This document shows positions 1 through 64,000 of a DNA stretch of 64,000 nt, piece by piece. The DNA comes from Bradyrhizobium zhanjiangense. GTDB taxonomy: Bacteria; Pseudomonadota; Alphaproteobacteria; Rhizobiales; Xanthobacteraceae. How positions within the stretch are numbered: the first letter of the stretch is position 1; every line of letters begins with the position of its first letter. Both the position numbers and the translations under genes were made by a program. A model generated the notes under the pieces. That model searched no databases and had not been told where the DNA came from. It was given only the letters and a program-made list of their open reading frames with translations. The stretch is from the NCBI RefSeq assembly GCF_004114935.1, contig NZ_CP022221.1, forward strand, positions 8,143,001 to 8,207,000, written 5' to 3'.

Positions 1-1306
1 GATGAATGGCCTCGCGCAAGGCCTGCCAGTGCAGCACCGGCGCCTTGAAGCCAAACGTCTCCGCACTCTTGATGCCGCGATCGAAGGCGACCCAGGTCAT
101 GACTTTGGAGAAGACGTAGTGTTTGGGCTGGCCGCGGCGCTCCCAGATGCCGTGATCGGGCCGGTCCCAGACCTCGGCGAGATGATTGAGCACTGCGCAT
201 TCCAGCGCCCAGCTCTGCTCGTCGAGCTTGAGCTTCACCATGCGCGACTGGTGGAAAACGTCAATCAGCTCGCCATAGACGTCGAGCTGAAGCTGCGCAT
301 GCGCGGCATTGCCGACGCGCACCGGCCGGGCGCCCTCATAGCCGTCGAGCCAGCCCGCCTCCCATTCCAAGAGTCGCCGATGGCCCCAGATGCCGTACAT
401 GATCTGCATGTTCGAGGGCGAGCCGGCGGCGGCGCGCAAGAGCCAATTGTGCCAGGCCAAGGCTTCGTCGGTATAGCCCGAGTTCATCAGCGCAAGCAGC
501 GTGAAGGTGGCATCGCGCAGCCAGCAGAAGCGATAGTCCCAGTTCCTGCTGCCCCCGAGCTTTTCCGGCAATGAGGTGGTGGGTGCCGCCACGATGCCGC
601 CGGTGGGGGCGAAGGTCAGCGCTTTCAGCGTGATCAGCGAGCGTACGATGAGATCGTGATAGCCGCCGTCGCGGGTGCAATGGCTGCACCAGTCGTGCCA
701 GAATCTTTCGGTCTCCTGTAGCGCGATCTCCGGGTCGATCGGCGCCGGCGGCTCGATATGCGAGGGCCCGTAGGTCAGCACGAAGGGTATGGTCTGGCCG
801 GCCGTCACCTCGAAGTCGGAAACCGTGGTCAGATCCTCGCCGCGGGTCTCGACAGGCGTGCGCAGCACAATCATGTCCGGGCCGGCGATTGCCATCAGAG
901 AATGGTCGATCCGCCGCACCCAGGGAATATCGGCGCCGAAGCCGAAGCGGATGACGAGCTGCATCCGCATCTTCACCGCGCCGCTGATACCGCGGACGAG
1001 CCTCACGATGTCGGATGCCTTGCCGCGTGGCGGCATGAAGTCGATCAGCGCGACGGTGCCGCTCTTCGTCTCGATGCGGGTTTCGAGGATGAGTGAATGA
1101 CCAAGATAACGGCGCGACGTAGCCGTGACATCCTCGCTGGGTGCGATCAGCCAGCGGCCGTTCTTGTGCGTGCCGAGGATCGCGGCAAAGCAGGCGTCGG
1201 AATCGAAGGCCGGCCAGCACAGCCAGTCGATCGAGCCGTTGCGCCCGACCAGCGCCGCGGTCTCGCAGTCGCCTATCAGCGCATAGTCCTCGATCCTCTG
1301 AGACAA
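1..1306 (-). CDS. Glycoside hydrolase family 15 protein (glucoamylase/trehalase-like), 3' end outside window
   Basis: Translating the minus strand from a TTG at 1306 gives a continuous protein of about 435 residues that runs off the left edge. It begins MSQRIEDYALIGDCETAAL and soon shows NGSIDWLCWPAFDSDACF, the opening of bacterial GH15 proteins. Further on come SRNWDYRFCWLRDATFTL and RPDHGIWERRG, the latter carrying a Glu of the (alpha/alpha)6 barrel active site, then HYVFSKVMTWVAFDR. The family hydrolyses alpha-glucosidic bonds, as in maltodextrin or trehalose; substrate cannot be told from sequence. An in-frame stop, which is the malQ stop, lies just upstream, and no ATG lies between, so TTG is the best start. 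It is probably co-transcribed with malQ, 30 bp away. Confidence 0.85.
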   Translation of the reverse strand, partial: MSQRIEDYALIGDCETAALVGRNGSIDWLCWPAFDSDACFAAILGTHKNGRWLIAPSEDVTATSRRYLGHSLILETRIETKSGTVALIDFMPPRGKASDIVRLVRGISGAVKMRMQLVIRFGFGADIPWVRRIDHSLMAIAGPDMIVLRTPVETRGEDLTTVSDFEVTAGQTIPFVLTYGPSHIEPPAPIDPEIALQETERFWHDWCSHCTRDGGYHDLIVRSLITLKALTFAPTGGIVAAPTTSLPEKLGGSRNWDYRFCWLRDATFTLLALMNSGYTDEALAWHNWLLRAAAGSPSNMQIMYGIWGHRRLLEWEAGWLDGYEGARPVRVGNAAHAQLQLDVYGELIDVFHQSRMVKLKLDEQSWALECAVLNHLAEVWDRPDHGIWERRGQPKHYVFSKVMTWVAFDRGIKSAETFGFKAPVLHWQALREAIH

Positions 1307-1336
1307 TGTCGTTCGAGCCTGAGAAACCCCGGCTGT

Positions 1337-3298
1337 TCAACTCCCGCCGGTCAATGAACGTTCCCGCGTCGCGGCCTTCAAAGCCGCGAGATCGACCTTG
1401 GAGGCGATCTTGTCGAGTGTAACAGGAAGCCGCTGGCGCCAGTTCGGATGCTCGTCGATCGTGCCGGGGATGTTGGGCTGATCGATCACGCCGAGCAGAT
1501 CCTCCAGCGACACCGCGAGCAGCCGCGACGGCGTGCGCGACAGGAAGGCGAGTACGGAATAGAGATCGTTGGCGTTGATGCCGTTCTGGCGCAAAATCTC
1601 GTCGAGCCTGCCGAGCGCGTCCCAGCGCGCCTGCTCGCTTTCGCCGGGATCGATCCCGAGCGAAAGCTTCATCTTGAGGTCGCTGAAGGAGCGCCAGCCG
1701 GCATAGGTCGACAGGTCGTGCGTATTCAGCGTGACGAGTGCGTTGGGCCGGTAGTGGTCGACATTGCGGAAGTGGCCGGCATCGTCGCGCTCGAACATCA
1801 TGACGAGGTAGGACCAGATGCCGAAATCCTGCATGGTCTCGCGGAAGCCTTCCGGCACGGTGCCGAGGTCCTCGCCGATCACGATGCATTTATGAGCCGC
1901 ACTCTCGCACGCCACCGCCGCCAGCAGCGCCTCGAACGGCATCTGCACATAGGCACCGTTGTCGGGCTTGAAACCGCGCGGCACCAGATAAAGTCGCTTC
2001 AAGCCAAGCACGTGATCGAGCCTGATGGCACCTGCATGGCGCATCGAGGCCGCGAGCATGTCGGCGAACGGCACGAAGGATTGGGCCTCCAGGCCGCCGG
2101 CGTTGAAGCCGGCGAGGCCCCAGTCCTGGCCGACGGTATTGAGCACATCGGGCGGCGCGCCGACGGCGAGATGGCGCGAAATCGCCATCTGCTCGTTCCA
2201 GGCATCGAAGCCGTTGGATTGCACGCCGACGGCAACGTCGAGATAGAGCCCGACCGGCATGCCGAGCTGGCTGGCCAGCTCCTTGGCCGCATGCAACTGG
2301 CTGTCAGCCGTCCATTGCACGAATTCGACGAACTCGACATCGCGCTTGTCGGACCCATTGCGCAGCGCAGCGCATGTCGCATCGTCGGGCTTTTGCCATT
2401 CCACCGGCCATTCCCACCATGGCGCGGTGAAACGATGGCGCAGCACTTCGAAGCAGGCAAAGCGGGACAACAGCGGACCGCGGGCGGCGCGGAAGGCGTC
2501 AAACTCCCGGCGGCGTGCTTCGCTCGCGCTCGTCACGAAACTGTTGAAGGCAGCGCGCAGGCCCAGCCATTTCAACGCCGCCATGTCCGCGTATGGCACA
2601 CGATCGCCCTCGCGCAGCCGTGCTGCGGTCGCGGCGGCATCCGGCACGAGGTCGGGCGCAAATTCCGGGATCGCCGCGACGTCGATATAGAGCGGATTGA
2701 GAAACAGCCGGCTGTTCGGCGAATAGGGGCTGCAATCGGCGGGGTGGTCATCGAACAGCACATGCAACGGATTGAGCCCAACGCCGTCGGCCCCCAATTG
2801 CTTGGCGAGCCGGACGAGATCGGCCAGGTCCGTGAAGTCACCGATACCCCAATTGCGGTTGGAGCGGACGCTGTAGAGCTGCACGGCAAGCAACCAGCCG
2901 CGGTCGAAATCGCCGCCGAAGGCGCGCTCGGGCGCCACGATCATCGGCACCTCTTCCGTCACACCTTCGGCATCGGTCAGCGTCAAACGGTGATAGCCGA
3001 GCGGCAGACCGGCCGGCCAGGCGATCACTGGCTCGCGCGTCTCGCCTTGCGCAATCGATTTGCCGTTTGCGGCCAATTTCCATTGCAGCGGTGGCGCACC
3101 GATGGCCGCCAATTCAGTCCGCGGATGCCCCAAGGCGCGCACCACCACCGGCCCGCCAACGAAGCGGTAAACCCGCTTCTCGGGCAGGGCGTCGAGGATG
3201 GATTTGAGGGCCACGGGGTCGGTGACCCGCAGCTTACCCAGGGCATCGATGAATTCGGACTGGACGCCCTTGATCCGGGCTTGAGTTATGAGATCCAT
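1337..3298 (-). CDS. malQ: 4-alpha-glucanotransferase (amylomaltase, GH77)
   Basis: A cytoplasmic 653-residue enzyme that transfers maltodextrin segments between alpha-1,4-glucans and releases glucose. GH77 landmarks are visible: RNWGIGDFTDLADLV near residue 150, a nucleophile-region motif IRLDHVLGLKRLY, the acid/base-region motif VIGEDLGTVPEGF, and LNTHDLSTYAGW with the third catalytic aspartate. An N-terminal region of about 130 residues precedes the barrel, as in long proteobacterial MalQ. It is divergent from the glgE-like operon, with 203 bp between starts, and upstream of the GH15 gene in the same direction. Together they suggest recycling of linear glucans left by debranching. Length and motifs look intact. 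Confidence 0.93.
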   Translation of the reverse strand: MDLITQARIKGVQSEFIDALGKLRVTDPVALKSILDALPEKRVYRFVGGPVVVRALGHPRTELAAIGAPPLQWKLAANGKSIAQGETREPVIAWPAGLPLGYHRLTLTDAEGVTEEVPMIVAPERAFGGDFDRGWLLAVQLYSVRSNRNWGIGDFTDLADLVRLAKQLGADGVGLNPLHVLFDDHPADCSPYSPNSRLFLNPLYIDVAAIPEFAPDLVPDAAATAARLREGDRVPYADMAALKWLGLRAAFNSFVTSASEARRREFDAFRAARGPLLSRFACFEVLRHRFTAPWWEWPVEWQKPDDATCAALRNGSDKRDVEFVEFVQWTADSQLHAAKELASQLGMPVGLYLDVAVGVQSNGFDAWNEQMAISRHLAVGAPPDVLNTVGQDWGLAGFNAGGLEAQSFVPFADMLAASMRHAGAIRLDHVLGLKRLYLVPRGFKPDNGAYVQMPFEALLAAVACESAAHKCIVIGEDLGTVPEGFRETMQDFGIWSYLVMMFERDDAGHFRNVDHYRPNALVTLNTHDLSTYAGWRSFSDLKMKLSLGIDPGESEQARWDALGRLDEILRQNGINANDLYSVLAFLSRTPSRLLAVSLEDLLGVIDQPNIPGTIDEHPNWRQRLPVTLDKIASKVDLAALKAATRERSLTGGS

Positions 3299-3375
3299 TC
3301 GGCACGCAGCTTGCAGGCCACCCTTTTGCCGGGGGCATCGATTTAACGAGGCAGCGAAAGACGTTGGTCGGGCTT

Positions 3376-3401
3376 AACTCACAAACCGCGCCTGCCGTTC
3401 C
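3376..3401 (-). promoter_or_regulatory. Candidate EcfG (general stress sigma) promoter for malQ
   Basis: On the minus strand GGAAC (3401-3397) is followed after 17 nt by AGTT (3379-3376). This is one mismatch from the alphaproteobacterial EcfG consensus GGAAC-N16/17-CGTT. It lies about 80 bp upstream of malQ. Short motifs like this also occur by chance. Confidence 0.3.
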
Positions 3402-3406
3402 CCGCC

Positions 3407-3432
3407 GGAACTAATGACACACAAGCGGCTTT
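3407..3432 (+). promoter_or_regulatory. Candidate EcfG promoter for the glgE-like/treS/glgB/glgX/treZ/treY operon
   Basis: GGAAC (3407-3411) is followed after 17 nt by CTTT (3429-3432), one mismatch from GGAAC-N17-CGTT. It lies about 70 bp upstream of the GTG at 3502 and almost back to back with a similar site facing malQ. Stress-sigma control of trehalose synthesis is known in alphaproteobacteria. The assignment here is inference. Confidence 0.35.
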
Positions 3433-3501
3433 TTATATAGGTATCAAGCGTAGGTTCCCGACAAGGGAAACGGGCCCTGCTTTCTTGTCAATGGCATCAC
3501 C

Positions 3502-5448
3502 GTGAACAAGACAATTCAAACTGTCGAAAGTGCCGCAGCCGGCAGCGCTTTCCTCATCGAAGACGTCTATCCCTTGATCGATGGCGGCCGCTTCGCCGTG
3601 AAGCGGATCGCGGGCGACCGGGTCGAGGTCTGGGCCGACATCTATCGCGATGGCGATGCCGTGATCGGCGCCGCGCTGCTGTGGCGCCGCGAGCAGGACC
3701 GCGAATGGCAGCGTGAGCCGATGAGCCATCATGGCAATGACCGCTGGTCGGGCGCCTTCGTCCCGACCACGGCCGGTCAATACATCTACGCCATCGAAGC
3801 CTGGACCGACGAGTTCGCCACCTGGTCCCACGGCGTCGCGCGCAAACAACGCGCCGGTGCGGACGTCACTCTCGACGCGATCGAGGGCGCCGGCCTCTTG
3901 ACCAAGGCGCATGGCGCACGGCAAGACGCAGCAGTGGTCATCATCAGGCAATGCGAGGACTATCTGCAGAGCGGCGAGGTCGGCCCGCTGCTCGCAACCG
4001 AGCTCGGCGAAGCCATGGCCGAGAGCCAGTCGCGGCCCGACCTCACTCGCTCGGCCCTCTTTCCGCTGATCATCGACCGCGACAAGGCGCGCTTTGGCGC
4101 CTGGTACCAGATGATGCCGCGCAGCCAGAGCCGGATCCCCGGCCAGCACGGCACGCTTCGCGACTGCATCGCCCGCGTACCCGACATCGCCGCGATGGGT
4201 TTTGACGTGCTCTACTTCACGCCGATCCACCCGATCGGCCACACCCGCCGCAAGGGCCGCAACAATGCGCAGGTGGCGAGTGCAGGCGATCCCGGCTCGC
4301 CCTATGCGATCGGGACGATGGAAGGCGGCCACGATGCGCTGCATCCCGAACTCGGCACGATCGAGGATTTCCGCGCATTGGTTGCGACCTGCCTGGAATA
4401 CGGCCTCGAGCTCGCGCTCGACTTCGCCGTGCAATGCTCGCCGGACCATCCCTGGCTGACGCAGCATCCGGAATGGTTCAAGTGGCGGCCGGATCGCTCG
4501 GTACGGACGGCGGATGGCCCCTATTCGGACATCGTCATCCCAGATTTCAACTCCGTAGACAGGCCTGGACTGTGGAACGCGTTTCGTGATGCCATGCTGT
4601 TGTGGATCGACCATGGCGTGACCATCTTCGCCATCGACAATCACGACACCGCGCCGCTTCCGTTCTGGGAATGGCTGATCCGCGACATCCGCCGCCGCCA
4701 TCCCGAGGTGATCCTGTTCTCCAAGACCTTTGCGCGGCCGAAGCTGATGAAGGGCCTCGCCAAGCTCGGCTTTGCGCAGTCCTTCACCCATTTCCCCTGG
4801 CGCACCTCGCGGTGGGAGCTGGAGCAATATCTCGGCGAGCTGACGCGCTATCCCGAACGCGACTTCTATCGACCGAACCTGTTCGTCAACACAGCGGACC
4901 TGCTGCCCTATCACCTCCAGAGCGGCGAAGCATGGGCGTTCAAGTCGCGCCTCGCGCTGGCCGCGACGCTGTCGGGCAATTACGGCATCTTTGGCGGATT
5001 CGAGCTCTTGGAGCACGAGGCGATTCCCGGCCGTGAAGAATATCTGGATTCCGAAAAATACCAGATCAAGCAGCGCGACTGGGACAGGCCCGGCAACATC
5101 AAGCCCTACATCACCGCGCTCAATCGTGTCCGCAACGAGAATGCGGCGCTCCGGCAGACGGCCAATTTGCGCTTCCTCGGCGTCGAGGATGGCGAATCCA
5201 TTGCCTTCGCCAAGGAGGCAGCCGAGCCCGCCAACACCGTCATCGTCGTGATCGCGCTGTCGCGCCATGTGCGCGAATTCTGGCTGCCGCTCGGTGACGT
5301 CACCGTTGACGTCGGCGGGCAGCGACAACATGTGACGGCACTCGAAAACCTCCTCACCGGCGAACAGTCCCGCATCGAATGGGGCGGGGTCAGGCTGCGT
5401 ATCGATCCCGAGCGCGATCCGGCGCTCTTGTTCCGCGGCCTGGCGTAA
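3502..5448 (+). CDS. GlgE-like GH13 protein (maltose-1-phosphate maltosyltransferase homologue) with altered active site
   Basis: A 648-residue homologue of GlgE, which extends alpha-1,4-glucan using maltose 1-phosphate. The family N-terminal domain is present ([25 protein letters not shown]), as are the GH13 barrel motifs [26 protein letters not shown] and [14 protein letters not shown]. The putative nucleophile D379 is kept in [17 protein letters not shown]. Three things are wrong for a working GlgE. The residue 29 positions after the nucleophile, Glu acid/base in characterised enzymes (D394/E423 in Streptomyces), is Lys408 (LFSKTFARP). The conserved Arg two before the nucleophile is Ala377. 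The ENPPKKY phosphate-binding loop is shortened to ADGPY near residues 337-341. The frame is intact and leads the operon. The start is GTG; a nearby upstream ATG meets a stop after four codons. Databases would likely label it glgE; activity is doubtful. Confidence 0.88.
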
Positions 5449-5459
5449 GGGTTCATGCC

Positions 5460-8400
5460 ATGAATGTTCTGTCTTCCGTCGACACCAAGAAAGCCGAGGC
5501 TGCCGAGATCGTGGACGAGCTCTGGTACAAGGACGCCATCATCTACCAGCTCCACGTCAAGGCGTTTGCCGACAGCAACAATGACGGCATCGGCGACTTC
5601 GCCGGGCTGACGGAGAAGCTGCCCTATCTCCAGGAACTCGGCGTCACCGCGCTGTGGCTGCTGCCGTTCTACCCCTCGCCTGGCCGCGACGACGGTTACG
5701 ACATCGCCGATTACGGCGCGGTCAATCCCGATTTCGGGACGATGAAGGATTTCAAGCGCTTCATCCAGGAGGCGCAGAAGCGGGGCCTGCGCGTCATCAC
5801 CGAGCTGGTCGTCAATCACACCTCGGACCAGCACAAATGGTTCAAGCGCGCGCGCCGCAGCCATCCGGGCTCGAGCGCCCGCAACTGGTATGTCTGGAGC
5901 GACACCGATCAGAAATACCAGGGCACGCGCATCATCTTCACCGACACGGAGAAGTCGAACTGGACCTGGGACCCCGAGGCCGGCGCGTTCTACTGGCACC
6001 GCTTCTTCTCGCACCAGCCGGACCTCAATTTCGACAATCCGCGCGTGGTGAGCGCGCTCATCCAGGTGATGAAGCGCTGGCTCGATGCCGGTGTCGACGG
6101 CTTCCGGTTGGATGCCATTCCCTATCTGTGCGAGCGCGAGGGCACCTCGAACGAGAACCTGCCCGAGACGCATGCGATCATCAAGCGCTTGCGCCAGGAG
6201 CTCGACGCCTACTCCAAGGGCAAGCTGCTGCTGGCCGAGGCCAATCAATGGCCGGAGGACGTGCAGGAATATTTCGGCCGTGGCGACGAGTGCCACATGG
6301 CCTATCATTTCCCGCTGATGCCGCGGATCTACATGGCGATCGCGCAGGAGGACCGTTTCCCGATCACCGACATCCTGCGCCAGACCCCGGACATTCCGGC
6401 GAGCTGCCAATGGGCGCTGTTCCTGCGCAACCATGACGAATTGACGCTGGAGATGGTCACCGACGTCGAGCGCGACTATCTCTGGACCACCTACGCCAAC
6501 GACCCACGCGCGCGCATCAATGTCGGCATCCGCCGGCGCCTTGCGCCGCTGATGGACAATGACCGCCGCAAGATCGAGCTGATGAACTCGCTGCTGCTGT
6601 CCTTCCCCGGCACGCCGATCGTCTATTACGGCGACGAGATTGGCATGGGCGACAACATCTATCTCGGCGACCGCAACGGCGTGCGCACGCCGATGCAGTG
6701 GAGCCCGGACCGCAACGGCGGCTTCTCACGCTGCGACCCGGCCCGCCTCTACGCGCCGCTGATCATGGACCCGGTCTACGGCTACGAGTCGGTGAACGTG
6801 GAGGCGCAGTCGCGCAGCCTGTCCTCGCTGCTCAGCGCCACCAAGCGGCTGATCTCGGTGCGCAAGTCGACGCTTGCCTTCGGCCGCGGCACCATGACCT
6901 TCATCCGCCCGGCCAACCGCGCCGTGCTGGCTTACGTCCGGCAATATCGCGACGAGGTGATCCTCTGCGTCGCCAATTTGTCGCGCGCCGCGCAGGCGAC
7001 CGAGCTTGACCTGTCGCCTTGGAAGGACCGCATCCCGCAGGAAATGCTCGGCCGCACGCGCTTCCCCGCGATCGGCGAGCTGCCCTACATGATCACGCTG
7101 GGGCCCTACGGCTTCTACTGGTTCCAGCTTCAGGAGCGCGACAAGTCCGAGCCGGTGACGCCGCGCGCGGTGCCGGAGTTCGAGACGCTGGTGGTGCCGG
7201 TGAACTCGAACTGGGTGTCGCTCGCCCGCGAGCGCGGCGTGTTCGAGCGCGACGTGCTGCCGGGATTCCTGTCGCGGACGCGATGGTATCCCGAGCACAA
7301 TGCCAAGCACATCAAGACCACGCTGACCTCGGCGGCGCCGTTCTGCGACATCGGCGACAACCGGCCCTGGATCGCGTTCTTCGAGACCAAGCAGGGGAAC
7401 GAGACGACACGCTACGTGCTGCCGTTGCAGATCGAGTGGGTGCGCTTCGATCGCGAACGCTTCAACCCGAAGGCGCTCGCCGCAGTGCGTCAGGGCGCGC
7501 GCGAAGGCACGCTGCTCGATGTCGCGACCGAGCAGATCTTCATCGGCCTGTTCCTGCGCAATTTGTCGCAGAACCTGGCAGTGGAAGAGAACAATCTGCG
7601 GCTGGAATTCAAGGCGACCAGCCGGTTTGCCGATTACATCATCAAGGAACCCGAACGCATCCGCGCGATCGAGCAGTCGAACAGCACCGCGCTGATCGAC
7701 AATCAATACGTCGCCAAGATCTATCGTCGGCTCGAAAGCGGCATCAGTCCCGAGATCGAGATCGGCCACTATCTCACAGAGGTCGCCCGCTTTGCCAACA
7801 CGCCGGCCCTGCTGGGTAGCGTCGAGCTGGTCGAGGGCGAGCAGCGCAGCGCGCTCGGCGTGCTGCATGCCTATGTCGAGAACCAGGGCGACGGCTGGAC
7901 TGTGACCACGGGCTATCTCGATCGCTATATCGACGAGCAGCGCGTATTGCCGGCGGGCGAAACGCTCCGCGAAACCCAGGAGCAGGCGCCTTATCTGCAC
8001 TTCATCGCGCAGATCGGCCGGCGGCTCGGCGAGCTGCATGTCGCGCTGGCCGCGGCAAAGCCGGACGAGCTCGCTCCGGAGCCGATCGGCTCCTCGTACA
8101 TCACGCGCCTCGTCTCCGACCTCAAGGCGCGCGCCGAGCGGGTCTTCGAACGGCTGGCCGACAGCCGCGACGGCCTGCGGGAGGCGGACCGGCCGCTGAT
8201 CGATCAGCTCACGGAGGCGCGCGCGACCCTGCCCGACCGGCTGAATGCGCTATTGCCTTCCGGGATCGGCGGGTTGAACATCCGTCATCATGGCGACTTC
8301 CGTCTCGGGCAAACTCTGATCGTGAAGGACGATATCTTCATCATCGACTTCGACGGCGATCCGCGTGTGCCATTGGCCGACAAGCGGCGCAAGGCGCCGG

Positions 8401-8753
8401 CCGCGCGCGACGTCGCGGGCCTGATCCACTCGATTGATGTTTCGGTCAACGCGGCCCTCAGTCGCGCGCTCACGGGCGCTTCCGATGAGCAGGGCCGGCT
8501 CGCGGCTGCGCTCGACGAATGGCGCGAGCGCGCTACCGCAACCTTCTTGTCCGCCTATCGCGAAACCATGACCGATCGGCGGCTGTGGCCGCAAGATCCG
8601 CAGTCCGCGGACGGCCTGATAAGTTTCTTCCTGCTTGATCAAGCGTTCAACGAAGTAGAGTACGAGCTGTCCCACCGGCCTGAGGGGCTCAATGCGCCGC
8701 TGACCGGACTGCTTCGCATTCTGTCCAGTGCCGAGAGCGAAGCCCATGCCTAA
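5460..8753 (+). CDS. treS: Trehalose synthase fused to maltokinase (TreS-Mak)
   Basis: A 1097-residue two-domain cytoplasmic protein. Residues 1 to about 550 are a GH13 trehalose synthase interconverting trehalose and maltose: [15 protein letters not shown] at the start, nucleophile D218 in [11 protein letters not shown], acid/base E260 in [12 protein letters not shown], third Asp D326 in [11 protein letters not shown]. Residues from about 600 to the end resemble maltokinase (Pep2/Mak), which makes maltose 1-phosphate. They include the catalytic loop [10 protein letters not shown] (D946) and the metal-binding stretch [21 protein letters not shown] 5460 is preferred because it follows the glgE-like stop by 11 nt and gives the family N-terminus. 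It overlaps glgB by 8 nt. Mak normally feeds GlgE, so its pairing with a GlgE lacking key residues is puzzling. Confidence 0.93.
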
Positions 8754-10884
8754 ACTGCCCGCTGAGGCCTACGCGATCATCGAAGGCCGCCACTCCGATC
8801 CCTTCCACTATCTCGGGCTGCATCCCGAGGGCGGTAGAAGCGTGGTGCGCGCCTTTCTCCCCGAAGCCTCCAATGTCGAGGCGGTCGGCGAGCATGGCGA
8901 AGTCGCCCCGCTCGACCGTGTGCACGATTCCGGCTTGTTCATCGGGGCCCTGCCCAACGGCTCGAAGCATTACCAGTTGCGCGCAAAGTTCGGCGGCAAC
9001 GTCGTCGAGTTCGAGGACGCCTACCGCTTTCCGCCGATCCTGACCGATTTCGACCTTTATCTGCTCGGCGAAGGCACCCACCAGCGCCTCTACGACAAGC
9101 TCGGCGCCCATCCGATGCGGCACGAAGGTGTCGACGGTATCGGCTTCGTGGTGCTGGCGCCGAATGCGCGGCGGGTGTCCGTGGTCGGCGATTTCAATTT
9201 CTGGGACGGGCGACGCCATCCCATGCGGGTACGCGGCAGCGGCTATTGGGAGCTGTTCATCCCGCATGCGAAGATTGGCGATCACTACAAGTTCGAAGTC
9301 ATAGGCCCGCATGGCCATATGCTTCCGTTGAAATCCGATCCGCTGGCCTTTGCGAGCGAGGTGCGGCCCAAGACAGCGTCGATCGTGTTCGACGAGGCGC
9401 GTCTGCCGCGGCCGCGGCCGGCGCCCGACGGCATCAACGCGCTGTCGGCGCCGATGTCGATCTACGAGGTCCATCTCGGCTCGTGGCGGCGCAAGAACGG
9501 CAATGAATGGCTGACCTATCGCGAACTGGCCGAGCAGCTGCCGGCCTATGCCCGCGACATGGGCTTCACCCATCTCGAATTCCTCCCGGTGAGCGAGCAT
9601 CCGTTCGACGGCTCCTGGGGCTACCAGCCGACCGGCCTCTATGCCCCGACCAGCCGCTTCGGCACGCCGGAGGATTTTGCCGTTCTCGTCGATGCCTGCC
9701 ACCGCGAAGGCGTCGGCGTGCTGCTCGACTGGGTGCCCGGCCACTTCCCGGACGATCCGCACGGGCTAGGTCATTTCGACGGTACCTCGCTCTACGAGCA
9801 CGCCAACCCGCTCCAGGGGCGCCACCTCGACTGGGGCACGCTGATCTACAATTACGGCCGCACCGAAGTGACGAACTTCCTGGTGTCGAACGCGCTGTTC
9901 TGGCTGGAGCGCTACGCGATCGACGGCCTGCGCGTCGATGCCGTGGCATCGATGCTCTATCTCGATTACAGCCGGCCGCCCGGCGCGTGGATTCCGAACC
10001 AGTATGGCGGGCGGGAGAACATCGAGGCGATCAACTTCCTGCGCCGTTTCAACACGGAAGTCTTCGCCCGTTTCCCGCAGGCGACCACGGCGGCCGAGGA
10101 GTCCACCGCCTGGCCTCAGGTCTCACGCCCGGTCGAATTCGGCGGGCTCGGCTTTGGCTACAAGTGGAACATGGGCTGGATGCACGACACGCTGAGCTAC
10201 ATCAGCAAGGATCCGATCTACCGCAAGCACCACCACGGCGAGATCCTGTTCGGCCTGCACTACGCGTTCTCGGAAAACTTCATCCTGCCGCTGTCGCATG
10301 ACGAGGTCGTGCACGGCAAGCGCTCGATCCTCGGCCGGATGCCTGGCGACGAGTGGCAGCGCTTCGCGAACTTGCGCGCCTATTACAGCTTCATGTTCGG
10401 CCATCCCGGCAAGAAGCTGTTGTTCATGGGCGCGGAGATCGCGCAGAGCCGCGAATGGAACCATGACCAGTCGCTCGACTGGCACCTGCTCGAATACAAG
10501 TACCACTCCGGCATCCAGGCGCTGATCCGCGACCTCAACCGGCTCTATCGCGCGGTGCCGGCGCTGCACCAGATGGATTGCGACCAGGCCGGCTTCGAAT
10601 GGCTGGTCACCGACGACGCCAACCGCAACGTGTTCGCCTGGCTGCGCAGGGGCTTCGACGAGCAAGCGCGGTGCCTGGTGATCGTCAACTTCTCGCCGAA
10701 CGTCTACCAGAACTATCGCGTTCGCGTGCCCTTTGGCGGCAAGTGGAAGGAAGTGCTCAACTCGGATTCCGCCCACTATGGCGGCAGCAACGTCGGCAAC
10801 ATCGGCGAAGTCCATGCCGAGGGCGGCGAGCTCCGCCTCACCATTCCGCCACTTGCCGCGATCTTCCTCGTTCCGGAAAGCTGA
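8746..10884 (+). CDS. glgB: 1,4-alpha-glucan branching enzyme
   Basis: A 712-residue GH13 enzyme that forms alpha-1,6 branches in glycogen-like glucan. The N-terminal part has the [10 protein letters not shown] start and a CBM48-type module ([17 protein letters not shown]). The barrel carries D398 in [15 protein letters not shown], the Glu pair at 451-452 in AEESTAWP, and [10 protein letters not shown] for the third acid. The ATG at 8746 overlaps the treS stop by 8 nt, which suggests translational coupling. A GTG six codons earlier is possible but less likely. Length and motifs are normal for rhizobial GlgB. Its partners are TreS-Mak upstream and GlgX downstream. Confidence 0.95.
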
Positions 10885-10887
10885 CAC

Positions 10888-12966
10888 ATGCGCTTGACTG
10901 CTGGATCGCCCGCACGCCTCGGCGCAAGCTGGGACGGACGCGGCACCAATTTCGCGCTGTTCTCCGCCAACGCGCAGAAGGTCGAGCTCTGCCTGTTCGA
11001 CACGCAAGGCCGCCGCGAGCTCGAACGCATCGAATTGCCGGAGAGGACCGAGGACGTCTGGCACGGCTATCTCAACGACGTCTCGCCCGGCCAGCTCTAC
11101 GGCTATCGTGTGCACGGCCCCTACGAGCCCGAGCACGGCCACCGCTTCAACGCCAACAAGCTGCTACTCGATCCCTATGCCAAGCGGCTGGCCGGACGGC
11201 TGGTCTGGAGCGATGCGCATTTCGCCTACCGCACCGGCTCGCCGCGCGAGGACCTGTCGTTCGACCGGCGCGACAATGCGCGCGGCATGCCGAAGGCCGT
11301 CGTCGTCGACGAGACCTTCAACTGGGGCCGGCGCGAGATCCGTCCCAACATCCCCTGGGAAGACACCATCATCTACGAGGCCCACGTCAAGGGCCTGACG
11401 CAGAAGCGCGACGACGTGCCGCCGAATCTGCGCGGCACCTATGGTGGCCTGTCATCGCCGGCGATGATCGAGCATCTGAAGAGGCTCGGCGTCACCACGA
11501 TCGAGCTTCTCCCGATCCACAGCTTCGTCGACGACCGCATCCTGGTGGAGAAGAAGCTCGCCAATTACTGGGGTTACAACACGTTGTCCTTCTTCGCGCC
11601 CGAGCCGCGCTACGCCCAGGACAACGCGCTGGATTCCTTCCGCACCACGGTCGCGCGGCTGCACGATGCCGGCATCGAGGTGATGCTGGACGTTGTCTAC
11701 AACCACACCGCCGAGGGCAATCACCTCGGCCCGACGCTGTGCTATCGCGGCATCGACAACGCCTCCTACTACTGGCTGAACCGCGAGAACCCGCGCTATT
11801 ACGACGATTTCACCGGTTGCGGCTCGTCGGTGAACCTCACCCATCCGCGCGTGCTCCAGATGGTGATGGATTCGCTTCGCTACTGGGTCGAGGTCTGCCA
11901 TGTCGACGGCTTCCGTTTTGACCTCGCCACCACGCTGGCGCGCGGCCCGAACGGCTTTGATCGCGGCATCTCGTTCCTGACTGCCGTCCGGCAGGATCCG
12001 GTGCTGGCGACCGTCAAGCTCGTCGCCGAACCGTGGGATCTCGGGCTCGGCGGCTATCAGGTCGGCGCCTTCCCCTCGCAATGGTCGGAGTGGAACGATC
12101 GCTATCGCAGCGCCATGCGCCGCTACTGGAGCGGCGAAGGCAGCCTGATCGGCGACATCTCCAGCCGCATGACGGCGTCATCAGACCTGTTCAACCATGA
12201 CGGAAGGCGGCCGCGCGCTGGCATCAACCACATCACCGTGCATGACGGCTTCACGCTCGCCGACCTCTTCAGCTACAACGAGAAGCACAACGAGGCCAAC
12301 GGCGAGGACAATCGCGACGGCTCCAACGACAACCACAGCAACAATTGCGGCGTCGAGGGCCCGACCGACGATCCCCAAATCCTCGGCCTGCGTCGGCAGC
12401 TTCGCAAGAACGTGCTGGCCTGCCTGATGCTGGCGCAAGGCGTTCCGCTGATCCTCGCCGGCGACGAGGTCGGCAATTCCCAATCCGGCAACAACAACGC
12501 CTATTGCCAGGACAACGAGATCGGCTGGGTCGGCTGGGACAATCTCGGCAAGGAGGGCGACGACATGGTCGATTTCGTCGCCCACCTCGCCGACATCCGC
12601 CGCCGGTTCTCGCAACTCCGCAGCCATCGCTGGCTCGACGGCCGCACCAAGGACGGCATCTCCTACGGCGCGCTGTGGCTGACGCCCGCCGGGGACGAGA
12701 TGACGGAGAACGACTGGAAATTCCCGGAAGGGCGGTTTCTCTCCTATGTGATGGGGCCGATGGAACCGGGCAGCGCCGCGATCTTTATCGTTCTGAACGC
12801 CGCTCCCGAAGAGATCGCATTCAAATTGCCCAAAATGACCGAATACAAGAGCTGGCAGCAGATCCTCAACACGACCGAGGCCAGGCTGAACTCGATCGAC
12901 TTCCTGCCCGGAAGCGACAGCAAGGCGCCGCCGCGATCCGTGCTCGCCTTCGCGGGGGCGCTATGA
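10888..12966 (+). CDS. glgX: Glycogen debranching enzyme
   Basis: A 692-residue GH13 isoamylase-type enzyme that cleaves alpha-1,6 branches of phosphorylase-limit glycogen, releasing short maltodextrins. Evidence is the N-terminal CBM48-type region (GTNFALFSANAQKVELCLFD), YEAHVKGLTQKRDDVPP, the nucleophile motif VDGFRFDLATTLAR, acid motif VAEPWDLGLGGYQVG, and the GlgX signature HDGFTLADLFSYNEKHNEAN. It begins 3 nt after the glgB stop, and its TGA overlaps the treZ ATG (ATGA). Released maltodextrins are natural substrates for TreY/TreZ and for MalQ, both encoded beside it. Confidence 0.95.
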   Translation: MRLTAGSPARLGASWDGRGTNFALFSANAQKVELCLFDTQGRRELERIELPERTEDVWHGYLNDVSPGQLYGYRVHGPYEPEHGHRFNANKLLLDPYAKRLAGRLVWSDAHFAYRTGSPREDLSFDRRDNARGMPKAVVVDETFNWGRREIRPNIPWEDTIIYEAHVKGLTQKRDDVPPNLRGTYGGLSSPAMIEHLKRLGVTTIELLPIHSFVDDRILVEKKLANYWGYNTLSFFAPEPRYAQDNALDSFRTTVARLHDAGIEVMLDVVYNHTAEGNHLGPTLCYRGIDNASYYWLNRENPRYYDDFTGCGSSVNLTHPRVLQMVMDSLRYWVEVCHVDGFRFDLATTLARGPNGFDRGISFLTAVRQDPVLATVKLVAEPWDLGLGGYQVGAFPSQWSEWNDRYRSAMRRYWSGEGSLIGDISSRMTASSDLFNHDGRRPRAGINHITVHDGFTLADLFSYNEKHNEANGEDNRDGSNDNHSNNCGVEGPTDDPQILGLRRQLRKNVLACLMLAQGVPLILAGDEVGNSQSGNNNAYCQDNEIGWVGWDNLGKEGDDMVDFVAHLADIRRRFSQLRSHRWLDGRTKDGISYGALWLTPAGDEMTENDWKFPEGRFLSYVMGPMEPGSAAIFIVLNAAPEEIAFKLPKMTEYKSWQQILNTTEARLNSIDFLPGSDSKAPPRSVLAFAGAL

Positions 12967-14717
12967 GGCCATCCTTCGGGGCGAGGCCGACCAAGGACGG
13001 CGCGTCGTTCCGGCTGTGGGCGCCCGGCGCGCGCCGCGTCGATCTCCTGCTCGACAGAAGGCACGCGATGCAGCGCCGGCAGGATGGCTGGTACGTGGCC
13101 GACATTGCCGGCCTGCGCGCCGGTAGCAATTACAAATTCCGGATCGACGACGAGATCGACGTGCCCGATCCCGCCTCGGCATTCCAGCCCGAGGATGTGT
13201 TCGGCCCGAGCGAGGTGATCGATCACGACGCCTTTGTGTGGCGCGCGCGCGATTGGCGCGGCCGTCCCTGGGAAGAGACGGTGCTGATCGAGACCCATGT
13301 CGGCACCTTCACGCCAGAGGGCACCTACCGCGCCATGATCGACAAGCTCGATCATCTCACAGCGAGCGGCATCACCGCACTGGAATTGATGCCGTTGGCC
13401 GATTTCGCCGGCCGCCGCGGCTGGGGCTATGACGGCGTGCTGTGGTATGCGCCCGACAGCGCCTATGGCCGCCCTGAAGATCTGAAGGCGCTGATCGACG
13501 AGGCGCATTTGCGCGGGCTCATGGTGTTCCTCGACGTCGTCTACAATCATTTCGGCCCCGAGGGGAATTACCTCGGCCGCTATGCGCCGACCTTCTTTAC
13601 CGACGCGCACACGCCATGGGGCAGCACAATCGATTATCGCGTGCCGCAGGTGCGCGCGTTCGCGGTCGAGAACGCGCTGTGCTGGCTCAGCGACTACCGC
13701 TTCGATGGCCTCAGGCTCGACGCCGCCAATCACATCATGGCTGTCCCGGGCGAGCAGTCCATGCTGCAGGACCTCAGCGTTGCCGCCGGCGAGCTCGCCA
13801 AGGCCACGGGACGCCACATCCACCTCGTGCTGGAGAACGGCGACAACCGCGCCAGCCTGCTCGACGCTGCGCAGGACCCGCCGAACGGCAAATATCGCGG
13901 CCAATGGAACGACGATTATCATCACGTCTGGCACGTGATGCTGACCGGCGAGCATGCCGGCTATTATGGCGATTACCAGACGCCGCGCATGGATCTTGCG
14001 CGCGCGCTCGCCTCCGGCTTCGTCTACCAGGGCGAGATCTCGGAATTCTGGGGCAAGAAGCCGCGCGGCGAGCCGAGCGGCGAGCTGCCGCCGGCGACCT
14101 TCGTCAACTTTCTCCAGAACCACGACCAGATCGGCAACCGCCCGCTCGGCGACCGGCTCGAGAGCCTGGCATCGCCAAAACAGATCGAGGCCGCGCTCGC
14201 GGTCACCCTGCTCGCGCCGATGGTGCCGATGCTGTTTCAGGGCGAGGAATGGGGCTCCACGGTGCCCTTCCCATTCTTCTGCGACTTCCACGACGGATTG
14301 GCCGATGCCGTGCGCAAGGGGCGCAAGCAGGAATATGCCTGGGCCTATGAGAAATACGGCGATGAGGTGCCTGATCCGCTCGATCCGGCAACGCTGCAAT
14401 TGGCCGTGCTCGACTGGAACGGCCGCACGCCCGAGCAGGACGCGCGGCTTGCGCTGGTGCGCGAGCTGCTCGCGCTCCGGCGCAAGGAGATCATGCCGCG
14501 GCTGAAAGGAGCGAGGTTCGGCGATGCCGAGGCAGCAGATACCGGCTTGCTCACGGCACATTGGCGCATGGGGGACGGCGCGACGCTCCGCCTGACCGCG
14601 AATCTCTCGGACAAGGATGTCGCGTATTCCAACAGCAATGCGGGCACGCCGATCTGGGGCGGCGAGGCCGGCGAGCGGCTTCCGCCCTGGTCGGTGGTTT
14701 GGCATCTCGGAGGTTAG
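12963..14717 (+). CDS. treZ: Malto-oligosyltrehalose trehalohydrolase
   Basis: A 584-residue GH13 enzyme that releases trehalose from maltooligosyltrehalose made by TreY. Motifs include FRLWAPGARRVDLLLD in the N-terminal domain, IETHVGTFTPEGTY, ELMPLADFAGRRGWGYDG, nucleophile region DGLRLDAANHI, acid region LVLENGDNRASLL, and FLQNHDQIGNRPLGDR. ATG 12963 overlaps the glgX stop in an ATGA arrangement, and the protein from this start has the normal family length. Longer reading from further upstream is not homologous. treY follows after one base. Confidence 0.94.
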   Translation: MRPSFGARPTKDGASFRLWAPGARRVDLLLDRRHAMQRRQDGWYVADIAGLRAGSNYKFRIDDEIDVPDPASAFQPEDVFGPSEVIDHDAFVWRARDWRGRPWEETVLIETHVGTFTPEGTYRAMIDKLDHLTASGITALELMPLADFAGRRGWGYDGVLWYAPDSAYGRPEDLKALIDEAHLRGLMVFLDVVYNHFGPEGNYLGRYAPTFFTDAHTPWGSTIDYRVPQVRAFAVENALCWLSDYRFDGLRLDAANHIMAVPGEQSMLQDLSVAAGELAKATGRHIHLVLENGDNRASLLDAAQDPPNGKYRGQWNDDYHHVWHVMLTGEHAGYYGDYQTPRMDLARALASGFVYQGEISEFWGKKPRGEPSGELPPATFVNFLQNHDQIGNRPLGDRLESLASPKQIEAALAVTLLAPMVPMLFQGEEWGSTVPFPFFCDFHDGLADAVRKGRKQEYAWAYEKYGDEVPDPLDPATLQLAVLDWNGRTPEQDARLALVRELLALRRKEIMPRLKGARFGDAEAADTGLLTAHWRMGDGATLRLTANLSDKDVAYSNSNAGTPIWGGEAGERLPPWSVVWHLGG

Positions 14718-14718
14718 C

Positions 14719-17502
14719 ATGCCTCCCGCCATTCCGCTCGCGACTTACAGGCTCCAGCTCACCGCGGATTTCGATTTCGACAAGGCCGCCGCGGTCGTGC
14801 CCTATCTCAAGGCGCTGGGGATCACGCATCTCTATGCCTCGCCGGTGATGAAGGCGCGCAAGGGCTCGACCCACGGCTACGACACCGTCGATCACAGCCA
14901 GCTCAGTCCCGAACTCGGCGGCGAGGCCGGCTTCGCACGGCTGAGCGAGACGCTTCAGCAGCACGATCTCGGCCTCATCATCGACTTCGTGCCCAATCAT
15001 GTCGGCGTGCATTTCGCCGACAATCCCTGGTGGCTCGACGTGCTGGAGTGGGGCCAGGCTTCACCGCATGCGGTCTCCTTCGACATCGACTGGGATCAAC
15101 TGGCCTTCCGCGCCCGCGGCGGCGTGCTGCTGCCGATTCTCGGCGTGTCCTATGGCGAGGCGCTGGAGCGGGGCGAGATCGAGCTGCGCTACGATCCGGA
15201 TGAGGGAAGTCTTTCCGCCTGGTATTTCGAGCATCGCTTACCTGTCGCGCCGGAGCGCTATGGCGAAGTGCTGCGGATGATCGTCAAGGAAGCGGACGCG
15301 GCAGAAACGGAGCCCGGCAAGCGCCTGCTCGCGCTCGCGGCGCGCTACACCGGACTGCGCCGTCCCAACCGCAAGGAAGCTCCCACCTTTAAGGCAGAAC
15401 TCAAGGGCATTGCGGGTGCTGCCGACATCATCGCGCGAGGTCTTGCCGCCTATCGCGCCGCCAAAGACCGTCCCGCGCACACGCTGGCGCTGCATCATCT
15501 GCTCGAGCGCCAGCACTACAAGCTCGGGCATTGGCGGCTCGCCTCCAGTGACATCAACTATCGCCGCTTCTTCGACGTCAACGGCCTTGCGGGCTTGCGC
15601 GTCGAGGATCCCGGCACGTTTGCCGCCACGCATCGGCTGGTCAAGCAACTCATCGCCGACGGCAGATTGCAAGGCATCCGCCTCGATCACATCGACGGCC
15701 TGCGCGATCCCGCGCAATATTGCCAGCGGCTGCGCCGGCTGGTTCGCGATGCACAGGGTACGACGAAGCCCTTTTATACCCTGATCGAGAAGATCCTGTG
15801 CGAGCACGAACGCCTGCCGCACTTCGCCGGCGTCCAGGGCACCACCGGCTATGAATGGATGAACGTCATCACCCAGGTCCTGGTCGACGGCAAGGGGCTG
15901 GCGGCGCTGGACGAGACCTGGCGGCAGATCAGCAACCGGCCGCCCCGGCTTGCGCCTTACGTCAAGGACGCCAAGCGGCGGGTGCTGGAGACGCTGCTGA
16001 CCAGCGAGTTCACCGTGCTGACGCGGCTTTTGGCGCGCATCGCCAACGGGCATTACTCGACGCGCGATTTCTCCGCCGACAGCCTGCGCCAGGCGCTCGA
16101 ACTCTATGTGCTGCATTTCCCGGTCTACCGCACCTACCTCACGACGAGCGCGCCGACCGCGCACGATCGCAAGCTGATCGAGGAGACCATCGCGCGGGCG
16201 CGCGCAGAATGGTTCGCCGCAGATGACGGCATTTTCGACTTCCTGCGCGACGCCCTGACCATGGACCTGCTCAAGCCCGGCCGTCCCCCGCACAGCGCCC
16301 CGCGCGTGCGCCGCTTCGCGCTGAAGGTGCAGCAATTCACCGGACCGATGATGGCGAAGTCGCTGGAGGACACCGCGTTCTATCAATTCCACCGGCTGCT
16401 CGCGCTGAACGAGGTCGGCGGCGATCCCGCGAGCATCGGCCTCACCCTTCCCGCTTTCCATCAGGCGATGCAGGCGCGCGCCAAGGAATGGCCGCACGGC
16501 ATGACCGCGACGGCCACCCACGACACCAAGCGCGGCGAGGATGCCCGCGCGCGTATTGCTGCGCTCAGCGAGATTCCCGGCGAATGGACCAGCGCGGTGG
16601 CGCGCTGGAAGGTGTTGAACGCGCCGCATCTCACACACCACGGCAGTTTCCGCGCGCCGTCGGCGACCTTCGAGTACATGCTCTACCAGACCCTGCTGGG
16701 GGCCTGGCCGCTCCAGGGACCGGATGCCGGCTTCATCGAGCGCATCCAGGCCTATGCCCTCAAGGCCGCGCGTGAAGGCAAGGAGGAGACGAGCTGGCTC
16801 AATCCGCACGAAGCGTATGAAAACGGCGTCAAGAGCTTCATCGGCAAGATCCTCGACCCCGCTCAGTCCGCAGAATTCCTGGAGGCGCTGCAGACCCTGG
16901 CCCGCCGCGTTGCACTGCTCGGCATGTTGAACTCGCTGAGCCAGCTCACGCTCAAGGCGACACTGCCGGGCGTGCCGGACTTCTACCAAGGCACCGAATT
17001 CTGGGACCTGTCGCTGGTCGACCCCGACAACCGTCGTCCTGTGGACTTTGTCGCCTGCCGTGCAGCGCTGAACTCACTGGACCAGCCGGATTGGCGTGGC
17101 CTGATCAAGGCCTGGCCGGACGGCCAGCTCAAGCTGGCCTGGACGCGTCATCTTCTCGAGCTGCGCAACCGGCTTCCCGACATCTTCGTGCGGGGCGACT
17201 ATCAGCCGCTCGAGGTGAGCGGCTTGCATGCTGACCACGTCATCGCCTTCGCCCGCCGCCACGGCCGCGCGGCCGCGATCGTCGTGGTCGGGCGTCACTT
17301 CGCGCCGTTCACGCAAGCGGGCCGGGAATGGCCCGCGCTGGAGGGCTTCGATGCCACCGTCGACATCACCGGCTATGCCGCGACGGATCTTGCGAGCAAC
17401 GAACTGCCGCTTGCGCAGGCTCTGCGCGATCTTCCCGCGACAATCATCGAGGCGCGCACCGCCAGTGCAGCAAAGCCGATACGGCAGCGCGTGCGCGCCT
17501 GA
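14719..17502 (+). CDS. treY: Malto-oligosyltrehalose synthase
   Basis: A 927-residue GH13 enzyme that converts the reducing end of maltodextrins into an alpha,alpha-1,1 trehalose linkage. It opens with IPLATYRLQLTADFDFD and continues with YASPVMKARKGSTHGYDTVD, LIIDFVPNHVGV, IRLDHIDGLRDPAQY (nucleophile region), and MTATATHDTKRGEDARAR late in the protein, all diagnostic of TreY. ATG 14719 lies one base after the treZ stop, with GGAGG in treZ's last codons as ribosome-binding site. It ends the operon, 2 bp from the convergent stop of the next gene. Confidence 0.94.
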   Translation: MPPAIPLATYRLQLTADFDFDKAAAVVPYLKALGITHLYASPVMKARKGSTHGYDTVDHSQLSPELGGEAGFARLSETLQQHDLGLIIDFVPNHVGVHFADNPWWLDVLEWGQASPHAVSFDIDWDQLAFRARGGVLLPILGVSYGEALERGEIELRYDPDEGSLSAWYFEHRLPVAPERYGEVLRMIVKEADAAETEPGKRLLALAARYTGLRRPNRKEAPTFKAELKGIAGAADIIARGLAAYRAAKDRPAHTLALHHLLERQHYKLGHWRLASSDINYRRFFDVNGLAGLRVEDPGTFAATHRLVKQLIADGRLQGIRLDHIDGLRDPAQYCQRLRRLVRDAQGTTKPFYTLIEKILCEHERLPHFAGVQGTTGYEWMNVITQVLVDGKGLAALDETWRQISNRPPRLAPYVKDAKRRVLETLLTSEFTVLTRLLARIANGHYSTRDFSADSLRQALELYVLHFPVYRTYLTTSAPTAHDRKLIEETIARARAEWFAADDGIFDFLRDALTMDLLKPGRPPHSAPRVRRFALKVQQFTGPMMAKSLEDTAFYQFHRLLALNEVGGDPASIGLTLPAFHQAMQARAKEWPHGMTATATHDTKRGEDARARIAALSEIPGEWTSAVARWKVLNAPHLTHHGSFRAPSATFEYMLYQTLLGAWPLQGPDAGFIERIQAYALKAAREGKEETSWLNPHEAYENGVKSFIGKILDPAQSAEFLEALQTLARRVALLGMLNSLSQLTLKATLPGVPDFYQGTEFWDLSLVDPDNRRPVDFVACRAALNSLDQPDWRGLIKAWPDGQLKLAWTRHLLELRNRLPDIFVRGDYQPLEVSGLHADHVIAFARRHGRAAAIVVVGRHFAPFTQAGREWPALEGFDATVDITGYAATDLASNELPLAQALRDLPATIIEARTASAAKPIRQRVRA

Positions 17503-17504
17503 GG

Positions 17505-17822
17505 CTACTTGCCCCCGTCCTTGGTCAGCAGCAACTGTCCGCGCTTCCTGATTGCGATCTGGGCCATCTCGGCAAAGCGCTGCAACAGCCAGGGCAGCAC
17601 CACCTCGACCCGGACGTGATCTTCGGTGACGTCGACCTGGCCGGTCGCGATCTGCCCGAGCGCGCGGATGCGGAAATTCATGCTGTCGCCGCTCCAGCGC
17701 TCCTCTTCGACTTGCAACACGGGAATGCTTGCTGCGGCGCGGCCAAGCCCCGTCTTGAGCCGGCGCACCGCCTCATCGCGGCCGAGACGATGTGGAATTG
17801 AGACGACGAGCGGTTCTGACAT
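17505..17822 (-). CDS. Polyhydroxyalkanoic acid system family protein
   Basis: A 105-residue protein starting MSEPLVVSIPHRLGRDEAV. The pattern of IPH.LG..EA.RR near the N-terminus, then a mid VEEERWSGD and FRIRALGQIATGQVDV, matches the small PHA granule-region family. That family shares a fold with the START/polyketide-cyclase-like group and is found near PHA genes in proteobacteria. The biochemical role is not established. The longer open frame adds 14 residues of no family character, so ATG 17822 is chosen. It converges on treY with 2 bp between stops. No PHA synthase or depolymerase lies in the window. Confidence 0.75.
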   Translation of the reverse strand: MSEPLVVSIPHRLGRDEAVRRLKTGLGRAAASIPVLQVEEERWSGDSMNFRIRALGQIATGQVDVTEDHVRVEVVLPWLLQRFAEMAQIAIRKRGQLLLTKDGGK

Positions 17823-17915
17823 GGCCGTGACCCTGCTGACTGCCCTCACGTGATCATGCCGCATGAAACGGCAAAAGTTCCATGCATGCCGGAGCTGGGA
17901 CCCATTTGCGAACGC

Positions 17916-17940
17916 GGAACTTTAAAACCTGCGGCAAGTT
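17916..17940 (+). promoter_or_regulatory. Candidate EcfG promoter for the DUF3309 gene
   Basis: GGAAC (17916-17920) is followed after 16 nt by AGTT (17937-17940), one mismatch from the EcfG consensus. It lies about 60 bp upstream of the start at 18001, a sensible distance for a short leader with a strong GGAGG site. Confidence 0.4.
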
Positions 17941-18000
17941 GCCCCCGCACGACGGGACAGGTGCAACGACCCTTTCAAGAAAGGGCTGGAGGAGACTCGC

Positions 18001-18165
18001 ATGTCTATCGGCACGATCATTCTGATCATCTTGGTCATCGCCCTGCTCGGCGGCTTCAGCGGCATTGGCGGCGGGCCGTTCTACGGCACCGGCTATTACG
18101 GCGGCGGCGGCCTCGGACTCGTCATCGTCATCCTGCTAATCCTGCTCCTGATGGGACGGATATAG
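18001..18165 (+). CDS. DUF3309 family small glycine-rich membrane peptide
   Basis: A 54-residue protein, MSIGTIILIILVIALLGGF then a Gly/Tyr-rich middle (GGGPFYGTGYYGGGG) and a second hydrophobic stretch LVIVILLILLLMG. The layout is two membrane-spanning or membrane-associated helices around a flexible glycine loop, typical of DUF3309 in alpha- and betaproteobacteria. The function is unknown. A good ribosome-binding site (GGAGGAG) lies 7-13 nt upstream. A palindromic repeat begins 8 bp after the stop and may act as a terminator. A stress-type promoter is suggested by the GGAAC motif upstream. Confidence 0.8.
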   Translation: MSIGTIILIILVIALLGGFSGIGGGPFYGTGYYGGGGLGLVIVILLILLLMGRI

Positions 18166-18173
18166 GCACGCTT

Positions 18174-18263
18174 GTAGGGTGGGTTAGCGAAGCGTAACCC
18201 ACCACGCTTCCTGCGAATATAGAACGAAGTTGGTGGGTTACGCCTTCGGCTAACCCATCCTAC
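18174..18263. repeat. Palindromic intergenic repeat (GTAGGGTGGGTTAGC family)
   Basis: A 90-bp element whose ends are near-perfect inverted copies (GTAGGGTGGGTTAGC and GCTAACCCATCCTAC). Each half is itself a hairpin: GGTGGGTT is followed by AACCCACC. It fills the gap between DUF3309 and ligD and supplies the ligD TAG stop codon (18260-18262). It probably folds in RNA from either strand and could end both transcripts. REP/BIME-like elements of this look are common in Bradyrhizobium intergenic DNA. Confidence 0.8.
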
Positions 18264-20947
18264 TTTTTCGACGCCAGCTTCTTCATGGCCGCCTTGATTG
18301 AGGCGGCGGCATCATCATAACCTTCCCACGCTTTCGATCGCGCCAGCAGGCCCGGCACGGTGCGCATCGTATAGCGCTTCGGATCGAGATCGCTCTTCAC
18401 CTGCGCCCAAGTCAGCGGCATCGACACCGTGGCACCGGCGCGCGCGCGCGGCGACAGCGGGGCAATCGCCGTCGACATACGGTCGTTGCGCAAATAGTCC
18501 AGGAAGATCTTTCCCTTGCGCAATTTCTTGGACATGTTGAGCAGATAGCGTTCGGGATCGTCATTGGCCATCCACTGGCAAACGCCTTGCGCAAACGCCT
18601 TGGCCTCCTTCCAGCTCACCTTGTCGCGCGCGCCGTGGAGCAGCGGCACCACCACATGGATGCCCTTGCCGCCAGTGGTCTTGCAGAAGCTGTCCATGCC
18701 GATATCGGCGAGCCGCTGCCGCATCTCCTTGGCCGCCTCGACGACGTCGGCGAAGTCGACGTCGGGCGCAGGGTCGAGATCGAACACCAGCCGTCCCGGC
18801 GTGTCATAGGCATAAGGCGCGCAATTCCATGGATGCAGCTCGACGCCGCCGACCTGCGCCACTGCAGCGAGCCCTTCGATCCGATCGATCTGCAGGTACG
18901 GCTTGCGGTCGCCGGAGACCCTTGCGAGCTCCAGAAGGTTCGACGTGCCCTGCATGGCATGGCGCTGAAAGAAGCATTCGCCCTTGATGCCGTCAGGAGC
19001 GCGGATCAGCGAGCAAGGCCGGCCCTTCAGGTGCACGATCATCCATTCGCCGACGGCTTCGAGATAGCGGGCAAGGTCCAGCTTGGTGACGGGATCGCCA
19101 TGTCCGTCGTCGGGCCAGAGCTCCTTGTCCGGCTTGGAGATGACGACGCCCATGACCTCGGCGTTGCTGCCGCTGGGGGCCGATCGCGCGCCTGGCTTCG
19201 CTTTTGCGCGCTTCACTCCTTTGGCTGAGGGTTTGGCGAGCTCGGTGTCGACTGGCGTTTCGGCCTCGACCTCCTCGGCAGGCTTGTCCTGCCGCAGGCC
19301 TTTGAAAGCTGCTTGGCGGACATTGCCGTCGGCGGTGAAGCCGGCGAACTCGATCTCGGCGACGAGCTCCGGCTTCAGCCAGTGCATCTCGCGGGTCTTC
19401 TTCGGCGCATTCTTGCCGCCGAAGGGACTTTCCTTGGTCGCCATGGCCTTCAACGACGGCATGATGCGCTTGACCTTGTCCGCGCCAAAGCCGGTGCCGA
19501 CCATGCCGACGAAGGCGAGATGATCGCCGCGCTGCACGCCGGCCATCAGTGAGCGGAACTTGCCATTCGTGGTCTTGTAGCCGCCGATCACCACCTCGTG
19601 GCCGGCGCGGCATTTCGACTTGACCCAGCTCTCGGTGCGGCCGGAACGATACGGGGCATCCAGCTTCTTCGATACCACCCCCTCGAGCTCGAGCTTGCAC
19701 GCCGATTGCAGCACGGCATCGCCCCCGCTCTCGAAATGCTCGACATATCGGATCTGGCTCGCCTTCCGCTTGCGCGATTCCAGGAGCTCCTTCAGCCGGG
19801 CCTTGCGTTCGCCGAGCGGCAGTCGGCGGTAATCCTGGTTCTCGGCGAACAGGAGGTCGAAGGCAAAGAAGATCAGCTCGTCGGTCTTGCCATCGGACAA
19901 CGCAGCCTGAAGCGAGGAGAAGTTCGGCGCGCCGTTGTGATCGAGCGCGACGATCTCGCCGTCGATCATCACGTCCGGCAGCACGCCCGCATCCTTGGCA
20001 ATGGAGGCGAACTTGCCGGTCCAGTCGAGGCCTTTGCGGGTCTTGAGCGTTGCTTCGCCGTCCTCGACCCGGAGCTGGACGCGATAGCCGTCGAACTTGA
20101 TCTCGTGACACCAGCCCCGGTCGGCCGGCGGCCGATCGACCAGCGTACAGAGCTGCGGCGCCACGAAATCCGGTATCTCTGAAACCTTCTTCGTGTTTGC
20201 TGCTGTCGTCGCCTTCTTCCTTGCCGTCGTTCCGGCCTTCAACGCCGTGCGCGGCGCCGGCTTCACCGTGCGCCCTTTCGCCTCCTCGGCGCGGTTGGAC
20301 TGCCAGACCGCATTGGCCTTGCCCTTGGGACCCCTAAGACCCTTGGCCAGCATGAAAGGTTTGGGCGCGCGGCCCTTCCCTTCGGCGATCTGCTCCATCG
20401 CGCGGCCGGAGGCGACGGACTTGTCCTGGTCGAGGATGTCGTTGTCGGCGCCTTCGCGGACATGTTCGTCGCGGTGCTTGATCAGCAGCCAGTTGGTCCG
20501 CTTTTCGCCGCCGCGGTTGCGCATGCGCACCAGCACCCAGCTTCCGTGCAGCTTGTCGCCATGCAGGGTGAATTTGAGATCGCCCTTCTTGAAGCCGGCT
20601 TCCGGATCTTCCGATTCCCAAGTGCCTCGATCCCACAGCATCACGGTGCCGCCGCCGTACTGCCCTTCTGGAATCGTACCTTCGAAATCACCATAGTCGA
20701 GCGGATGGTCCTCGACCTCGACCGCCAGCCGCTTGTCGCGCGGATCGAGCGAGGGCCCCTTCGTCACCGCCCAGGACTTGAAGACGCCGTCCAACTCGAG
20801 CCGGAAGTCGTAATGCAGCCGACTGGCATCATGCTTCTGGATCACGAAGCGCCGCTGCTTCGAGGGCGCGACAGGGGTCTTGCCTGATGGCTCGGGCGTC
20901 TTCTCGAAGTCACGCTTCTGTCGGTAAGTGGAGAGTTTTTGCAGCAC
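18260..20947 (-). CDS. ligD: ATP-dependent DNA ligase D (NHEJ)
   Basis: An 895-residue multidomain enzyme of bacterial non-homologous end joining. Domain order is 3'-phosphoesterase (residues about 20-180: [35 protein letters not shown]), ATP-dependent ligase (about 240-540, with K284 in EIKFDGYR as the adenylated lysine), and a C-terminal primase-polymerase (about 590-880: [20 protein letters not shown] carrying the metal-binding acids). The start is GTG at 20947; the protein from there opens as typical rhizobial LigD, and further upstream the frame only shadows the ku gene. It is divergent from ku. Its last codon lies inside a palindromic repeat. Confidence 0.93.
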
Positions 20948-21002
20948 GACTGGTCCCGCTTCTCTTTCGGCATTCAAGCCTATCACGGCGAAAGTCCCAC
21001 CC

Positions 21003-21035
21003 GGAACCAAAACCCCACGGAGGGGTTGGGGTTCC
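21003..21035. promoter_or_regulatory. Palindromic candidate bidirectional EcfG-type promoter between ligD and ku
   Basis: The 33 bp contain GGAACC at the left end and GGTTCC at the right end, with AACCCC and GGGGTT inside; 12 of 14 arm positions match. Read on either strand it gives GGAAC-N16-GGTT, one mismatch from the EcfG consensus in each direction. The right-hand edge is 29 bp from the ku ATG and the left edge 55 bp from the ligD GTG. Stress-sigma control of NHEJ genes is known in rhizobia. A dimeric repressor operator is an alternative. Confidence 0.4.
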
Positions 21036-21064
21036 AAAACGCCTTGAAAACGCTGGAGAATGGA

Positions 21065-21952
21065 ATGGCCCCGCGTGCCTATTGGAAGGGAACGTTGAAG
21101 CTCTCGCTGGTCAGCTGTCCGGTCATGCTCTATCCGGCTGCGACCGCCGCGGAGAAGACTCGGTTTCATCTCATCAACCGCGAGACCGGGAACCGGCTCA
21201 AGCAGCAGATGATCGATTCCGAGACCGGCGACGTCGTCGAGAGCGATCAGAAGGGGCGCGGCTACGAGCTGAGCAAGGGCAAATATGTCGAGGTCGAACC
21301 GGAGGAGCTCGAGGCGGTCCAGATCGAGAGCAACCACACCATCGACATCGAGAGCTTCGTGCCGAGCGAGGAAATCGACCAGCGCTACCTCAACCACCCC
21401 TATTACATCGCCCCCGATGGCAAAGCCGCAGTCGACGCCTTCGCGGTGATCCGCGACGCCATGAAAGATCAGGACCGCGTGGCACTCGCAAAAATCGTGC
21501 TTACCAATCGCGAGCACGTGATGGCGATCGAGCCGCTCGGAAAGGGCCTGCTCGGCACCACGCTGCGCTACCCTTACGAGCTGCGGGACGAGGACCAGTT
21601 CTTCGAGGACATCAAGAGCCCGAAAATCACCAAGGACATGGTCGAGCTCGCCGGCCACATCCTGCACTCCAAGGCCGCGCATTTCGATCCTAGCGAATTC
21701 AAGGACGAGTACGAGAACGCGCTGAAGGCGCTGGTGAAGCGCAAGGCCAGCGGCAAGAAGATCGAGCTGCCGGAGCCCGAAGAACGGCCGAGCAACGTCG
21801 TCAGCCTCATGGATGCGCTGAAGCAAAGCCTGAAGGGACGCGGAAGAGGAAAAAAGACTGCGGCGAAGTCCCATGCGCGGCGTGCGCAGGGGCGGCACCG
21901 AGCCGCTAGGAAGGCGCACCGGTCGCCAGCGCGGCATCGCAAGGCGGGTTGA
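21065..21952 (+). CDS. ku: DNA end-binding protein Ku
   Basis: A 295-residue prokaryotic Ku that forms a homodimeric ring on DNA double-strand ends and recruits LigD. The core starts [20 protein letters not shown] and contains [27 protein letters not shown] [36 protein letters not shown], and [18 protein letters not shown] basic tail rich in Arg, Lys, His and Ala follows from about residue 255, typical of longer Ku and thought to aid threading along DNA. ATG 21065 is preceded by GGAGA. It is divergent from ligD, giving a complete two-component NHEJ set. Confidence 0.94.
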
Positions 21953-21954
21953 CT

Positions 21955-22061
21955 GTCATTCCGGGGCGATGCGAAGCATCGAGCCCGGGAATCCATCGTG
22001 CCAAGCGCAACTGGCGGAGAAATGGATTCCGGGCTCGCGCTGACGCGCGCCCCGGAATGAC
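21955..22061. repeat. Palindromic intergenic repeat (GTCATTCCGGGGCG family)
   Basis: The outer arms are perfect inverted copies of GTCATTCCGGGGCG (21955-21968 and 22048-22061). Inner arms around GAGCCCGGGAATCCAT also pair. It lies between the convergent ku and kdpE stops and can fold on either strand, so it may serve as a shared terminator. It belongs to a highly repeated intergenic class in Bradyrhizobium-type genomes. Confidence 0.85.
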
Positions 22062-22068
22062 GGCTGAC

Positions 22069-22758
22069 CTAATCCCCGACCTTCAGCCTGTATCCGATCC
22101 CCGTCTCCGTCAGGACATATTGCGGCCGTTCCGGGTCGGCTTCGATCTTCTGGCGGAGCTGACGGACATAGACGCGCAGATATTGCGCATCCGTCAGCTC
22201 GTCCCAGAGCTCCTTGAGCAGGAAGCGATGGGTGAGCACCTTGCCGGCGTGCTGCACCAGCACGCGAAGAAGATCGTATTCCTTTGGCGACAGCTTCACG
22301 TCGCGCTCGCCGACCTTGACGATGCGGCGCACGAGATCGACGGAGAGGTCGCCAGTGCGGAACACAGGGCGCTCGCCTTTAACCTGAAGTTGGTGGCGCA
22401 GCGCGGCACGCAAGCGGGCCAGTAGCTCGTCCATGCCGAACGGCTTGGTCAGGTAATCGTCCGCGCCAAGGTCGAGCGCCTGCACCTTGCCGGCCTCATC
22501 GCCGCGGCTCGACAGCACCACGATCGGCACGCCCTCGTTGCGCGCGCGGATGGTGCGCAGCAGCTCGTGGCCCTGGATGTCGGGCAGGCCGAGATCGAGG
22601 ATGATCAGCGCCGGCTCTTCGGCAAGCTTGTCCAGCGCGGTCTTGCCGTTCGACGCCTCCAGGATTTCATAGCCCTGCGTCGTCAGCCCCATCCGCAGCA
22701 ATTTTCGGATCGGTGGCTCGTCATCGATGACCAGAACCTTGATCAGGGCAGCACTCAT
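22069..22758 (-). CDS. kdpE: Response regulator KdpE
   Basis: A 229-residue OmpR/PhoB-type regulator, partner of KdpD, which activates kdp transcription when potassium is low or turgor falls. The receiver domain (about 1-120) shows IDDEPPIRKLL, the phospho-acceptor Asp in LIILDLGLPDIQG, and the Lys in LTKPFGMDELLARL. The C-terminal winged helix (about 130-225) has LSPKEYDLLRVLVQHAGKVLTHRFLL and YVRQLRQKIEADP. The ATG overlaps the kdpD stop by 4 nt. It closes the leftward kdp operon. Confidence 0.94.
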   Translation of the reverse strand: MSAALIKVLVIDDEPPIRKLLRMGLTTQGYEILEASNGKTALDKLAEEPALIILDLGLPDIQGHELLRTIRARNEGVPIVVLSSRGDEAGKVQALDLGADDYLTKPFGMDELLARLRAALRHQLQVKGERPVFRTGDLSVDLVRRIVKVGERDVKLSPKEYDLLRVLVQHAGKVLTHRFLLKELWDELTDAQYLRVYVRQLRQKIEADPERPQYVLTETGIGYRLKVGD

Positions 22759-25478
22759 GCAGCGGTATCCAATGCGTGGGTCTGCACTGGGACGGGCAGA
22801 CGGATGGTGAGGATCGCGCCGCTGCGGTCGCTGCGGTTGGCGGCCGAGATCGTGCCCCGCATCGCCTCGACGAAGCCTCGGGAGATGGCAAGGCCGAGCC
22901 CGGTGCCGGGACGGACATGGTCCCCCTTCTGCACGCGATAGAACTTGTCGAACACGCTCTCAAGCTCGTCGGATGGGATGCCGCCGCCCTCATCGGCGAT
23001 CTGGAGAACGACGTGATCGCGCTCGCGCTGACTGCGGATCGCAATCGTGGTGTCGGCCGGCGAATATTTCGCGGCGTTGTCGAGCAGGTTGAACAGCACT
23101 TGCTCGAACAGCACGGCATCGAGCTCGAGCATGGGCAGATCGGCCGCCAGCACGAGCTCGACCTTGTGGGCAGCGAGGATCTTGGCCGCCCGCCGCAGCG
23201 CGCTACCGACGATCTCGCCGAGATCGTGCAGCGCCGTGTTGGGCACGATGGCGCCGGATTCGAGCTTGGTCATGTCGAGCAGATTGGCGATGAAGCGGTT
23301 GAGCCGCTCGGATTCGTCGATCACGGTCGCGAGCAGGTCGCGCTTCTCGGTGTCCGAGAGCGCGCCGGCGAGGTCGCGCATGGTGGAGGCCGCCCCGAGC
23401 ACCGAGGCCAGCGGCGTCTTCAGATCGTGCGAGATCGAAGTCAGGAGCGCCGAGCGCAGCCGCTCGGATTCGACGGTGCGCTTGACGCGGTCCATGTCCT
23501 CGACCAGCAGCACGCGCTCGATCGCGAGTGCGCCCTGGTCGACCAGCGCGTCGAGCAACCGGCGCTGGTCCGGGGTCAATAGCGGGCCGGTGCGGTCGTT
23601 GTCGATGCCGATGACGCCGATCGGCCCGCGCCCGGTGCGCATCGGCAGGAACAGCCGTTTCGCACCCGGCAGCGTGTCCGAGCCGCGGCCTGCGGGGCGG
23701 TCGTTGCTCCAGGCCCAGTTGGCGGCGGCGAAGTCGGCCTGATCGAGCTCATCCTCCGGCGGATAGCCGGATTTCACCGTGAGCAGGCCCTCCTCCGGCA
23801 GCAGCAACACGACGCGGACCTTCAGCATCAGCGCGATCTGGTAGGCGGTTGCCCACAAGACGTCGTCGAGCGTGGCGGTGCCGGCGAGCTTGCGGCTGAA
23901 GGCATGGAGCTGCTCGGTCATCCGGATCCGGCCGATCGCGGTGTCGGCCTGGATGCGCACGCGCGCCGCGACATTGGAGACGATCATCGCCACCACCATG
24001 AACAGCACGAAGGCGGCAACGTTGGTCGGGTCGGTGATCGTGAAGGTGTAGATCGGCGGAATGAAGAAGAAGTTGTAGCAAAGCGACGCCGCCACTGTTG
24101 CCATCAGGGACGGCCACAAGCCATAGCGGACGGCAACCGCGACGACCGAGGTCAGCAGCACGAGATCGACGTTCTCGAGGCCGAAATAGGGCTGGATCAG
24201 CTCGGCGGCGCCGAGGCCGATCAGCACGATGCCGAGCGCCTTCAGATAGGGCCGCGGGTTGAACGGCTCCGAGCGAGCAGCGGTCTGCACCGCGGTCTTG
24301 GGCACGGCCTCGCCGGGCAGCTCGTCACCGGCGATAACATGGACCGTGATGTTGCCGGCGCGGCGCACCAGGTCATGCACGACTGAGCCGCGCGTCATCT
24401 CAAACCAGCGCGAGCGCGTCGACTTGCCGATCACGATCTGGGTGACGTTGTTGCCTTGCGCGAAGTTGACGACGTCGTCGGCGATGCGGCGGCCGACGGC
24501 GGGAATCGTCAGCGCCTCGCCGCCGAGCGATTCGGCCAGCCGCAGCGTATCGGCCAGCCGGTCGCGCTCATCGTCGGACAATTGCAGGGATCGCCGCGTC
24601 TCGATCGAGAGCGCGGTGAACGGTGCGTGCAGCCGATCGGCCAACCGCTTGGTATAGCGCACGAGGCCAGCCGCGCGCGGATCCTCGCTGACGCAGACGA
24701 GGATGCGCTCGCCCGCAGCCCACGGACCGGCGATGGCGTTCGCCTGCATATGGGTGAGCAGTTGCTCGTCGACCCGCTCGGCCGTGCGCCGCAGCGCGAG
24801 CTCGCGCAACGCGGTCAGGTTGCCTGGCGAGAAATAATGCTCCAGCGCCCGCTCAGCCTGCTTGGGCACATAGACCTTGCCCTCCTTCAGCCGCTGGATC
24901 AGATCATCAGGCGTGAGGTCGATCAGCTCGATCGCATCGGCCCGGTCGAACACCGAATCCGGCACGGTCTCGCGCACCCGCACATGGGTGATCTGGGCGA
25001 CGACGTCGTTCAGGCTCTCGATGTGCTGGATGTTGACGGCGGTATAGACGTCGATGCCGTGGGAGAGCAGCTCCTCGACGTCGAGATAGCGCTTGGGGTG
25101 GCGGCTGCCCGCCGCGTTGGTGTGGGCGAGCTCGTCGACCAATGCAATCTGCGGCCGGCGCGCGATCACGGCGTCGAGGTCCATCTCCTCGACCACCTGG
25201 CCGCGGTAATCGAGCCGCTTGCGCGGGACCACCTCGAGCCCGCGCACCAGCACCTCGGTCTCAGCGCGGCCGTGGGTCTCGACGAAGCCGACCACGACGT
25301 CGACACCCGCCTTGCGCTTGGCGTGAGCGCTTTGCAGCATCTCGTAGGTCTTGCCGACGCCGGGGGCGGCGCCGACGAAGATCTTCAGCCTGCCGCTCGC
25401 GCTCTCCTCCCGCCGCGCTGCTTCCAGCAGCGCCTCGGGCGACGGACGTTGTTCGGGATCACGGCGCTGTTGAACCAT
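22755..25478 (-). CDS. kdpD: Osmosensitive K+ channel histidine kinase KdpD
   Basis: A 907-residue sensor kinase. The N-terminal KdpD domain (about 25-235) has Walker A GAAPGVGKTYEML and EVVPRKRLDYRG. A universal-stress-like domain follows (about 250-370). Four membrane helices lie near 400-500 (LGIVLIGLGAAELI; VVAVAVRYGLWPSL; AAFVLFMVVAMIVSNVAA). A GAF-type region precedes the HisKA box SISHDLKTPLASVLG and an HATPase with DEGGGIPSDELESVFDKF and GLGLAISRGFVEAM. It is 37 bp downstream of kdpC and overlaps kdpE. The layout and length are standard. Confidence 0.94.
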   Translation of the reverse strand: MVQQRRDPEQRPSPEALLEAARREESASGRLKIFVGAAPGVGKTYEMLQSAHAKRKAGVDVVVGFVETHGRAETEVLVRGLEVVPRKRLDYRGQVVEEMDLDAVIARRPQIALVDELAHTNAAGSRHPKRYLDVEELLSHGIDVYTAVNIQHIESLNDVVAQITHVRVRETVPDSVFDRADAIELIDLTPDDLIQRLKEGKVYVPKQAERALEHYFSPGNLTALRELALRRTAERVDEQLLTHMQANAIAGPWAAGERILVCVSEDPRAAGLVRYTKRLADRLHAPFTALSIETRRSLQLSDDERDRLADTLRLAESLGGEALTIPAVGRRIADDVVNFAQGNNVTQIVIGKSTRSRWFEMTRGSVVHDLVRRAGNITVHVIAGDELPGEAVPKTAVQTAARSEPFNPRPYLKALGIVLIGLGAAELIQPYFGLENVDLVLLTSVVAVAVRYGLWPSLMATVAASLCYNFFFIPPIYTFTITDPTNVAAFVLFMVVAMIVSNVAARVRIQADTAIGRIRMTEQLHAFSRKLAGTATLDDVLWATAYQIALMLKVRVVLLLPEEGLLTVKSGYPPEDELDQADFAAANWAWSNDRPAGRGSDTLPGAKRLFLPMRTGRGPIGVIGIDNDRTGPLLTPDQRRLLDALVDQGALAIERVLLVEDMDRVKRTVESERLRSALLTSISHDLKTPLASVLGAASTMRDLAGALSDTEKRDLLATVIDESERLNRFIANLLDMTKLESGAIVPNTALHDLGEIVGSALRRAAKILAAHKVELVLAADLPMLELDAVLFEQVLFNLLDNAAKYSPADTTIAIRSQRERDHVVLQIADEGGGIPSDELESVFDKFYRVQKGDHVRPGTGLGLAISRGFVEAMRGTISAANRSDRSGAILTIRLPVPVQTHALDTAA

Positions 25479-25515
25479 CAGGCCAATATAATCACCCCCG
25501 CGTGCCGAGCCTAGA

Positions 25516-26118
25516 CTACTTCGCGGCGCGGTCGAGCGCGAGATTCAGCGCCAGCACGTTGACGCGGGGCTCGCCGATCAGGCCGAGCAAACGGCCTTCG
25601 GTGTTGGCAGCCACGAGTTGCTCGACTTGATCCTCCGGCATCTTCCGCGCCTTCGCCACGCGCGGCACCTGGAATTGCGCCGCCTCCGGCGAGATATCAG
25701 GGTCGAGGCCGCTGGCCGACGTCGTGACCAGATCGACCGGCACGGCCGCATTCGGGTTCTCAGCCTTCAGCTTGTCCACATCTTCCTTGAGCCGGTCGGC
25801 CAGCGTCTTGCTGGTCGGGCCGAGATTGGAGCCGCCCGAATTGGCGGCGTTGTAGGGCGCCGGCACCGTTTTGGTTGAATCATTAGGGTCCGGCGCAACC
25901 GTCGCCGAAGGGCGGCCGTGAAAGTATTTGTCCTCCTTGAACTCCTGCCCGATCAGGGCGGAGCCGACCACCTTGCCGTCCCTCTCGATCAGGCTGCCCT
26001 GCGCCTGCACGGGAAACAACGTGCCGGCGATGGCAGTCATTGCGAGCGGATAGGCAAGGCCCGTGATGGCGGTGAGCGCCAGCAACAGCACGATGGCGGG
26101 GCGAATTTCTCTGAGCAT
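25516..26118 (-). CDS. kdpC: Potassium-transporting ATPase subunit C
   Basis: A 200-residue subunit anchored by one N-terminal helix ([21 protein letters not shown]), with a periplasmic domain that aids K+ binding and assembly of KdpFABC. Family motifs are [34 protein letters not shown] and [20 protein letters not shown]. The ATG at 26118 follows GGAGACA. It is separated from kdpB by 96 bp that hold a palindromic repeat, an unusual break in a normally tight operon. Confidence 0.94.
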
Positions 26119-26137
26119 GTTTGTCTCCTGTTTCTTC

Positions 26138-26213
26138 CGTCATTGCGAGCGAAGCGAAGCAATCCAGGGTCTTTCCATGGAGGCAGCCTGGATTACTTCG
26201 TCGCAATGGCGGG
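26138..26213. repeat. Palindromic repeat (CGTCATTGCGAGCGAAGC family) inside the kdp operon
   Basis: CGTCATTGCGAGCGAAGCGAAG and CAATCCAGG on the left pair with CCTGGATT, ACTTCGTCGCAATGGCGG on the right, giving a hairpin of about 75 bp. It ends 1-2 bp from the kdpB stop codon and lies about 20 bp from the kdpC start. Other copies of the family occur at 43446-43530 and 61007-61079. In the mRNA it would form a strong structure between two subunits of one complex. Confidence 0.85.
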
Positions 26214-26214
26214 G

Positions 26215-28338
26215 CTATGCCAAATGCAAGGCGGTGACGACGAGGTCGATCGCCTTGATGCCGACAAAGGGAATGACGATGCCGCCGAGGCCGTAGATCA
26301 AGAGGTTGCGTTGGAGCAGCGCGCCGGCGCCGACGGCGCGGTAGGCAACGCCTTTCAGCGCCAGTGGGATCAGCGCGATGATGATGAGCGCGTTGAAGAT
26401 GATCGCCGACAGGATGGCGCTCTGCGGACTCGACAGGTTCATGACGTTGAGCACGCTGAGTTGGGGGTAGAACGCCAGGAACATCGCCGGGATGATCGCA
26501 AAATACTTGGCGACGTCGTTGGCGATCGAGAACGTGGTCAGCGCACCGCGCGTCATCAAGAGCTGCTTGCCGATCTCGACCACCTCGATCAGCTTGGTCG
26601 GATTGGAATCGAGGTCGACCATGTTGCCGGCCTCGCGGGCGGCCTGGGTGCCGGTGTTCATGGCGACACCGACGTCGGCCTGCGCGAGCGCCGGCGCATC
26701 GTTGGTGCCGTCGCCGCACATGGCGACCAGCTTGCCCTTGGCCTGCTCGTCGCGGATCAGCTTGAGCTTGTCCTCCGGCGTTGCCTGCGCCAGAAAGTCG
26801 TCGACGCCGGCCTCCGCGGCGATCGCAGCCGCCGTCATCGGATTGTCGCCGGTGATCATGATGGTGCGGATGCCCATGCGCCGAAGCTCGGCAAAGCGCT
26901 CGCGGATGCCGCCCTTGACGATGTCCTTGAGCTGGATGACGCCGAGCAGCTTGCCGTCCCTGGCGACGGCCAGCGGCGTACCGCCGGCCTTCGAGATATC
27001 ATCGGCAATGGCCTGGATCTCGCGACCGAGATCCGACAGCGCGGCCGGCTGGATTGCCCGCGCCGCGTTACCGGAGGCAACGGCCAGCGGCGCGCCGCCG
27101 CCGACATAATTCAGCATGGCATCGACCGCGCCCTTGCGTACCGACGAGCCGCCGGCATCGACGCCGCTCATGCGGGTCTGCGCGGTGAACGGGATGAAAG
27201 TGGCGCCAAGCTCGGCCATGTCGCGGCCACGGATGCCGTATTTCTCCTTCGCCAGCACGACGATGGAGCGGCCCTCCGGTGTCTCATCAGCGAGCGAGGC
27301 GAGTTGGGCCGCGTCCGCCAGTTCCTGCTCGGTGACACCGCGCACAGGACGGAAGGCCGTCGCCTGCCGGTTGCCGAGCGTGATGGTGCCGGTCTTGTCG
27401 AGCAGCAGCGTGTCGACGTCGCCGGCGGCTTCGACCGCGCGGCCGGACATGGCGAGCACGTTGAAGCGCACCAGGCGGTCCATGCCGGCGATGCCGATCG
27501 CCGACAACAGCGCGCCGATCGTGGTCGGGATCAGCGTCACGAACAGGGCGACCAGCACGATCACCGAGATCGAGCCGCCGGCATAGGCCGCATAGCTCGG
27601 GATGGTGACGGTGGCGAACACGAAGATGATGGTGAGACCGGCGAGCAGGATGTTAAGCGCGATCTCGTTCGGGGTCTTCTGCCGCTCGGCGCCCTCGACC
27701 AGCTTGATCATGCGATCGATGAAAGTCGAGCCCTGGGCTGCGGTGATGCGGACGCGGATCCAGTCCGACAGCACCTGCGTGCCACCGGTGACCGCAGAGC
27801 GGTCGCCGCCGGATTCGCGGATCACGGGTGCGGATTCGCCGGTGATGGCGGCCTCGTTGACGGAGGCGACGCCCTCGATCACCTCGCCGTCGGAAGGAAT
27901 GGTGTCACCTGCCTCGACCAGCACGATGTCGCCGACCTTGAGGCTCGTGCCAGGCACGAGCTTGAAGGGCTGCTCGGCACCGGTCAGGAGCTTGGCCTGG
28001 CTTTCGGTGCGGGTCTTGCGCAGCGATTCGGCCTGCGCCTTGCCGCGGCCTTCGGCCACCGCTTCGGCGAAATTGGCGAACAGCACCGTGAACCAGAGCC
28101 AGACGATGATCTGGAAGGTGAAGCCGAGGCTGGCACCGCCGGTGACGACGTCACGCAGGAAGATCACCGTGGTGAGCGCAGCCACGACCTCGACCACGAA
28201 CATGACAGGGTTCCTCACCATCAGCCGCGGATCGAGCTTGGTGAAGGAGGCGCTGATCGCGGGCATCACGATTCCGGGATCGAGCATTGCCGACATCGGC
28301 GCACGTTTTTGCAGTTTCAACGTATCCATGGAGGCCAC
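26215..28338 (-). CDS. kdpB: Potassium-transporting P-type ATPase subunit B
   Basis: A 707-residue catalytic subunit that hydrolyses ATP to power KdpA-mediated high-affinity K+ uptake. Motifs are [20 protein letters not shown] in the actuator domain, the phosphorylation site [23 protein letters not shown] in the nucleotide-binding domain, [14 protein letters not shown], and [20 protein letters not shown] in the P-domain. Membrane helices flank these. It starts 8 nt after the kdpA stop. A repeat follows directly after its stop. Confidence 0.96.
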
Positions 28339-28346
28339 TCCAACAA

Positions 28347-30050
28347 TCAGAACAGGTTGCCGGCGTTCATCGCCAGATGTTCGACGATCGGGCCGAGCGC
28401 GAGCGCCGGAAAGAAGGTCAGACCGCCCATGATCAGGATGACGCCGACGACGAGGCCGACGAACAGGGCGCCGGTGGTCGGGAACGTGCCCATGGACGGT
28501 GGAATCGACTTTTTCTCCGCAAGCGATCCCGCGATCGCCATGGCCGGGACGATCATGAAGAAGCGGCCGACGAACATCGCGCTTGCCAGCGTCAGGTTGT
28601 AGAAGAACGTGTTGCCGGTGAGCCCGGCGAAAGCCGAGCCGTTGTTGCCGGCCGCCGATGTGAAGGCGTAGAGCACTTCGGTGAAGCCGTGCGGTCCGGC
28701 ATTTGCCATGGAGGCGACTGCCGCCGGATAGACCACGCCGACGGCGGTCCAGCCGAGGATCATCAGCGGCAGCACCAGGATGGCCAGCATCGCCATCTTG
28801 ACCTCGCGCGCCTCGATCTTCTTGCCGACATATTCCGGGGTGCGGCCAACCATCAGTCCTGCGACGAAGATCGCGAGAATGACGAACAGCAGCATGCCGT
28901 ACATGCCGGCGCCGACGCCACCGACGATGATTTCGCCGAGCTCGATGTTGATCAGCGGGATCATGCCGCCGAGGGCGGTAAAACTGTCATGCATCGCATT
29001 GACCGCACCGCAGGAGGCGGCGGTGGTGACGACGGCGAACAACGAGGAGGCAACAATGCCAAAGCGGACCTCCTTGCCCTCCATGTTGCCGCCGGTCAGA
29101 CCCAGCGGATGGAGCGTCGCGGTGCCGTGCGCCTCCGCCCAATAGGTGATGGCCACGCCGGCCAGAAACAGCACGCCCATCACGGAGAGGATCGCCCAAC
29201 CCTGCCGCTGGTTGCCGACCATGCGGCCGAATACGTTGGTGAGCGCGGCGCCGAGCGCGAAGATCGAGAGCATCTGCACGAAGTTCGACAGCGCGGTCGG
29301 ATTCTCGAAGGGGTGCGCGGCGTTGGCGTTGAAGAATCCGCCGCCATTGGTGCCGAGCATCTTGATCGCAACCTGCGAGGCGACCGGCCCGACCGCGATG
29401 GTCTGCTTGGCGCCTTCGAGCGTGGTCGCCTCGATATACGGCCCGAGCGTCTGCGGCATGCCCTGCCAGACCAGGAACAGCGCATAGACGATGCAGATCG
29501 GCAGCAGCACGTAGAGCGTACACCTGACGACGTCGACCCAGAAATTGCCGACCGTGCGCATCGAGGCGCGCGAGAAGCCGCGGATCAGGGCCATCGCCAG
29601 CGCGATGCCGGTCGCGGCCGACAGGAAGTTCTGGTGCGTCAGGCCGAGCATCTGCACGAGATAGGACAGCGTGCTCTCGCCGCCGTAGTTCTGCCAGTTG
29701 GTGTTGGTGATGAAGGAGACCGCGGTGTTGAAGGAGAGATCCTCGGCGACCACGCTCTGCCCGGCCGGATTGAAGGGCAGCACGGCCTGAAGCCGCATCA
29801 CGCCGTAGATGATGAGGAAGCCGCCGACATGGAACAGCAACATGGCGACCGTGTAGGTCAGCCCGTGCTGCTCGCGCTTCTCGTCGACGCCCGATACCCA
29901 GTAGATTCCGACCTCGATCGGACGCAACACCGGCGACAGGAACGTCCGCTCGCCGTTGAACACGCGCGTCATGTGCCAGCCGAGCGGCTTGGTCAGCGCA
30001 ACGATAATGGCGCAAAACAGAATGATCTGGAGCCAACCGATCACAGTCAT
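28347..30050 (-). CDS. kdpA: Potassium-transporting ATPase subunit A
   Basis: A 567-residue channel-like inner-membrane subunit that binds and translocates K+. Family signatures are visible in the pore-loop regions: [18 protein letters not shown] near residue 115, [19 protein letters not shown] near 235, [17 protein letters not shown] near 350 and [14 protein letters not shown] near 470. About ten hydrophobic segments span the protein. It lies 40 bp downstream of kdpF and 8 bp upstream of kdpB, in the standard order. Confidence 0.96.
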
Positions 30051-30090
30051 GGAGAGAGCCTTTGTGGAATCGCGTTTGAGCGGCGCCCGC

Positions 30091-30180
30091 TCAGAACCGT
30101 TCGGGCCGCAGCAGCGCGTAGGTGAGATACATCAGAAGGCCGAACGAGACGGCGCCGGCGAGCGCATAATCGAAGATCAT
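30091..30180 (-). CDS. kdpF: Potassium-transporting ATPase small subunit F
   Basis: A 29-residue single-span peptide, [20 protein letters not shown] then ending ALLRPERF. The C-terminal LLRPERF is the KdpF hallmark. In other bacteria KdpF stabilises the KdpABC complex in the membrane. It is directly upstream of kdpA, in the expected operon position. It begins 11 nt after the stop of another tiny membrane ORF. Confidence 0.9.
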
Positions 30181-30191
30181 GATCCGCTCCG

Positions 30192-30275
30192 TCACAGCCG
30201 CTCGCAGGCGTAGGTGTAGCCGACCGCGAGCGCGAAGAAGGCAAAGCCCAGCGCCAGCATCAGAATGTCCATCAT
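30192..30275 (-). CDS. Putative 27-residue membrane peptide at the head of the kdp operon
   Basis: ATG ATG at 30275 opens a 27-codon frame reading MMDILMLALGFAFFALAVGY and ending TYACERL, with one hydrophobic helix. It stops 11 nt before kdpF, so it is probably the first cistron of the kdp operon. The charge layout (Asp at the N-end, ERL at the C-end) and helix length look like a KdpF-like small subunit, but it lacks LLRPERF. A GAGGA sequence lies upstream as a possible ribosome-binding site. Function is unknown. Confidence 0.6.
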   Translation of the reverse strand: MMDILMLALGFAFFALAVGYTYACERL

Positions 30276-30387
30276 GGAGATGATCCTCGTCTGTCCTATG
30301 CCCGGCAATTATTCTCGGCCTGCCGGCAGCACGACGCTGACGTGCCACTGCGGACATAGGTTTTCGAGACGGAGGCCGCGGCGAAGT

Positions 30388-30470
30388 TATAGGAATCTCA
30401 TAAAGGCCTGCGAGCTGGCTTGCCGTGTTTGGTCAGGCAAGCGCATCCGCGCCTTTATGAAATCCTTATA
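30388..30470. promoter_or_regulatory. Large palindrome between kdp operon and divergent gene; candidate KdpE-responsive region
   Basis: Two 20-bp arms (30388-30407 and 30451-30470) are inverted copies with 17 of 20 positions matching; the core is CATAAAGGC against GCCTTTATG. A second inverted pair, GCTTGCC and GGCAAGC (30418-30424, 30436-30442), shares nearly the same centre. It sits 113 bp from the 27-codon ORF start and 95 bp from the divergent GTG at 30565. Inverted T/A-rich half-sites suit KdpE dimers, but the site could equally be an RNA hairpin or a REP-like element. Confidence 0.45.
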
Positions 30471-30564
30471 TCTTCAGCCCCTTTCTCACCTCGTTTTCAA
30501 ATGCCGTTCCAGCCATCTTGGACACGCCGGCCGACTGACCGACGCAGATGTCCACGAGGCCTAA

Positions 30565-31032
30565 GTGACCGCCGCTCTCGAACGCCGTGATCTGCTCTTG
30601 CTGGGTGAACGCATTCGCGCCGCGAGTGCAGTGACTCGGCCGTTGATGATCGAGATCATCGATACGGCGTGCCGACGCTTCCCCTCGCTCAGGCAAAGCG
30701 CAGGCACCGCGCGCGTCATGAGCCTGATCGATGTCGAGGCTTGGGCCGATGCCGCGCTCGCATTGATGGAGCTCGAGCTGCCGCTTTGGCAAGTCCGCCG
30801 TATCGCCTATGACGATGGGGAGTGGCATTGCGCCCTGTCGCGCCAACGCGAACTGCCGGACTGGCTGGACTCGGCGGTCGAGGCCCGCCATGCCGACCTT
30901 GCGCTCTCTCTGATGTCGGCCTTTGCCGAGGTGCAGGTGCGGACCGCGGAGGCAGCCCGGCCGAGCGTTCCCTCTGTTCGTCCGGCCCGCGATCCGCTCT
31001 ACGAGCCGATCGGCTGCGACAATGTCGGTTAA
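30565..31032 (+). CDS. Hypothetical protein, 155 aa
   Basis: A GTG-started frame with ACGAGG upstream gives a 155-residue soluble protein with no signal peptide or membrane segment. The N-terminal half is helical and Leu/Ala-rich (LERRDLLLLGERIRAAS; FPSLRQSAGTARVMSLID), the middle has WQVRRIAYDDGEWHCALSR, and the tail is Pro/Arg-rich. I do not recognise a family. Codon use matches its neighbours. It is divergent from the kdp operon across the large palindrome and is followed 6 nt later by a small membrane ORF. Confidence 0.65.
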   Translation: MTAALERRDLLLLGERIRAASAVTRPLMIEIIDTACRRFPSLRQSAGTARVMSLIDVEAWADAALALMELELPLWQVRRIAYDDGEWHCALSRQRELPDWLDSAVEARHADLALSLMSAFAEVQVRTAEAARPSVPSVRPARDPLYEPIGCDNVG

Positions 31033-31038
31033 ACGCGC

Positions 31039-31167
31039 ATGCAGACCGGCAGGCGAAATCTGGAGCGGGTGGTCACCGTTATCGTCTTGACGATGACGCT
31101 GAGCATGATCTGGGGCGCCGTGCTGACGCTCGTGATCGCGCTGGCAGCACGCGGCCTGGGCGTTTAG
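31039..31167 (+). CDS. Putative small membrane protein, 42 aa
   Basis: ATG 31039, 6 nt after the previous stop, opens a 42-codon frame: a basic N-terminus (MQTGRRNLERVV) then a hydrophobic helix VIVLTMTLSMIWGAVLTLVI and a short AARGLGV tail. The positive-inside pattern suits a single-span inner-membrane peptide. It is probably co-transcribed with the 155-aa hypothetical gene. No family is recognised, and the coding status rests on position and composition only. Confidence 0.5.
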   Translation: MQTGRRNLERVVTVIVLTMTLSMIWGAVLTLVIALAARGLGV

Positions 31168-31333
31168 GGTCGCGCCGCCGCGCTCGGCAACTGCACGCGA
31201 GCTGGCCATGGCTGCCTTTGAAGCGAGCAACCGCGCGCGCAGCGCGGTCGCAATGCCCGGTTGAGGCCAGCTATCCCGCAGAAAGGGCCTGCCCGATCTG
31301 GCGCAATTTCACGGAACCGTGTAGAGCGGTTTC

Positions 31334-31969
31334 ATGAGCACAAGCAGCGTCAATGTCGTCGCCCACCCCCTGGTCCAGCACAAGCTCTCCTTGATGCGGG
31401 AGAAGGACCGCTCGACCAAGAGCTTTCGCGAGATCCTGAACGAGATCGGGATGCTGCTCGGCTACGAGGTGACGCGTGACCTGCCGCTGGAGCTGGTCGA
31501 GATCGAGACGCCGATCGCGCCGATGCAGGCGCCGAAGATCGCCGGCAAGAAGCTCACGCTGGCGCCGATCCTGCGCGCGGGCGTCGGCTTCCTCGACGGC
31601 ATGCTGGCGCTGATGCCCTCGGCGCGCATCGCCCATATCGGGCTCTACCGCGACCCCGAGACGTTGCAGGCCGTGGAATATTACTTCAAGGCGCCGCAGG
31701 ATCTGTCCGATCGCACCGTGATCCTGATGGACCCGATGCTGGCCACCGGCAATTCGGCCTGCGCCGGCGCCTCGCTGCTCAAGGCGCGCGGCGCCCGCGA
31801 CATCCGCTTCGTCTGCCTCTTGGCCGCGCCCGAGGGCATCGCGAAGTTCCAGAACGAGCATCCCGACGTGCCGGTCTGGACCGCCGCGATCGACGAGCGG
31901 CTCAACGACCACGGCTACATCGTGCCGGGCCTGGGCGATGCCGGCGACCGGATGTTCGGCACCAAGTAG
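31334..31969 (+). CDS. upp: Uracil phosphoribosyltransferase
   Basis: A 211-residue cytoplasmic salvage enzyme converting uracil and PRPP to UMP. It shows the UPRTase N-terminal [35 protein letters not shown], the PRPP-binding loop [17 protein letters not shown], and the uracil-binding C-terminal [18 protein letters not shown]. Length and motifs are canonical. It stands alone, with the acyl-CoA synthetase gene starting 33 bp downstream. Confidence 0.96.
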
Positions 31970-32002
31970 ACAGCTTTGCGCGATCGGGTTACTCCGATTG
32001 CC

Positions 32003-33574
32003 ATGCCGACCGACAGATTTTCGCTGCCATCGCTGATCCGGACCGAGGCCGCCAGTCCCGTCTTCGTGTTCGACGGCAAGCCGGTCACGCCCGCAGAGTT
32101 CTCAGAAAGGATCGAGCAGACCGCCGCCTGGCTCGCCGCGCACGGAATCGGCAGGGGCGACGTCGTCGCGGTCTGGCTGGTCAACCGGATCGAATGGCTC
32201 GCACTGCTGTTCGCCGCCGCCCGCCTGGGCGCGGTCGTTGCCACCGTCAATACGCGCTATCGCAGCGCGGAAGTCGCGCATCTGCTTCGGGTATCCGGTG
32301 CCAAGCTGATGGTGCTCGAAGCCGCGTTCCGCTCGATCGACTTTGCCGCCATTCTCGCCGATATCGCCAAGGACGAGGTGCCCGCACTGCGACAGCTCGC
32401 GGTGGTCGGCGCGGATGCCATCCCGGCGCACTGGCCTTGTGTGCGGTTCGATGCCTTCGAGCGGCCCTATCCGCCCGCCCCGCCGGCTCAGGACGACATC
32501 GACCTGCCGGTACTGCTCTACACGACATCGGGCACGACCAAGGGCCCGAAGCTCGTCGCCCATTCGCAGCGGACGCTGGCGACGCACGCCGCTTCCGTTG
32601 GCAAGGCACTCAAGCTTGATCCACAGCGCCACTCGCTGCTCGCGATGCTGCCGTTCTGCGGCACGTTTGGCATGACGAGCCTGCTCGGCTTCATCGCAGC
32701 GGGCGCGACCATTCATGTGCTCGACGCCTTCGAAGCGGCGCCGGCGGCGAAGATCCTCAGCGCGTGCAGGATCACGCACTCCTTCGGCTCGGACGAGATG
32801 TTCCGCCGCATCCTCGCGCTCACCGATGCACCACGTCCGTTTCCGCATCTCGAAATCTGCGGCTTCGCCGCGTTCCAGCCCGGCTGGCGCGAGCTGGCCG
32901 CGGAGGCCGAGGCGCGCGGCATGTCGCTGTTCGGCCTCTACGGATCGAGCGAGGTGCAGGCGCTGTTCTCGATCGGCCGCGGCAGCGATGCCTTCGCCAA
33001 CCGCATCGAAGGCGGCGGCTGGCCGATGTCGCCGGACGCGAAAGTCCGCGTCCGCGATGTCGAGAGCGGCGAGCTTGCGGCCCAGGGCGTTTCTGGCGAG
33101 ATCGAGATCAGCGCGCCGTCGCGCTTCCTCGGCTACTTCAACAATCCCGAGGCGACGCGCGAAGCGATCACCGCCGACGGGTTCTTCCGCACCGGCGACA
33201 TCGGCCACCTGCGCGGCGATGGCTCCTTCGTCTACGAGACGCGCGCAGGCGATGCGATGCGGCTCGGCGGCTTCCTGGTCGCGCCCGGCGAAATCGAAGA
33301 CGAGCTCAAGTCGTGCGCTGGGGTGGCCGACGCTCAGGTGGTTGCGGTCGATCTCAAGGGCCAGGCACGCTGCGTCGCCTTCGTGATCCCGGCTGGAGAG
33401 CCACCGCGACAGGACGCGCTGACTGCCCATCTGCGCGAGCGGCTCGCCGGCTACAAGGTGCCGGCGCGGATCTATGTCGTGGACGCCTTCCCCGTCACCG
33501 ACAGTGCCAATGGCGTCAAGATCCAGCGCGCCAGGCTTCGTGCCATGGCCATGGAACGCATCGCCGCCGAATAG
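32003..33574 (+). CDS. Acyl-CoA synthetase / AMP-dependent ligase (ANL family)
   Basis: A 523-residue adenylate-forming enzyme expected to activate a carboxylic acid to its CoA thioester. The ATP P-loop is LLYTTSGTTKGPKLVAHSQ near residue 172, A5 is LYGSSEVQALF, A7 is FFRTGDIGHLRGDG, and the hinge/A8 region is ETRAGDAMRLGGFLVAPGEIED. The C-terminal catalytic Lys region is ANGVKIQRARLR. ATG 32003 is preferred to a TTG nine codons earlier. Substrate is unclear; neighbouring acyl-CoA dehydrogenase, MaoC and lyase genes suggest fatty- or aromatic-acid degradation. Confidence 0.87.
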   Translation: MPTDRFSLPSLIRTEAASPVFVFDGKPVTPAEFSERIEQTAAWLAAHGIGRGDVVAVWLVNRIEWLALLFAAARLGAVVATVNTRYRSAEVAHLLRVSGAKLMVLEAAFRSIDFAAILADIAKDEVPALRQLAVVGADAIPAHWPCVRFDAFERPYPPAPPAQDDIDLPVLLYTTSGTTKGPKLVAHSQRTLATHAASVGKALKLDPQRHSLLAMLPFCGTFGMTSLLGFIAAGATIHVLDAFEAAPAAKILSACRITHSFGSDEMFRRILALTDAPRPFPHLEICGFAAFQPGWRELAAEAEARGMSLFGLYGSSEVQALFSIGRGSDAFANRIEGGGWPMSPDAKVRVRDVESGELAAQGVSGEIEISAPSRFLGYFNNPEATREAITADGFFRTGDIGHLRGDGSFVYETRAGDAMRLGGFLVAPGEIEDELKSCAGVADAQVVAVDLKGQARCVAFVIPAGEPPRQDALTAHLRERLAGYKVPARIYVVDAFPVTDSANGVKIQRARLRAMAMERIAAE

Positions 33575-33606
33575 GCCAGCCTGTTTGGTTGCGCCACAAG
33601 ACTCGT

Positions 33607-34773
33607 TCAGTAGGACTTCGCGAGCCCCAGCACCTTTTCTGCGATGAAGCTTAGCGCAAGCTGCGGACTGACCGGCGCGATGCGCGGGATCAGCACCTCG
33701 CGCAAATAGCGTTCGACGTGGAATTCCTTGGCGTAACCAAAGCCGCCATGGGTCATCACCGCCTGTTCGCAGGCCGAGAAGCCGGCTTCGCCCGCGAGAT
33801 ACTTTGCCGCATTGGCTGCGGCGCCGCAGGGCATGCCCTTGTCGTATTGCCAGGCCGCCGACATCACCATCAACCAGGCCGCCTCGAGCTCGACCCAGTT
33901 CACCGCCAGCGGATGCTGGATGCCCTGGTTCTTGCCGATCGGGCGGTTGAACACCACGCGCGTCTTGGCGTACTCGGTCGCGCGCGACAGCGCGAGCTTG
34001 CCGAGCCCCACGGCCTCCGCCGCGATCAGGATACGCTCCGGGTTCATGCCTTCGAGGATGTACTGGAAGCCTTTGCCTTCCTCGCCGATCCGATCCTCCA
34101 TCGGAATTTCAAAGTCCTCGAAGAACAGCTCGTTGGAATCGACGATCTTGCGGCCCATTTTCTCGATCTCGTGCACCTTGATCCTGTTGCGGTCGAAATC
34201 GGTGTAGAACAGGCTGAGGCCGTGGGTCGGCGAGCGCACCTCTTCCAGCGGCGTGGTGCGCGCCAGCAGCAGGATCTTGTGCGCGACCTGCGCGGTCGAG
34301 ATCCACACCTTCTGACCGTTGACGATGTAGCGGTCGTTCTTGGCGACCGCGCGGGTCTTGAGCTGGGTGGTGTTGAGGCCAGTGTTGGGCTCGGTGACGG
34401 CGAAGCACGCCTTCTCGCGGCCCTCGACCATCGGCGGCAGCATGCGCTTGCGCTGCGCCTCGGTGCCGAACACGACGACGGGGTTGAGTCCGAACACGTT
34501 GATGTGCACCGCAGAGGCGCCGGACATGCCGGCGCCGGATTCGGCGATGGTGCGCATCATGATCGCGGCTTCCGTGATGCCGAGCCCGGAGCCGCCGTAC
34601 TCCTCCGGCACGCAGATGCCGAGCCAGCCAGCGTCGGCCAGCGCCTTGTGGAAGTCGTGCGGGAAGCCGCCGTCGTGGTCCTTCTTCAGCCAATAGGCAT
34701 CGGGGAAGCCTTCGCAGATCTTGGCGATGGCGTCGCGAATGGCTTCCTGCTGATCGGTGAGCGCGAAATCCAT
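33607..34773 (-). CDS. Acyl-CoA dehydrogenase
   Basis: A 388-residue FAD enzyme introducing a trans-2 double bond into an acyl-CoA. Family landmarks are LGICVPEEYGGSGLGITEAA, FAVTEPNTGLNTTQLKTRA (FAD/substrate contacts), KVWISTAQVAHKILLLART, and the C-terminal THGGFGYAKEFHVERYLRE. ATG 34773 follows AAGGAGA at good spacing. It is convergent with the acyl-CoA synthetase gene and divergent from the MaoC-lyase pair across 288 bp with no recognisable gene. Confidence 0.92.
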   Translation of the reverse strand: MDFALTDQQEAIRDAIAKICEGFPDAYWLKKDHDGGFPHDFHKALADAGWLGICVPEEYGGSGLGITEAAIMMRTIAESGAGMSGASAVHINVFGLNPVVVFGTEAQRKRMLPPMVEGREKACFAVTEPNTGLNTTQLKTRAVAKNDRYIVNGQKVWISTAQVAHKILLLARTTPLEEVRSPTHGLSLFYTDFDRNRIKVHEIEKMGRKIVDSNELFFEDFEIPMEDRIGEEGKGFQYILEGMNPERILIAAEAVGLGKLALSRATEYAKTRVVFNRPIGKNQGIQHPLAVNWVELEAAWLMVMSAAWQYDKGMPCGAAANAAKYLAGEAGFSACEQAVMTHGGFGYAKEFHVERYLREVLIPRIAPVSPQLALSFIAEKVLGLAKSY

Positions 34774-35061
34774 GTTCTTGATCTCCTTATTGGGAGCAGC
34801 GGCGACTCACGGGCCCGATCTTGAGGCGAGTTGGAAAATGACCGTGCCAGCCGCGACCGCGCGCAATCTCTCTTCTCTTCGCGTGCCCCACCCAAAAGGC
34901 CATGGCCGATTGCTGCGCCGGACGTTCCCTCGGTTGCGTTCTTTAGCTGGAAAAACTGAATACAGATACGTGAATTTGTCTGCCAACTGTGTGTACCATG
35001 CATAGGGTCATGCGGCGCGACTGTGCGAGCGCGCTGTTATTTCGCAGGGAGGGAAACCGCG

Positions 35062-35514
35062 ATGGCCGGACTTTATTACGAGGATTTTTCCGTGGGCCAG
35101 GAGTTCAGGCATCCGCTGACCCGGACCGTCACGGAGATGGACAACACCATGTTCAGCCTGCTGACACTCAACCCCCAGCCGCTGCACATCGACGCGCATT
35201 TCTCCGAAAAGACCGAATTCGGCCAGCGCATTTTCAACAGCCTTTACACCCTCGGCATCATGATCGGCATGACAGTCTATGATACGACCCTGGGGACTAC
35301 CGTTGCCAATCTCGGCATGACCGACGTCACTTTTCCAAAGCCTGTCTTCCATGGCGATACGTTACGGGCAACGACGAAGGTGCTTTCGTTGCGGGAATCG
35401 AAATCGCGCCCCAGGGCGGGCATCGTCGAGTTCGAGCACCACGCTCTTAACCAGAACGATGAGATCGTCGGCAAATGCCGGCGCATGGCGATGATGCACA
35501 AGAGGCCGGTCTGA
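35062..35514 (+). CDS. MaoC family (hot-dog) dehydratase
   Basis: A 150-residue hot-dog-fold protein expected to hydrate or dehydrate an enoyl/3-hydroxyacyl-CoA or mesaconyl-type thioester. It shows YYEDFSVGQEFRHPLTR, the hydratase motif LTLNPQPLHIDAHFSEKTEFG with the catalytic Asp/Asn and His region, and VTFPKPVFHGDTLRATTKV. ATG 35062 has an AGGGAGGG ribosome-binding site; the longer frame upstream is not family-like. Its TGA overlaps the next ATG, so it is coupled with the lyase gene. Confidence 0.9.
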   Translation: MAGLYYEDFSVGQEFRHPLTRTVTEMDNTMFSLLTLNPQPLHIDAHFSEKTEFGQRIFNSLYTLGIMIGMTVYDTTLGTTVANLGMTDVTFPKPVFHGDTLRATTKVLSLRESKSRPRAGIVEFEHHALNQNDEIVGKCRRMAMMHKRPV

Positions 35515-36365
35515 TGCGTTCGATGCTGTTCGTGCCGGGTGATTCCCCGCGCAAATTCGAGAAGGCGAGCGAAGGCAAGGCCGACGCGCTGATCATCGAT
35601 CTCGAGGACTCCGTCGTCACCGAGAAGAAGGACGAAGCACGCGGGTTGACGCTCGCGATGCTCATGGGCTCTCGCGGCCCGCACCAGCTCTATGTCCGCG
35701 TCAACGCGCTCGACACCGGCATGACGCTCGCCGATCTCACCGCGGTGATGCCCGGCAAGCCCGACGGCATCGTGCTGCCGAAATCGCAAGGCGGCGACGA
35801 TGTGCGGCAGGTGGCAACTTGGCTCGAAGCGTTCGAGGCGGCGTCTGGCATCAGGGTCGGCACGACGCGTATCGTCTGCGTCGCGACCGAGACCGCCGGC
35901 TCGATCTTCGGCCTCGGCAGCTACAAGGGATGCTCCCCGCGCCTCGCCGGGCTGATGTGGGGCGCGGAAGACCTCTCGGCCTCGCTCGGCGCCACCGAGA
36001 AAGCCTCGGGCGGCGTGTTCCACAGCCCCTATCGGCTCGCGCGCGATCTCTGCCTGATGGCGGCGGCGGCGGCCGAGGTCGCACCGATCGATACCGTCTA
36101 TACCGACATCGACAATCTCGCCGGCCTCGAAGCCGAAACGCGCGCGGCACGGCGCGACGGTTTTTCGGCCAAGGCACTGATCCATCCCAAGCATGTCGAT
36201 ATCGTCAACGCGGCCTTCGAGCCGACCGACGCCGAGCGCACATGGGCTACGAGGGTGATCGCCGCGTTCGCGAGCAATCCCAATTCCGGCACGCTGCGGC
36301 TCGACGGCCAGATGATCGACAAGCCGCATCTTCGCGCCGCGAAGAAGATCCTCGGCCAAGCCTAG
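35514..36365 (+). CDS. HpcH/HpaI aldolase / citrate lyase beta-like CoA ester lyase
   Basis: A 283-residue TIM-barrel lyase of the CitE/malyl-CoA lyase group. It begins MRSMLFVPGDSPRKFEKA, then ALIIDLEDSVV with metal-ligating acids, YVRVNALDTGMT, GIVLPKSQGGDDV, and LMWGAEDLSASLGA. The C-terminal KALIHPKHVDIVNAAF is also typical. It overlaps the MaoC gene by one base (TGATG). MaoC-lyase pairs handle beta-methylmalyl-CoA or similar hydroxyacyl-CoAs, but the actual substrate cannot be read from the sequence. Confidence 0.88.
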   Translation: MRSMLFVPGDSPRKFEKASEGKADALIIDLEDSVVTEKKDEARGLTLAMLMGSRGPHQLYVRVNALDTGMTLADLTAVMPGKPDGIVLPKSQGGDDVRQVATWLEAFEAASGIRVGTTRIVCVATETAGSIFGLGSYKGCSPRLAGLMWGAEDLSASLGATEKASGGVFHSPYRLARDLCLMAAAAAEVAPIDTVYTDIDNLAGLEAETRAARRDGFSAKALIHPKHVDIVNAAFEPTDAERTWATRVIAAFASNPNSGTLRLDGQMIDKPHLRAAKKILGQA

Positions 36366-36432
36366 ATCAGGACGCAAGCCTCGCCATGATCGTGCGCCAA
36401 GCCGCGCTGATTGCGCGGACTATCGATCGGCC

Positions 36433-36816
36433 TCAGTCGAATCCCTGAACGGGCGGCGTCGAGGTTTGCGGCGGCACGGCGGGCGCGGCTTGAACCGGCG
36501 GCGTCGGATTGCCGGCAGCTCTCATCTGGCCGTTGGCAGCCATCGCCTCGCGCGCGGGCGGTGGGACGCGGGTCGCGGCCGCGCGACGCGGCGGCTGGCG
36601 GTGCCTTGCCGACTGCGAACCTCTCAATCCCCAGGATCGAGCAATCGAAGGTCCGGCGGTGTAGCCGACCAAAGCTCCCGCGACGGCTCCGACCGGGCCC
36701 AGCACGACCGCACCGGATAAGGCGCCGAGCGCTGCATCTCCCGCGCGCTCCTGCGCAACTGCGCTCGCGGGCACGCAAGCCAGCATTGCAATGGCGGTGA
36801 TCAGAGCCTTGTTCAT
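36433..36816 (-). CDS. Small exported protein with glycine-zipper-like segment
   Basis: A 127-residue protein with a signal peptide (MNKALITAIAMLACVPASAVAQ) and probable cleavage after AVA. The next segment, ALGALSGAVVLGPVGAVAGALV then GYTAG, repeats small residues in the manner of glycine-zipper proteins that associate with membranes. The C-terminal half is low-complexity, rich in Pro, Ala, Arg and Gln. The start at 36816 has GAGGGAGA upstream. Function is unknown. It runs the same way as the fumarylacetoacetase-family gene but 150 bp downstream of it. Confidence 0.75.
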   Translation of the reverse strand: MNKALITAIAMLACVPASAVAQERAGDAALGALSGAVVLGPVGAVAGALVGYTAGPSIARSWGLRGSQSARHRQPPRRAAATRVPPPAREAMAANGQMRAAGNPTPPVQAAPAVPPQTSTPPVQGFD

Positions 36817-36967
36817 CGGAATGTCTCCCTCGCGGGAGATCACTCCTGCTCAAATATGGCCGTACGAAGTTCGCTTGCCGGCCAACAAAGGGCAATCGAC
36901 CATGGAACTCGCCGTTCCCAGCTTGCACCCTCAACCGGGGTTGTAAGCCGGCCAGTCAGCGCAACTG

Positions 36968-37765
36968 CTACACGATCTTGATCGACATGTCCGGCAAGCC
37001 CTCGAGCTTGCACACGAGCACGTCGTCCTTCACCACCGGGCCGACATTCTCCGGCGTGCCGGAATAGATGATGTCGCCGGCCTTGAGCTCGAACGCTTCC
37101 GACAGCTTTGCGATCTGCTCGGCGACGCTCCAGATCATCTTGCTGAGATCGGAGTTCTGCCGGACGGTGCCGTTCACCGTCAGCGAGATCGCACCCTTCT
37201 CGAAATGGCCGGTCTTGCTTGCCGGATGAATCGGACCGAGCACGGCAGCATGATCAAAACTCTTGCCGATCTCCCAGGGCTTCTTCTCGGCGGCCATGCC
37301 GTTCTGGAGATCGCGTCGGGTCATGTCGAGCCCGAGCGCATAGCCGTAGACATGGTCGAGCGCCTTCTCGACGGGAATGTTGGTGCCGCCGGATTTCAGC
37401 GCCGCGACCAACTCGACCTCATGATGATAGTTCTTGGTCAGCGACGGATAGGGATGATCGGCGACCTCGCCGACCGCGACGTTCTGGATCGCATCGGTCG
37501 GCTTCTGGAAGAAGAACGGCGGCTCGCGGTTCGGATCCGAGCCGCGCTCGATCGCGTGCGCCGCGTAATTGCGCCCGATGCAGTAGATGCGGCGCACCTG
37601 GAACACTTGGGTCTCGCCGACGATCGGGATCGTCACCATCGACACCGGGAAGATCGGCTTGGGCCCGGCTTGCGCGGCGGCCGGTGCGACGTCCGCCATG
37701 GTGGCCGCGGTCACGACCGCGGCGGTTGCGAGCAGATCGCGTCGCGTGGGTGAGGTCCTCTTCAT
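36968..37765 (-). CDS. Fumarylacetoacetate hydrolase family protein with Tat signal
   Basis: A 265-residue FAH-fold protein. The N-terminus MKRTSPTRRDLLATAAVV has twin arginines followed by a hydrophobic stretch and AAAQAG, as in Tat-exported proteins. The fold motifs are YCIGRNYAAHAIERG, PPFFFQKPTDAI, HHEVELVAALKSGG with metal-ligating Glu, GYALGLDMTRRDLQ, KSFDHAAVLGP and GDIIYSGTPENVGPV. Family members hydrolyse or decarboxylate 2,4-diketo acids. Export is unusual for this family. The ATG at 37765 has GGGAG upstream; the longer open frame upstream is part of a degraded protease gene. Confidence 0.85.
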   Translation of the reverse strand: MKRTSPTRRDLLATAAVVTAATMADVAPAAAQAGPKPIFPVSMVTIPIVGETQVFQVRRIYCIGRNYAAHAIERGSDPNREPPFFFQKPTDAIQNVAVGEVADHPYPSLTKNYHHEVELVAALKSGGTNIPVEKALDHVYGYALGLDMTRRDLQNGMAAEKKPWEIGKSFDHAAVLGPIHPASKTGHFEKGAISLTVNGTVRQNSDLSKMIWSVAEQIAKLSEAFELKAGDIIYSGTPENVGPVVKDDVLVCKLEGLPDMSIKIV

Positions 37766-37859
37766 CTCAGGTGCTCCCTTCGCCTTCTTGGGCGGCGTCA
37801 TGCGCGCCGATCTGGCTGATAATCGATATTTGGTATGCCAGCAACACTGATCGGCGCGG

Positions 37860-38403
37860 CGACTGGTTGCCGATCGCAAGCACGAAATCCCCGACTTCGA
37901 GCGCGTCGCTGTCGCCGAAGGAAAGCGCCTTGAGCCCGGCCGGGTTCTGGATCTGGAGACCGCGACATCCGTCGGCGGATCACGGCCGATGACTTTGGCG
38001 GAAAACTGCCGGCCGTCCTTGGTGGTGATCTGAACGGCGGAGGTACCTTCGACCACGTGATTGTTGGTCAGTACGTAGCCGCGCTGGGCATCGACGATGA
38101 CCCGGAGCCGGTCGCGTTGACCTCCTTCTCGATCTGCCTGGGGACGTCGAAGAATTCGCGGAAGAGCGGGTCGCGATAGAGCGGATTGTCCTCGCGCACG
38201 CGTCCATGCACGGAGATGTTGACGACGGCCGGCGTTACTTGGCGCACCAGCGGCGCCAGGGTCGGCACCGACCCACCCGTCTTCAGGTCTGGGATTTGGC
38301 CAGTGGCCGGCTGCGACGCCGTGAGCGCCAGCACCAGCAACGCCAGAGAAAGCAAACGCACAGCATTCAGCTTCGTCACCTGCCGCTTAGCCTGGGATTG
38401 CAT
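37860..38403 (-). pseudogene. Degraded DegP/HtrA-type serine protease
   Basis: The minus strand from ATG 38403 encodes a signal peptide (LLSLALLVLALTASQPATGQ) and HtrA N-terminal sequence (LVRQVTPAVVNISVHGRV; PLFREFFDVP). Near 38100 one G appears lost in the GSG turn and the reading frame changes. The next frame continues GYVLTNNHVVEGTSAVQ (His of the triad) and DPPTDVAV (Asp). A second one-base loss near 37957 shifts the frame again to LQIQNPAG, then LSFGDSDALEVGDFVLAIGNQ. Homology ends before the GNSGG serine motif and PDZ domains. Two frameshifts and a 3' truncation make this a clear remnant. Confidence 0.85.
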
Positions 38404-38420
38404 GGAAGAGCTTTGTGGCC

Positions 38421-38531
38421 TCAGTCACGCGGCGCAGCGATGAGACCGGTCATGGCCAGAAACGGAACGGCCAAGGCCACCGAGGCTTGGCCGAGCAGCA
38501 CGAGCGCCAGAACGGTGTGCGTGAGCATCAT
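38421..38531 (-). CDS. Possible 36-aa hydrophobic peptide
   Basis: The ATG ATG at 38531 overlaps the stop of the upstream 111-aa gene and opens a 36-codon frame, MMLTHTVLALVLLGQASVAL then AVPFLAMTGLIAAPRD. It could be one membrane helix or a signal-like peptide. Support is the coupled overlap and composition only. It lies just upstream of the protease remnant, so it could also be leftover sequence. Confidence 0.35.
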   Translation of the reverse strand: MMLTHTVLALVLLGQASVALAVPFLAMTGLIAAPRD

Positions 38532-38863
38532 GCTGCTCGCCGCTCAGCGGCGGCCCAGGGCCGTCGCAGCCGCATCGGGACGCCGCCGCCGCGCGGCGGG
38601 TCGTCATTGTCATTGTCGCCGTCGAGCCGGCGCAACGCCGTCAGAATATCGGCGGGTCGGACGATCTGGCTCGTGCCCGGCATCTCGCGCAGAGCGGGAC
38701 AGGATTCGACCGCGTATATGTCGGACGCCCAGGACGAGAGGATGATCCGTTTCTCCGGTGTGGAGAGCTCCTCAGCATTCAGGACGTCGGCAGGTGAGTC
38801 GTAATGGGCAGCGGGATGAAACAGCGGGTTGAAAGTGCCGGCATTGGTATTCACGTTGGTCAT
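38528..38863 (-). CDS. Conserved-looking hypothetical protein, 111 aa
   Basis: A soluble 111-residue protein, MTNVNTNAGTFNPLFHPAAH at the start. The middle reads YDSPADVLNAEELSTPEKR, IILSSWASDIYAVESCPALR then EMPGTSQIVRPADILTALRRLD, and the tail is acidic then Arg-rich. AGGGGAGG lies upstream of ATG 38863. The STPEKRxILxSWxSD pattern recalls small rhizobial proteins of unknown role. It is 86 bp downstream of the Hsp20 pair and may share their transcript. No function is assigned. Confidence 0.7.
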   Translation of the reverse strand: MTNVNTNAGTFNPLFHPAAHYDSPADVLNAEELSTPEKRIILSSWASDIYAVESCPALREMPGTSQIVRPADILTALRRLDGDNDNDDPPRGGGVPMRLRRPWAAAERRAA

Positions 38864-38949
38864 CGGTCGTGCCTCCCCTCATGCTCCTTTCCAAGGGACG
38901 GGGTTTGTTGATGATGGACGGCGGCACCCACCGCCGCCGCCCGTGGTTG

Positions 38950-39441
38950 CTAATGCGTATTGATTGCGATGCGCTTGACGCCTTCGCGTGCCTTCTCCGA
39001 CTTCGGCAGCGATACGGTCAGGACCCCGTCCTTAAACGATGCCTCTGCCTTGTCTTCATCGACGTCCTCAAGCGGAATCTGCCGCTCGAAGGCGCCGTAG
39101 TAGCGCTCGGTGAAGTATTTGCCTTCGTGCTTGCGCTCATCCTTCTTCTCGCCGCGGATCGTCAGGACGCCCCTGGCGATTTCGATCTGGACGTCCTTCT
39201 CCGTCATCCCGGGCAGCTCCGCCGAGATCGTCAGCGTCTTGTCGGTGTCGCTGAGCTCGATCTTGGGCCAGCCGAAGCGCCCCTCCATGAGCGGCGACAG
39301 GCCGGGTCCGCCAAAGCCCCGGAACATATCGTCGAACAGACGGTTCATCTCGCGATGCAGCGTCATGAACGGATCGTAGTTGCCGCGCAACTGCACAAGT
39401 TCCTGGTTTCTCGACCAGGGAATAAGATCGCGAATAGCCAT
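38950..39441 (-). CDS. Hsp20/alpha-crystallin small heat-shock protein (class B-like)
   Basis: A 163-residue small heat-shock chaperone that holds unfolding proteins in soluble form. Residues 1-50 are the variable N-terminal arm (IPWSRNQELV; DPFMTLHREMNRLFDDMF). The alpha-crystallin domain covers about 55-150 (PKIELSDTDKTLTISAELPG; VLTIRGEKKDER; YGAFERQIPLEDVDED; ASFKDGVLTVSLPK). ATG 39441 is preceded by AAGGAGA; five upstream codons in frame are unlikely. It is 80 bp downstream of a second Hsp20 gene in the same direction. Confidence 0.93.
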   Translation of the reverse strand: MAIRDLIPWSRNQELVQLRGNYDPFMTLHREMNRLFDDMFRGFGGPGLSPLMEGRFGWPKIELSDTDKTLTISAELPGMTEKDVQIEIARGVLTIRGEKKDERKHEGKYFTERYYGAFERQIPLEDVDEDKAEASFKDGVLTVSLPKSEKAREGVKRIAINTH

Positions 39442-39521
39442 GGTGTTCTCCTTCATTCAACGGTCTCGGGAGCGCGGAGGCCACATGCCGTCCACGCTCC
39501 AAGACAACGCTTTGGACGAGC

Positions 39522-39983
39522 CTAAGCTGCTTTCTGCTGCTCGATCTGCGACGTAGGAGATGTGCAGCTCGCGATCTCTATCCGGCGCGGCTTCATGGCC
39601 TCCGGAACCTCGCGGACGAGATCGATGATCAGGAGCCCGTCCTGGAACGAGGCCTGCTTCACCTGAACATAGTCGGCGAGATTGAACACGCGCCTGAAGG
39701 GGCGGGCGGCAATGCCCTGGTACAGGTATTCGCGCGCAGCAGTCTCGGGCTTCTTGCCCTCGATGGTGAGCGCGTTCTGTTCGGCCGTCACCGCGATGTC
39801 GCTAACGCCGAACCCCGCCACGGCAAGGCTGATCCGGTAGTGGTCTTCACCGGAACGCTCGATGTTGTAGGGGGGATAGTTGTCCTCGGTCGCCTGGCGC
39901 AGCGTGCTGTCGACGAGGTCGGCCAGGTGGTCGAAGCCGATGGTGGAGCGCCACAAAGGCGCGAAATCAAAATTGGTCCTCAT
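39522..39983 (-). CDS. Hsp20 small heat-shock protein (IbpA-like, class A)
   Basis: A 153-residue small heat-shock protein of the IbpA/HspA type: MRTNFDFAPLWRSTIGFDHL, then PPYNIERSGEDHYRISLAVAG opening the alpha-crystallin domain, YLYQGIAARPFRRVFNLADYV, and ASFQDGLLIIDLVREVPEAM. ATG 39983 has a GGAGG site that is part of a ROSE-like RNA thermometer. The longer frame upstream runs through that leader and is not coding. Class A and class B proteins in one operon may form mixed oligomers, as shown for other bradyrhizobial pairs. Confidence 0.93.
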   Translation of the reverse strand: MRTNFDFAPLWRSTIGFDHLADLVDSTLRQATEDNYPPYNIERSGEDHYRISLAVAGFGVSDIAVTAEQNALTIEGKKPETAAREYLYQGIAARPFRRVFNLADYVQVKQASFQDGLLIIDLVREVPEAMKPRRIEIASCTSPTSQIEQQKAA

Positions 39984-40115
39984 AACCAAGTCCTCCAAAG
40001 AGCAAGATGGATACGAAGGAGCGCAAGGCGGGGGTTTCAGACGGGTCCGAAAAGACCAGCCCGGCGCCCGTGCCGGACCCGATTCTGGCATCCGGCACAC
40101 CGCTCTCGCGGCGAA
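39984..40115 (-). ncRNA. ROSE-type RNA thermometer in hsp20 leader
   Basis: The roughly 130-nt leader before ATG 39983 ends with TTGCTCTTTGGAGGA followed by 8 nt and the start codon. This is the ROSE hallmark, where a U(U/C)GCU strand masks the GGAGG ribosome-binding site. Further upstream the leader has self-complementary GC-rich stretches (GGGTCCGGCACGG; GGCCGGGCT-like regions) that would form supporting hairpins. ROSE elements were described in Bradyrhizobium small heat-shock genes. The 5' end is estimated from the promoter. Confidence 0.72.
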
Positions 40116-40121
40116 AGACGA

Positions 40122-40148
40122 CTTAGAAAAACGGATATCGATTTCAAG
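40122..40148 (-). promoter_or_regulatory. Candidate sigma-32 (RpoH) promoter for the hsp20 operon
   Basis: On the minus strand CTTGAAA (40148-40142) is followed after a sigma-32-like spacing by TTTTTCTAAGT. CTTGAAA matches the heat-shock -35 box; the -10 is weaker than consensus. It lies just upstream of the ROSE leader, as expected for RpoH-plus-ROSE double control. Confidence 0.5.
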
Positions 40149-40359
40149 GGGGCTGCCAGAAATTTTTTCGCCCTACCCGCGTTGATCGTCGGCTGTCGGG
40201 CTCGTCCCAACAGGCCCTCGCAACGGGTTCTCCAGGCGCCCCGGCGCGGATGCCCCGGAAGCTCTCGGCGGCGACGGCAAAGGAAGATAGAAATGTCGAT
40301 TTAGGCAAGGGCGGGGGGGCTTTATGCATGTGGACCCGCAGCGGGCATGAAGAAATATC

Positions 40360-41913
40360 ATGCATGATCGACAAGGCTCCCGAACGCGCCGGACCACTTG
40401 CGCAGCAGCAGGGGCGATGACGATTGCGCTCGCGGCCGCAACGTTGTGCGCGGCGCGCGCCGACGACAGCACCGTCGCGGCAGCGCAGTTGAAGGCGGTC
40501 GCAACGATCGATACGCGCTTTCAGTCCTACAACATCGAGATGGTGGAGGTGACCGGCGGACGGTTCTGGAAGCCCTATCCGCGAACGGCACGAGGCTTCG
40601 ACCAGCTGGATCGTTACAGCGCAAGACCGCCGATCGATCTGGCCAATGCACGCCTGCGCCTGCTCGCGGCCGCCTTGTCGCCGTTCTATCTGCGCGTCAG
40701 CGGAACCTGGGCCAATGCGACGTTCTTTGCCGACGCGCCGGGAAAGCCGCCGCCGGGATTCAACTCCGTGCTCAGCCGTGCGCAGTGGCGCGGCGTCGTC
40801 GAGTTCGCGCGCGCGGTCGATGCGGAGATCGTCACCTCTTTTGCGATCAGTCCCGGCAGCCGCGATACCGATGGCGTGTGGAAACCGGACCAGGCGCAGC
40901 AGGTGGTCGACACCACACGCGCGCTGGGCGGCCGCATCGCCGCCGCCGAATTCATGAACGAGCCGACGCTCGCAGCGACCAACGGTGCACCGGCCGGCTA
41001 TGACGCGACCGCCTATGGCCGCGACTTCAAGGTCTTCCGCGACTGGATGCGACGCGCCGTGCCGGAGACGCTGATCCTCGGCCCAGGCTCGGCCGGCGAC
41101 GCACCATCGCCATCCGGCGCGGCCATCACAACGCGCGACCTGCTCGCCGCATCCGGACCCGGCGTCGATCGCTTCTCCTATCATCACTACAACACGATCT
41201 CGCCACGCTGCGGCGGGCACGATGATCCGGCGCAGGCGCTCTCGGAGGAATGGCTGGCGCGCACGGATGCGACACTCAAGATCTACCAAGCCCTGCGCGA
41301 CGCCTTCGAACCGGGCAAGCCGATCTGGCTGACCGAGACGGCTGATGCGGCCTGCGGCGGCGGCCGATGGGACCAGACCTTTCTCGACACCTTCCGCTAT
41401 CTCGACCAGCTCGGACGCCTGGCGAAGGCCGGCGTCCAGGTGGTGATGCACAATACGCTGGCCGCCAGCGATTACGGTCTGCTCGACGAAGCAACGTTCC
41501 GGCCGCGGCCGAGTTACTGGGCTGCGCTGCTCTGGCGCGGGCTGATGGGAACGATCGTGCTCGACGCAGGCAAGGCCGCTTCGTCCGATCTTCATCTCTA
41601 CGCGCATTGCCACCCGGCCATGGCGGGCGCGGTGTCGCTGCTCGCCATCAACGCCTCGCGCAGCGCAACGCACCCGCTGACGCTCTCGGATTCTGCCGAG
41701 CGGTACACACTGCACGCGGTGCGGCTCCAGGGCCCGACCGTGCAGTTGAACGGCAAGACGCTCACGCTGACTGCCGATGGCATGCTGCCCAGGCTCGAGG
41801 CGCAGGCAACACCGGCGGGAGCAATCCGGCTTGCGCCAGCGACCATCACCTTCCTGGTGATTCCGAACGCGGCAAATCCCGCCTGCTTGCCGCGACGCTC
41901 AGAACTTCAGTGA
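40360..41913 (+). CDS. Exported GH79-like glycoside hydrolase (heparanase/beta-glucuronidase type)
   Basis: A 517-residue protein with an Arg-rich N-terminus and hydrophobic signal (MTIALAAATLCAARADD from residue 20; a start at 40417 is also possible). A TIM barrel follows with YLRVSGTWANATFF, then AAEFMNEPTLAATNG carrying acid/base E201, and PIWLTETADAACGGGRWDQ carrying nucleophile E326. This NEP and TE pairing and the roughly 120-residue spacing match GH79 heparanase-like enzymes. A C-terminal beta domain holds LLAINASRSATHPLTL. Likely targets are uronic-acid-containing polysaccharides in the periplasm or outside; the substrate is inferred. It overlaps the convergent transporter gene by 15 bp. 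Confidence 0.75.
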   Translation: MHDRQGSRTRRTTCAAAGAMTIALAAATLCAARADDSTVAAAQLKAVATIDTRFQSYNIEMVEVTGGRFWKPYPRTARGFDQLDRYSARPPIDLANARLRLLAAALSPFYLRVSGTWANATFFADAPGKPPPGFNSVLSRAQWRGVVEFARAVDAEIVTSFAISPGSRDTDGVWKPDQAQQVVDTTRALGGRIAAAEFMNEPTLAATNGAPAGYDATAYGRDFKVFRDWMRRAVPETLILGPGSAGDAPSPSGAAITTRDLLAASGPGVDRFSYHHYNTISPRCGGHDDPAQALSEEWLARTDATLKIYQALRDAFEPGKPIWLTETADAACGGGRWDQTFLDTFRYLDQLGRLAKAGVQVVMHNTLAASDYGLLDEATFRPRPSYWAALLWRGLMGTIVLDAGKAASSDLHLYAHCHPAMAGAVSLLAINASRSATHPLTLSDSAERYTLHAVRLQGPTVQLNGKTLTLTADGMLPRLEAQATPAGAIRLAPATITFLVIPNAANPACLPRRSELQ

Positions 41914-43200
41914 CTCCCGCGCCGTCTCCGGTGCCATCAGCGTTGCGATGATCGTGACGATCGACAGCGCGACGATGTAGACCGACACCGCCCAGTACGA
42001 GCCGGCCCATGCCAGCAGCGCGGCCGCAATCAACGGCGAGAAGCCGCCGCTCAATGCCGCCGCGACGTTGGCGCCGAGCGAGGCGCCGCTGTAGCGCACC
42101 TGGGTGCGGAACAGCTCCGGCATGAACGCGGCCTTTGGCCCGAACAGCAGCGCATGGGTCAGCGTCATGGTGACGACGAGCGCCAGCGTGATCAGCGCCG
42201 GCTCCCTGGTGTCGAGGAACCAGAACAGCGGGAACGCCAGCGCCACCGAGAACACGCCGCCGGCGAGATACAGCGCCTTGCGGCCGAAAAGGTCGGAGAG
42301 CCAGCCGGCGAGCGGCAGCGTCGCGAACTCGACGATGGCGGCACAGACGACCGCGTCCAGGATCACCTGCCGCGGCAGTCCGAGCTTCGTCGTGGCATAG
42401 ACCACGGTGAAGACGGTGAGGAGATAAGCGAGCCCGACCTCCGATATCGTGATGCCGATCGCCAGCAGAAAGCTGCGCCAGTCGCGGCGCAGCACCTCGA
42501 GCACCGGCTGCGCCAGCACCTCCTTGCGCTCGACCACCTCCTTGAAATGCGGCGTTTCCGCCAGCTTGAGCCGCACGATGAAGCCGATACCGACGAGCAG
42601 AATGCTGATCAGGAACGGCACGCGCCAGCCCCAGCTCAGGAAGTCGGCCTCGGGCAGCTTCGTCATCAGGCCGAAGATGCCGGTCGAGGCGGCGACGCCA
42701 ACGGGAAAGCCGACCTGCACCAGGCTGCCGTAAAAGCCGCGGCGATTGCCGGCGTGCTCGATCACCATCACGACCGCTCCGCTCCATTCGCCCCCGAGGC
42801 CGATGCCCTGGACGAAGCGCAGGCAGACGAGCAGGATCGGCGCCCAGACGCCGATCTGGCTGTAGGTCGGCAGGCAGCCGATCAGGAAGGTGCCGAGCCC
42901 CATCGCGATCATGGTCGCGACCAGCATGGTCTTGCGGCCGAGCCGGTCGCCGTAATGCCCGATGATTGCGCCGCCGATCGGCCGCGCCACAAAGCCGACC
43001 GCATAGGTCGAGAACGCCACGAGCGTGCCGACGAAGGGATCGAAGCTCGGGAAGAACAGCTTGTTGAAGACGAGCGCCGCGGCAGTGCCGTAGATCAGGA
43101 AGTCGTACCATTCGATCGCGGTGCCGAGCGCGCTCGCCCACACTACATGCGCCGTCGTCGATTTCTCCGCCGAAGCGGAGAGCCCCGTTGCTGCCGGCAT
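41899..43200 (-). CDS. MFS transporter, metabolite:H+ symporter (MHS) type
   Basis: A 433-residue 12-helix inner-membrane transporter. It opens with WASALGTAIEWYDFLIYGTAAAL, the hallmark of the MHS group that moves organic acids and osmolytes, then GHYGDRLGRKTML between helices 2 and 3, RFVQGIGLGGEWSGAVVM, and GWLSDLFGRKALYLAGG in the second half. ATG 43200 gives the family N-terminus; a start 23 codons earlier is less likely. Substrate cannot be assigned. Its 3' end overlaps the GH79-like gene on the other strand. Confidence 0.87.
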   Translation of the reverse strand: MPAATGLSASAEKSTTAHVVWASALGTAIEWYDFLIYGTAAALVFNKLFFPSFDPFVGTLVAFSTYAVGFVARPIGGAIIGHYGDRLGRKTMLVATMIAMGLGTFLIGCLPTYSQIGVWAPILLVCLRFVQGIGLGGEWSGAVVMVIEHAGNRRGFYGSLVQVGFPVGVAASTGIFGLMTKLPEADFLSWGWRVPFLISILLVGIGFIVRLKLAETPHFKEVVERKEVLAQPVLEVLRRDWRSFLLAIGITISEVGLAYLLTVFTVVYATTKLGLPRQVILDAVVCAAIVEFATLPLAGWLSDLFGRKALYLAGGVFSVALAFPLFWFLDTREPALITLALVVTMTLTHALLFGPKAAFMPELFRTQVRYSGASLGANVAAALSGGFSPLIAAALLAWAGSYWAVSVYIVALSIVTIIATLMAPETARESLKF

Positions 43201-43276
43201 GCCCTGCCCCCAAAGATTCCGGACGGCATCATGAATAATCGCGCCGACGCTTGCAACCTGCCCGCGCATTCAATTG

Positions 43277-43419
43277 CTCTCGTGCCCCGGACGCTGCGCA
43301 GCACGAAGTGATGCGCTGCAGAGCCGGGGCCCATGCGGCCTCGCGCAATCCGTGTCGTATGGGTCCTGGCTCTGCGCTGCAATGCTAAGGGGCGTTGCAT
43401 CGCGTCCGGGACACGAGAG
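43277..43419. repeat. Palindromic intergenic repeat (CTCGTGCCCCGGACGC family)
   Basis: The left end CTCTCGTGCCCCGGACGC is inverted at the right end as GCGTCCGGGACACGAGAG. Inner parts (AGAGCCGGGGCCCAT and ATGGGTCCTGGCTCT) also pair, giving a long imperfect hairpin of about 143 bp. It is a different sequence family from the neighbouring repeat. Confidence 0.8.
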
Positions 43420-43445
43420 TGTCGGGTACCGCTGCTTCGACAACC

Positions 43446-43530
43446 GTCATTGCGAGGAGCCCTTGCGACGAAGCAATCCAGACTGCGTCCACGGAGGGAT
43501 TCTGGATTGCTTCGCTGCGCTCGTGGTGAC
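43446..43530. repeat. Palindromic repeat (CGTCATTGCGAGGAGC family)
   Basis: GTCATTGCGAGGAGC and GACGAAGCAATCCAGA on the left pair with TCTGGATTGCTTCGCTGC and GCTCGTGGTGAC on the right. It is the same family as the element inside the kdp operon and the one at 61007-61079. Confidence 0.85.
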
Positions 43531-43599
43531 AGTTGCGGGCACATTTCCGCTCGGTCGTCGCGGCCGTCATGGAACCCGGCCCTGCGCTTTTATTCGCCA

Positions 43600-43631
43600 T
43601 TGACAAACTAATTCGCCAATATCTAATTAGT
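43600..43631 (+). promoter_or_regulatory. Sigma-70-type promoter overlapped by an inverted-repeat operator
   Basis: TTGACA (43600-43605), a 17-bp spacer and CTAATT (43623-43628) form a good housekeeping promoter. The perfect inverted repeat ACTAATT / AATTAGT (43607-43613 and 43625-43631) spans the spacer and -10, so a bound dimer would block it. The IclR-type regulator encoded third in this operon is the natural candidate; that link is inference. Confidence 0.55.
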
Positions 43632-43679
43632 CACCAGAATAACCCGCCGCGTTAAGCGGCCCATAGAGAGGGAACCACG

Positions 43680-44894
43680 ATGAAAGGGCTTCTGGCCTGC
43701 GCCATGCTCGCGGCCATGACTTCAGCTGCCATGACCACAGCGGCCACTGCGCAAGTCTCCGACGACGTGGTGCGGATCGGCGTGCTGACGGATCTGTCGA
43801 GCTGGGGCCGCGACAATAGCGGACCGGGCTCGGTCGAAGCGGCGAAGATGGCGGTGGAGGAATTCGGCCCGACCGTGCTCGGCAAGCCGATCGAGATCAT
43901 CAGCGCCGACCACCAGATGAAGACCGATGTCGGCGTGCAGATCGTGCGCGGCTGGTTCGACAACGGCAAGGTCGATGCCGTCGTCGACATTCCCAATTCC
44001 GGCATCGCGATCGCCGTGCACAACATGGTGCGCGAGCGGGGCAAGGTCGCCCTGCTCTCGGGCCCCGGCGCGAGCTCGCTGACCGACGAGCTGTGCAGCC
44101 CCAACACCGTGCACTTCACTTACGACACCTATGCCCTGTCGAAGGTGACGGCCTCCGCCGTGATCAAGGAGGGCGGCAAGTCCTGGTACTTCATCACAGC
44201 CGACTACGCCTTCGGCCAGCAGCTCGAGAGGGACGCAACCCGCTTCATCAATGACATGGGCGGCAAGGTGCTCGGCGGCGTCAAGCATCCGACCAACACC
44301 GCCGATTTCTCCTCCTTCGCGCTCCAGGCCCAGAGCTCGAAATCCGATGTGGTCGCCTTCGCCAATGCCGGCCAGGACACCGACAACGCCATCAAGCAAT
44401 CCGGCGAATTCGGCCTCGTCCAGGGCGGTCAGAAGCTGGTCGGCCTGTTGATGTTCGACACCGACGTGCACGCGATCGGCCTCAAGGCCGCGCAGGGCAC
44501 CTACATGACCACGGCCTCCTACTGGGCCATGGACGAGGCGACCCGCGCTTGGTCGAAGAAATTCTACGAGCGCACCAAGGTGATGCCGACCATGATCCAG
44601 ACCGGCGTCTACGGCTCGGTGCTGCATTATCTCAAGGCCATCAAGGCCGCCGGAACCGACGATTCCGCCAAGGTGATGGCCAAGATGCGCGAGCTGCCGA
44701 TCGAGGATACATTCGTCCATGGCGGCAAGTTGCGCGAGGACGGACGCGTCATCCGCGACATGTATCTCGCCAAGGTGAAAAAGCCCGAGCAGTCCAAGGA
44801 GCCGTGGGAATATCTGGACATCGTCAAGACCGTGAAGGGCGAGGACGCCTTCCGCCCGGTCTCCGAGTCCAAATGTCCACTCTTGAAGAAGTGA
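43680..44894 (+). CDS. ABC transporter substrate-binding protein (branched-chain amino acid/amide type)
   Basis: A 404-residue periplasmic binding protein of the leucine-binding superfamily. Residues 1-25 are a signal peptide ending ATAQ. The mature protein shows VVRIGVLTDLSSWGRDNSGPG, IEIISADHQMKTDVGVQIVR, ALLSGPGASSLTDELC and YFITADYAFGQQLERD, all typical. AGAGGGAA lies upstream. No permease or ATPase genes accompany it; the next gene, 7 bp on, is a flavoprotein. It likely serves transporters encoded elsewhere, and the ligand may be the flavoprotein's substrate. Confidence 0.9.
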   Translation: MKGLLACAMLAAMTSAAMTTAATAQVSDDVVRIGVLTDLSSWGRDNSGPGSVEAAKMAVEEFGPTVLGKPIEIISADHQMKTDVGVQIVRGWFDNGKVDAVVDIPNSGIAIAVHNMVRERGKVALLSGPGASSLTDELCSPNTVHFTYDTYALSKVTASAVIKEGGKSWYFITADYAFGQQLERDATRFINDMGGKVLGGVKHPTNTADFSSFALQAQSSKSDVVAFANAGQDTDNAIKQSGEFGLVQGGQKLVGLLMFDTDVHAIGLKAAQGTYMTTASYWAMDEATRAWSKKFYERTKVMPTMIQTGVYGSVLHYLKAIKAAGTDDSAKVMAKMRELPIEDTFVHGGKLREDGRVIRDMYLAKVKKPEQSKEPWEYLDIVKTVKGEDAFRPVSESKCPLLKK

Positions 44895-44901
44895 GGCCCG
44901 C

Positions 44902-46635
44902 ATGACCGGTAACGAGCGCAGCGCAATTGAGACTTACGAGTGCGATGTGCTCGTGGCCGGATCAGGCGCCTCCGGCATGTCGGCGGCAATCACGGCGCGT
45001 TCTCGCGGCCTCGACGTGCTCATTGTCGAGAAGGAATCGCGCTTCGGCGGCACCACCGCCCGCTCCGGCGGCTGGCTCTGGATCCCCGGCACCTCCCTTG
45101 CCAAGGCCTATGGCATCGAGGAAACACCGGAGCAGGCCCGCACCTATCTGCGGCACGAGGCCGGCAACAATTACGACGCCGCACGGGTCGATGCATTCCT
45201 GAGCGCGGGACCCGAGGCGGTCGATTTCTTCATCACCAAGACCGCGCTACGCTTCGACATGCCGCTGGTGTTTCCCGACTACCACGCCGAAGCACCCGGC
45301 GGCGCGCAGGGCGGCCGCTCCATGGTGACGCGCCCGTTCGACGGCCGCGAGCTCGGCGATCACATCAAGACGCTGGGCATGCCGCTGCCCGAGCTGACCG
45401 TGTTCGGCATGATGTTAGGCTCCGGCAAGGAGATCATCCACTTCATGCGCGTGACGAAGTCGCTGGCCTCCGCGGTCTATGTCGCCAAGCGCCTGTCGCG
45501 GCATTTCATGGACGTGCTGCGCTACGGCCGCGGCATGACCTTGACCAACGGCAATGCGCTGGCCGGACGGCTGGCAAAATCCGCGCTCGATCTGAGGATT
45601 CCGATGTGGCTGTCCTCGCCGGTGCGCGAGCTGACGGTCGAGAATCGCGCCGTCACCGGCGCGATCGTTTCGCGTGAGGGACGCGATGTGCGCGTCCTTG
45701 CGCGCCAGGGCGTCGTGCTCGCCTGCGGCGGCTTCCCGCACGATGTCGAGCGGCGCAGAAAGATGTTTCCACATGCGCCGACCGGCACTGAGCACTATTC
45801 GCCGGGACCGACTGGCAACACCGGTGACGGCCTCCGCCTTGCGGAAAGCGCCGGCGGGCATGTCGAGGATCGCCTGCCGAACGCGGCCGCCTGGGTCCCG
45901 GTGTCGCTGACCACGCGCAAGGACGGCTCAAAGGGCGTGATGCCGCATTTCATCGACCGCGCCAAGCCCGGCGTGATCGCGGTGATGCGCGACGGCAGGC
46001 GCTTTGCCAATGAAGGCAATTCCTATCACGACTTCGTCCAGGCCATGATGAAGGCCGCCAAGCCCGGCGAGGAGATTGCCGCCTTCCTCGTCTGCGATCA
46101 CAAGACGCTGCGCAAATATGGCCTCGGCTGCGTGCCGCCATTCCCGATGCCGCTTGGCCATCATTTGCGGACCGGCTACCTCATGCGTGGCGACACGCTG
46201 GAGGCACTGGCGGCGAAGGCCGGCATCGATGCCAAGGCGTTCACCGAGACCGTCAAGCAGTTCAATGCGACCGCGCCGCAAGGCCACGATGCCGCCTTTG
46301 GCAAGGGCTCGAAGGCCTATAATCGCTACCAGGGCGATGCCCTGCACGGCCCGAACCCCTGCGTCGCACCGATCGAGAACGGGCCGTTCTACGCCATCAA
46401 GATGGTGGTCGGCGATCTCGGCACCTATGCCGGCATCCTCACCGACGAGAACGCGCGCGCGCTCGACGCCGAAGGCCGGGTGATTCCCGGGCTCTATGCC
46501 GCCGGAAACGACATGGCGAGCATCATGGGCGGCAACTATCCCGGCGCCGGCATCACGCTTGGGCCGGCGCTGACCTTCGGCTACATTGCCGGACGACACC
46601 TGGCCGACAGCGCCGCCAAGCGCAAGGCGGCCTAA
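44902..46635 (+). CDS. FAD-dependent oxidoreductase (fumarate reductase / ketosteroid dehydrogenase-like)
   Basis: A 577-residue flavoprotein of the FAD_binding_2 group. The N-terminal dinucleotide fold is CDVLVAGSGASGMSAAITAR followed by EKESRFGGTTARSGGWLW, which is seen in 3-ketosteroid dehydrogenases and fumarate reductase-like proteins. The C-terminal FAD contact is IPGLYAAGNDMASIMGGNYP then GAGITLGPAL. GFPHDVERRRKMF is also typical. It lacks a signal peptide. Its operon contains a binding protein and an IclR regulator, pointing to catabolism of an imported organic compound. The steroid label is only a family resemblance. Confidence 0.87.
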   Translation: MTGNERSAIETYECDVLVAGSGASGMSAAITARSRGLDVLIVEKESRFGGTTARSGGWLWIPGTSLAKAYGIEETPEQARTYLRHEAGNNYDAARVDAFLSAGPEAVDFFITKTALRFDMPLVFPDYHAEAPGGAQGGRSMVTRPFDGRELGDHIKTLGMPLPELTVFGMMLGSGKEIIHFMRVTKSLASAVYVAKRLSRHFMDVLRYGRGMTLTNGNALAGRLAKSALDLRIPMWLSSPVRELTVENRAVTGAIVSREGRDVRVLARQGVVLACGGFPHDVERRRKMFPHAPTGTEHYSPGPTGNTGDGLRLAESAGGHVEDRLPNAAAWVPVSLTTRKDGSKGVMPHFIDRAKPGVIAVMRDGRRFANEGNSYHDFVQAMMKAAKPGEEIAAFLVCDHKTLRKYGLGCVPPFPMPLGHHLRTGYLMRGDTLEALAAKAGIDAKAFTETVKQFNATAPQGHDAAFGKGSKAYNRYQGDALHGPNPCVAPIENGPFYAIKMVVGDLGTYAGILTDENARALDAEGRVIPGLYAAGNDMASIMGGNYPGAGITLGPALTFGYIAGRHLADSAAKRKAA

Positions 46636-46657
46636 GCGGACGCACGCCAGGAGGCGC

Positions 46658-47452
46658 ATGAAGAGGGAAAGTCGCGGCATCCAGTCGATCGAGGTCGGCG
46701 GAGAACTGCTCCGTGCGCTTGCAAGGAGCGGCGAGCCGATGATGCTGCGCGATCTCGCCCGCGAGGCTGGCATGACGCCGGCCAAGGCGCATCCCTATCT
46801 CGCCAGCTTTTCGCGGATCGGGCTGATCGAGCAGGACGAGACCACCGGCCGCTACGAGATCGGCGCGCTGGCGCTGGAGCTCGGCCTGATCAGCCTGCGC
46901 CGCCTCTCCGGCGTGCGCATCGCGCGTCCCAAGATCGCGGCGCTCGCGAGCCAGATCGGCCACGCGGTCTCGCTCGCGGTCTGGGGCACGCACGGTCCGA
47001 CCGTGGTGCAACTGGAAGAGCCGGCCCAGCCCGTCCACATCGTGATGCGGGCCGGCTCGGTGATGGCGCTGCTGGAGACCGCAACCGGCCGCGCCTTCGC
47101 CGCCTTCCTGCCGGAGAAGACCATCAATGCCGCGCTCGAAAGCGGCCTCGACCGCCACGGCGTCGGCTACAATCCCAAACGCGCGGTGAAAGGCGCGAAG
47201 GTCGCCGAGATGCTCGCTGAAGTCCGCAAGCATGGCCTCGCCCGCGCGCTCGGCGATCCCCTGCCCGGCGTCAATGCGTTCTCAGCACCGGTGTTCGATC
47301 ATTCCGGCCATGTCGCGCTGGTCATCACCGCGATGGGACCGGAAGGCACCTTCGATGCGCGCTGGGACAGCCCGATCGCCCATGCACTGCGCGACTGCGC
47401 CGGCGCCATCTCGAAGCGGCTCGGCCACGGCATGACGGTCGCGGCGGAGTGA
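46658..47452 (+). CDS. IclR family transcriptional regulator
   Basis: A 264-residue regulator. An N-terminal winged helix covers about 10-75 (IQSIEVGGELLRALARSGEP; LRDLAREAGMTPAKAHPYLA), followed by an IclR effector domain (PKIAALASQIGHAVSLAVWG; RAGSVMALLETATGRAFAAF; GVNAFSAPVFDHSGHVALVI). ATG 46658 is preceded by CCAGGAGG; upstream in-frame codons overlap the flavoprotein end and are ignored. It is the last gene of the binding protein-flavoprotein operon and probably controls it through the inverted repeat at 43607-43631. Confidence 0.9.
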   Translation: MKRESRGIQSIEVGGELLRALARSGEPMMLRDLAREAGMTPAKAHPYLASFSRIGLIEQDETTGRYEIGALALELGLISLRRLSGVRIARPKIAALASQIGHAVSLAVWGTHGPTVVQLEEPAQPVHIVMRAGSVMALLETATGRAFAAFLPEKTINAALESGLDRHGVGYNPKRAVKGAKVAEMLAEVRKHGLARALGDPLPGVNAFSAPVFDHSGHVALVITAMGPEGTFDARWDSPIAHALRDCAGAISKRLGHGMTVAAE

Positions 47453-47466
47453 AGGATAGTTCTCTG

Positions 47467-47588
47467 CGTCGTCCTAGCGAAAGCCAGGACCCATTGCCCC
47501 AAGCAGCTGTTGTCGCCCAAGATGGCTATTGCAAGTCTTCGCCAAATTACGTCTGGTGGTAATGGGTCCTGGCTTTCGCCAGGACGAC
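47467..47588. repeat. Palindromic intergenic repeat (GTCGTCCTxGCGAAAGCCAGGAC family)
   Basis: The left end CGTCGTCCTAGCGAAAGCCA and GGACCCAT is inverted at the right end as ATGGGTCCTGGCTTTCGCC and AGGACGAC. It lies between the convergent IclR and SDR genes. A second copy is at 53797-53923. Confidence 0.85.
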
Positions 47589-47634
47589 ATCAAAGTGTGA
47601 CGATTACGTCGCTTCTGCCCGACTTTCGGTGCCC

Positions 47635-48414
47635 CTACTTTTCCTTCACCGGCACCGTGTAATTCAGGATCAGCCGGCCGCCATCCGGATAGATGGTCTG
47701 CCCGGTGATGTAGGACGCATCGTCGCTGGCAAGGAACGCCACGACGGAGGCCACCTCGCTCGGCTCGCCGCCGCGGCCCGCCGGCGTGCGCGACATCACG
47801 GTCTTGCGGGCCTCCTCCGAAGTGTAGATGGACGACGCCACCATATCGGTCAGGATCGTACCCGGACCGACCGCGACGACGCGGATGTTGTGCGGAGCGA
47901 GCGCGACAGCGGCCACCGACGTCAGTTGCTTCATGCCACCCTTGGAGATGGCGTAGGTTGCAAGCGTCGGAATCGCCAGCAGCGCGTTCACCGAGGACAT
48001 GTTGATGATGACGCCCCCTCCGCCCTGCGCGATCATCTGCTTCGCGGCGGCCTGCACGCCGAAGAACGCACCTTTCAGATTGATGCCGATGACCTCGTCG
48101 AAATCCTGCTCGGAGATGTCGAGAATGTCCTGGTTGCGGGCCACGCCCGCGTTGTTGACCATGATGTCGAGCCGGCCGAACTCCCGGACTGCTGTGGCGA
48201 CCGCGCGATCGACGTCCGCGCGCCGCGCGACGTGGCACGGCAGGGCATACAGCTCCTTGGGCTTGCCCAGCTCGTTGACCGTCTTCTCGAGCGCATCCGT
48301 GTCGACGTCGGAGATGACCACCTTGACGCCGTCGTCCAAGAATCTCTTCGCGCAGGCCTTGCCGATGCCGCGCGCCGCGCCGGTGATGACGGCGACCTTG
48401 CCGGATAGTTTCAT
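47635..48414 (-). CDS. Short-chain dehydrogenase/reductase
   Basis: A 259-residue classical SDR using NAD(P)H. The cofactor motif is VAVITGAARGIGKACAKRF (TGxxxGxG), with Asp in VVISDVDTDALE suggesting NAD preference, then VNNAGVARNQ (NNAG), catalytic Ser in INMSSVNALLA, and YxxxK in ATYAISKGGMKQL. The C-terminal GQTIYPDGGRLILNY is standard. It is 39 bp downstream of the racemase-like gene in the same direction and probably belongs to that operon. Substrate is unknown. Confidence 0.9.
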   Translation of the reverse strand: MKLSGKVAVITGAARGIGKACAKRFLDDGVKVVISDVDTDALEKTVNELGKPKELYALPCHVARRADVDRAVATAVREFGRLDIMVNNAGVARNQDILDISEQDFDEVIGINLKGAFFGVQAAAKQMIAQGGGGVIINMSSVNALLAIPTLATYAISKGGMKQLTSVAAVALAPHNIRVVAVGPGTILTDMVASSIYTSEEARKTVMSRTPAGRGGEPSEVASVVAFLASDDASYITGQTIYPDGGRLILNYTVPVKEK

Positions 48415-48453
48415 GGGTTCGCTCCAGGACTTGTGACGATCTTACGAACGCGT

Positions 48454-49197
48454 TCACGCAAAGACGCGCGGGCGCAGTCCAGCATGAAACCAGGTGATCA
48501 TGGAATAGATGTCGTAAACCGGCAATCCGACCTCGGCCTGAAGCGCGGCCGCATAGGGCGGCATGTTGGTACATTCGAGCACGATGGCGCCGACATCCGG
48601 GTTCCCAGCGACGAGCGCCTTGCCGGCCTCGACAACGTCGCGCTCGGCCTGCACGACATCCATGTCGTCCTTCTCGGCCTTGATCAGGACGCGGAAGAAT
48701 TCCTTGCCGTTCTCGGTGCCGACCAGCGGCGTATCGAGCGGCACGCCGGCACCTTCGAGATGGGCGGGCGAGAGCGTCGAGCCCGACACGGTGACGAGGC
48801 CGACGCGCTTGCCCGGCGGCAAGGTCGCCTGCACCCACGGCACCTGCATCAGCGAGGAGGTCGCAACCGGCACGCCGACGGCGGCCGCGATCTCCTTCTG
48901 GAACAGCGACAGGAAGCCGCAATTGGTGGTGATCGCTTCGGCGCCGAGCCGCACCAGGTCCTTCGCCGCGTCGATGAAATCAGGCAGCAGGCCGGCCGCG
49001 CCGTTCAGCACCACCTTCTCCGGCGAGGCGCCGCTCACCACGCGATACAGCACGGGGAACGGCCAGGTCGTGCCGTTGCCCATGTCGCCGGGAATGCGGG
49101 GAAAGCGCGCTTCCAGCATCAAGATGCCCAGCGGCGCGCCATAGATGGCCTTGCCGCCACGGGCGATTCGGGAGGACGAATTGGCTGGATGGGTCAT
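48454..49197 (-). CDS. Aspartate/glutamate racemase-superfamily protein (maleate isomerase/hydantoin racemase-like)
   Basis: A 247-residue protein of the cofactor-independent Asp/Glu racemase superfamily. Two active-site cysteines are placed as expected: AITTNCGFLSLFQKEIA in the first half and IVLECTNMPPYAAALQ in the second. It also has ARFPRIPGDMGNGTTWPFPV at the N-terminus, a form common in uncharacterised members near amino-acid catabolic genes. It starts 9 nt after the D-amino-acid dehydrogenase-like stop, so the two may act in sequence. Confidence 0.85.
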   Translation of the reverse strand: MTHPANSSSRIARGGKAIYGAPLGILMLEARFPRIPGDMGNGTTWPFPVLYRVVSGASPEKVVLNGAAGLLPDFIDAAKDLVRLGAEAITTNCGFLSLFQKEIAAAVGVPVATSSLMQVPWVQATLPPGKRVGLVTVSGSTLSPAHLEGAGVPLDTPLVGTENGKEFFRVLIKAEKDDMDVVQAERDVVEAGKALVAGNPDVGAIVLECTNMPPYAAALQAEVGLPVYDIYSMITWFHAGLRPRVFA

Positions 49198-49206
49198 GGT
49201 GCGTTC

Positions 49207-50472
49207 TCAGAGGAAACGATCGGGTGCGAACGGCGCGAGCGGGATCTCAGGCTGCTTGCCGCTGAGGAGCTGCGCGACGAGCCGGCCGGTACGCGCCGAG
49301 CCGACCAGGCCGACATGGCCATGGCCGAAGGCATAGACGATGTCGCGCGAGGCCCGCGCATAGCCGATGCAGGGCCGTCCATCCGGCATGCTCGGCCGAT
49401 GACCGAACCAGGTTTTGATGCGCGAGGCTGGAATGTCCTTCGGCAGTTTTGGGAACATGCTGAAGAGGTGGTTGCGCAGAATCTCGGCACGCTTCCAGTT
49501 CGGCGCGGCCTCTAAGCCGGCGATCTCGACCGTGCCGGCGGCACGCAGGCCCTTGTCGGTCCAGTTCACCACCATCTTCGCATCTGACGCCATCATCGAG
49601 CTGCGCGGCCCCGATTCCGGGTTCTCGATCATGACGTGATAGCCACGCTCGGTCTCGAGCGGCAGCGGATCGCCGACCGACGCAGTCAATTGCTTCGAGC
49701 GGGCGCCCGCCGCCACCACGGCGGCATCGCAAGGGATCTCGCCGGTCTCGGTGACGACGGCGACGAGCGTGTTGCCGGAGAGCTTGAGACCCGTTGCCTT
49801 GGCCCGGACGTGCTTCGCACCGCTTGCCATCGCATGTTGCGCGAGGGCCGCGACATAAGCGCCGGGATTGCGGCAGCGGCCGGCCTCCTCCACCACCACA
49901 CCAAACGTGTAGCGCGGATGCAGGTCCGGCTCCCGCTGGCGCATCTCATCGGCGTTGAGCTCGAGCCATTCGACACCGACCTTCTTGCGTAGATGCCAGC
50001 CGAGATCGTTGTCGAAATTGCCGCGCGACGGGAACACATGCATCACGCCGTTACGCTCGATCAATTCAGGCACGCCCGCCTCCTCCGCGAGCTTTTTGTG
50101 CAGAAGCGGTGCGTCCTTCAACAGATCGCGCAGCGCGAACGCCGTCTTCTCGACCCGCGCCTCCGTCCAACCCGAGAGCAGATATTTGATCAGCCAGGGC
50201 AGCACCTTCGGCAGATACGACCAGCGGATCGCGAGTGGGCCGAGCGGGTCTATCAGATAACCCGGCACCTTCTTCCAGACGCCCGGCTCGGCCGGCGGGA
50301 TCACCGAATGCGACGACAGCCAGCCGGCATTACCGTAGCTGGCCGCCTGCTCGCCACCGGGCTCGCCCGGATCGATCAGCGTGACGCGATGGCCCTCGCG
50401 CAGCGCTTCGATGGCGCTGATCACGCCGACCGCGCCGGCGCCGATGATGGCGACGTGGCGGCCGGTCGCCAT
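49207..50472 (-). CDS. D-amino-acid dehydrogenase-like FAD oxidoreductase
   Basis: A 421-residue DAO-superfamily flavoprotein. The dinucleotide fold is HVAIIGAGAVGVISAIEAL, followed by GGEQAASYGNAGWLSSHSVIPPAEPG, closely like DadA. The middle has LETERGYHVMIENP, and the C-terminal FAD contact is SMPDGRPCIGYARA then YAFGHGHVGLVGSARTGRLV. It probably oxidises D-amino acids or related imino acids to 2-oxo acids, passing electrons to the respiratory chain. It starts 3 nt after the TPP enzyme stop. Confidence 0.88.
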   Translation of the reverse strand: MATGRHVAIIGAGAVGVISAIEALREGHRVTLIDPGEPGGEQAASYGNAGWLSSHSVIPPAEPGVWKKVPGYLIDPLGPLAIRWSYLPKVLPWLIKYLLSGWTEARVEKTAFALRDLLKDAPLLHKKLAEEAGVPELIERNGVMHVFPSRGNFDNDLGWHLRKKVGVEWLELNADEMRQREPDLHPRYTFGVVVEEAGRCRNPGAYVAALAQHAMASGAKHVRAKATGLKLSGNTLVAVVTETGEIPCDAAVVAAGARSKQLTASVGDPLPLETERGYHVMIENPESGPRSSMMASDAKMVVNWTDKGLRAAGTVEIAGLEAAPNWKRAEILRNHLFSMFPKLPKDIPASRIKTWFGHRPSMPDGRPCIGYARASRDIVYAFGHGHVGLVGSARTGRLVAQLLSGKQPEIPLAPFAPDRFL

Positions 50473-50475
50473 CGC

Positions 50476-52137
50476 TTAAGCCTTCACCGCTGGCACAAAA
50501 TCCTTGCCGACCGAGATCGCGCGCGGATCGATGATGCAGTGGAGGATGGACGGCTTGCCCGAGGCGAGCGCGCGCTCGAACGCGGGTGCGAACTCCTCGG
50601 TGCGCTCGACGCGCTCGCCATGGCCGCCGAACGCCTTCGCGTACAGCGCGAAATCGGGGTTCTTGAGCTGGGTGCCGACGACGCGGCCGGGATAGTCGCG
50701 CTCCTGGTGCATACGGATGGTGCCGTATTGCGAATTGTCGACGACGATCACGATCAGCGGCGCATCGTACTGCACGGCGGTCGCGAACTCCTGGCCGTTC
50801 ATCAGGAAGCAGCCGTCACCGGCAAAGGCGATGACGACGCGATCCGGATATTGCCGTTTTGCCAGCACGCCCGCCGGCACGCCATAGCCCATCGAGCCCG
50901 AGGTCGGCGCAAGCTGCGCGGCAAAGCTGTGGAAGCGGTGATGACGATGGATCCAGCCGGCATAATTGCCTGCGCCGTTGCAGACGATCGCGTCCTTCGG
51001 CAGGCGGTCGCGCAGCCAGGTCATGACCTCGCCGTACTGGAACCTGCCCGGCAGCTCGCGCGCCTTCTCGGTCCAGGCAAGATAATCGGCATGTGCTTTC
51101 GCCGCTTCGCCCTTCCAGGCCACCGCACCGGAAGGCTTCAGCGTTTCGACCGCGGCGGCGAATGCGGCGGGCGTCGCCTGGATCGCAAGGGCCGGCTGAT
51201 AGACGCGGCCGAGCTCTTCCGAGCCCGGATGCACGTGGATCAGCTTCTGCTGCGGGGTCGGAATGTCGAGCAGCGTGTAGGACGAGGACGGCATCTCCGA
51301 CATGCGGCCGCCGATGAGCAGAATGACGTCGGCGCCCTCGATGCGCGCCTTCAGCCCCGGGCTCGGCCCGATGCCGAGATCGCCGGCGTAATGCGAATGG
51401 TCGGCGTCGATCAGCGAGGCCCGGCGGAACGAGGTCGCAACCGGCAGGTCGAACCGCTCGGCGAATCGCGCGATGCTCCTGGTCGCCTCGTCGGTCCAGC
51501 GCGAGCCGCCAAGGATGACGAGCGGCGCCTTGGCGGTGGCGAGCATGGCGCCGAGCTTTTCGATGTCGGCCGGCGCCGGCCAGCTCACCGCAGGCTCGAT
51601 CCGCATGGCGTCCGCAACCGCCGCGGTCTCGGTCAGCATGTTCTCGGGCAGCGAGATCACCACGGGACCCGGGCGGCCCTGCATGGCGACGCGGAACGCG
51701 CGCGCCACCAGCTCCGGAATGCGATCGGGGCGATCGATCTCGACCGCCCATTTCGCCATGGTGCCGAACACCGCCTTGTAGTCGAGCTCCTGGAACGCCT
51801 CGCGGTCGCGCATGCCGGTGTCGACCTGGCCGACGAACAGGATCATCGGCGTCGAATCCTGCATCGCGATGTGGACGCCGTGGCTGGCATTGGTCGCGCC
51901 GGGTCCGCGGGTGACGAAGCAGATTCCGGGGCGGCCAGTGAGCTTGCCATAGGCCTCCGCCATCATCGCGGCGCCGCCTTCGGCGCGGCAGATCACGACG
52001 TCGATCGGGCTGTCATGCAGCGCATCGAGCGCCGCCAGATAGCTCTCGCCCGGCACGCAGGTAACGCGCTCGACCCCTTGCGCGACCAGCTGGTCGATCA
52101 GGATCTGGCCCCCGGTGCGGGTGTTGCGAATGGTCAT
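50476..52137 (-). CDS. Thiamine pyrophosphate-dependent enzyme (acetolactate synthase-like)
   Basis: A 553-residue member of the POX/acetolactate synthase family acting on 2-oxo acids. The N-terminal PYR domain has FVTRGPGATNASHGVHIA and a catalytic Glu in CRAEGGAAMMAEAYGK. The middle domain (about 190-330) is present, and the C-terminal PP domain has the TPP motif VIAFAGDGCFLMNGQEF ending at VVDNSQYGT. It leads the operon with the flavoprotein and racemase-like genes, so it may decarboxylate the 2-oxo acid they produce. Annotations as acetolactate synthase would be by homology only. Confidence 0.88.
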   Translation of the reverse strand: MTIRNTRTGGQILIDQLVAQGVERVTCVPGESYLAALDALHDSPIDVVICRAEGGAAMMAEAYGKLTGRPGICFVTRGPGATNASHGVHIAMQDSTPMILFVGQVDTGMRDREAFQELDYKAVFGTMAKWAVEIDRPDRIPELVARAFRVAMQGRPGPVVISLPENMLTETAAVADAMRIEPAVSWPAPADIEKLGAMLATAKAPLVILGGSRWTDEATRSIARFAERFDLPVATSFRRASLIDADHSHYAGDLGIGPSPGLKARIEGADVILLIGGRMSEMPSSSYTLLDIPTPQQKLIHVHPGSEELGRVYQPALAIQATPAAFAAAVETLKPSGAVAWKGEAAKAHADYLAWTEKARELPGRFQYGEVMTWLRDRLPKDAIVCNGAGNYAGWIHRHHRFHSFAAQLAPTSGSMGYGVPAGVLAKRQYPDRVVIAFAGDGCFLMNGQEFATAVQYDAPLIVIVVDNSQYGTIRMHQERDYPGRVVGTQLKNPDFALYAKAFGGHGERVERTEEFAPAFERALASGKPSILHCIIDPRAISVGKDFVPAVKA

Positions 52138-52250
52138 GACGGCTCCCTCAAGGCTTTGGCGATGCGCCCGAGCGCCTCGCCATTATGTGCGGAATTGGCG
52201 TAGGACAGGCCGACAGGACGCGCAAGATCGAAAGGCTTCTCGCCGCCTGC
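52134..52250 (-). pseudogene. Probable 3' remnant of a PLP-dependent aminotransferase gene
   Basis: The minus frame just before the TPP enzyme reads FDLARPVGLSYANSAHNGEA then LGRIAKALREPS and a TGA that overlaps the TPP gene's ATG. The pattern xxRLSYAxSxxxxxEALxRIxxAL is the usual C-terminus of class I/II aminotransferases. The overlap is that of an operon partner. No upstream coding continuation is seen towards the racemase start at 52431, so the 5' part appears lost. Short length makes the identification tentative. Confidence 0.4.
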
Positions 52251-52430
52251 GCAGGCGTCATGCCCGCCCTTGCCGTTTGCACTGATCGGGCTTTGAGGCC
52301 ACGTCCGCGTCCGCGCAATCCCGGCGTCCGCCATGGGCCACACGTCAACCCGTCTATTTCCCCATCACGATGGCGAGCTTCGTCGTCTTCGTCTACGATC
52401 CGGCCGGACCAAATCGTCTGGAGCATGGGA

Positions 52431-53120
52431 ATGCAAACCATCGGCCTGATTGGAGGCATGAGCTGGGAGAGCACCGCACTCTACTATAAGCTCATCAATG
52501 AGCGGGTCCGCGACCGCAAGGGCAAGCTGCATTCGGCGCCGCTGCTGATGTATTCCTACGATTTTCAACAGATCAAGGAAATGCAGTACGCCGATCGCTG
52601 GAGCGAGGCGGCGGCCAGCCTGGCGGAAGTCGCACGGCGGCTCGAAAGCGCCGGGGCCCGTGCGATCGTGTTGTGCACGAACACGATGCACAAACTGGCA
52701 CCCGACATCATGTCGAGCTTGACCGTTCCATTCATTCACATCGGGGACGCAACGGCCCAGCGAATCCGGGCCAAAGGGTACCGGCGGCTCGGGCTGCTCG
52801 GCACGAAATTCACGATGGAGCAGGACTTTTACATCGACCGGCTGCGCGCGCATGATCTCGACGTCCTGGTTCCTCCCGCCGACGCCCGCGCCGACGTGAA
52901 CCGCATCATCTACGATGAGCTGTGCCTTGGAACTGTCACCGCTCCCTCGCGCCGGCGCTATCAGGAGGTGATGGCAGCGCTCGTCACGGCCGGCGCGGAG
53001 TGCATCATCCTCGGCTGTACCGAGATCACGATGCTGGTCGGCCCGAACGACACCTCAGTCGAGACGTTCGACACGACGGCAATTCATGCCGAGACGGCGG
53101 CCGATTTCGCCATGGGATGA
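52431..53120 (+). CDS. Aspartate/glutamate racemase family protein
   Basis: A 229-residue cofactor-independent racemase close to aspartate racemases. It begins MQTIGLIGGMSWESTALYY, has one active-site Cys in RAIVLCTNTMHKLAPDI and the other in CIILGCTEITMLVGPNDTS, plus LLGTKFTMEQDFYIDRL. Choice of start: ATG 52431 has GGAG at 7-nt spacing, better than ATG 52425. Its stop overlaps the TetR start (ATGATGA region). It is divergent from the TPP/flavoprotein operon and is the second racemase-type gene within 5 kb. Confidence 0.9.
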   Translation: MQTIGLIGGMSWESTALYYKLINERVRDRKGKLHSAPLLMYSYDFQQIKEMQYADRWSEAAASLAEVARRLESAGARAIVLCTNTMHKLAPDIMSSLTVPFIHIGDATAQRIRAKGYRRLGLLGTKFTMEQDFYIDRLRAHDLDVLVPPADARADVNRIIYDELCLGTVTAPSRRRYQEVMAALVTAGAECIILGCTEITMLVGPNDTSVETFDTTAIHAETAADFAMG

Positions 53121-53770
53121 TGCTCGAACGCATGCCGCCCCCATTAAAGCGCACCAACGACCCCGAGCGCACCAAGCGCGACATCCTCGAAGTGGCGATG
53201 ACCGAATTCGCCCGCGAGGGCTATTCCGGCGCGCGGGTCGACGCCATCGCCGCACGGACGCGCACGTCGAAGCGGATGATCTACTATTATTTTGGCGGCA
53301 AGGAGCAGCTCTACCTCGCGGTGCTCGAAGAGGCCTATCGCAGAATCCGCGCGCTGGAGGACCAGCTCGACATCGAAAGCTGCGACGCTCGCGAGGGATT
53401 GCGCCGCCTGATCGAGGCCACCTTCGACCATGACGAACGCAATCCGGACTTCATCCGCCTCGTCAGCATCGAGAATATCCACCATGGCAAGCATCTGAAG
53501 CAGAACCCGCAGCTGCGCCAGCTCAACGCCAGCGTGATCGCGACGCTCGACGGTATCCTGAAGCGTGGCCGCGACGAAGGCGTCTTCCGCGACGACGTCG
53601 ACGCCATCGACCTGCACCTCGCCATCTCCTCCTACTGCTTCTTCCGCGTCGCCAACCGCGACACGTTTGGTGCGCTGTTCGACCGCGACCTCAGCGAACC
53701 CGGGGTGTTGGCGAAGAGCCGCACCCAGATCGTGGAGATGATTTTGGCCTGGCTGGGGGCGAAGGGGTGA
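53117..53770 (+). CDS. TetR family transcriptional regulator
   Basis: A 217-residue repressor-type protein. The helix-turn-helix (about residues 20-65) reads RDILEVAMTEFAREGYSGAR then TSKRMIYYYFGGKEQLYLAV. The C-terminal ligand domain has FDHDERNPDFIRLVSIENIH, YCFFRVANRDTFGALFDRD, similar to the RutR/TetR_C group that senses pyrimidines or amino-acid-derived ligands. It overlaps the racemase stop by 4 nt (start 53117; ATG 53132 is an alternative). It probably controls the racemase and perhaps the divergent operon. Confidence 0.88.
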   Translation: MMLERMPPPLKRTNDPERTKRDILEVAMTEFAREGYSGARVDAIAARTRTSKRMIYYYFGGKEQLYLAVLEEAYRRIRALEDQLDIESCDAREGLRRLIEATFDHDERNPDFIRLVSIENIHHGKHLKQNPQLRQLNASVIATLDGILKRGRDEGVFRDDVDAIDLHLAISSYCFFRVANRDTFGALFDRDLSEPGVLAKSRTQIVEMILAWLGAKG

Positions 53771-53796
53771 GGGTGCGGCGCGCCGCAAACTCAGCT

Positions 53797-53923
53797 GTCG
53801 TCCTGGCGAGGCCAGGATCCATACCGCGAGGTCTGTCGGTTGCGGATGGTACTAATCCCGAACGACCAATCTTCGCCAAAACACTCCCTGGGGGTAATGG
53901 GTCCTGGCCTTCGCCAGGACGAC
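53797..53923. repeat. Palindromic intergenic repeat (GTCGTCCTGGCGA family)
   Basis: TGTCGTCCTGGCGA and GCCAGGATCCAT at the left are inverted as ATGGGTCCTGGCCTTCGCCAGGACGACA at the right (shown in parts). It separates the convergent TetR and ABC permease genes and is a second copy of the family at 47467-47588. Confidence 0.85.
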
Positions 53924-53934
53924 AATAACTCTCC

Positions 53935-54720
53935 TCACCCGCTCCTCTTCTGCCGCGTGCTCGCCAGTAGCACCAGCATGAAGGAGGCCGCCGTCATCAG
54001 CGTCGAGATCGCAGCGATGGTCGGGTCGATCTCGTCGCGGAGCGCGGTGAACATGCGCTTGGTCAGCGGCTGGAACTGGCCGCCGGAGATGAACAGCGCG
54101 ACGATGGTCTCGTCCATCGCCGAGATGAAAGCGAAGATGCCGCCGGCGAGCACGCTGGACTTGATCTGTGGCAGCGTCACCGCGAAGAAGCTGCGCAGGC
54201 GGTTCATGCCGAGGCTGCGCGCCACCATCTCCTGCGCGGGGTCGAAGCTCTGCAGGCCCGCGAGCACCGAGATGACGACATAGGGCAATCCCAACATCAC
54301 GTTCGCGAGCACGAGGCCGGGCATGGTCGCGACCAGGCCGACCTTGGCATAGACGAAGAAGATGCCGACCGCGGTGATGATGATCGGCACCACCAGCGGC
54401 AGCAGCAGCGCCATGTGAATGATGCGCATGATGCGCAGCTTCGACTGGCTGATGGCATAGGCGGCGGCCACGCCGAGCGGGGTCGCGATCACGACGGTCA
54501 ACAGCGCGACCGTCAGCGTCACCCGCGTCGCCTGCATCCAGGCGGAGTTGGCGAAATATTGCTGGTACCAGCGCAGCGAGAACGACGGCGGCGGGAAGGT
54601 CAGGAAGCGCGCGCTCGAGAACGAGATCGGCGCGATGATCAGCACGGGAAGGATCAGATAGACCAGCACCAGCGCGCTGATCACGTAGAGCGCAATCCGT
54701 GCGGGCGAGGCGCGCATCAT
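53935..54720 (-). CDS. ABC transporter permease (PotC-like, spermidine/putrescine type)
   Basis: A 261-residue inner-membrane permease with six hydrophobic segments. It begins IALYVISALVLVYLILPVLI and APISFSSARFLTFPPP, which is very PotC-like, and carries the EAA-type coupling loop SFDPAQEMVARSLGMNRLR then FFAVTLPQIKSSVLAG. Start ATG 54720 overlaps the stop of the partner permease. Together with the other permease, the ATPase and the binding protein it forms a class of importer that takes up polyamines or related amines. Confidence 0.9.
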   Translation of the reverse strand: MMRASPARIALYVISALVLVYLILPVLIIAPISFSSARFLTFPPPSFSLRWYQQYFANSAWMQATRVTLTVALLTVVIATPLGVAAAYAISQSKLRIMRIIHMALLLPLVVPIIITAVGIFFVYAKVGLVATMPGLVLANVMLGLPYVVISVLAGLQSFDPAQEMVARSLGMNRLRSFFAVTLPQIKSSVLAGGIFAFISAMDETIVALFISGGQFQPLTKRMFTALRDEIDPTIAAISTLMTAASFMLVLLASTRQKRSG

Positions 54721-55601
54721 TTCTGCCCCAACACACGATCGAGCGAGATGAAGCGGCTGACGACGAAGAAGATCAGGAGCACGCTCAGGAGCAGCACCAC
54801 CGCGACCGCGCTGGCCGCCCCGAACTGGTTGTAGAGCTCGACATTGCGGCTCACCAGCATCGACACCATCACGGTGCGGCCGCCGCCGAGCAGCTCCGGC
54901 GTGATGTAGAAGCCGAGGCAGAGCACGAATACCATGGTGCAGCCAGCGAGCACGCCCGGCAGCGACAGCGGCAGGAACACGCGGAAGAACGTCAACGACG
55001 GGCTCGCACCCAGGCTGGCGCCGGCCTGCATGAGATCGCCGGGGATTTTCTGCATGGTGGCATAGAGCGGCAGCACCATGAACGGCAGCAGGATGTGGAC
55101 GGTCGCAACCACCGTGCCGAACGTGTTGTGGACCAGCGCGAGCGGCTCGGAGATCACGTCCAGATAGCGCAGGAACTGGTTGATCACGCCGGTGCGCTGC
55201 AGCAGCGCCAGCCACGCATAGGCCCGGACCAGCACGCTGGTCCAGAACGGCAGCACGACCAGCGACAGGACGAGGATGCTCCACGCTTTCGGCAACGAGT
55301 TGGCGAGATAGGCCACGGGATAGCCGAGCAGCAGCGCAATCAATGTGACCGCGAGACTGATCTCGAAGGTCAGCGCAAAGCTGCGCCAATAGACATCTTC
55401 GGTGAACACGCGGCGATAATTCTCCAGCGTAAAGCCGTCGTGGTAGACCGACTGCCAGGCGAGCCAACCGACCGGCAGCACGATCAGAGCCAAGATCACC
55501 AGCAGTGCCGGCGACACCAGCGCCAGCATCAGGCCGTGCTCGCGGCGCTGATGCTTCTGCGATGGATCGGACACGGATGTCGTCAAGGCTGCCTCGCTCA
55601 C
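54717..55601 (-). CDS. ABC transporter permease (PotB-like)
   Basis: A 294-residue six-helix permease. Landmarks are LMLALVSPALLVILALIVLP, VLPFWTSVLVRAYAWLALLQ then RTGVIN, which is the PotB/YdcU signature, and the EAA loop IPGDLMQAGASLGASPSLTF then FRVFLPLSLPGVLAG. The start is GTG at 55601, whose GTGA overlaps the binding-protein stop. Its own stop overlaps the PotC-like start. These overlaps suggest strict translational coupling. Confidence 0.9.
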   Translation of the reverse strand: MSEAALTTSVSDPSQKHQRREHGLMLALVSPALLVILALIVLPVGWLAWQSVYHDGFTLENYRRVFTEDVYWRSFALTFEISLAVTLIALLLGYPVAYLANSLPKAWSILVLSLVVLPFWTSVLVRAYAWLALLQRTGVINQFLRYLDVISEPLALVHNTFGTVVATVHILLPFMVLPLYATMQKIPGDLMQAGASLGASPSLTFFRVFLPLSLPGVLAGCTMVFVLCLGFYITPELLGGGRTVMVSMLVSRNVELYNQFGAASAVAVVLLLSVLLIFFVVSRFISLDRVLGQK

Positions 55602-56647
55602 TTCTGCATGAACGACGCCCAGCGCTTCTCGGCCGCTTCGCCCGCGGGCGAGGACCACCAGGCATACGACATCAGCGCCTGCTTGGCCGCGTTGGCCGGC
55701 TCGCTCGGCAATTGCGCGGCGCGCTCGGGCTTGATCACATTGGTCTCGAACGCCTTCGGATTACCGGGGCCGTAGTCGATGTGGAGCGGCAGGTTGGCCT
55801 GGTGCACGGGATCGACGGCCTCGTTGAGGAACTTCACCGCCGTCTCGTGATTCGGCGCGCCCTTGAGGATGCAGAGCGAAGTGCTCTGCAGGATGCCCTG
55901 GTTGTAGGTGAAGGCCACCTTGGCGCCTTCCTTGGCGACCGCGCTGACGCGGCCGTTCCAGGCCATCTCCATGTCGACCTCACCGTCATTGAGCAGCTGC
56001 GCCGACTGCGCGCCCGAGGTCCACCACACCGTGATGTGCGGCTTGATCTCTTCCAGCTTCTTGAAGGCGCGGTCGACGTCGAGCGGATAGAGCTTGTCGG
56101 GCGAAACGCCGTCCGCCATCAGCGCCGCCTCGAGCGTGGCGATCGGATGGTTGCGCAGCGCCCGGCGGCCGGGGAATTTCTTGACGTCCCAGAAATCGGC
56201 CCAGCTGTTCGGCGCATCCTTCGGGAACGTCTTCTGGCTGTAGGCCAGCACGCTGGAATAGAATTCGTAGGACACCGAATAGGGACTGCGATAGGCCTCA
56301 GGCATCGCCGCTGCGTTCGGGATCTTGGAGAAGTCGAGCTTCTCGATCAGCCCCTGCTCGCCGCCGCGCAGGCAATAGCCGGTCGGGGTGTCGACAACAT
56401 CCCAGATCGGCTTGCCGCTGCCGACCTGGGTCTTGATCGCGGGCCAGGCGTCGGGAATGGAGTCCTGGTTGATGGTGATGCCGAGCTTCTTGGCGGAGGG
56501 ATCGAGGATCGCCACCGTCTGCGCCTGCTGATAGGCGCCGCCCTGCGAGACGAAGGTGATCTGCTCGGCGGCACTGGCAGCCGTGGTGGTCAATCCGATT
56601 GCACCAAGCAATGCGCAGCCAAATCCAAACTTCTGCTTCGTCGTCAT
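55598..56647 (-). CDS. Extracellular polyamine-type solute-binding protein
   Basis: A 349-residue periplasmic protein with a signal peptide MTTKQKFGFGCALLGAIGL then TTTAASAAEQ. The mature part reads ITFVSQGGAYQQAQTVAILD, then IWDVVDTPTGYCLRGGEQGL, YRSPYSVSYEFYSSVLAYSQ and NSWADFWDVKKFPGRRAL, as in PotD/PotF-like and related binding proteins. GGAGGAGG precedes ATG 56647. It lies in the middle of the operon, followed directly by two permeases. The ligand is inferred to be an amine from context. Confidence 0.9.
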   Translation of the reverse strand: MTTKQKFGFGCALLGAIGLTTTAASAAEQITFVSQGGAYQQAQTVAILDPSAKKLGITINQDSIPDAWPAIKTQVGSGKPIWDVVDTPTGYCLRGGEQGLIEKLDFSKIPNAAAMPEAYRSPYSVSYEFYSSVLAYSQKTFPKDAPNSWADFWDVKKFPGRRALRNHPIATLEAALMADGVSPDKLYPLDVDRAFKKLEEIKPHITVWWTSGAQSAQLLNDGEVDMEMAWNGRVSAVAKEGAKVAFTYNQGILQSTSLCILKGAPNHETAVKFLNEAVDPVHQANLPLHIDYGPGNPKAFETNVIKPERAAQLPSEPANAAKQALMSYAWWSSPAGEAAEKRWASFMQK

Positions 56648-56669
56648 CCTCACCTCCTCCAAATAGATC

Positions 56670-57989
56670 TCACTGACCGATCGCATCGAGAAACTGGTAC
56701 CAGCCGGCGACCAAGCGCACGGCGGGCTCGCGCAGCGGATAGAACGGAATCGCTTTCATGCGCCTGATATCGAGCAGGCCGACCTCGGGTGTCTCGCCGC
56801 GCACGAAGGCGGCGAGATAGCGGCCCATCAGGCTCGACATTGCGACTCCGGCGCCATTGTAGCCCATCGAGACCAGCGTGCGGTCGTCGAGCCGGCCGAT
56901 ATGCGGCACCTGGTCCAGCGTCATCGCGACAAGGCCCGACCATTTATAGGCGAGCGGGATATCGGCGAGATCGGGGAAGATGCCGACCATCGCCTTGCGC
57001 AACGCATCAAACGCCGGTTCGGAATCCTGCTTGCCGAAGGCGCCACGGCCGCCGAAGATCACGCGATTGTCGACCATCCGGAACCAGCGCATCATGCGCT
57101 TGGTCTCGGTATAGGTGCGCCCCGTCGGCATCAGCTTGCCGGCGAGATTGCGCGGCAGCCTGTCGGTGGCAATGATGGCGCTGCGGAACGGGATCAGCGT
57201 GCGCTGCATCTGCGCGGTGGCATCGGTCAGATCCGAATAGCTGTTGGTGGCGATGATCGCCTGCTTCGCCCGCACCGCGCCTTTCGGCGTCTCGGCGACG
57301 ATGCCGCCATTCTCCCGCCGGAGTTTGAGCACCGGCGACTCCTGGAAGATGGCAACGCCGCGGCGCGCGACGCCGTCGGCAAGGCCGCGCAGATAATTCA
57401 GCGGATGAATGCCGCCCGAGCCGGAATTGAGCACACCGCCGACAAAGACGTCCGAGCCGGTCTCCTCGCGCACGCCGCGCTTGTCGAGGATGCGGACCTC
57501 CGCATCGCCCATCTCGCGCGTCATCCAGTTGGCTTCGTCGATCGCGGCCTTCAGCGTCGTCTCGTTATGCGCCGCCTTGACCTGGCCGGTGCGGGTGAGG
57601 TTTGCGCTGGTGATGCCGAACTCGGAGACGAGTTCTTCGACCATGTCGGTCGATTCATGCGCGATCTCGTACATGCGCCGCGCCATGGCGCGGCCGTGCA
57701 CGGCATCGATCTCGCGGAACGAGAGGCGGAATTTCGCGGTGATCACCCCACCATTGCGGCCGCTCGCGCCCCAGCCGGGGCGGTTGGCCTCCAGCACGAC
57801 CGGTGCGAGCCCGCTTCTGGCGATGTGGTGCGCAGCGGAGAGGCCGGTATAGCCCGCACCGATGATCACCACATCCGCCTGTCGCTCGCCCGACAGAACC
57901 GGAAACTCGCGCGCCGGCTCGGCCGTGGCGGCCCACAGCGAATTGGCTGACGGCAGCGCGCTCCAGTCCCGTGTCATGCCTGCGCTCAC
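56670..57989 (-). CDS. FAD-dependent amine oxidoreductase (gamma-glutamylputrescine oxidase-like)
   Basis: A 439-residue DAO-type flavoprotein. It has SLWAATAEPAREFPVLSGER then ADVVIIGAGYTGLSAAHHIA, GWGASGRNGGVITAKFR, which closely resembles PuuB-like enzymes, and a C-terminal YKWSGLVAMTLDQVPHIGRL then VSMGYNGAGVAMSSLMGRYL. It would oxidise an imported amine or its glutamylated form. The GTG at 57989 lies 4 nt after the HAD gene's stop; ATG 57977 is an alternative start. It sits between the HAD and binding-protein genes in one operon. Confidence 0.87.
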   Translation of the reverse strand: MSAGMTRDWSALPSANSLWAATAEPAREFPVLSGERQADVVIIGAGYTGLSAAHHIARSGLAPVVLEANRPGWGASGRNGGVITAKFRLSFREIDAVHGRAMARRMYEIAHESTDMVEELVSEFGITSANLTRTGQVKAAHNETTLKAAIDEANWMTREMGDAEVRILDKRGVREETGSDVFVGGVLNSGSGGIHPLNYLRGLADGVARRGVAIFQESPVLKLRRENGGIVAETPKGAVRAKQAIIATNSYSDLTDATAQMQRTLIPFRSAIIATDRLPRNLAGKLMPTGRTYTETKRMMRWFRMVDNRVIFGGRGAFGKQDSEPAFDALRKAMVGIFPDLADIPLAYKWSGLVAMTLDQVPHIGRLDDRTLVSMGYNGAGVAMSSLMGRYLAAFVRGETPEVGLLDIRRMKAIPFYPLREPAVRLVAGWYQFLDAIGQ

Positions 57990-57993
57990 GGAC

Positions 57994-58710
57994 TCAGGCC
58001 GCCGGGCCGATAGCGGCGTCGGCGAGCGCCTTCAGCGTCGGATAATGGAAATCCGGCTTGGTCAGCGTCTCCACCGCCGGCGTGCCGCCGAAGCCGGCAA
58101 TGCCCTGGCGGCGCTCGATCCAGCACACCTTGTAGCCGAGCTTCCGCGCGATCCCGATGTCGTGGTACTGGCTCTGCGCGACGTGCAGGATGTCGGACTG
58201 CTTGTAGCCGAAGGCGGACTGGCGACCCTTGTTGTAGGCGAAGAATTCCGGGTTCGGCTTGGCCACGCCGGTGTCGTCGGCGCAGACCGTGTCGTCGAAG
58301 GGATTGCCGAGCGCATGCGCGTAACAGGAGAGCGCAACGCGATCGGCATTGGTCATCGCGACCAGCCGGAATTTGGTGCGCAGGCGCTTGAGCGCCTCGA
58401 CCGAGTCCGGGAACGGCCCCCAGCGCAGCACGGCGAGCTGGAACACGTCGCAGGACGCATCGTCGGCCGGCAGCCCGAGCTCCTTGGCGAGATAGCGGTA
58501 GACGTGGAACATCACCTCGCTCGAGCGCTCGTAATGCTTGTCACGACCGCGCTTGTAGGATTCGAAGATCTGGTCGTCGCTGAGCTCGGCTGGCGTCTTG
58601 CCCGAGATCCTGCGCACCGCGGCGAGCACACCGGTCTCGAAATCGATCAAGGTGCCGACGACGTCGAAGGTGAGAACCTTGAAATTGCTGAACGCGGCTT
58701 GGGTCGACAT
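57994..58710 (-). CDS. HAD-family hydrolase (haloacid dehalogenase-like)
   Basis: A 238-residue HAD superfamily protein. Motif I is VLTFDVVGTLIDFETG; the nucleophile Asp is present but the residue two later is Val rather than Asp (phosphatases) or Tyr (2-haloacid dehalogenases). Motif II is LVAMTNADR, motif III Lys is in TGVAKPNPEFF, and motif IV is ILHVAQSQYHDIGIARKLGY. Close homologues are labelled haloacid dehalogenase type II. A role in the amine-uptake operon is not obvious; the substrate is unknown. Confidence 0.85.
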   Translation of the reverse strand: MSTQAAFSNFKVLTFDVVGTLIDFETGVLAAVRRISGKTPAELSDDQIFESYKRGRDKHYERSSEVMFHVYRYLAKELGLPADDASCDVFQLAVLRWGPFPDSVEALKRLRTKFRLVAMTNADRVALSCYAHALGNPFDDTVCADDTGVAKPNPEFFAYNKGRQSAFGYKQSDILHVAQSQYHDIGIARKLGYKVCWIERRQGIAGFGGTPAVETLTKPDFHYPTLKALADAAIGPAA

Positions 58711-58742
58711 GTTCGTTTCTTCTCTCAGGTTGCAACAAGGCT

Positions 58743-59822
58743 TCAGTCCACCCGGGGCACCACGATGGTGTCCTCGGGGTGAAGGGTGACGGTGAGACTG
58801 CCGCCGAGCGGCGGAATGCGGCTGTAGGCCTGATGGTAGCTCGGCTGGCGCAGGCTCAGCGCGATGCCGCCTTCCAGCGCCAGGAAGACACGTAGGCTCT
58901 CGCCCTGATAGACGATGTCGGTGACCGTGCCCGTCAGCCGGTTACAGGCGGCATCCTGCACGCCGTCGTCGATCAGCAGTTTTTCGCTATGCACGGCGAG
59001 CATCAACGCATCGCCATCCGGAATGGCACGGGCGCTGCGCAGCAGCGCGTTGCCGAGCGCGACGCTGGCCGCATCGACACGGCGAACGGGCAGCATCGTC
59101 GCTTCCCCGATGAAACTCGCGACAAAGGAATTTGCGGGATGATCGTGCAACCGCTCGGGCACGTCGATCTGGATCAGCCTGCCGTCCTTCATCACGGCGA
59201 CCCGATCGCTCATGGTCAGCGCCTCACGCTGATCATGGGTGACGTAGATGATGGTGGCGCCGATGCGCTTGTGCAGCGCGCGCAGCTCGATCTGCATGGA
59301 TTCGCGCAGCTGCTTGTCGAGCGCGGAGAGCGGCTCGTCCATCAGGATCAGCCGCGGCTCGAAGATCATGGCGCGGGCCAGCGCCACGCGCTGGCGCTGG
59401 CCGCCGGAGAGCTGCGCGATGCCGCGCGCCTCATAGCCGGCGAGGCCGACCATCGCGAGCGCTGCGCGCACCTTGTCAGGCCAGCTCGCTTTCGGCAGCC
59501 GGCGCGCGCGCAAGGGAAAGGCGACATTCTCGCCGACGCTCATATGCGGGAACAGCGCGTAGTTCTGGAACACGACGCCGAGATCGCGCTTGTGCGGCGG
59601 CATCCAGGTGACGTCGCGGCCGCCGAAGAGAATTGCTCCGCTAGATGGCAGGATGAAGCCGCCCAAAATGCCGAGCAGCGTGGTCTTGCCGGAACCGGAC
59701 GGGCCGAGCAGCGAGACGAACTCGCCGGCGCCGACATTGAGGGACACGTCATCGAGGGCGCGAACCGCGCCGTACGTCTTGCTCGCGGACTTGATCTCGA
59801 CGCTTTCCGCTCGCTTGTCCAA
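58743..59822 (-). CDS. ABC transporter ATP-binding protein (PotA-like)
   Basis: A 359-residue ATPase. The nucleotide domain holds Walker A LLGPSGSGKTTLLGILGG, Q-loop FQNYALFPHMSV, signature LSGGQRQRVALARAM, Walker B LILMDEPLSALD and switch His in IYVTHDQREAL. From about 240 a TOBE-type regulatory domain follows (VTDIVYQGESLRVFLALEGG). The start is a TTG at 59822, with GCGAGGG upstream; no ATG or GTG fits in the region before the family N-terminus. It is the first gene of the leftward importer operon, divergent from a LysR gene. Confidence 0.91.
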   Translation of the reverse strand: MDKRAESVEIKSASKTYGAVRALDDVSLNVGAGEFVSLLGPSGSGKTTLLGILGGFILPSSGAILFGGRDVTWMPPHKRDLGVVFQNYALFPHMSVGENVAFPLRARRLPKASWPDKVRAALAMVGLAGYEARGIAQLSGGQRQRVALARAMIFEPRLILMDEPLSALDKQLRESMQIELRALHKRIGATIIYVTHDQREALTMSDRVAVMKDGRLIQIDVPERLHDHPANSFVASFIGEATMLPVRRVDAASVALGNALLRSARAIPDGDALMLAVHSEKLLIDDGVQDAACNRLTGTVTDIVYQGESLRVFLALEGGIALSLRQPSYHQAYSRIPPLGGSLTVTLHPEDTIVVPRVD

Positions 59823-59983
59823 CGATCGACCCTCGCCACGTCCGTGTGATGGCGTGCCTCACTGCGCGCCATAAGCCTGCTTTATAGACAGGGATTCCGA
59901 GCACTCACGGACGAAGCGTGCACCGCACCAAATCTTCCTCCGCAGGCCCTGTCTTTTGGGCTGTCATGCCAATGACACCAGAC

Positions 59984-60007
59984 TTGGCAAAACTCGGCAA
60001 TTGCCAA
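59984..60007. promoter_or_regulatory. Candidate LysR operator between importer operon and LysR gene
   Basis: TTGGCA (59984-59989) and TGCCAA (60002-60007) form an inverted repeat with a 12-bp gap. A perfect 10-bp palindrome GGCAATTGCC overlaps the right half (59996-60005). The site lies 29 bp upstream of the LysR ATG, a typical autoregulation position. Confidence 0.45.
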
Positions 60008-60035
60008 ATTCTCACGCGGCTCATAACATGAGGTT

Positions 60036-60974
60036 ATGCCCGAGTTGCGCCGCATGCTGCCGTCCAGCAACGCCCTGTTCGTCTTCGACGCGGCGGCGCG
60101 CAATGGCAGCTTCACCGCGGCGGCCGCAGAATTGAACGTCACGCAGCCGGCGGTGAGCCGGATGCTCGGCCAACTCGAGGAGCATCTCGGCGTTCGCCTG
60201 TTCGATCGCACGGCCGGACGCGCGGTGCTCACCGAAGAAGGCGAACTGCTGTATCGCCGCGTGCTCGAAGGCTTCCGCAGCATCGAGAGCGGCCTCGTGG
60301 AAATCGAACGGCGGCGCAAGGGCACCGAGACGGTGACGCTGTCGGTCTCCTCCGCCTTCACCACGCATTGGCTGATGCCGCGCATCGACAAGCTCCAGAA
60401 GCAGTTTCCGCAAGTCGATCTGCGCTTCCAGCTGATCTCCGGCGCGCTGCGGGGGCCGGTGGACAATGTCGATCTCGGCATGCGCTTTCGCGATCGCGAC
60501 GAGCCGTCGTCCGGCGGCACGCTGATCATGAAGGAAGTCATGCTGCCGATGTGCAGCCCCGGCTATCTTGGCGAGACCGATCCCACTGAAGGCAACACCA
60601 TCATCCGCCTCGCCGAGACGCCGGGCGACTGGGCCGCCGATTACGCATCGCTCCTCACCGGGCGCCGCGGCGCGGCCAAGGCGCTGAGCTTCACCGACTA
60701 TGCCGTGGTGGTGCAGGCCGCGCTGCTCGGCCAGGGCATCGCGCTCGGCTGGCTGACGGTGGCCTCGCACTGGCTTCTCACCGGCGCGCTAGTGCCGGCC
60801 TCCGATACCCTCACCACCACGCGCCGCGTCTGCGAATTCCTGCCGCCGCGCAACCGACCGATGCGCCCCATCGCCGTCGAGATCCGCGACTGGATCATCG
60901 CCCAGATGAAAAGCGAGATCGCCGCGATTGACCGGCTCTATCCGAAACTCGGCGCGATGGCGGCGTGTTATTGA
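60036..60974 (+). CDS. LysR family transcriptional regulator (GcvA-like)
   Basis: A 312-residue LysR-type regulator. The helix-turn-helix is at about 15-70 (LFVFDAAARNGSFTAAAAEL; NVTQPAVSRMLGQLEEHLGV then RLFDRTAGRAVLTEEGE). The effector domain follows from about 95 (VSSAFTTHWLMPRIDKLQKQ; DLGMRFRDRD; CSPGYLG), with the GcvA-like pattern of binding-pocket motifs. It is divergent from the polyamine-type importer operon and probably activates it. It ends upstream of two repeat elements. Confidence 0.92.
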   Translation: MPELRRMLPSSNALFVFDAAARNGSFTAAAAELNVTQPAVSRMLGQLEEHLGVRLFDRTAGRAVLTEEGELLYRRVLEGFRSIESGLVEIERRRKGTETVTLSVSSAFTTHWLMPRIDKLQKQFPQVDLRFQLISGALRGPVDNVDLGMRFRDRDEPSSGGTLIMKEVMLPMCSPGYLGETDPTEGNTIIRLAETPGDWAADYASLLTGRRGAAKALSFTDYAVVVQAALLGQGIALGWLTVASHWLLTGALVPASDTLTTTRRVCEFLPPRNRPMRPIAVEIRDWIIAQMKSEIAAIDRLYPKLGAMAACY

Positions 60975-61006
60975 GGACGCGTTGGGGTGCGGCACCTCTC
61001 CGCCCA

Positions 61007-61079
61007 CGTCATTGCGAGCGCAGCTAAGCAATCCAGAGTCTTTCCGCGGAGGGATTGCTTCGCTACGCTCGCAATGACG
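61007..61079. repeat. Palindromic repeat (CGTCATTGCGAGCG family)
   Basis: CGTCATTGCGAGCG and CTAAGCAATCC on the left pair with GGATTGCTTCGCTACGC and TCGCAATGACG on the right. It is the third copy of the family seen at 26138-26213 and 43446-43530, here between the convergent LysR and uxuA genes. Confidence 0.85.
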
Positions 61080-61129
61080 ATGTGGGTGGGGCTTTCGTAT
61101 AGCGGTTATCTGACTCGCGGCGACTCACC

Positions 61130-61183
61130 CGGAATCCGCGCTTTCAGCGCGCATTCCGGCCTCTCCCCGCAAGCGGGGAGAGG
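61130..61183. terminator. Tandem hairpins, probable bidirectional terminator
   Basis: CGGAATCCGCGC and GCGCGCATTCCG form one hairpin. CCTCTCCCCGC and GCGGGGAGAGG (61160-61170, 61173-61183) form a second, perfect one with a 2-nt loop. They end 9 bp before the uxuA stop, so they could end uxuA transcripts or those of the LysR gene. No T-run follows, so the terminator role is inferred; the second hairpin resembles another common repeat. Confidence 0.5.
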
Positions 61184-61191
61184 CGAAGAGT

Positions 61192-62382
61192 TCACCGATG
61201 CTCGATCGCCCTGATCGCGCCGCGGAGTTCGGCGAGGCCGCGCAGGCGGCCGATCGCGGTGTAGCCGGGATTGGTGCGCTTGGTGGCGGCGAGGTCGTCG
61301 AGCATGCGGTGGCCGTGATCGGGACGGAACACGATTCTCTTGTCTCGGGAACGCCGCGCATTCTCCTTTAGCAGCGCCTTAAGCACTGCGACCATGTCGA
61401 CGTCGCCGTCGAGATGATCGGACTCGTAGAACGACAGGCCGTCCGCCTCGCGCTTGGTCGCGCGCAGATGGGCAAAAGCGATGCGAGGGCCAAAGCGCTC
61501 CGCCATTTCAGGCAGATTGTTCTCAGGCCGCACGCCGAGCGATCCCGTGCACAGGCAGATGCCGTTGGCCTTCGACGGCACGGCGTCGAACAGCGCCTGA
61601 TAGTCGTCGGCGCTGGATGCGATCCGCGGCAGGCCGAACAGCGGCCGCGGCGGATCGTCCGGATGCAGCGTCAGCGACACCCCTAATTGCTCGGCGACCG
61701 GCGCGACACGGCCCAGGAATTCGGCGAGATGCCGCCGCAGGATCTTCGGCGTGATGTCGCGGTACGTTTCCAGCCGGTCGCGGAATTGCGGGATGGTCAT
61801 CGGCTCGGTGGTCGAGCCCGGCAGCGCGCTGGCAATGACCATGATGAGATAGTCGATATCGGCCTGGCTCATCTGGTCGAACAGCTGTTTCGCGCGCGCC
61901 TGCTGCTCCGGCGAATACTCCTGCACGGCGGCAGGTCGCTTGAGGATATGCAGCTCGAAGGCTGCAAAGCGGTCCTGGTCGAAGCGCATGGCACGGGCGC
62001 CGTTCGGCAGCTCCCATTCCAGATCGGTGCGGCACCAGTCGACGACAGGCATGAAATTGTAGCAGATGATCTTGATGCCGGAAGCGGCCACGGCTTCAAG
62101 ACTTGCGATCCACGCCTCGATCGACTTCGTCGCCTTGCCCCCGAGCCGCTTGACGTCGTCGGGGATCGGAATCGATTCCACCACCGACCAGGTCAGTTGC
62201 GAGCGGCCGGGCTGGCCGTTCTCGATGAAATTCTTGCGCTCCTCGACCGCCTTGCGCGTCCAGGCTTCCCCGATCGGTACCTGATGCAGCGCGGAGACAA
62301 TGTCGGTCGCGCCGGCCTGCCTGACATCGTCGAGCGAGACCGGATCGTCCGGCCCGTACCAGCGCCATCCTTCCAGCATCAT
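61192..62382 (-). CDS. uxuA: Mannonate dehydratase
   Basis: A 396-residue metal-dependent enzyme converting D-mannonate to 2-keto-3-deoxygluconate in hexuronate breakdown. UxuA landmarks are WRWYGPDDPVSLDDVRQAGA, YNFMPVVDWCRTDLEWELPN, LTLHPDDPPRPLFGLPRI, CLCTGSLGVRPENNL, AFAHLRATKRE and the metal-site motif VFRPDHGHRMLDDL. It starts MMLEGWRWYG at 62382, 13 nt after the dehydrogenase stop. It ends the operon that also holds an idnD-like gene and a TRAP transporter. Confidence 0.95.
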   Translation of the reverse strand: MMLEGWRWYGPDDPVSLDDVRQAGATDIVSALHQVPIGEAWTRKAVEERKNFIENGQPGRSQLTWSVVESIPIPDDVKRLGGKATKSIEAWIASLEAVAASGIKIICYNFMPVVDWCRTDLEWELPNGARAMRFDQDRFAAFELHILKRPAAVQEYSPEQQARAKQLFDQMSQADIDYLIMVIASALPGSTTEPMTIPQFRDRLETYRDITPKILRRHLAEFLGRVAPVAEQLGVSLTLHPDDPPRPLFGLPRIASSADDYQALFDAVPSKANGICLCTGSLGVRPENNLPEMAERFGPRIAFAHLRATKREADGLSFYESDHLDGDVDMVAVLKALLKENARRSRDKRIVFRPDHGHRMLDDLAATKRTNPGYTAIGRLRGLAELRGAIRAIEHR

Positions 62383-62395
62383 GCCAGTTCTCCAA

Positions 62396-63445
62396 TCAGT
62401 TCGCGGTCAGCACGACTTTGACGCTCTGCGAGCGGTCGAGTGCCAGCCTGAGCGCATCGGGCGCGGTCGACAGCGGCCGTTCGGCGGTGACCAGCGACAG
62501 CACATCGACACTACCGGCCGCGATCAGTTCCACCGCCGTCATGAACTCGAAGCCAAAGCGGAACGAGCCGCGCAGGTCGATCTCCTTGGCCATCACCGCG
62601 TTCGACGGGGTCGGGATCTGCCCGCCCGGCAGATTGCCGATCTGCACCACGTCGCCGCCGCGCCGCACGATGCCGATCGCGCTCGCAAGCCCCGCGGCCG
62701 TGCCGGAGACCTCGAACGCGACGTCATAGGGTCGCGAAGCGGCCTGCGCCTTCAGACCCTCCTCCCCGCCCGAGACGTTCTCGACATGCGAGGCGCCGAG
62801 CCGGCTTGCGAAAGCCAGTGGCGCCGGCGCGATGTCGGCCACCGTGACATCAGTCATGCCGGCGCGGTGTGCGGCGAGCATGGTCAGAAGCCCGATCGGG
62901 CCGGCGCCGAAGATAATGCCGCGCTTGCCCTCGATGTTGCCGGCGCGCGCGACCGCGTGCAGGCAGACCGCGAGCGGTTCGGCCAGCGCCGCAGCCTGAT
63001 AGGACACGTGATCCGGGATCTTCACGCACTGCGCCGGGATCGCATCGAAGAAATTGGCGAAGCCGCCCTGCATGTGCGGCGTCTTCGAGGCCGAGCCCAT
63101 GAAGTAGATGTTCTCGCAGAGGTTCGGCCGGCCTTCGCGGCAGGCGACGCAATGGCCGCACCAGCGCGACGGATTGACCGCGACGCGGTCACCGACCTTC
63201 AGGTTCGCCGTGGCGCCAGAGATCTCCACGACCTCACCGGAGATCTCGTGGCCGAGCACCAGCGGTGACTTCACCACGAAATCGCCGGTGCGGGCGTGAC
63301 GGAAATAATGCATGTCCGAACCGCAGATGCCGCCGGCGCCGAAGCGGATGCGCACCATGCCGTCACTGAGTTTGTCGAGCGGATGCTCGATCATGCGCAG
63401 GTCTTCTGGTCCGAACAGGGTTGCGGCGAGAGCAGTGGAGGTCAT
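62396..63445 (-). CDS. Zinc-dependent alcohol dehydrogenase (L-idonate 5-dehydrogenase-like)
   Basis: A 349-residue medium-chain dehydrogenase. Catalytic zinc ligands lie in GAGGICGSDMHYFRH and VLGHEISGEVVE. The structural-zinc lobe is WCGHCVACREGRPNLCENIY with four cysteines. The nucleotide fold is IIFGAGPIGLLTMLAAHRAG. The CGSDMHYFRHARTGDF stretch is characteristic of L-idonate 5-dehydrogenases, which oxidise idonate to 5-ketogluconate. ATG 63445 overlaps the transporter stop by 4 nt. Located with uxuA, it probably feeds sugar acids into the same pathway. Confidence 0.88.
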   Translation of the reverse strand: MTSTALAATLFGPEDLRMIEHPLDKLSDGMVRIRFGAGGICGSDMHYFRHARTGDFVVKSPLVLGHEISGEVVEISGATANLKVGDRVAVNPSRWCGHCVACREGRPNLCENIYFMGSASKTPHMQGGFANFFDAIPAQCVKIPDHVSYQAAALAEPLAVCLHAVARAGNIEGKRGIIFGAGPIGLLTMLAAHRAGMTDVTVADIAPAPLAFASRLGASHVENVSGGEEGLKAQAASRPYDVAFEVSGTAAGLASAIGIVRRGGDVVQIGNLPGGQIPTPSNAVMAKEIDLRGSFRFGFEFMTAVELIAAGSVDVLSLVTAERPLSTAPDALRLALDRSQSVKVVLTAN

Positions 63446-64000
63446 TTGGAGAGTCCCATGTATTTTGGCAGCCAGAGGGTCAGGTCGGGAATGTAGGTGA
63501 TCGCGATCAGCGCGAGCATCAGCGGCACCAGCCAGGGCAGGATCGCCACCGTCGTGCGCTCGACCGAGAGCTTTGCCACGCGGGCAAGCACGAACAGCAC
63601 CATGCCGAGCGGCGGGTGCAGCAGGCCGATCATCAGGTTCAGCGTCATGATCAGGCCGAAATGAATGGGATCGATGCCGAGCTTGAGCACGATCGGCAGC
63701 AGGATCGGCACCAAAATGGTGATCGCCGCCGTGGTGTCGATGAAGCAGCCGACGAACAGGATCAGGACGTTGGCGAGTGCCAGGAACACCCATTTGTTGT
63801 GGGTGACGCTGAGCATCCAGTCCGACAACGTCTGCGCGGCCTGTGACACCGTCAGCAGCCAGGCGAAGATCGAGGCTGCCGTGACGATAAACAGCACCGA
63901 GGCCGTGGTCTCGATGGTGTCGAAGGTCGCCTTCGCCACCGTTTGCAGCGTCATGGTGCGGTAGCGGATGAGGCCGAGGAACAGCGACCAGATCACGGCG
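63442..64000 (-). CDS. TRAP transporter large permease DctM, 3' end only
   Basis: At least 185 C-terminal residues of a DctM-type permease; the 5' part lies beyond the right edge. Hydrophobic segments are SVLFIVTAASIFAWLLTVSQ, WVFLALANVLILFVGCFIDT, TAAITILVPILLPIV and TVAILPWLVPLMLALIAITY. The motif FVGCFIDTTAAITILVPILL is the TRAP signature, and GLLHPPLGMVLFVLARVAKL matches the conserved helix with a Pro pair. Such transporters import sugar acids with a periplasmic binding protein. Coupled to the idnD-like gene through an ATGA overlap. Confidence 0.9.
   Translation of the reverse strand, partial: AVIWSLFLGLIRYRTMTLQTVAKATFDTIETTASVLFIVTAASIFAWLLTVSQAAQTLSDWMLSVTHNKWVFLALANVLILFVGCFIDTTAAITILVPILLPIVLKLGIDPIHFGLIMTLNLMIGLLHPPLGMVLFVLARVAKLSVERTTVAILPWLVPLMLALIAITYIPDLTLWLPKYMGLSK

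Follow-up and report, generated by a model that had tools for sequence, protein, structure and literature searches.

The glgE locus and its operon

The window analysed here is a stretch of 64,000 nucleotides from Bradyrhizobium zhanjiangense (contig NZ_CP022221.1, positions 8,143,001 to 8,207,000). At positions 3502..5448 of its forward strand we identified a GlgE orthologue of 648 amino acids with an altered donor site, which starts with GTG and carries the N/S domain at residues 18–193. Pfam GlgE_dom_N_S (PF11896) scores 177.8 bits on this ORF (cut-off 25), and the closest solved structure by sequence is that of S. coelicolor GlgE1 (5vsj; phmmer E 7e-144). The alignment to 5vsj and the Pfam match bear out an earlier, sequence-only reading, which had called this ORF a GlgE homologue open over 648 codons. 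Its nearest relative in the named collection comes from B. genosp. SA-3 (97% protein identity), and its close relatives belong to Bradyrhizobium. The genome is closed (9.34 Mb), and its single contig of 9,342,022 bases contains one PF11896 match, a second, canonical glgE being absent. Among the matches listed, a full-length GlgE gene never occurs twice in a Bradyrhizobium genome, and the altered gene therefore replaces the canonical one in place.

The gene is followed on the same strand by the remainder of an operon with the order glgE, treS-mak, glgB, glgX, treZ, treY, and malQ (GH77; 1337..3298, reverse strand) is its divergent neighbour. The fused TreS–maltokinase gene spans 5460..8753; its ORF opens at 5379, and the likely ATG start at 5460, which is inferred, lies 11 bases past the glgE stop. 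The maltokinase (Mak) half corresponds to ORF residues 591–1124 (7149..8750). Next come genes for the branching enzyme GlgB (8728..10884) and the debranching enzyme GlgX (10888..12966), followed by treZ (12963..14717; the ORF opens at 12345, and the start is placed at the first Met of the homologous part, 12963) and the treY ORF (14617..17502). The same order is found in 11 of 14 other Bradyrhizobium stretches, including some with a canonical glgE (L164, L168 and L173); of the remaining three, L171 ends at a contig edge and L165 and L169 deviate. A malQ match adjoins glgE in 12 of the 14 stretches (none in L165 and L169; partial in L171). L165 and L169 (genomes G102 and G054) carry the glgE of a separate Bradyrhizobium lineage in which the usual operon is missing: there the ORF after glgE matches only the Mak half (about 40% identity), and a glgX-like ORF lies on the opposite strand. 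Downstream of the glucan operon, the window also encodes a LigD-type multidomain DNA ligase (ligase, phosphoesterase and primase-polymerase) at 18260–21937 on the reverse strand.

Residues replaced in GlgE

The alignment with S. coelicolor GlgE1 has no gaps from the nucleophile to the acid/base residue: the segment FRVDNPHTKP spans the nucleophile, and FLAEAFTRP pairs with FSKTFARP. D379 therefore corresponds to D394, A377 to R392 and K408 to E423. The nucleophile Asp379 is kept within the A-I-D stretch of codons 377–379 (4630..4638, forward strand, as are all the motifs described below), in which Ala377 replaces the GH13 Arg. Lys408 (4723..4725) stands in place of the acid/base Glu423, a residue whose catalytic role and loss of activity upon mutation are described in PMC5076824; the S. 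coelicolor E423A variant is catalytically compromised (PMC5076824). Close to the nucleophile, the H-D pair of codons 381–382 (4642..4647) replaces P396 (by H381) and His397 (by D382), the latter a residue of the +1 subsite (PMC5076824). These are two more fixed changes, beyond those that the sequence-only reading had listed.

Four residues, N352, K355, Y357 and N395, have been described as the phosphate ligands of GlgE (PMC4526890). Three of them belong to the ENPPKKY phosphate-binding loop, of which ADGPY (codons 337–341; 4510..4524) is the remnant. The multiple alignment shows a deletion of K355, G339 at the place of N352, and Y357 retained as Y341. The reduction of this loop had been proposed from the window alone, as had a kept D379 with Lys at the acid/base position and Ala at that of the GH13 Arg, and both assignments agree with the alignments.

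To place these replacements in the family, 191 distinct GlgE sequences were sorted by their identity to the window protein, not by motif. K408, H381 and D382 occur in 108/108 sequences of at least 75% identity and A377 in 107/108, the exception being one Thr, whereas E408 and R377 are present together in 83/83 sequences less than 73% identical. Of the 120 top-ranking database proteins, which include that of the window, 119 have Lys at the acid/base position. In 92 distinct sequences of this Lys type, the R392 position holds Ala in 91 and Thr in one, and that of His397 holds Asp in 92/92. Two of the four phosphate ligands are retained (Y357 in 91/92 and N395 in 92/92); neither Asn at 352 nor Lys at 355 is among the residues listed for these 92 sequences. 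No other Glu is newly fixed in the GlgE of this clade, and D382 is its sole newly fixed acidic residue.

Residues retained and predicted fold

The maltose-binding −2 subsite and the acceptor Trp are preserved. The acceptor-site residues Trp448 (92/92) and Arg449 (87/92), whose roles are described in PMC5076824, are retained as W-R at codons 433–434 (4798..4803). D480 is retained in 92/92 as Asp466 (4897..4899). Lys534 and Tyr535, with roles in the −2 subsite (PMC4526890), are present as K-Y at codons 519–520 (5056..5061). Across the 92 distinct Lys-type sequences the −2 subsite is kept as K264 in 92, N268 in 83, S279 in 87, D359 in 92, K534 in 92 and Y535 in 92, and Q324 is retained in 91/92. 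Counted by genome, Asp379 is present in 77/79 Lys-type genomes and Asp466 in 79/79, and K251, D343, W433, K519, Y520 and D466 do not vary across the 108 sequences of at least 75% identity. The AlphaFold2 model (pLDDT 86.5, pTM 0.84) shows the GlgE fold over the full length of the protein, with low confidence at about 461–480 and at 491–520, the segment that carries K519 and Y520.

Concerted changes in the maltokinase

The sequence-only reading had placed the gene at the head of an intact glucan operon. This description does not hold, as the neighbouring fusion gene is itself changed in its maltokinase half. Relative to M. vanbaalenii Mak, the window's copy has the substitutions H307R, E324D and E326D. 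Throughout the Lys clade position 307 is Arg (82/82) and position 324 is Asp (82/82), and position 326 is Asp in 68, Asn in 11, His in two and Gly in one. His307 belongs to the proposed maltose pocket, and a Glu326–Arg342 salt bridge lies at the bottom of this pocket (PMC4306142). The catalytic Asp305, the Mg ligands Gln310 and Asp322, and Lys149 are each kept in 82/82; Asp305, Gln310 and Asp322 have been described as the putative base and Mg ligands (PMC4306142). Based on these conserved residues, the Lys-clade Mak may still be a kinase. At the 171 loci with both genes, Lys408 is paired with Arg975 and Asp992 of Mak in 136/136 and Glu408 with His975 in 35/35.

We then compared the proteins of the operon at conserved sites, defined as positions with the same residue in at least 95% of the canonical genomes (67 available for GlgE, 35 for Mak, 15 for GlgB and 44 for TreS). 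The Lys clade has another majority residue at 22/180 such sites in GlgE, 14/149 in Mak, 11/418 in GlgB and 0/282 in TreS, and is fixed for a new residue at 12, six, zero and zero sites, respectively. As the groups had been labelled by GlgE residues, the GlgE comparison was repeated without the seven labelling positions, leaving 18/173 differing sites, nine of them fixed. Five of these nine lie in the beta4/beta5 segments, the strands around the nucleophile and the acid/base residue, which hold 10/173 sites (hypergeometric P 2e-5). The catalytic triad of TreS (R-x-D, E and N-H-D motifs) reads RDEHD, and is thus intact, in every genome with TreS read.

Distribution and phylogeny

The 196 loci of a first set and the window were compared at positions 377, 379, 408 and 466: the residues are A-D-K-D in 124 cases, T-A-K-D in one and the canonical R-D-E-D in 72. 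GlgE could be read in 114 of the 146 sampled Bradyrhizobium genomes. Among these, 76 have the Lys type, 14 a second altered type, 23 the canonical form, and G083 an odd one. No GlgE was read in the other 32, among them G078, whose gene is split between frames. Three further Lys-type genomes from the family sample bring the total to 79. The other genomes of the order with GlgE read were canonical (44/44). Recurrence of K408 and A377 across Rhizobiales, suggested earlier as a check, was thus not seen; among the sampled genomes the pair is limited to one clade of Bradyrhizobium, a genus of soil and root-nodule bacteria.

The Lys type forms a single, well-supported branch both in the tree of TreS DNA and in that of GlgE protein (SH-aLRT 99 and 100, respectively), each built with a thinned set of Lys-type genomes and the latter without the trait columns. 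In the GlgE tree the Lys type has as its sister L118 (99), a groundwater MAG whose site is canonical. In the listed Lys-type genomes other than G078 the gene is one uninterrupted frame (residues 1–647 or 1–648). In G078 a glgE of the Lys type by identity lies in two frames (C1:6696248-6698190), which reflects either a recent break or a sequencing error.

Losses in other lineages

The second altered clade, to which B. pachyrhizi, B. tropiciagri and B. jicamae belong among others, keeps R-D-E-D and has lost phosphate ligands, with N352 replaced by His, K355 by Gln and Y357 by Trp; a loop of this EHPPQRW kind is found at L163, L174 and L231-L241. Its Mak carries S136P (14/14), N137H (13/14) and E326G (14/14). 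In M. tuberculosis Mak, mutation of the equivalent Asn abolished activity and that of the Ser cut it drastically (PMC4306142). Since position 136 is Pro and position 137 mostly His, the maltokinase of this clade is probably dead, while its GlgE has R-D-E-D. The domain order in both altered clades is like that of the TreS-Pep2/Mak fusion of the GlgE pathway, with the TreS triad intact; they differ from it in the Mak half, the Lys clade by H307R, E324D and E326D/N and the second clade by S136P and N137H.

G083 (L175), whose placement differs between the TreS and GlgE trees, has K355E, Y357C, W448S and R449C in GlgE and S136R, Q310E and E326N in Mak, the latter set affecting the P-loop and Mg ligands. 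Judged from these residues, it is a third joint departure of GlgE and Mak. Among the 120 database proteins listed, we found E423G in P0134, P0137 and P0139, and D480E in P0132 and P0139. P0144, P0145 and P0185 are about 95% identical to canonical GlgE and nevertheless carry E423K, with R392 and H397 kept. The phosphate loop is kept in P0144 and P0145, whereas K355 and Y357 are also altered in P0185. The Lys of these three proteins is a separate case of this replacement. Within the Lys type itself, Asp394 (Asp379) has been lost to A, V or G in the genomes G008 and G026 and in the proteins P0064 and P0112.

Purifying selection on the altered gene

Pairwise dN/dS of glgE was computed from pairs that are not independent. 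It came to 0.133 for canonical Bradyrhizobium (168 pairs from 19 genomes), 0.165 for the Lys clade (1637 pairs from 58 genomes) and 0.168 for the second altered clade (81 pairs from 14 genomes). The dN of GlgE relative to that of TreS was 5.05 in the Lys clade versus 2.18 in canonical Bradyrhizobium. Across the 79 genomes, 395/648 GlgE sites are at least 95% conserved. The Lys-type glgE is under weaker yet clear purifying selection, in agreement with the original impression that the gene is not in recent decay.

Association with glgC

An alternative route to glycogen uses ADP-glucose through GlgC and GlgA. We found glgC matches (E 1e-60 or better) in 103/146 Bradyrhizobium genomes; 102 pass the family cut-off, and the match below it is a partial one in G055, a Lys-type genome. 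In the genome of the window glgC adjoins glgA (L247 8535-11377, about 306 kb before the window). Among the genomes with GlgE read, glgC is matched in 91/91 altered and 4/23 canonical ones (Fisher P 4e-18), a P value that overstates the association because the tree needs only three changes each in glgC and in GlgE state; an independent-pairs test yields just one or two pairs. In the 32 genomes where no GlgE was read, glgC is matched in eight and not in the other 24. The presence of glgA alone is uninformative (at least one match in 144/146 genomes). The canonical genomes with glgC are G051, G054, G091 and G139. In the TreS tree the last of these is the sister of the second altered clade (support 93, not starred), a position that would fit acquisition of glgC first.

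An exchange between the GlgC–GlgA and GlgE routes has likewise been described in Chlamydiae (PMC11046441). There, Criblamydiaceae and Waddliaceae lost GlgC and have a GlgE pathway described as functional, whereas in the altered Bradyrhizobium genomes glgC is present and GlgE changed.

A probable non-catalytic role for the Lys-type GlgE

Based on these results, we propose that the GlgE orthologue was converted in place, that its use of maltose 1-phosphate was probably lost, and that it has been retained as a non-catalytic alpha-glucan-binding or scaffold protein; we regard this as the probable explanation. We infer loss of maltosyltransferase activity and a scaffold role beside TreS, GlgB, GlgX, TreZ and TreY, and the retained −2 subsite and acceptor groove would probably bind alpha-1,4-glucan. 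A lineage with GlgC and GlgA could build alpha-glucan from ADP-glucose, and the maltose-1-phosphate step would therefore be dispensable. This step would then be disabled in the kinase and the transferase together, because a kinase without a consumer would accumulate maltose 1-phosphate. Such accumulation has been reported for a P. aeruginosa glgE mutant (PMC8084333), and in mycobacteria that lose the transferase maltose 1-phosphate builds up and is toxic (PMC5076824). TreS would still convert trehalose to maltose, which MalQ could consume, and the leftover GlgE, with its maltose/glucan surface, would act as a non-catalytic partner. In B. diazoefficiens treS is under the general stress response, and its mutant was reported to contain more trehalose and less maltose (PMC8092242), which is consistent with TreS running towards maltose.

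Several observations stand against this explanation. The catalytic residues kept in Mak, the few independent events behind the glgC association, the four canonical genomes that match glgC and the low model confidence around K519 and Y520 all weaken it. The strongest objection comes from GlgE itself: Asp379 and Asp466 are near-invariant, and a purely non-catalytic protein would not need them; the invariance of H381, D382 and K408 exceeds what relaxed drift would be expected to leave. The near or full invariance of these five GlgE residues leaves some limited room for new chemistry. According to this explanation, which we consider rather unlikely, Asp379 as nucleophile and Asp466 as stabiliser would work in a site rebuilt around Lys408, His381 and Asp382. 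The donor would be something else than maltose 1-phosphate, perhaps a glucan, and the altered maltokinase would act on another sugar. There is a small chance that a site with K408 and the new His–Asp pair carries out a reaction new to GH13, on glucan or on the product of the altered maltokinase. If so, GlgE and Mak would form an uncharacterised two-enzyme branch of the Bradyrhizobium glycogen–trehalose network. Besides the fixed residues, the largely intact −2 subsite and the low dN/dS of GlgE fit such a function, as does a Mak in which D305, Q310, D322 and K149 are kept and the maltose-pocket His307 is Arg throughout. However, the general acid has no replacement save D382 at another position, the nucleophile is gone in the four cases named above with the gene still open, and the second altered clade and G083 lose maltose-1-phosphate residues without the Lys-type signature. 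The evidence leans towards a non-catalytic protein because related lineages lose the acid/base residue, the nucleophile or the stabiliser in different ways; as read from these sequences, such dispersed losses speak for the removal of catalysis more than for one new chemistry.

Slow decay, in which glgE would be a pseudogene in progress, kept open only since treS-mak shares its message 11 bases downstream, is in our judgement unlikely. The inferred treS start so close to the glgE stop, the rise of GlgE dN relative to TreS, the E423G or E423K proteins of other lineages and the two-frame gene of G078, of the Lys type by identity and by its Mak, all speak for it. Against it stand a dN/dS far under 1, the extent of the conserved sites, the residues invariant in 108 sequences and the uninterrupted frame in the listed Lys-type genomes other than G078.

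It is very improbable that the protein is still a maltose-1-phosphate maltosyltransferase in which Lys408 has taken over phosphate binding from K355. The nucleophile, Y357, N395, D480 and the −2 subsite are kept, but the acid/base residue, R392, K355 and N352 are all missing, and replacement of the first alone compromised the S. coelicolor enzyme (PMC5076824). The maltokinase that would supply the donor is moreover altered at its proposed maltose pocket (PMC4306142). A sensor whose pocket would bind, but not turn over, maltose or a phosphorylated sugar and signal to TreS-Mak or GlgB seems least probable of all: the largely intact maltose-binding −2 subsite, the invariant Lys that replaced the acid/base residue and the co-change with maltokinase would suit it, but by sequence it is inseparable from a scaffold.

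Relation to known enzymes

Characterised GlgE, as from S. coelicolor (GlgE1) and M. tuberculosis, is an alpha-1,4-glucan:maltose-1-phosphate maltosyltransferase of family GH13_3 (EC 2.4.99.16), which builds storage glucan from maltose phosphate. The window protein departs from it at the acid/base Glu, at the GH13 Arg and at His397, K355 and N352, each of which is either replaced or absent. Close analogues of the proposed role are plant non-catalytic homologues of starch enzymes, such as the isoamylase ISA2 and the beta-amylases BAM4 and BAM9. These share the arrangement of a glucan-enzyme fold without catalytic residues beside active enzymes, but belong to different families. Among the open-licence PMC papers listed in our searches, judged by title and opening of the abstract, we found no bacterial GlgE counterpart of such pseudoenzymes, no report of a Bradyrhizobium GlgE with replaced catalytic residues and no paper on GlgE as a pseudoenzyme. 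What we describe here is a GlgE subfamily that resembles pseudoenzymes and comes with a maltokinase altered alongside it. The single branch, the fixed replacements and the purifying selection support the suggestion, already made from the window alone, of a previously undescribed and long-conserved GlgE-like subfamily that would be either non-catalytic or doing something new.

A kinase and the transferase that should use its product have changed together in at least two clades, and the conserved sites of the TreS domain on the same polypeptide as the kinase are unchanged in the Lys clade and almost unchanged in the second altered clade. The genomes offer a natural series, from canonical GlgE through loss of the phosphate loop and full catalytic replacement to loss of the nucleophile, suited to the study of a glucan-binding pseudoenzyme role in bacterial glycogen metabolism. 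Many of these proteins bear the database name maltose-1-phosphate maltosyltransferase or starch synthase; the strains concerned include some filed under B. japonicum, B. sacchari and B. pachyrhizi. A metabolic model of any such strain would therefore contain a reaction that the strain probably lacks.
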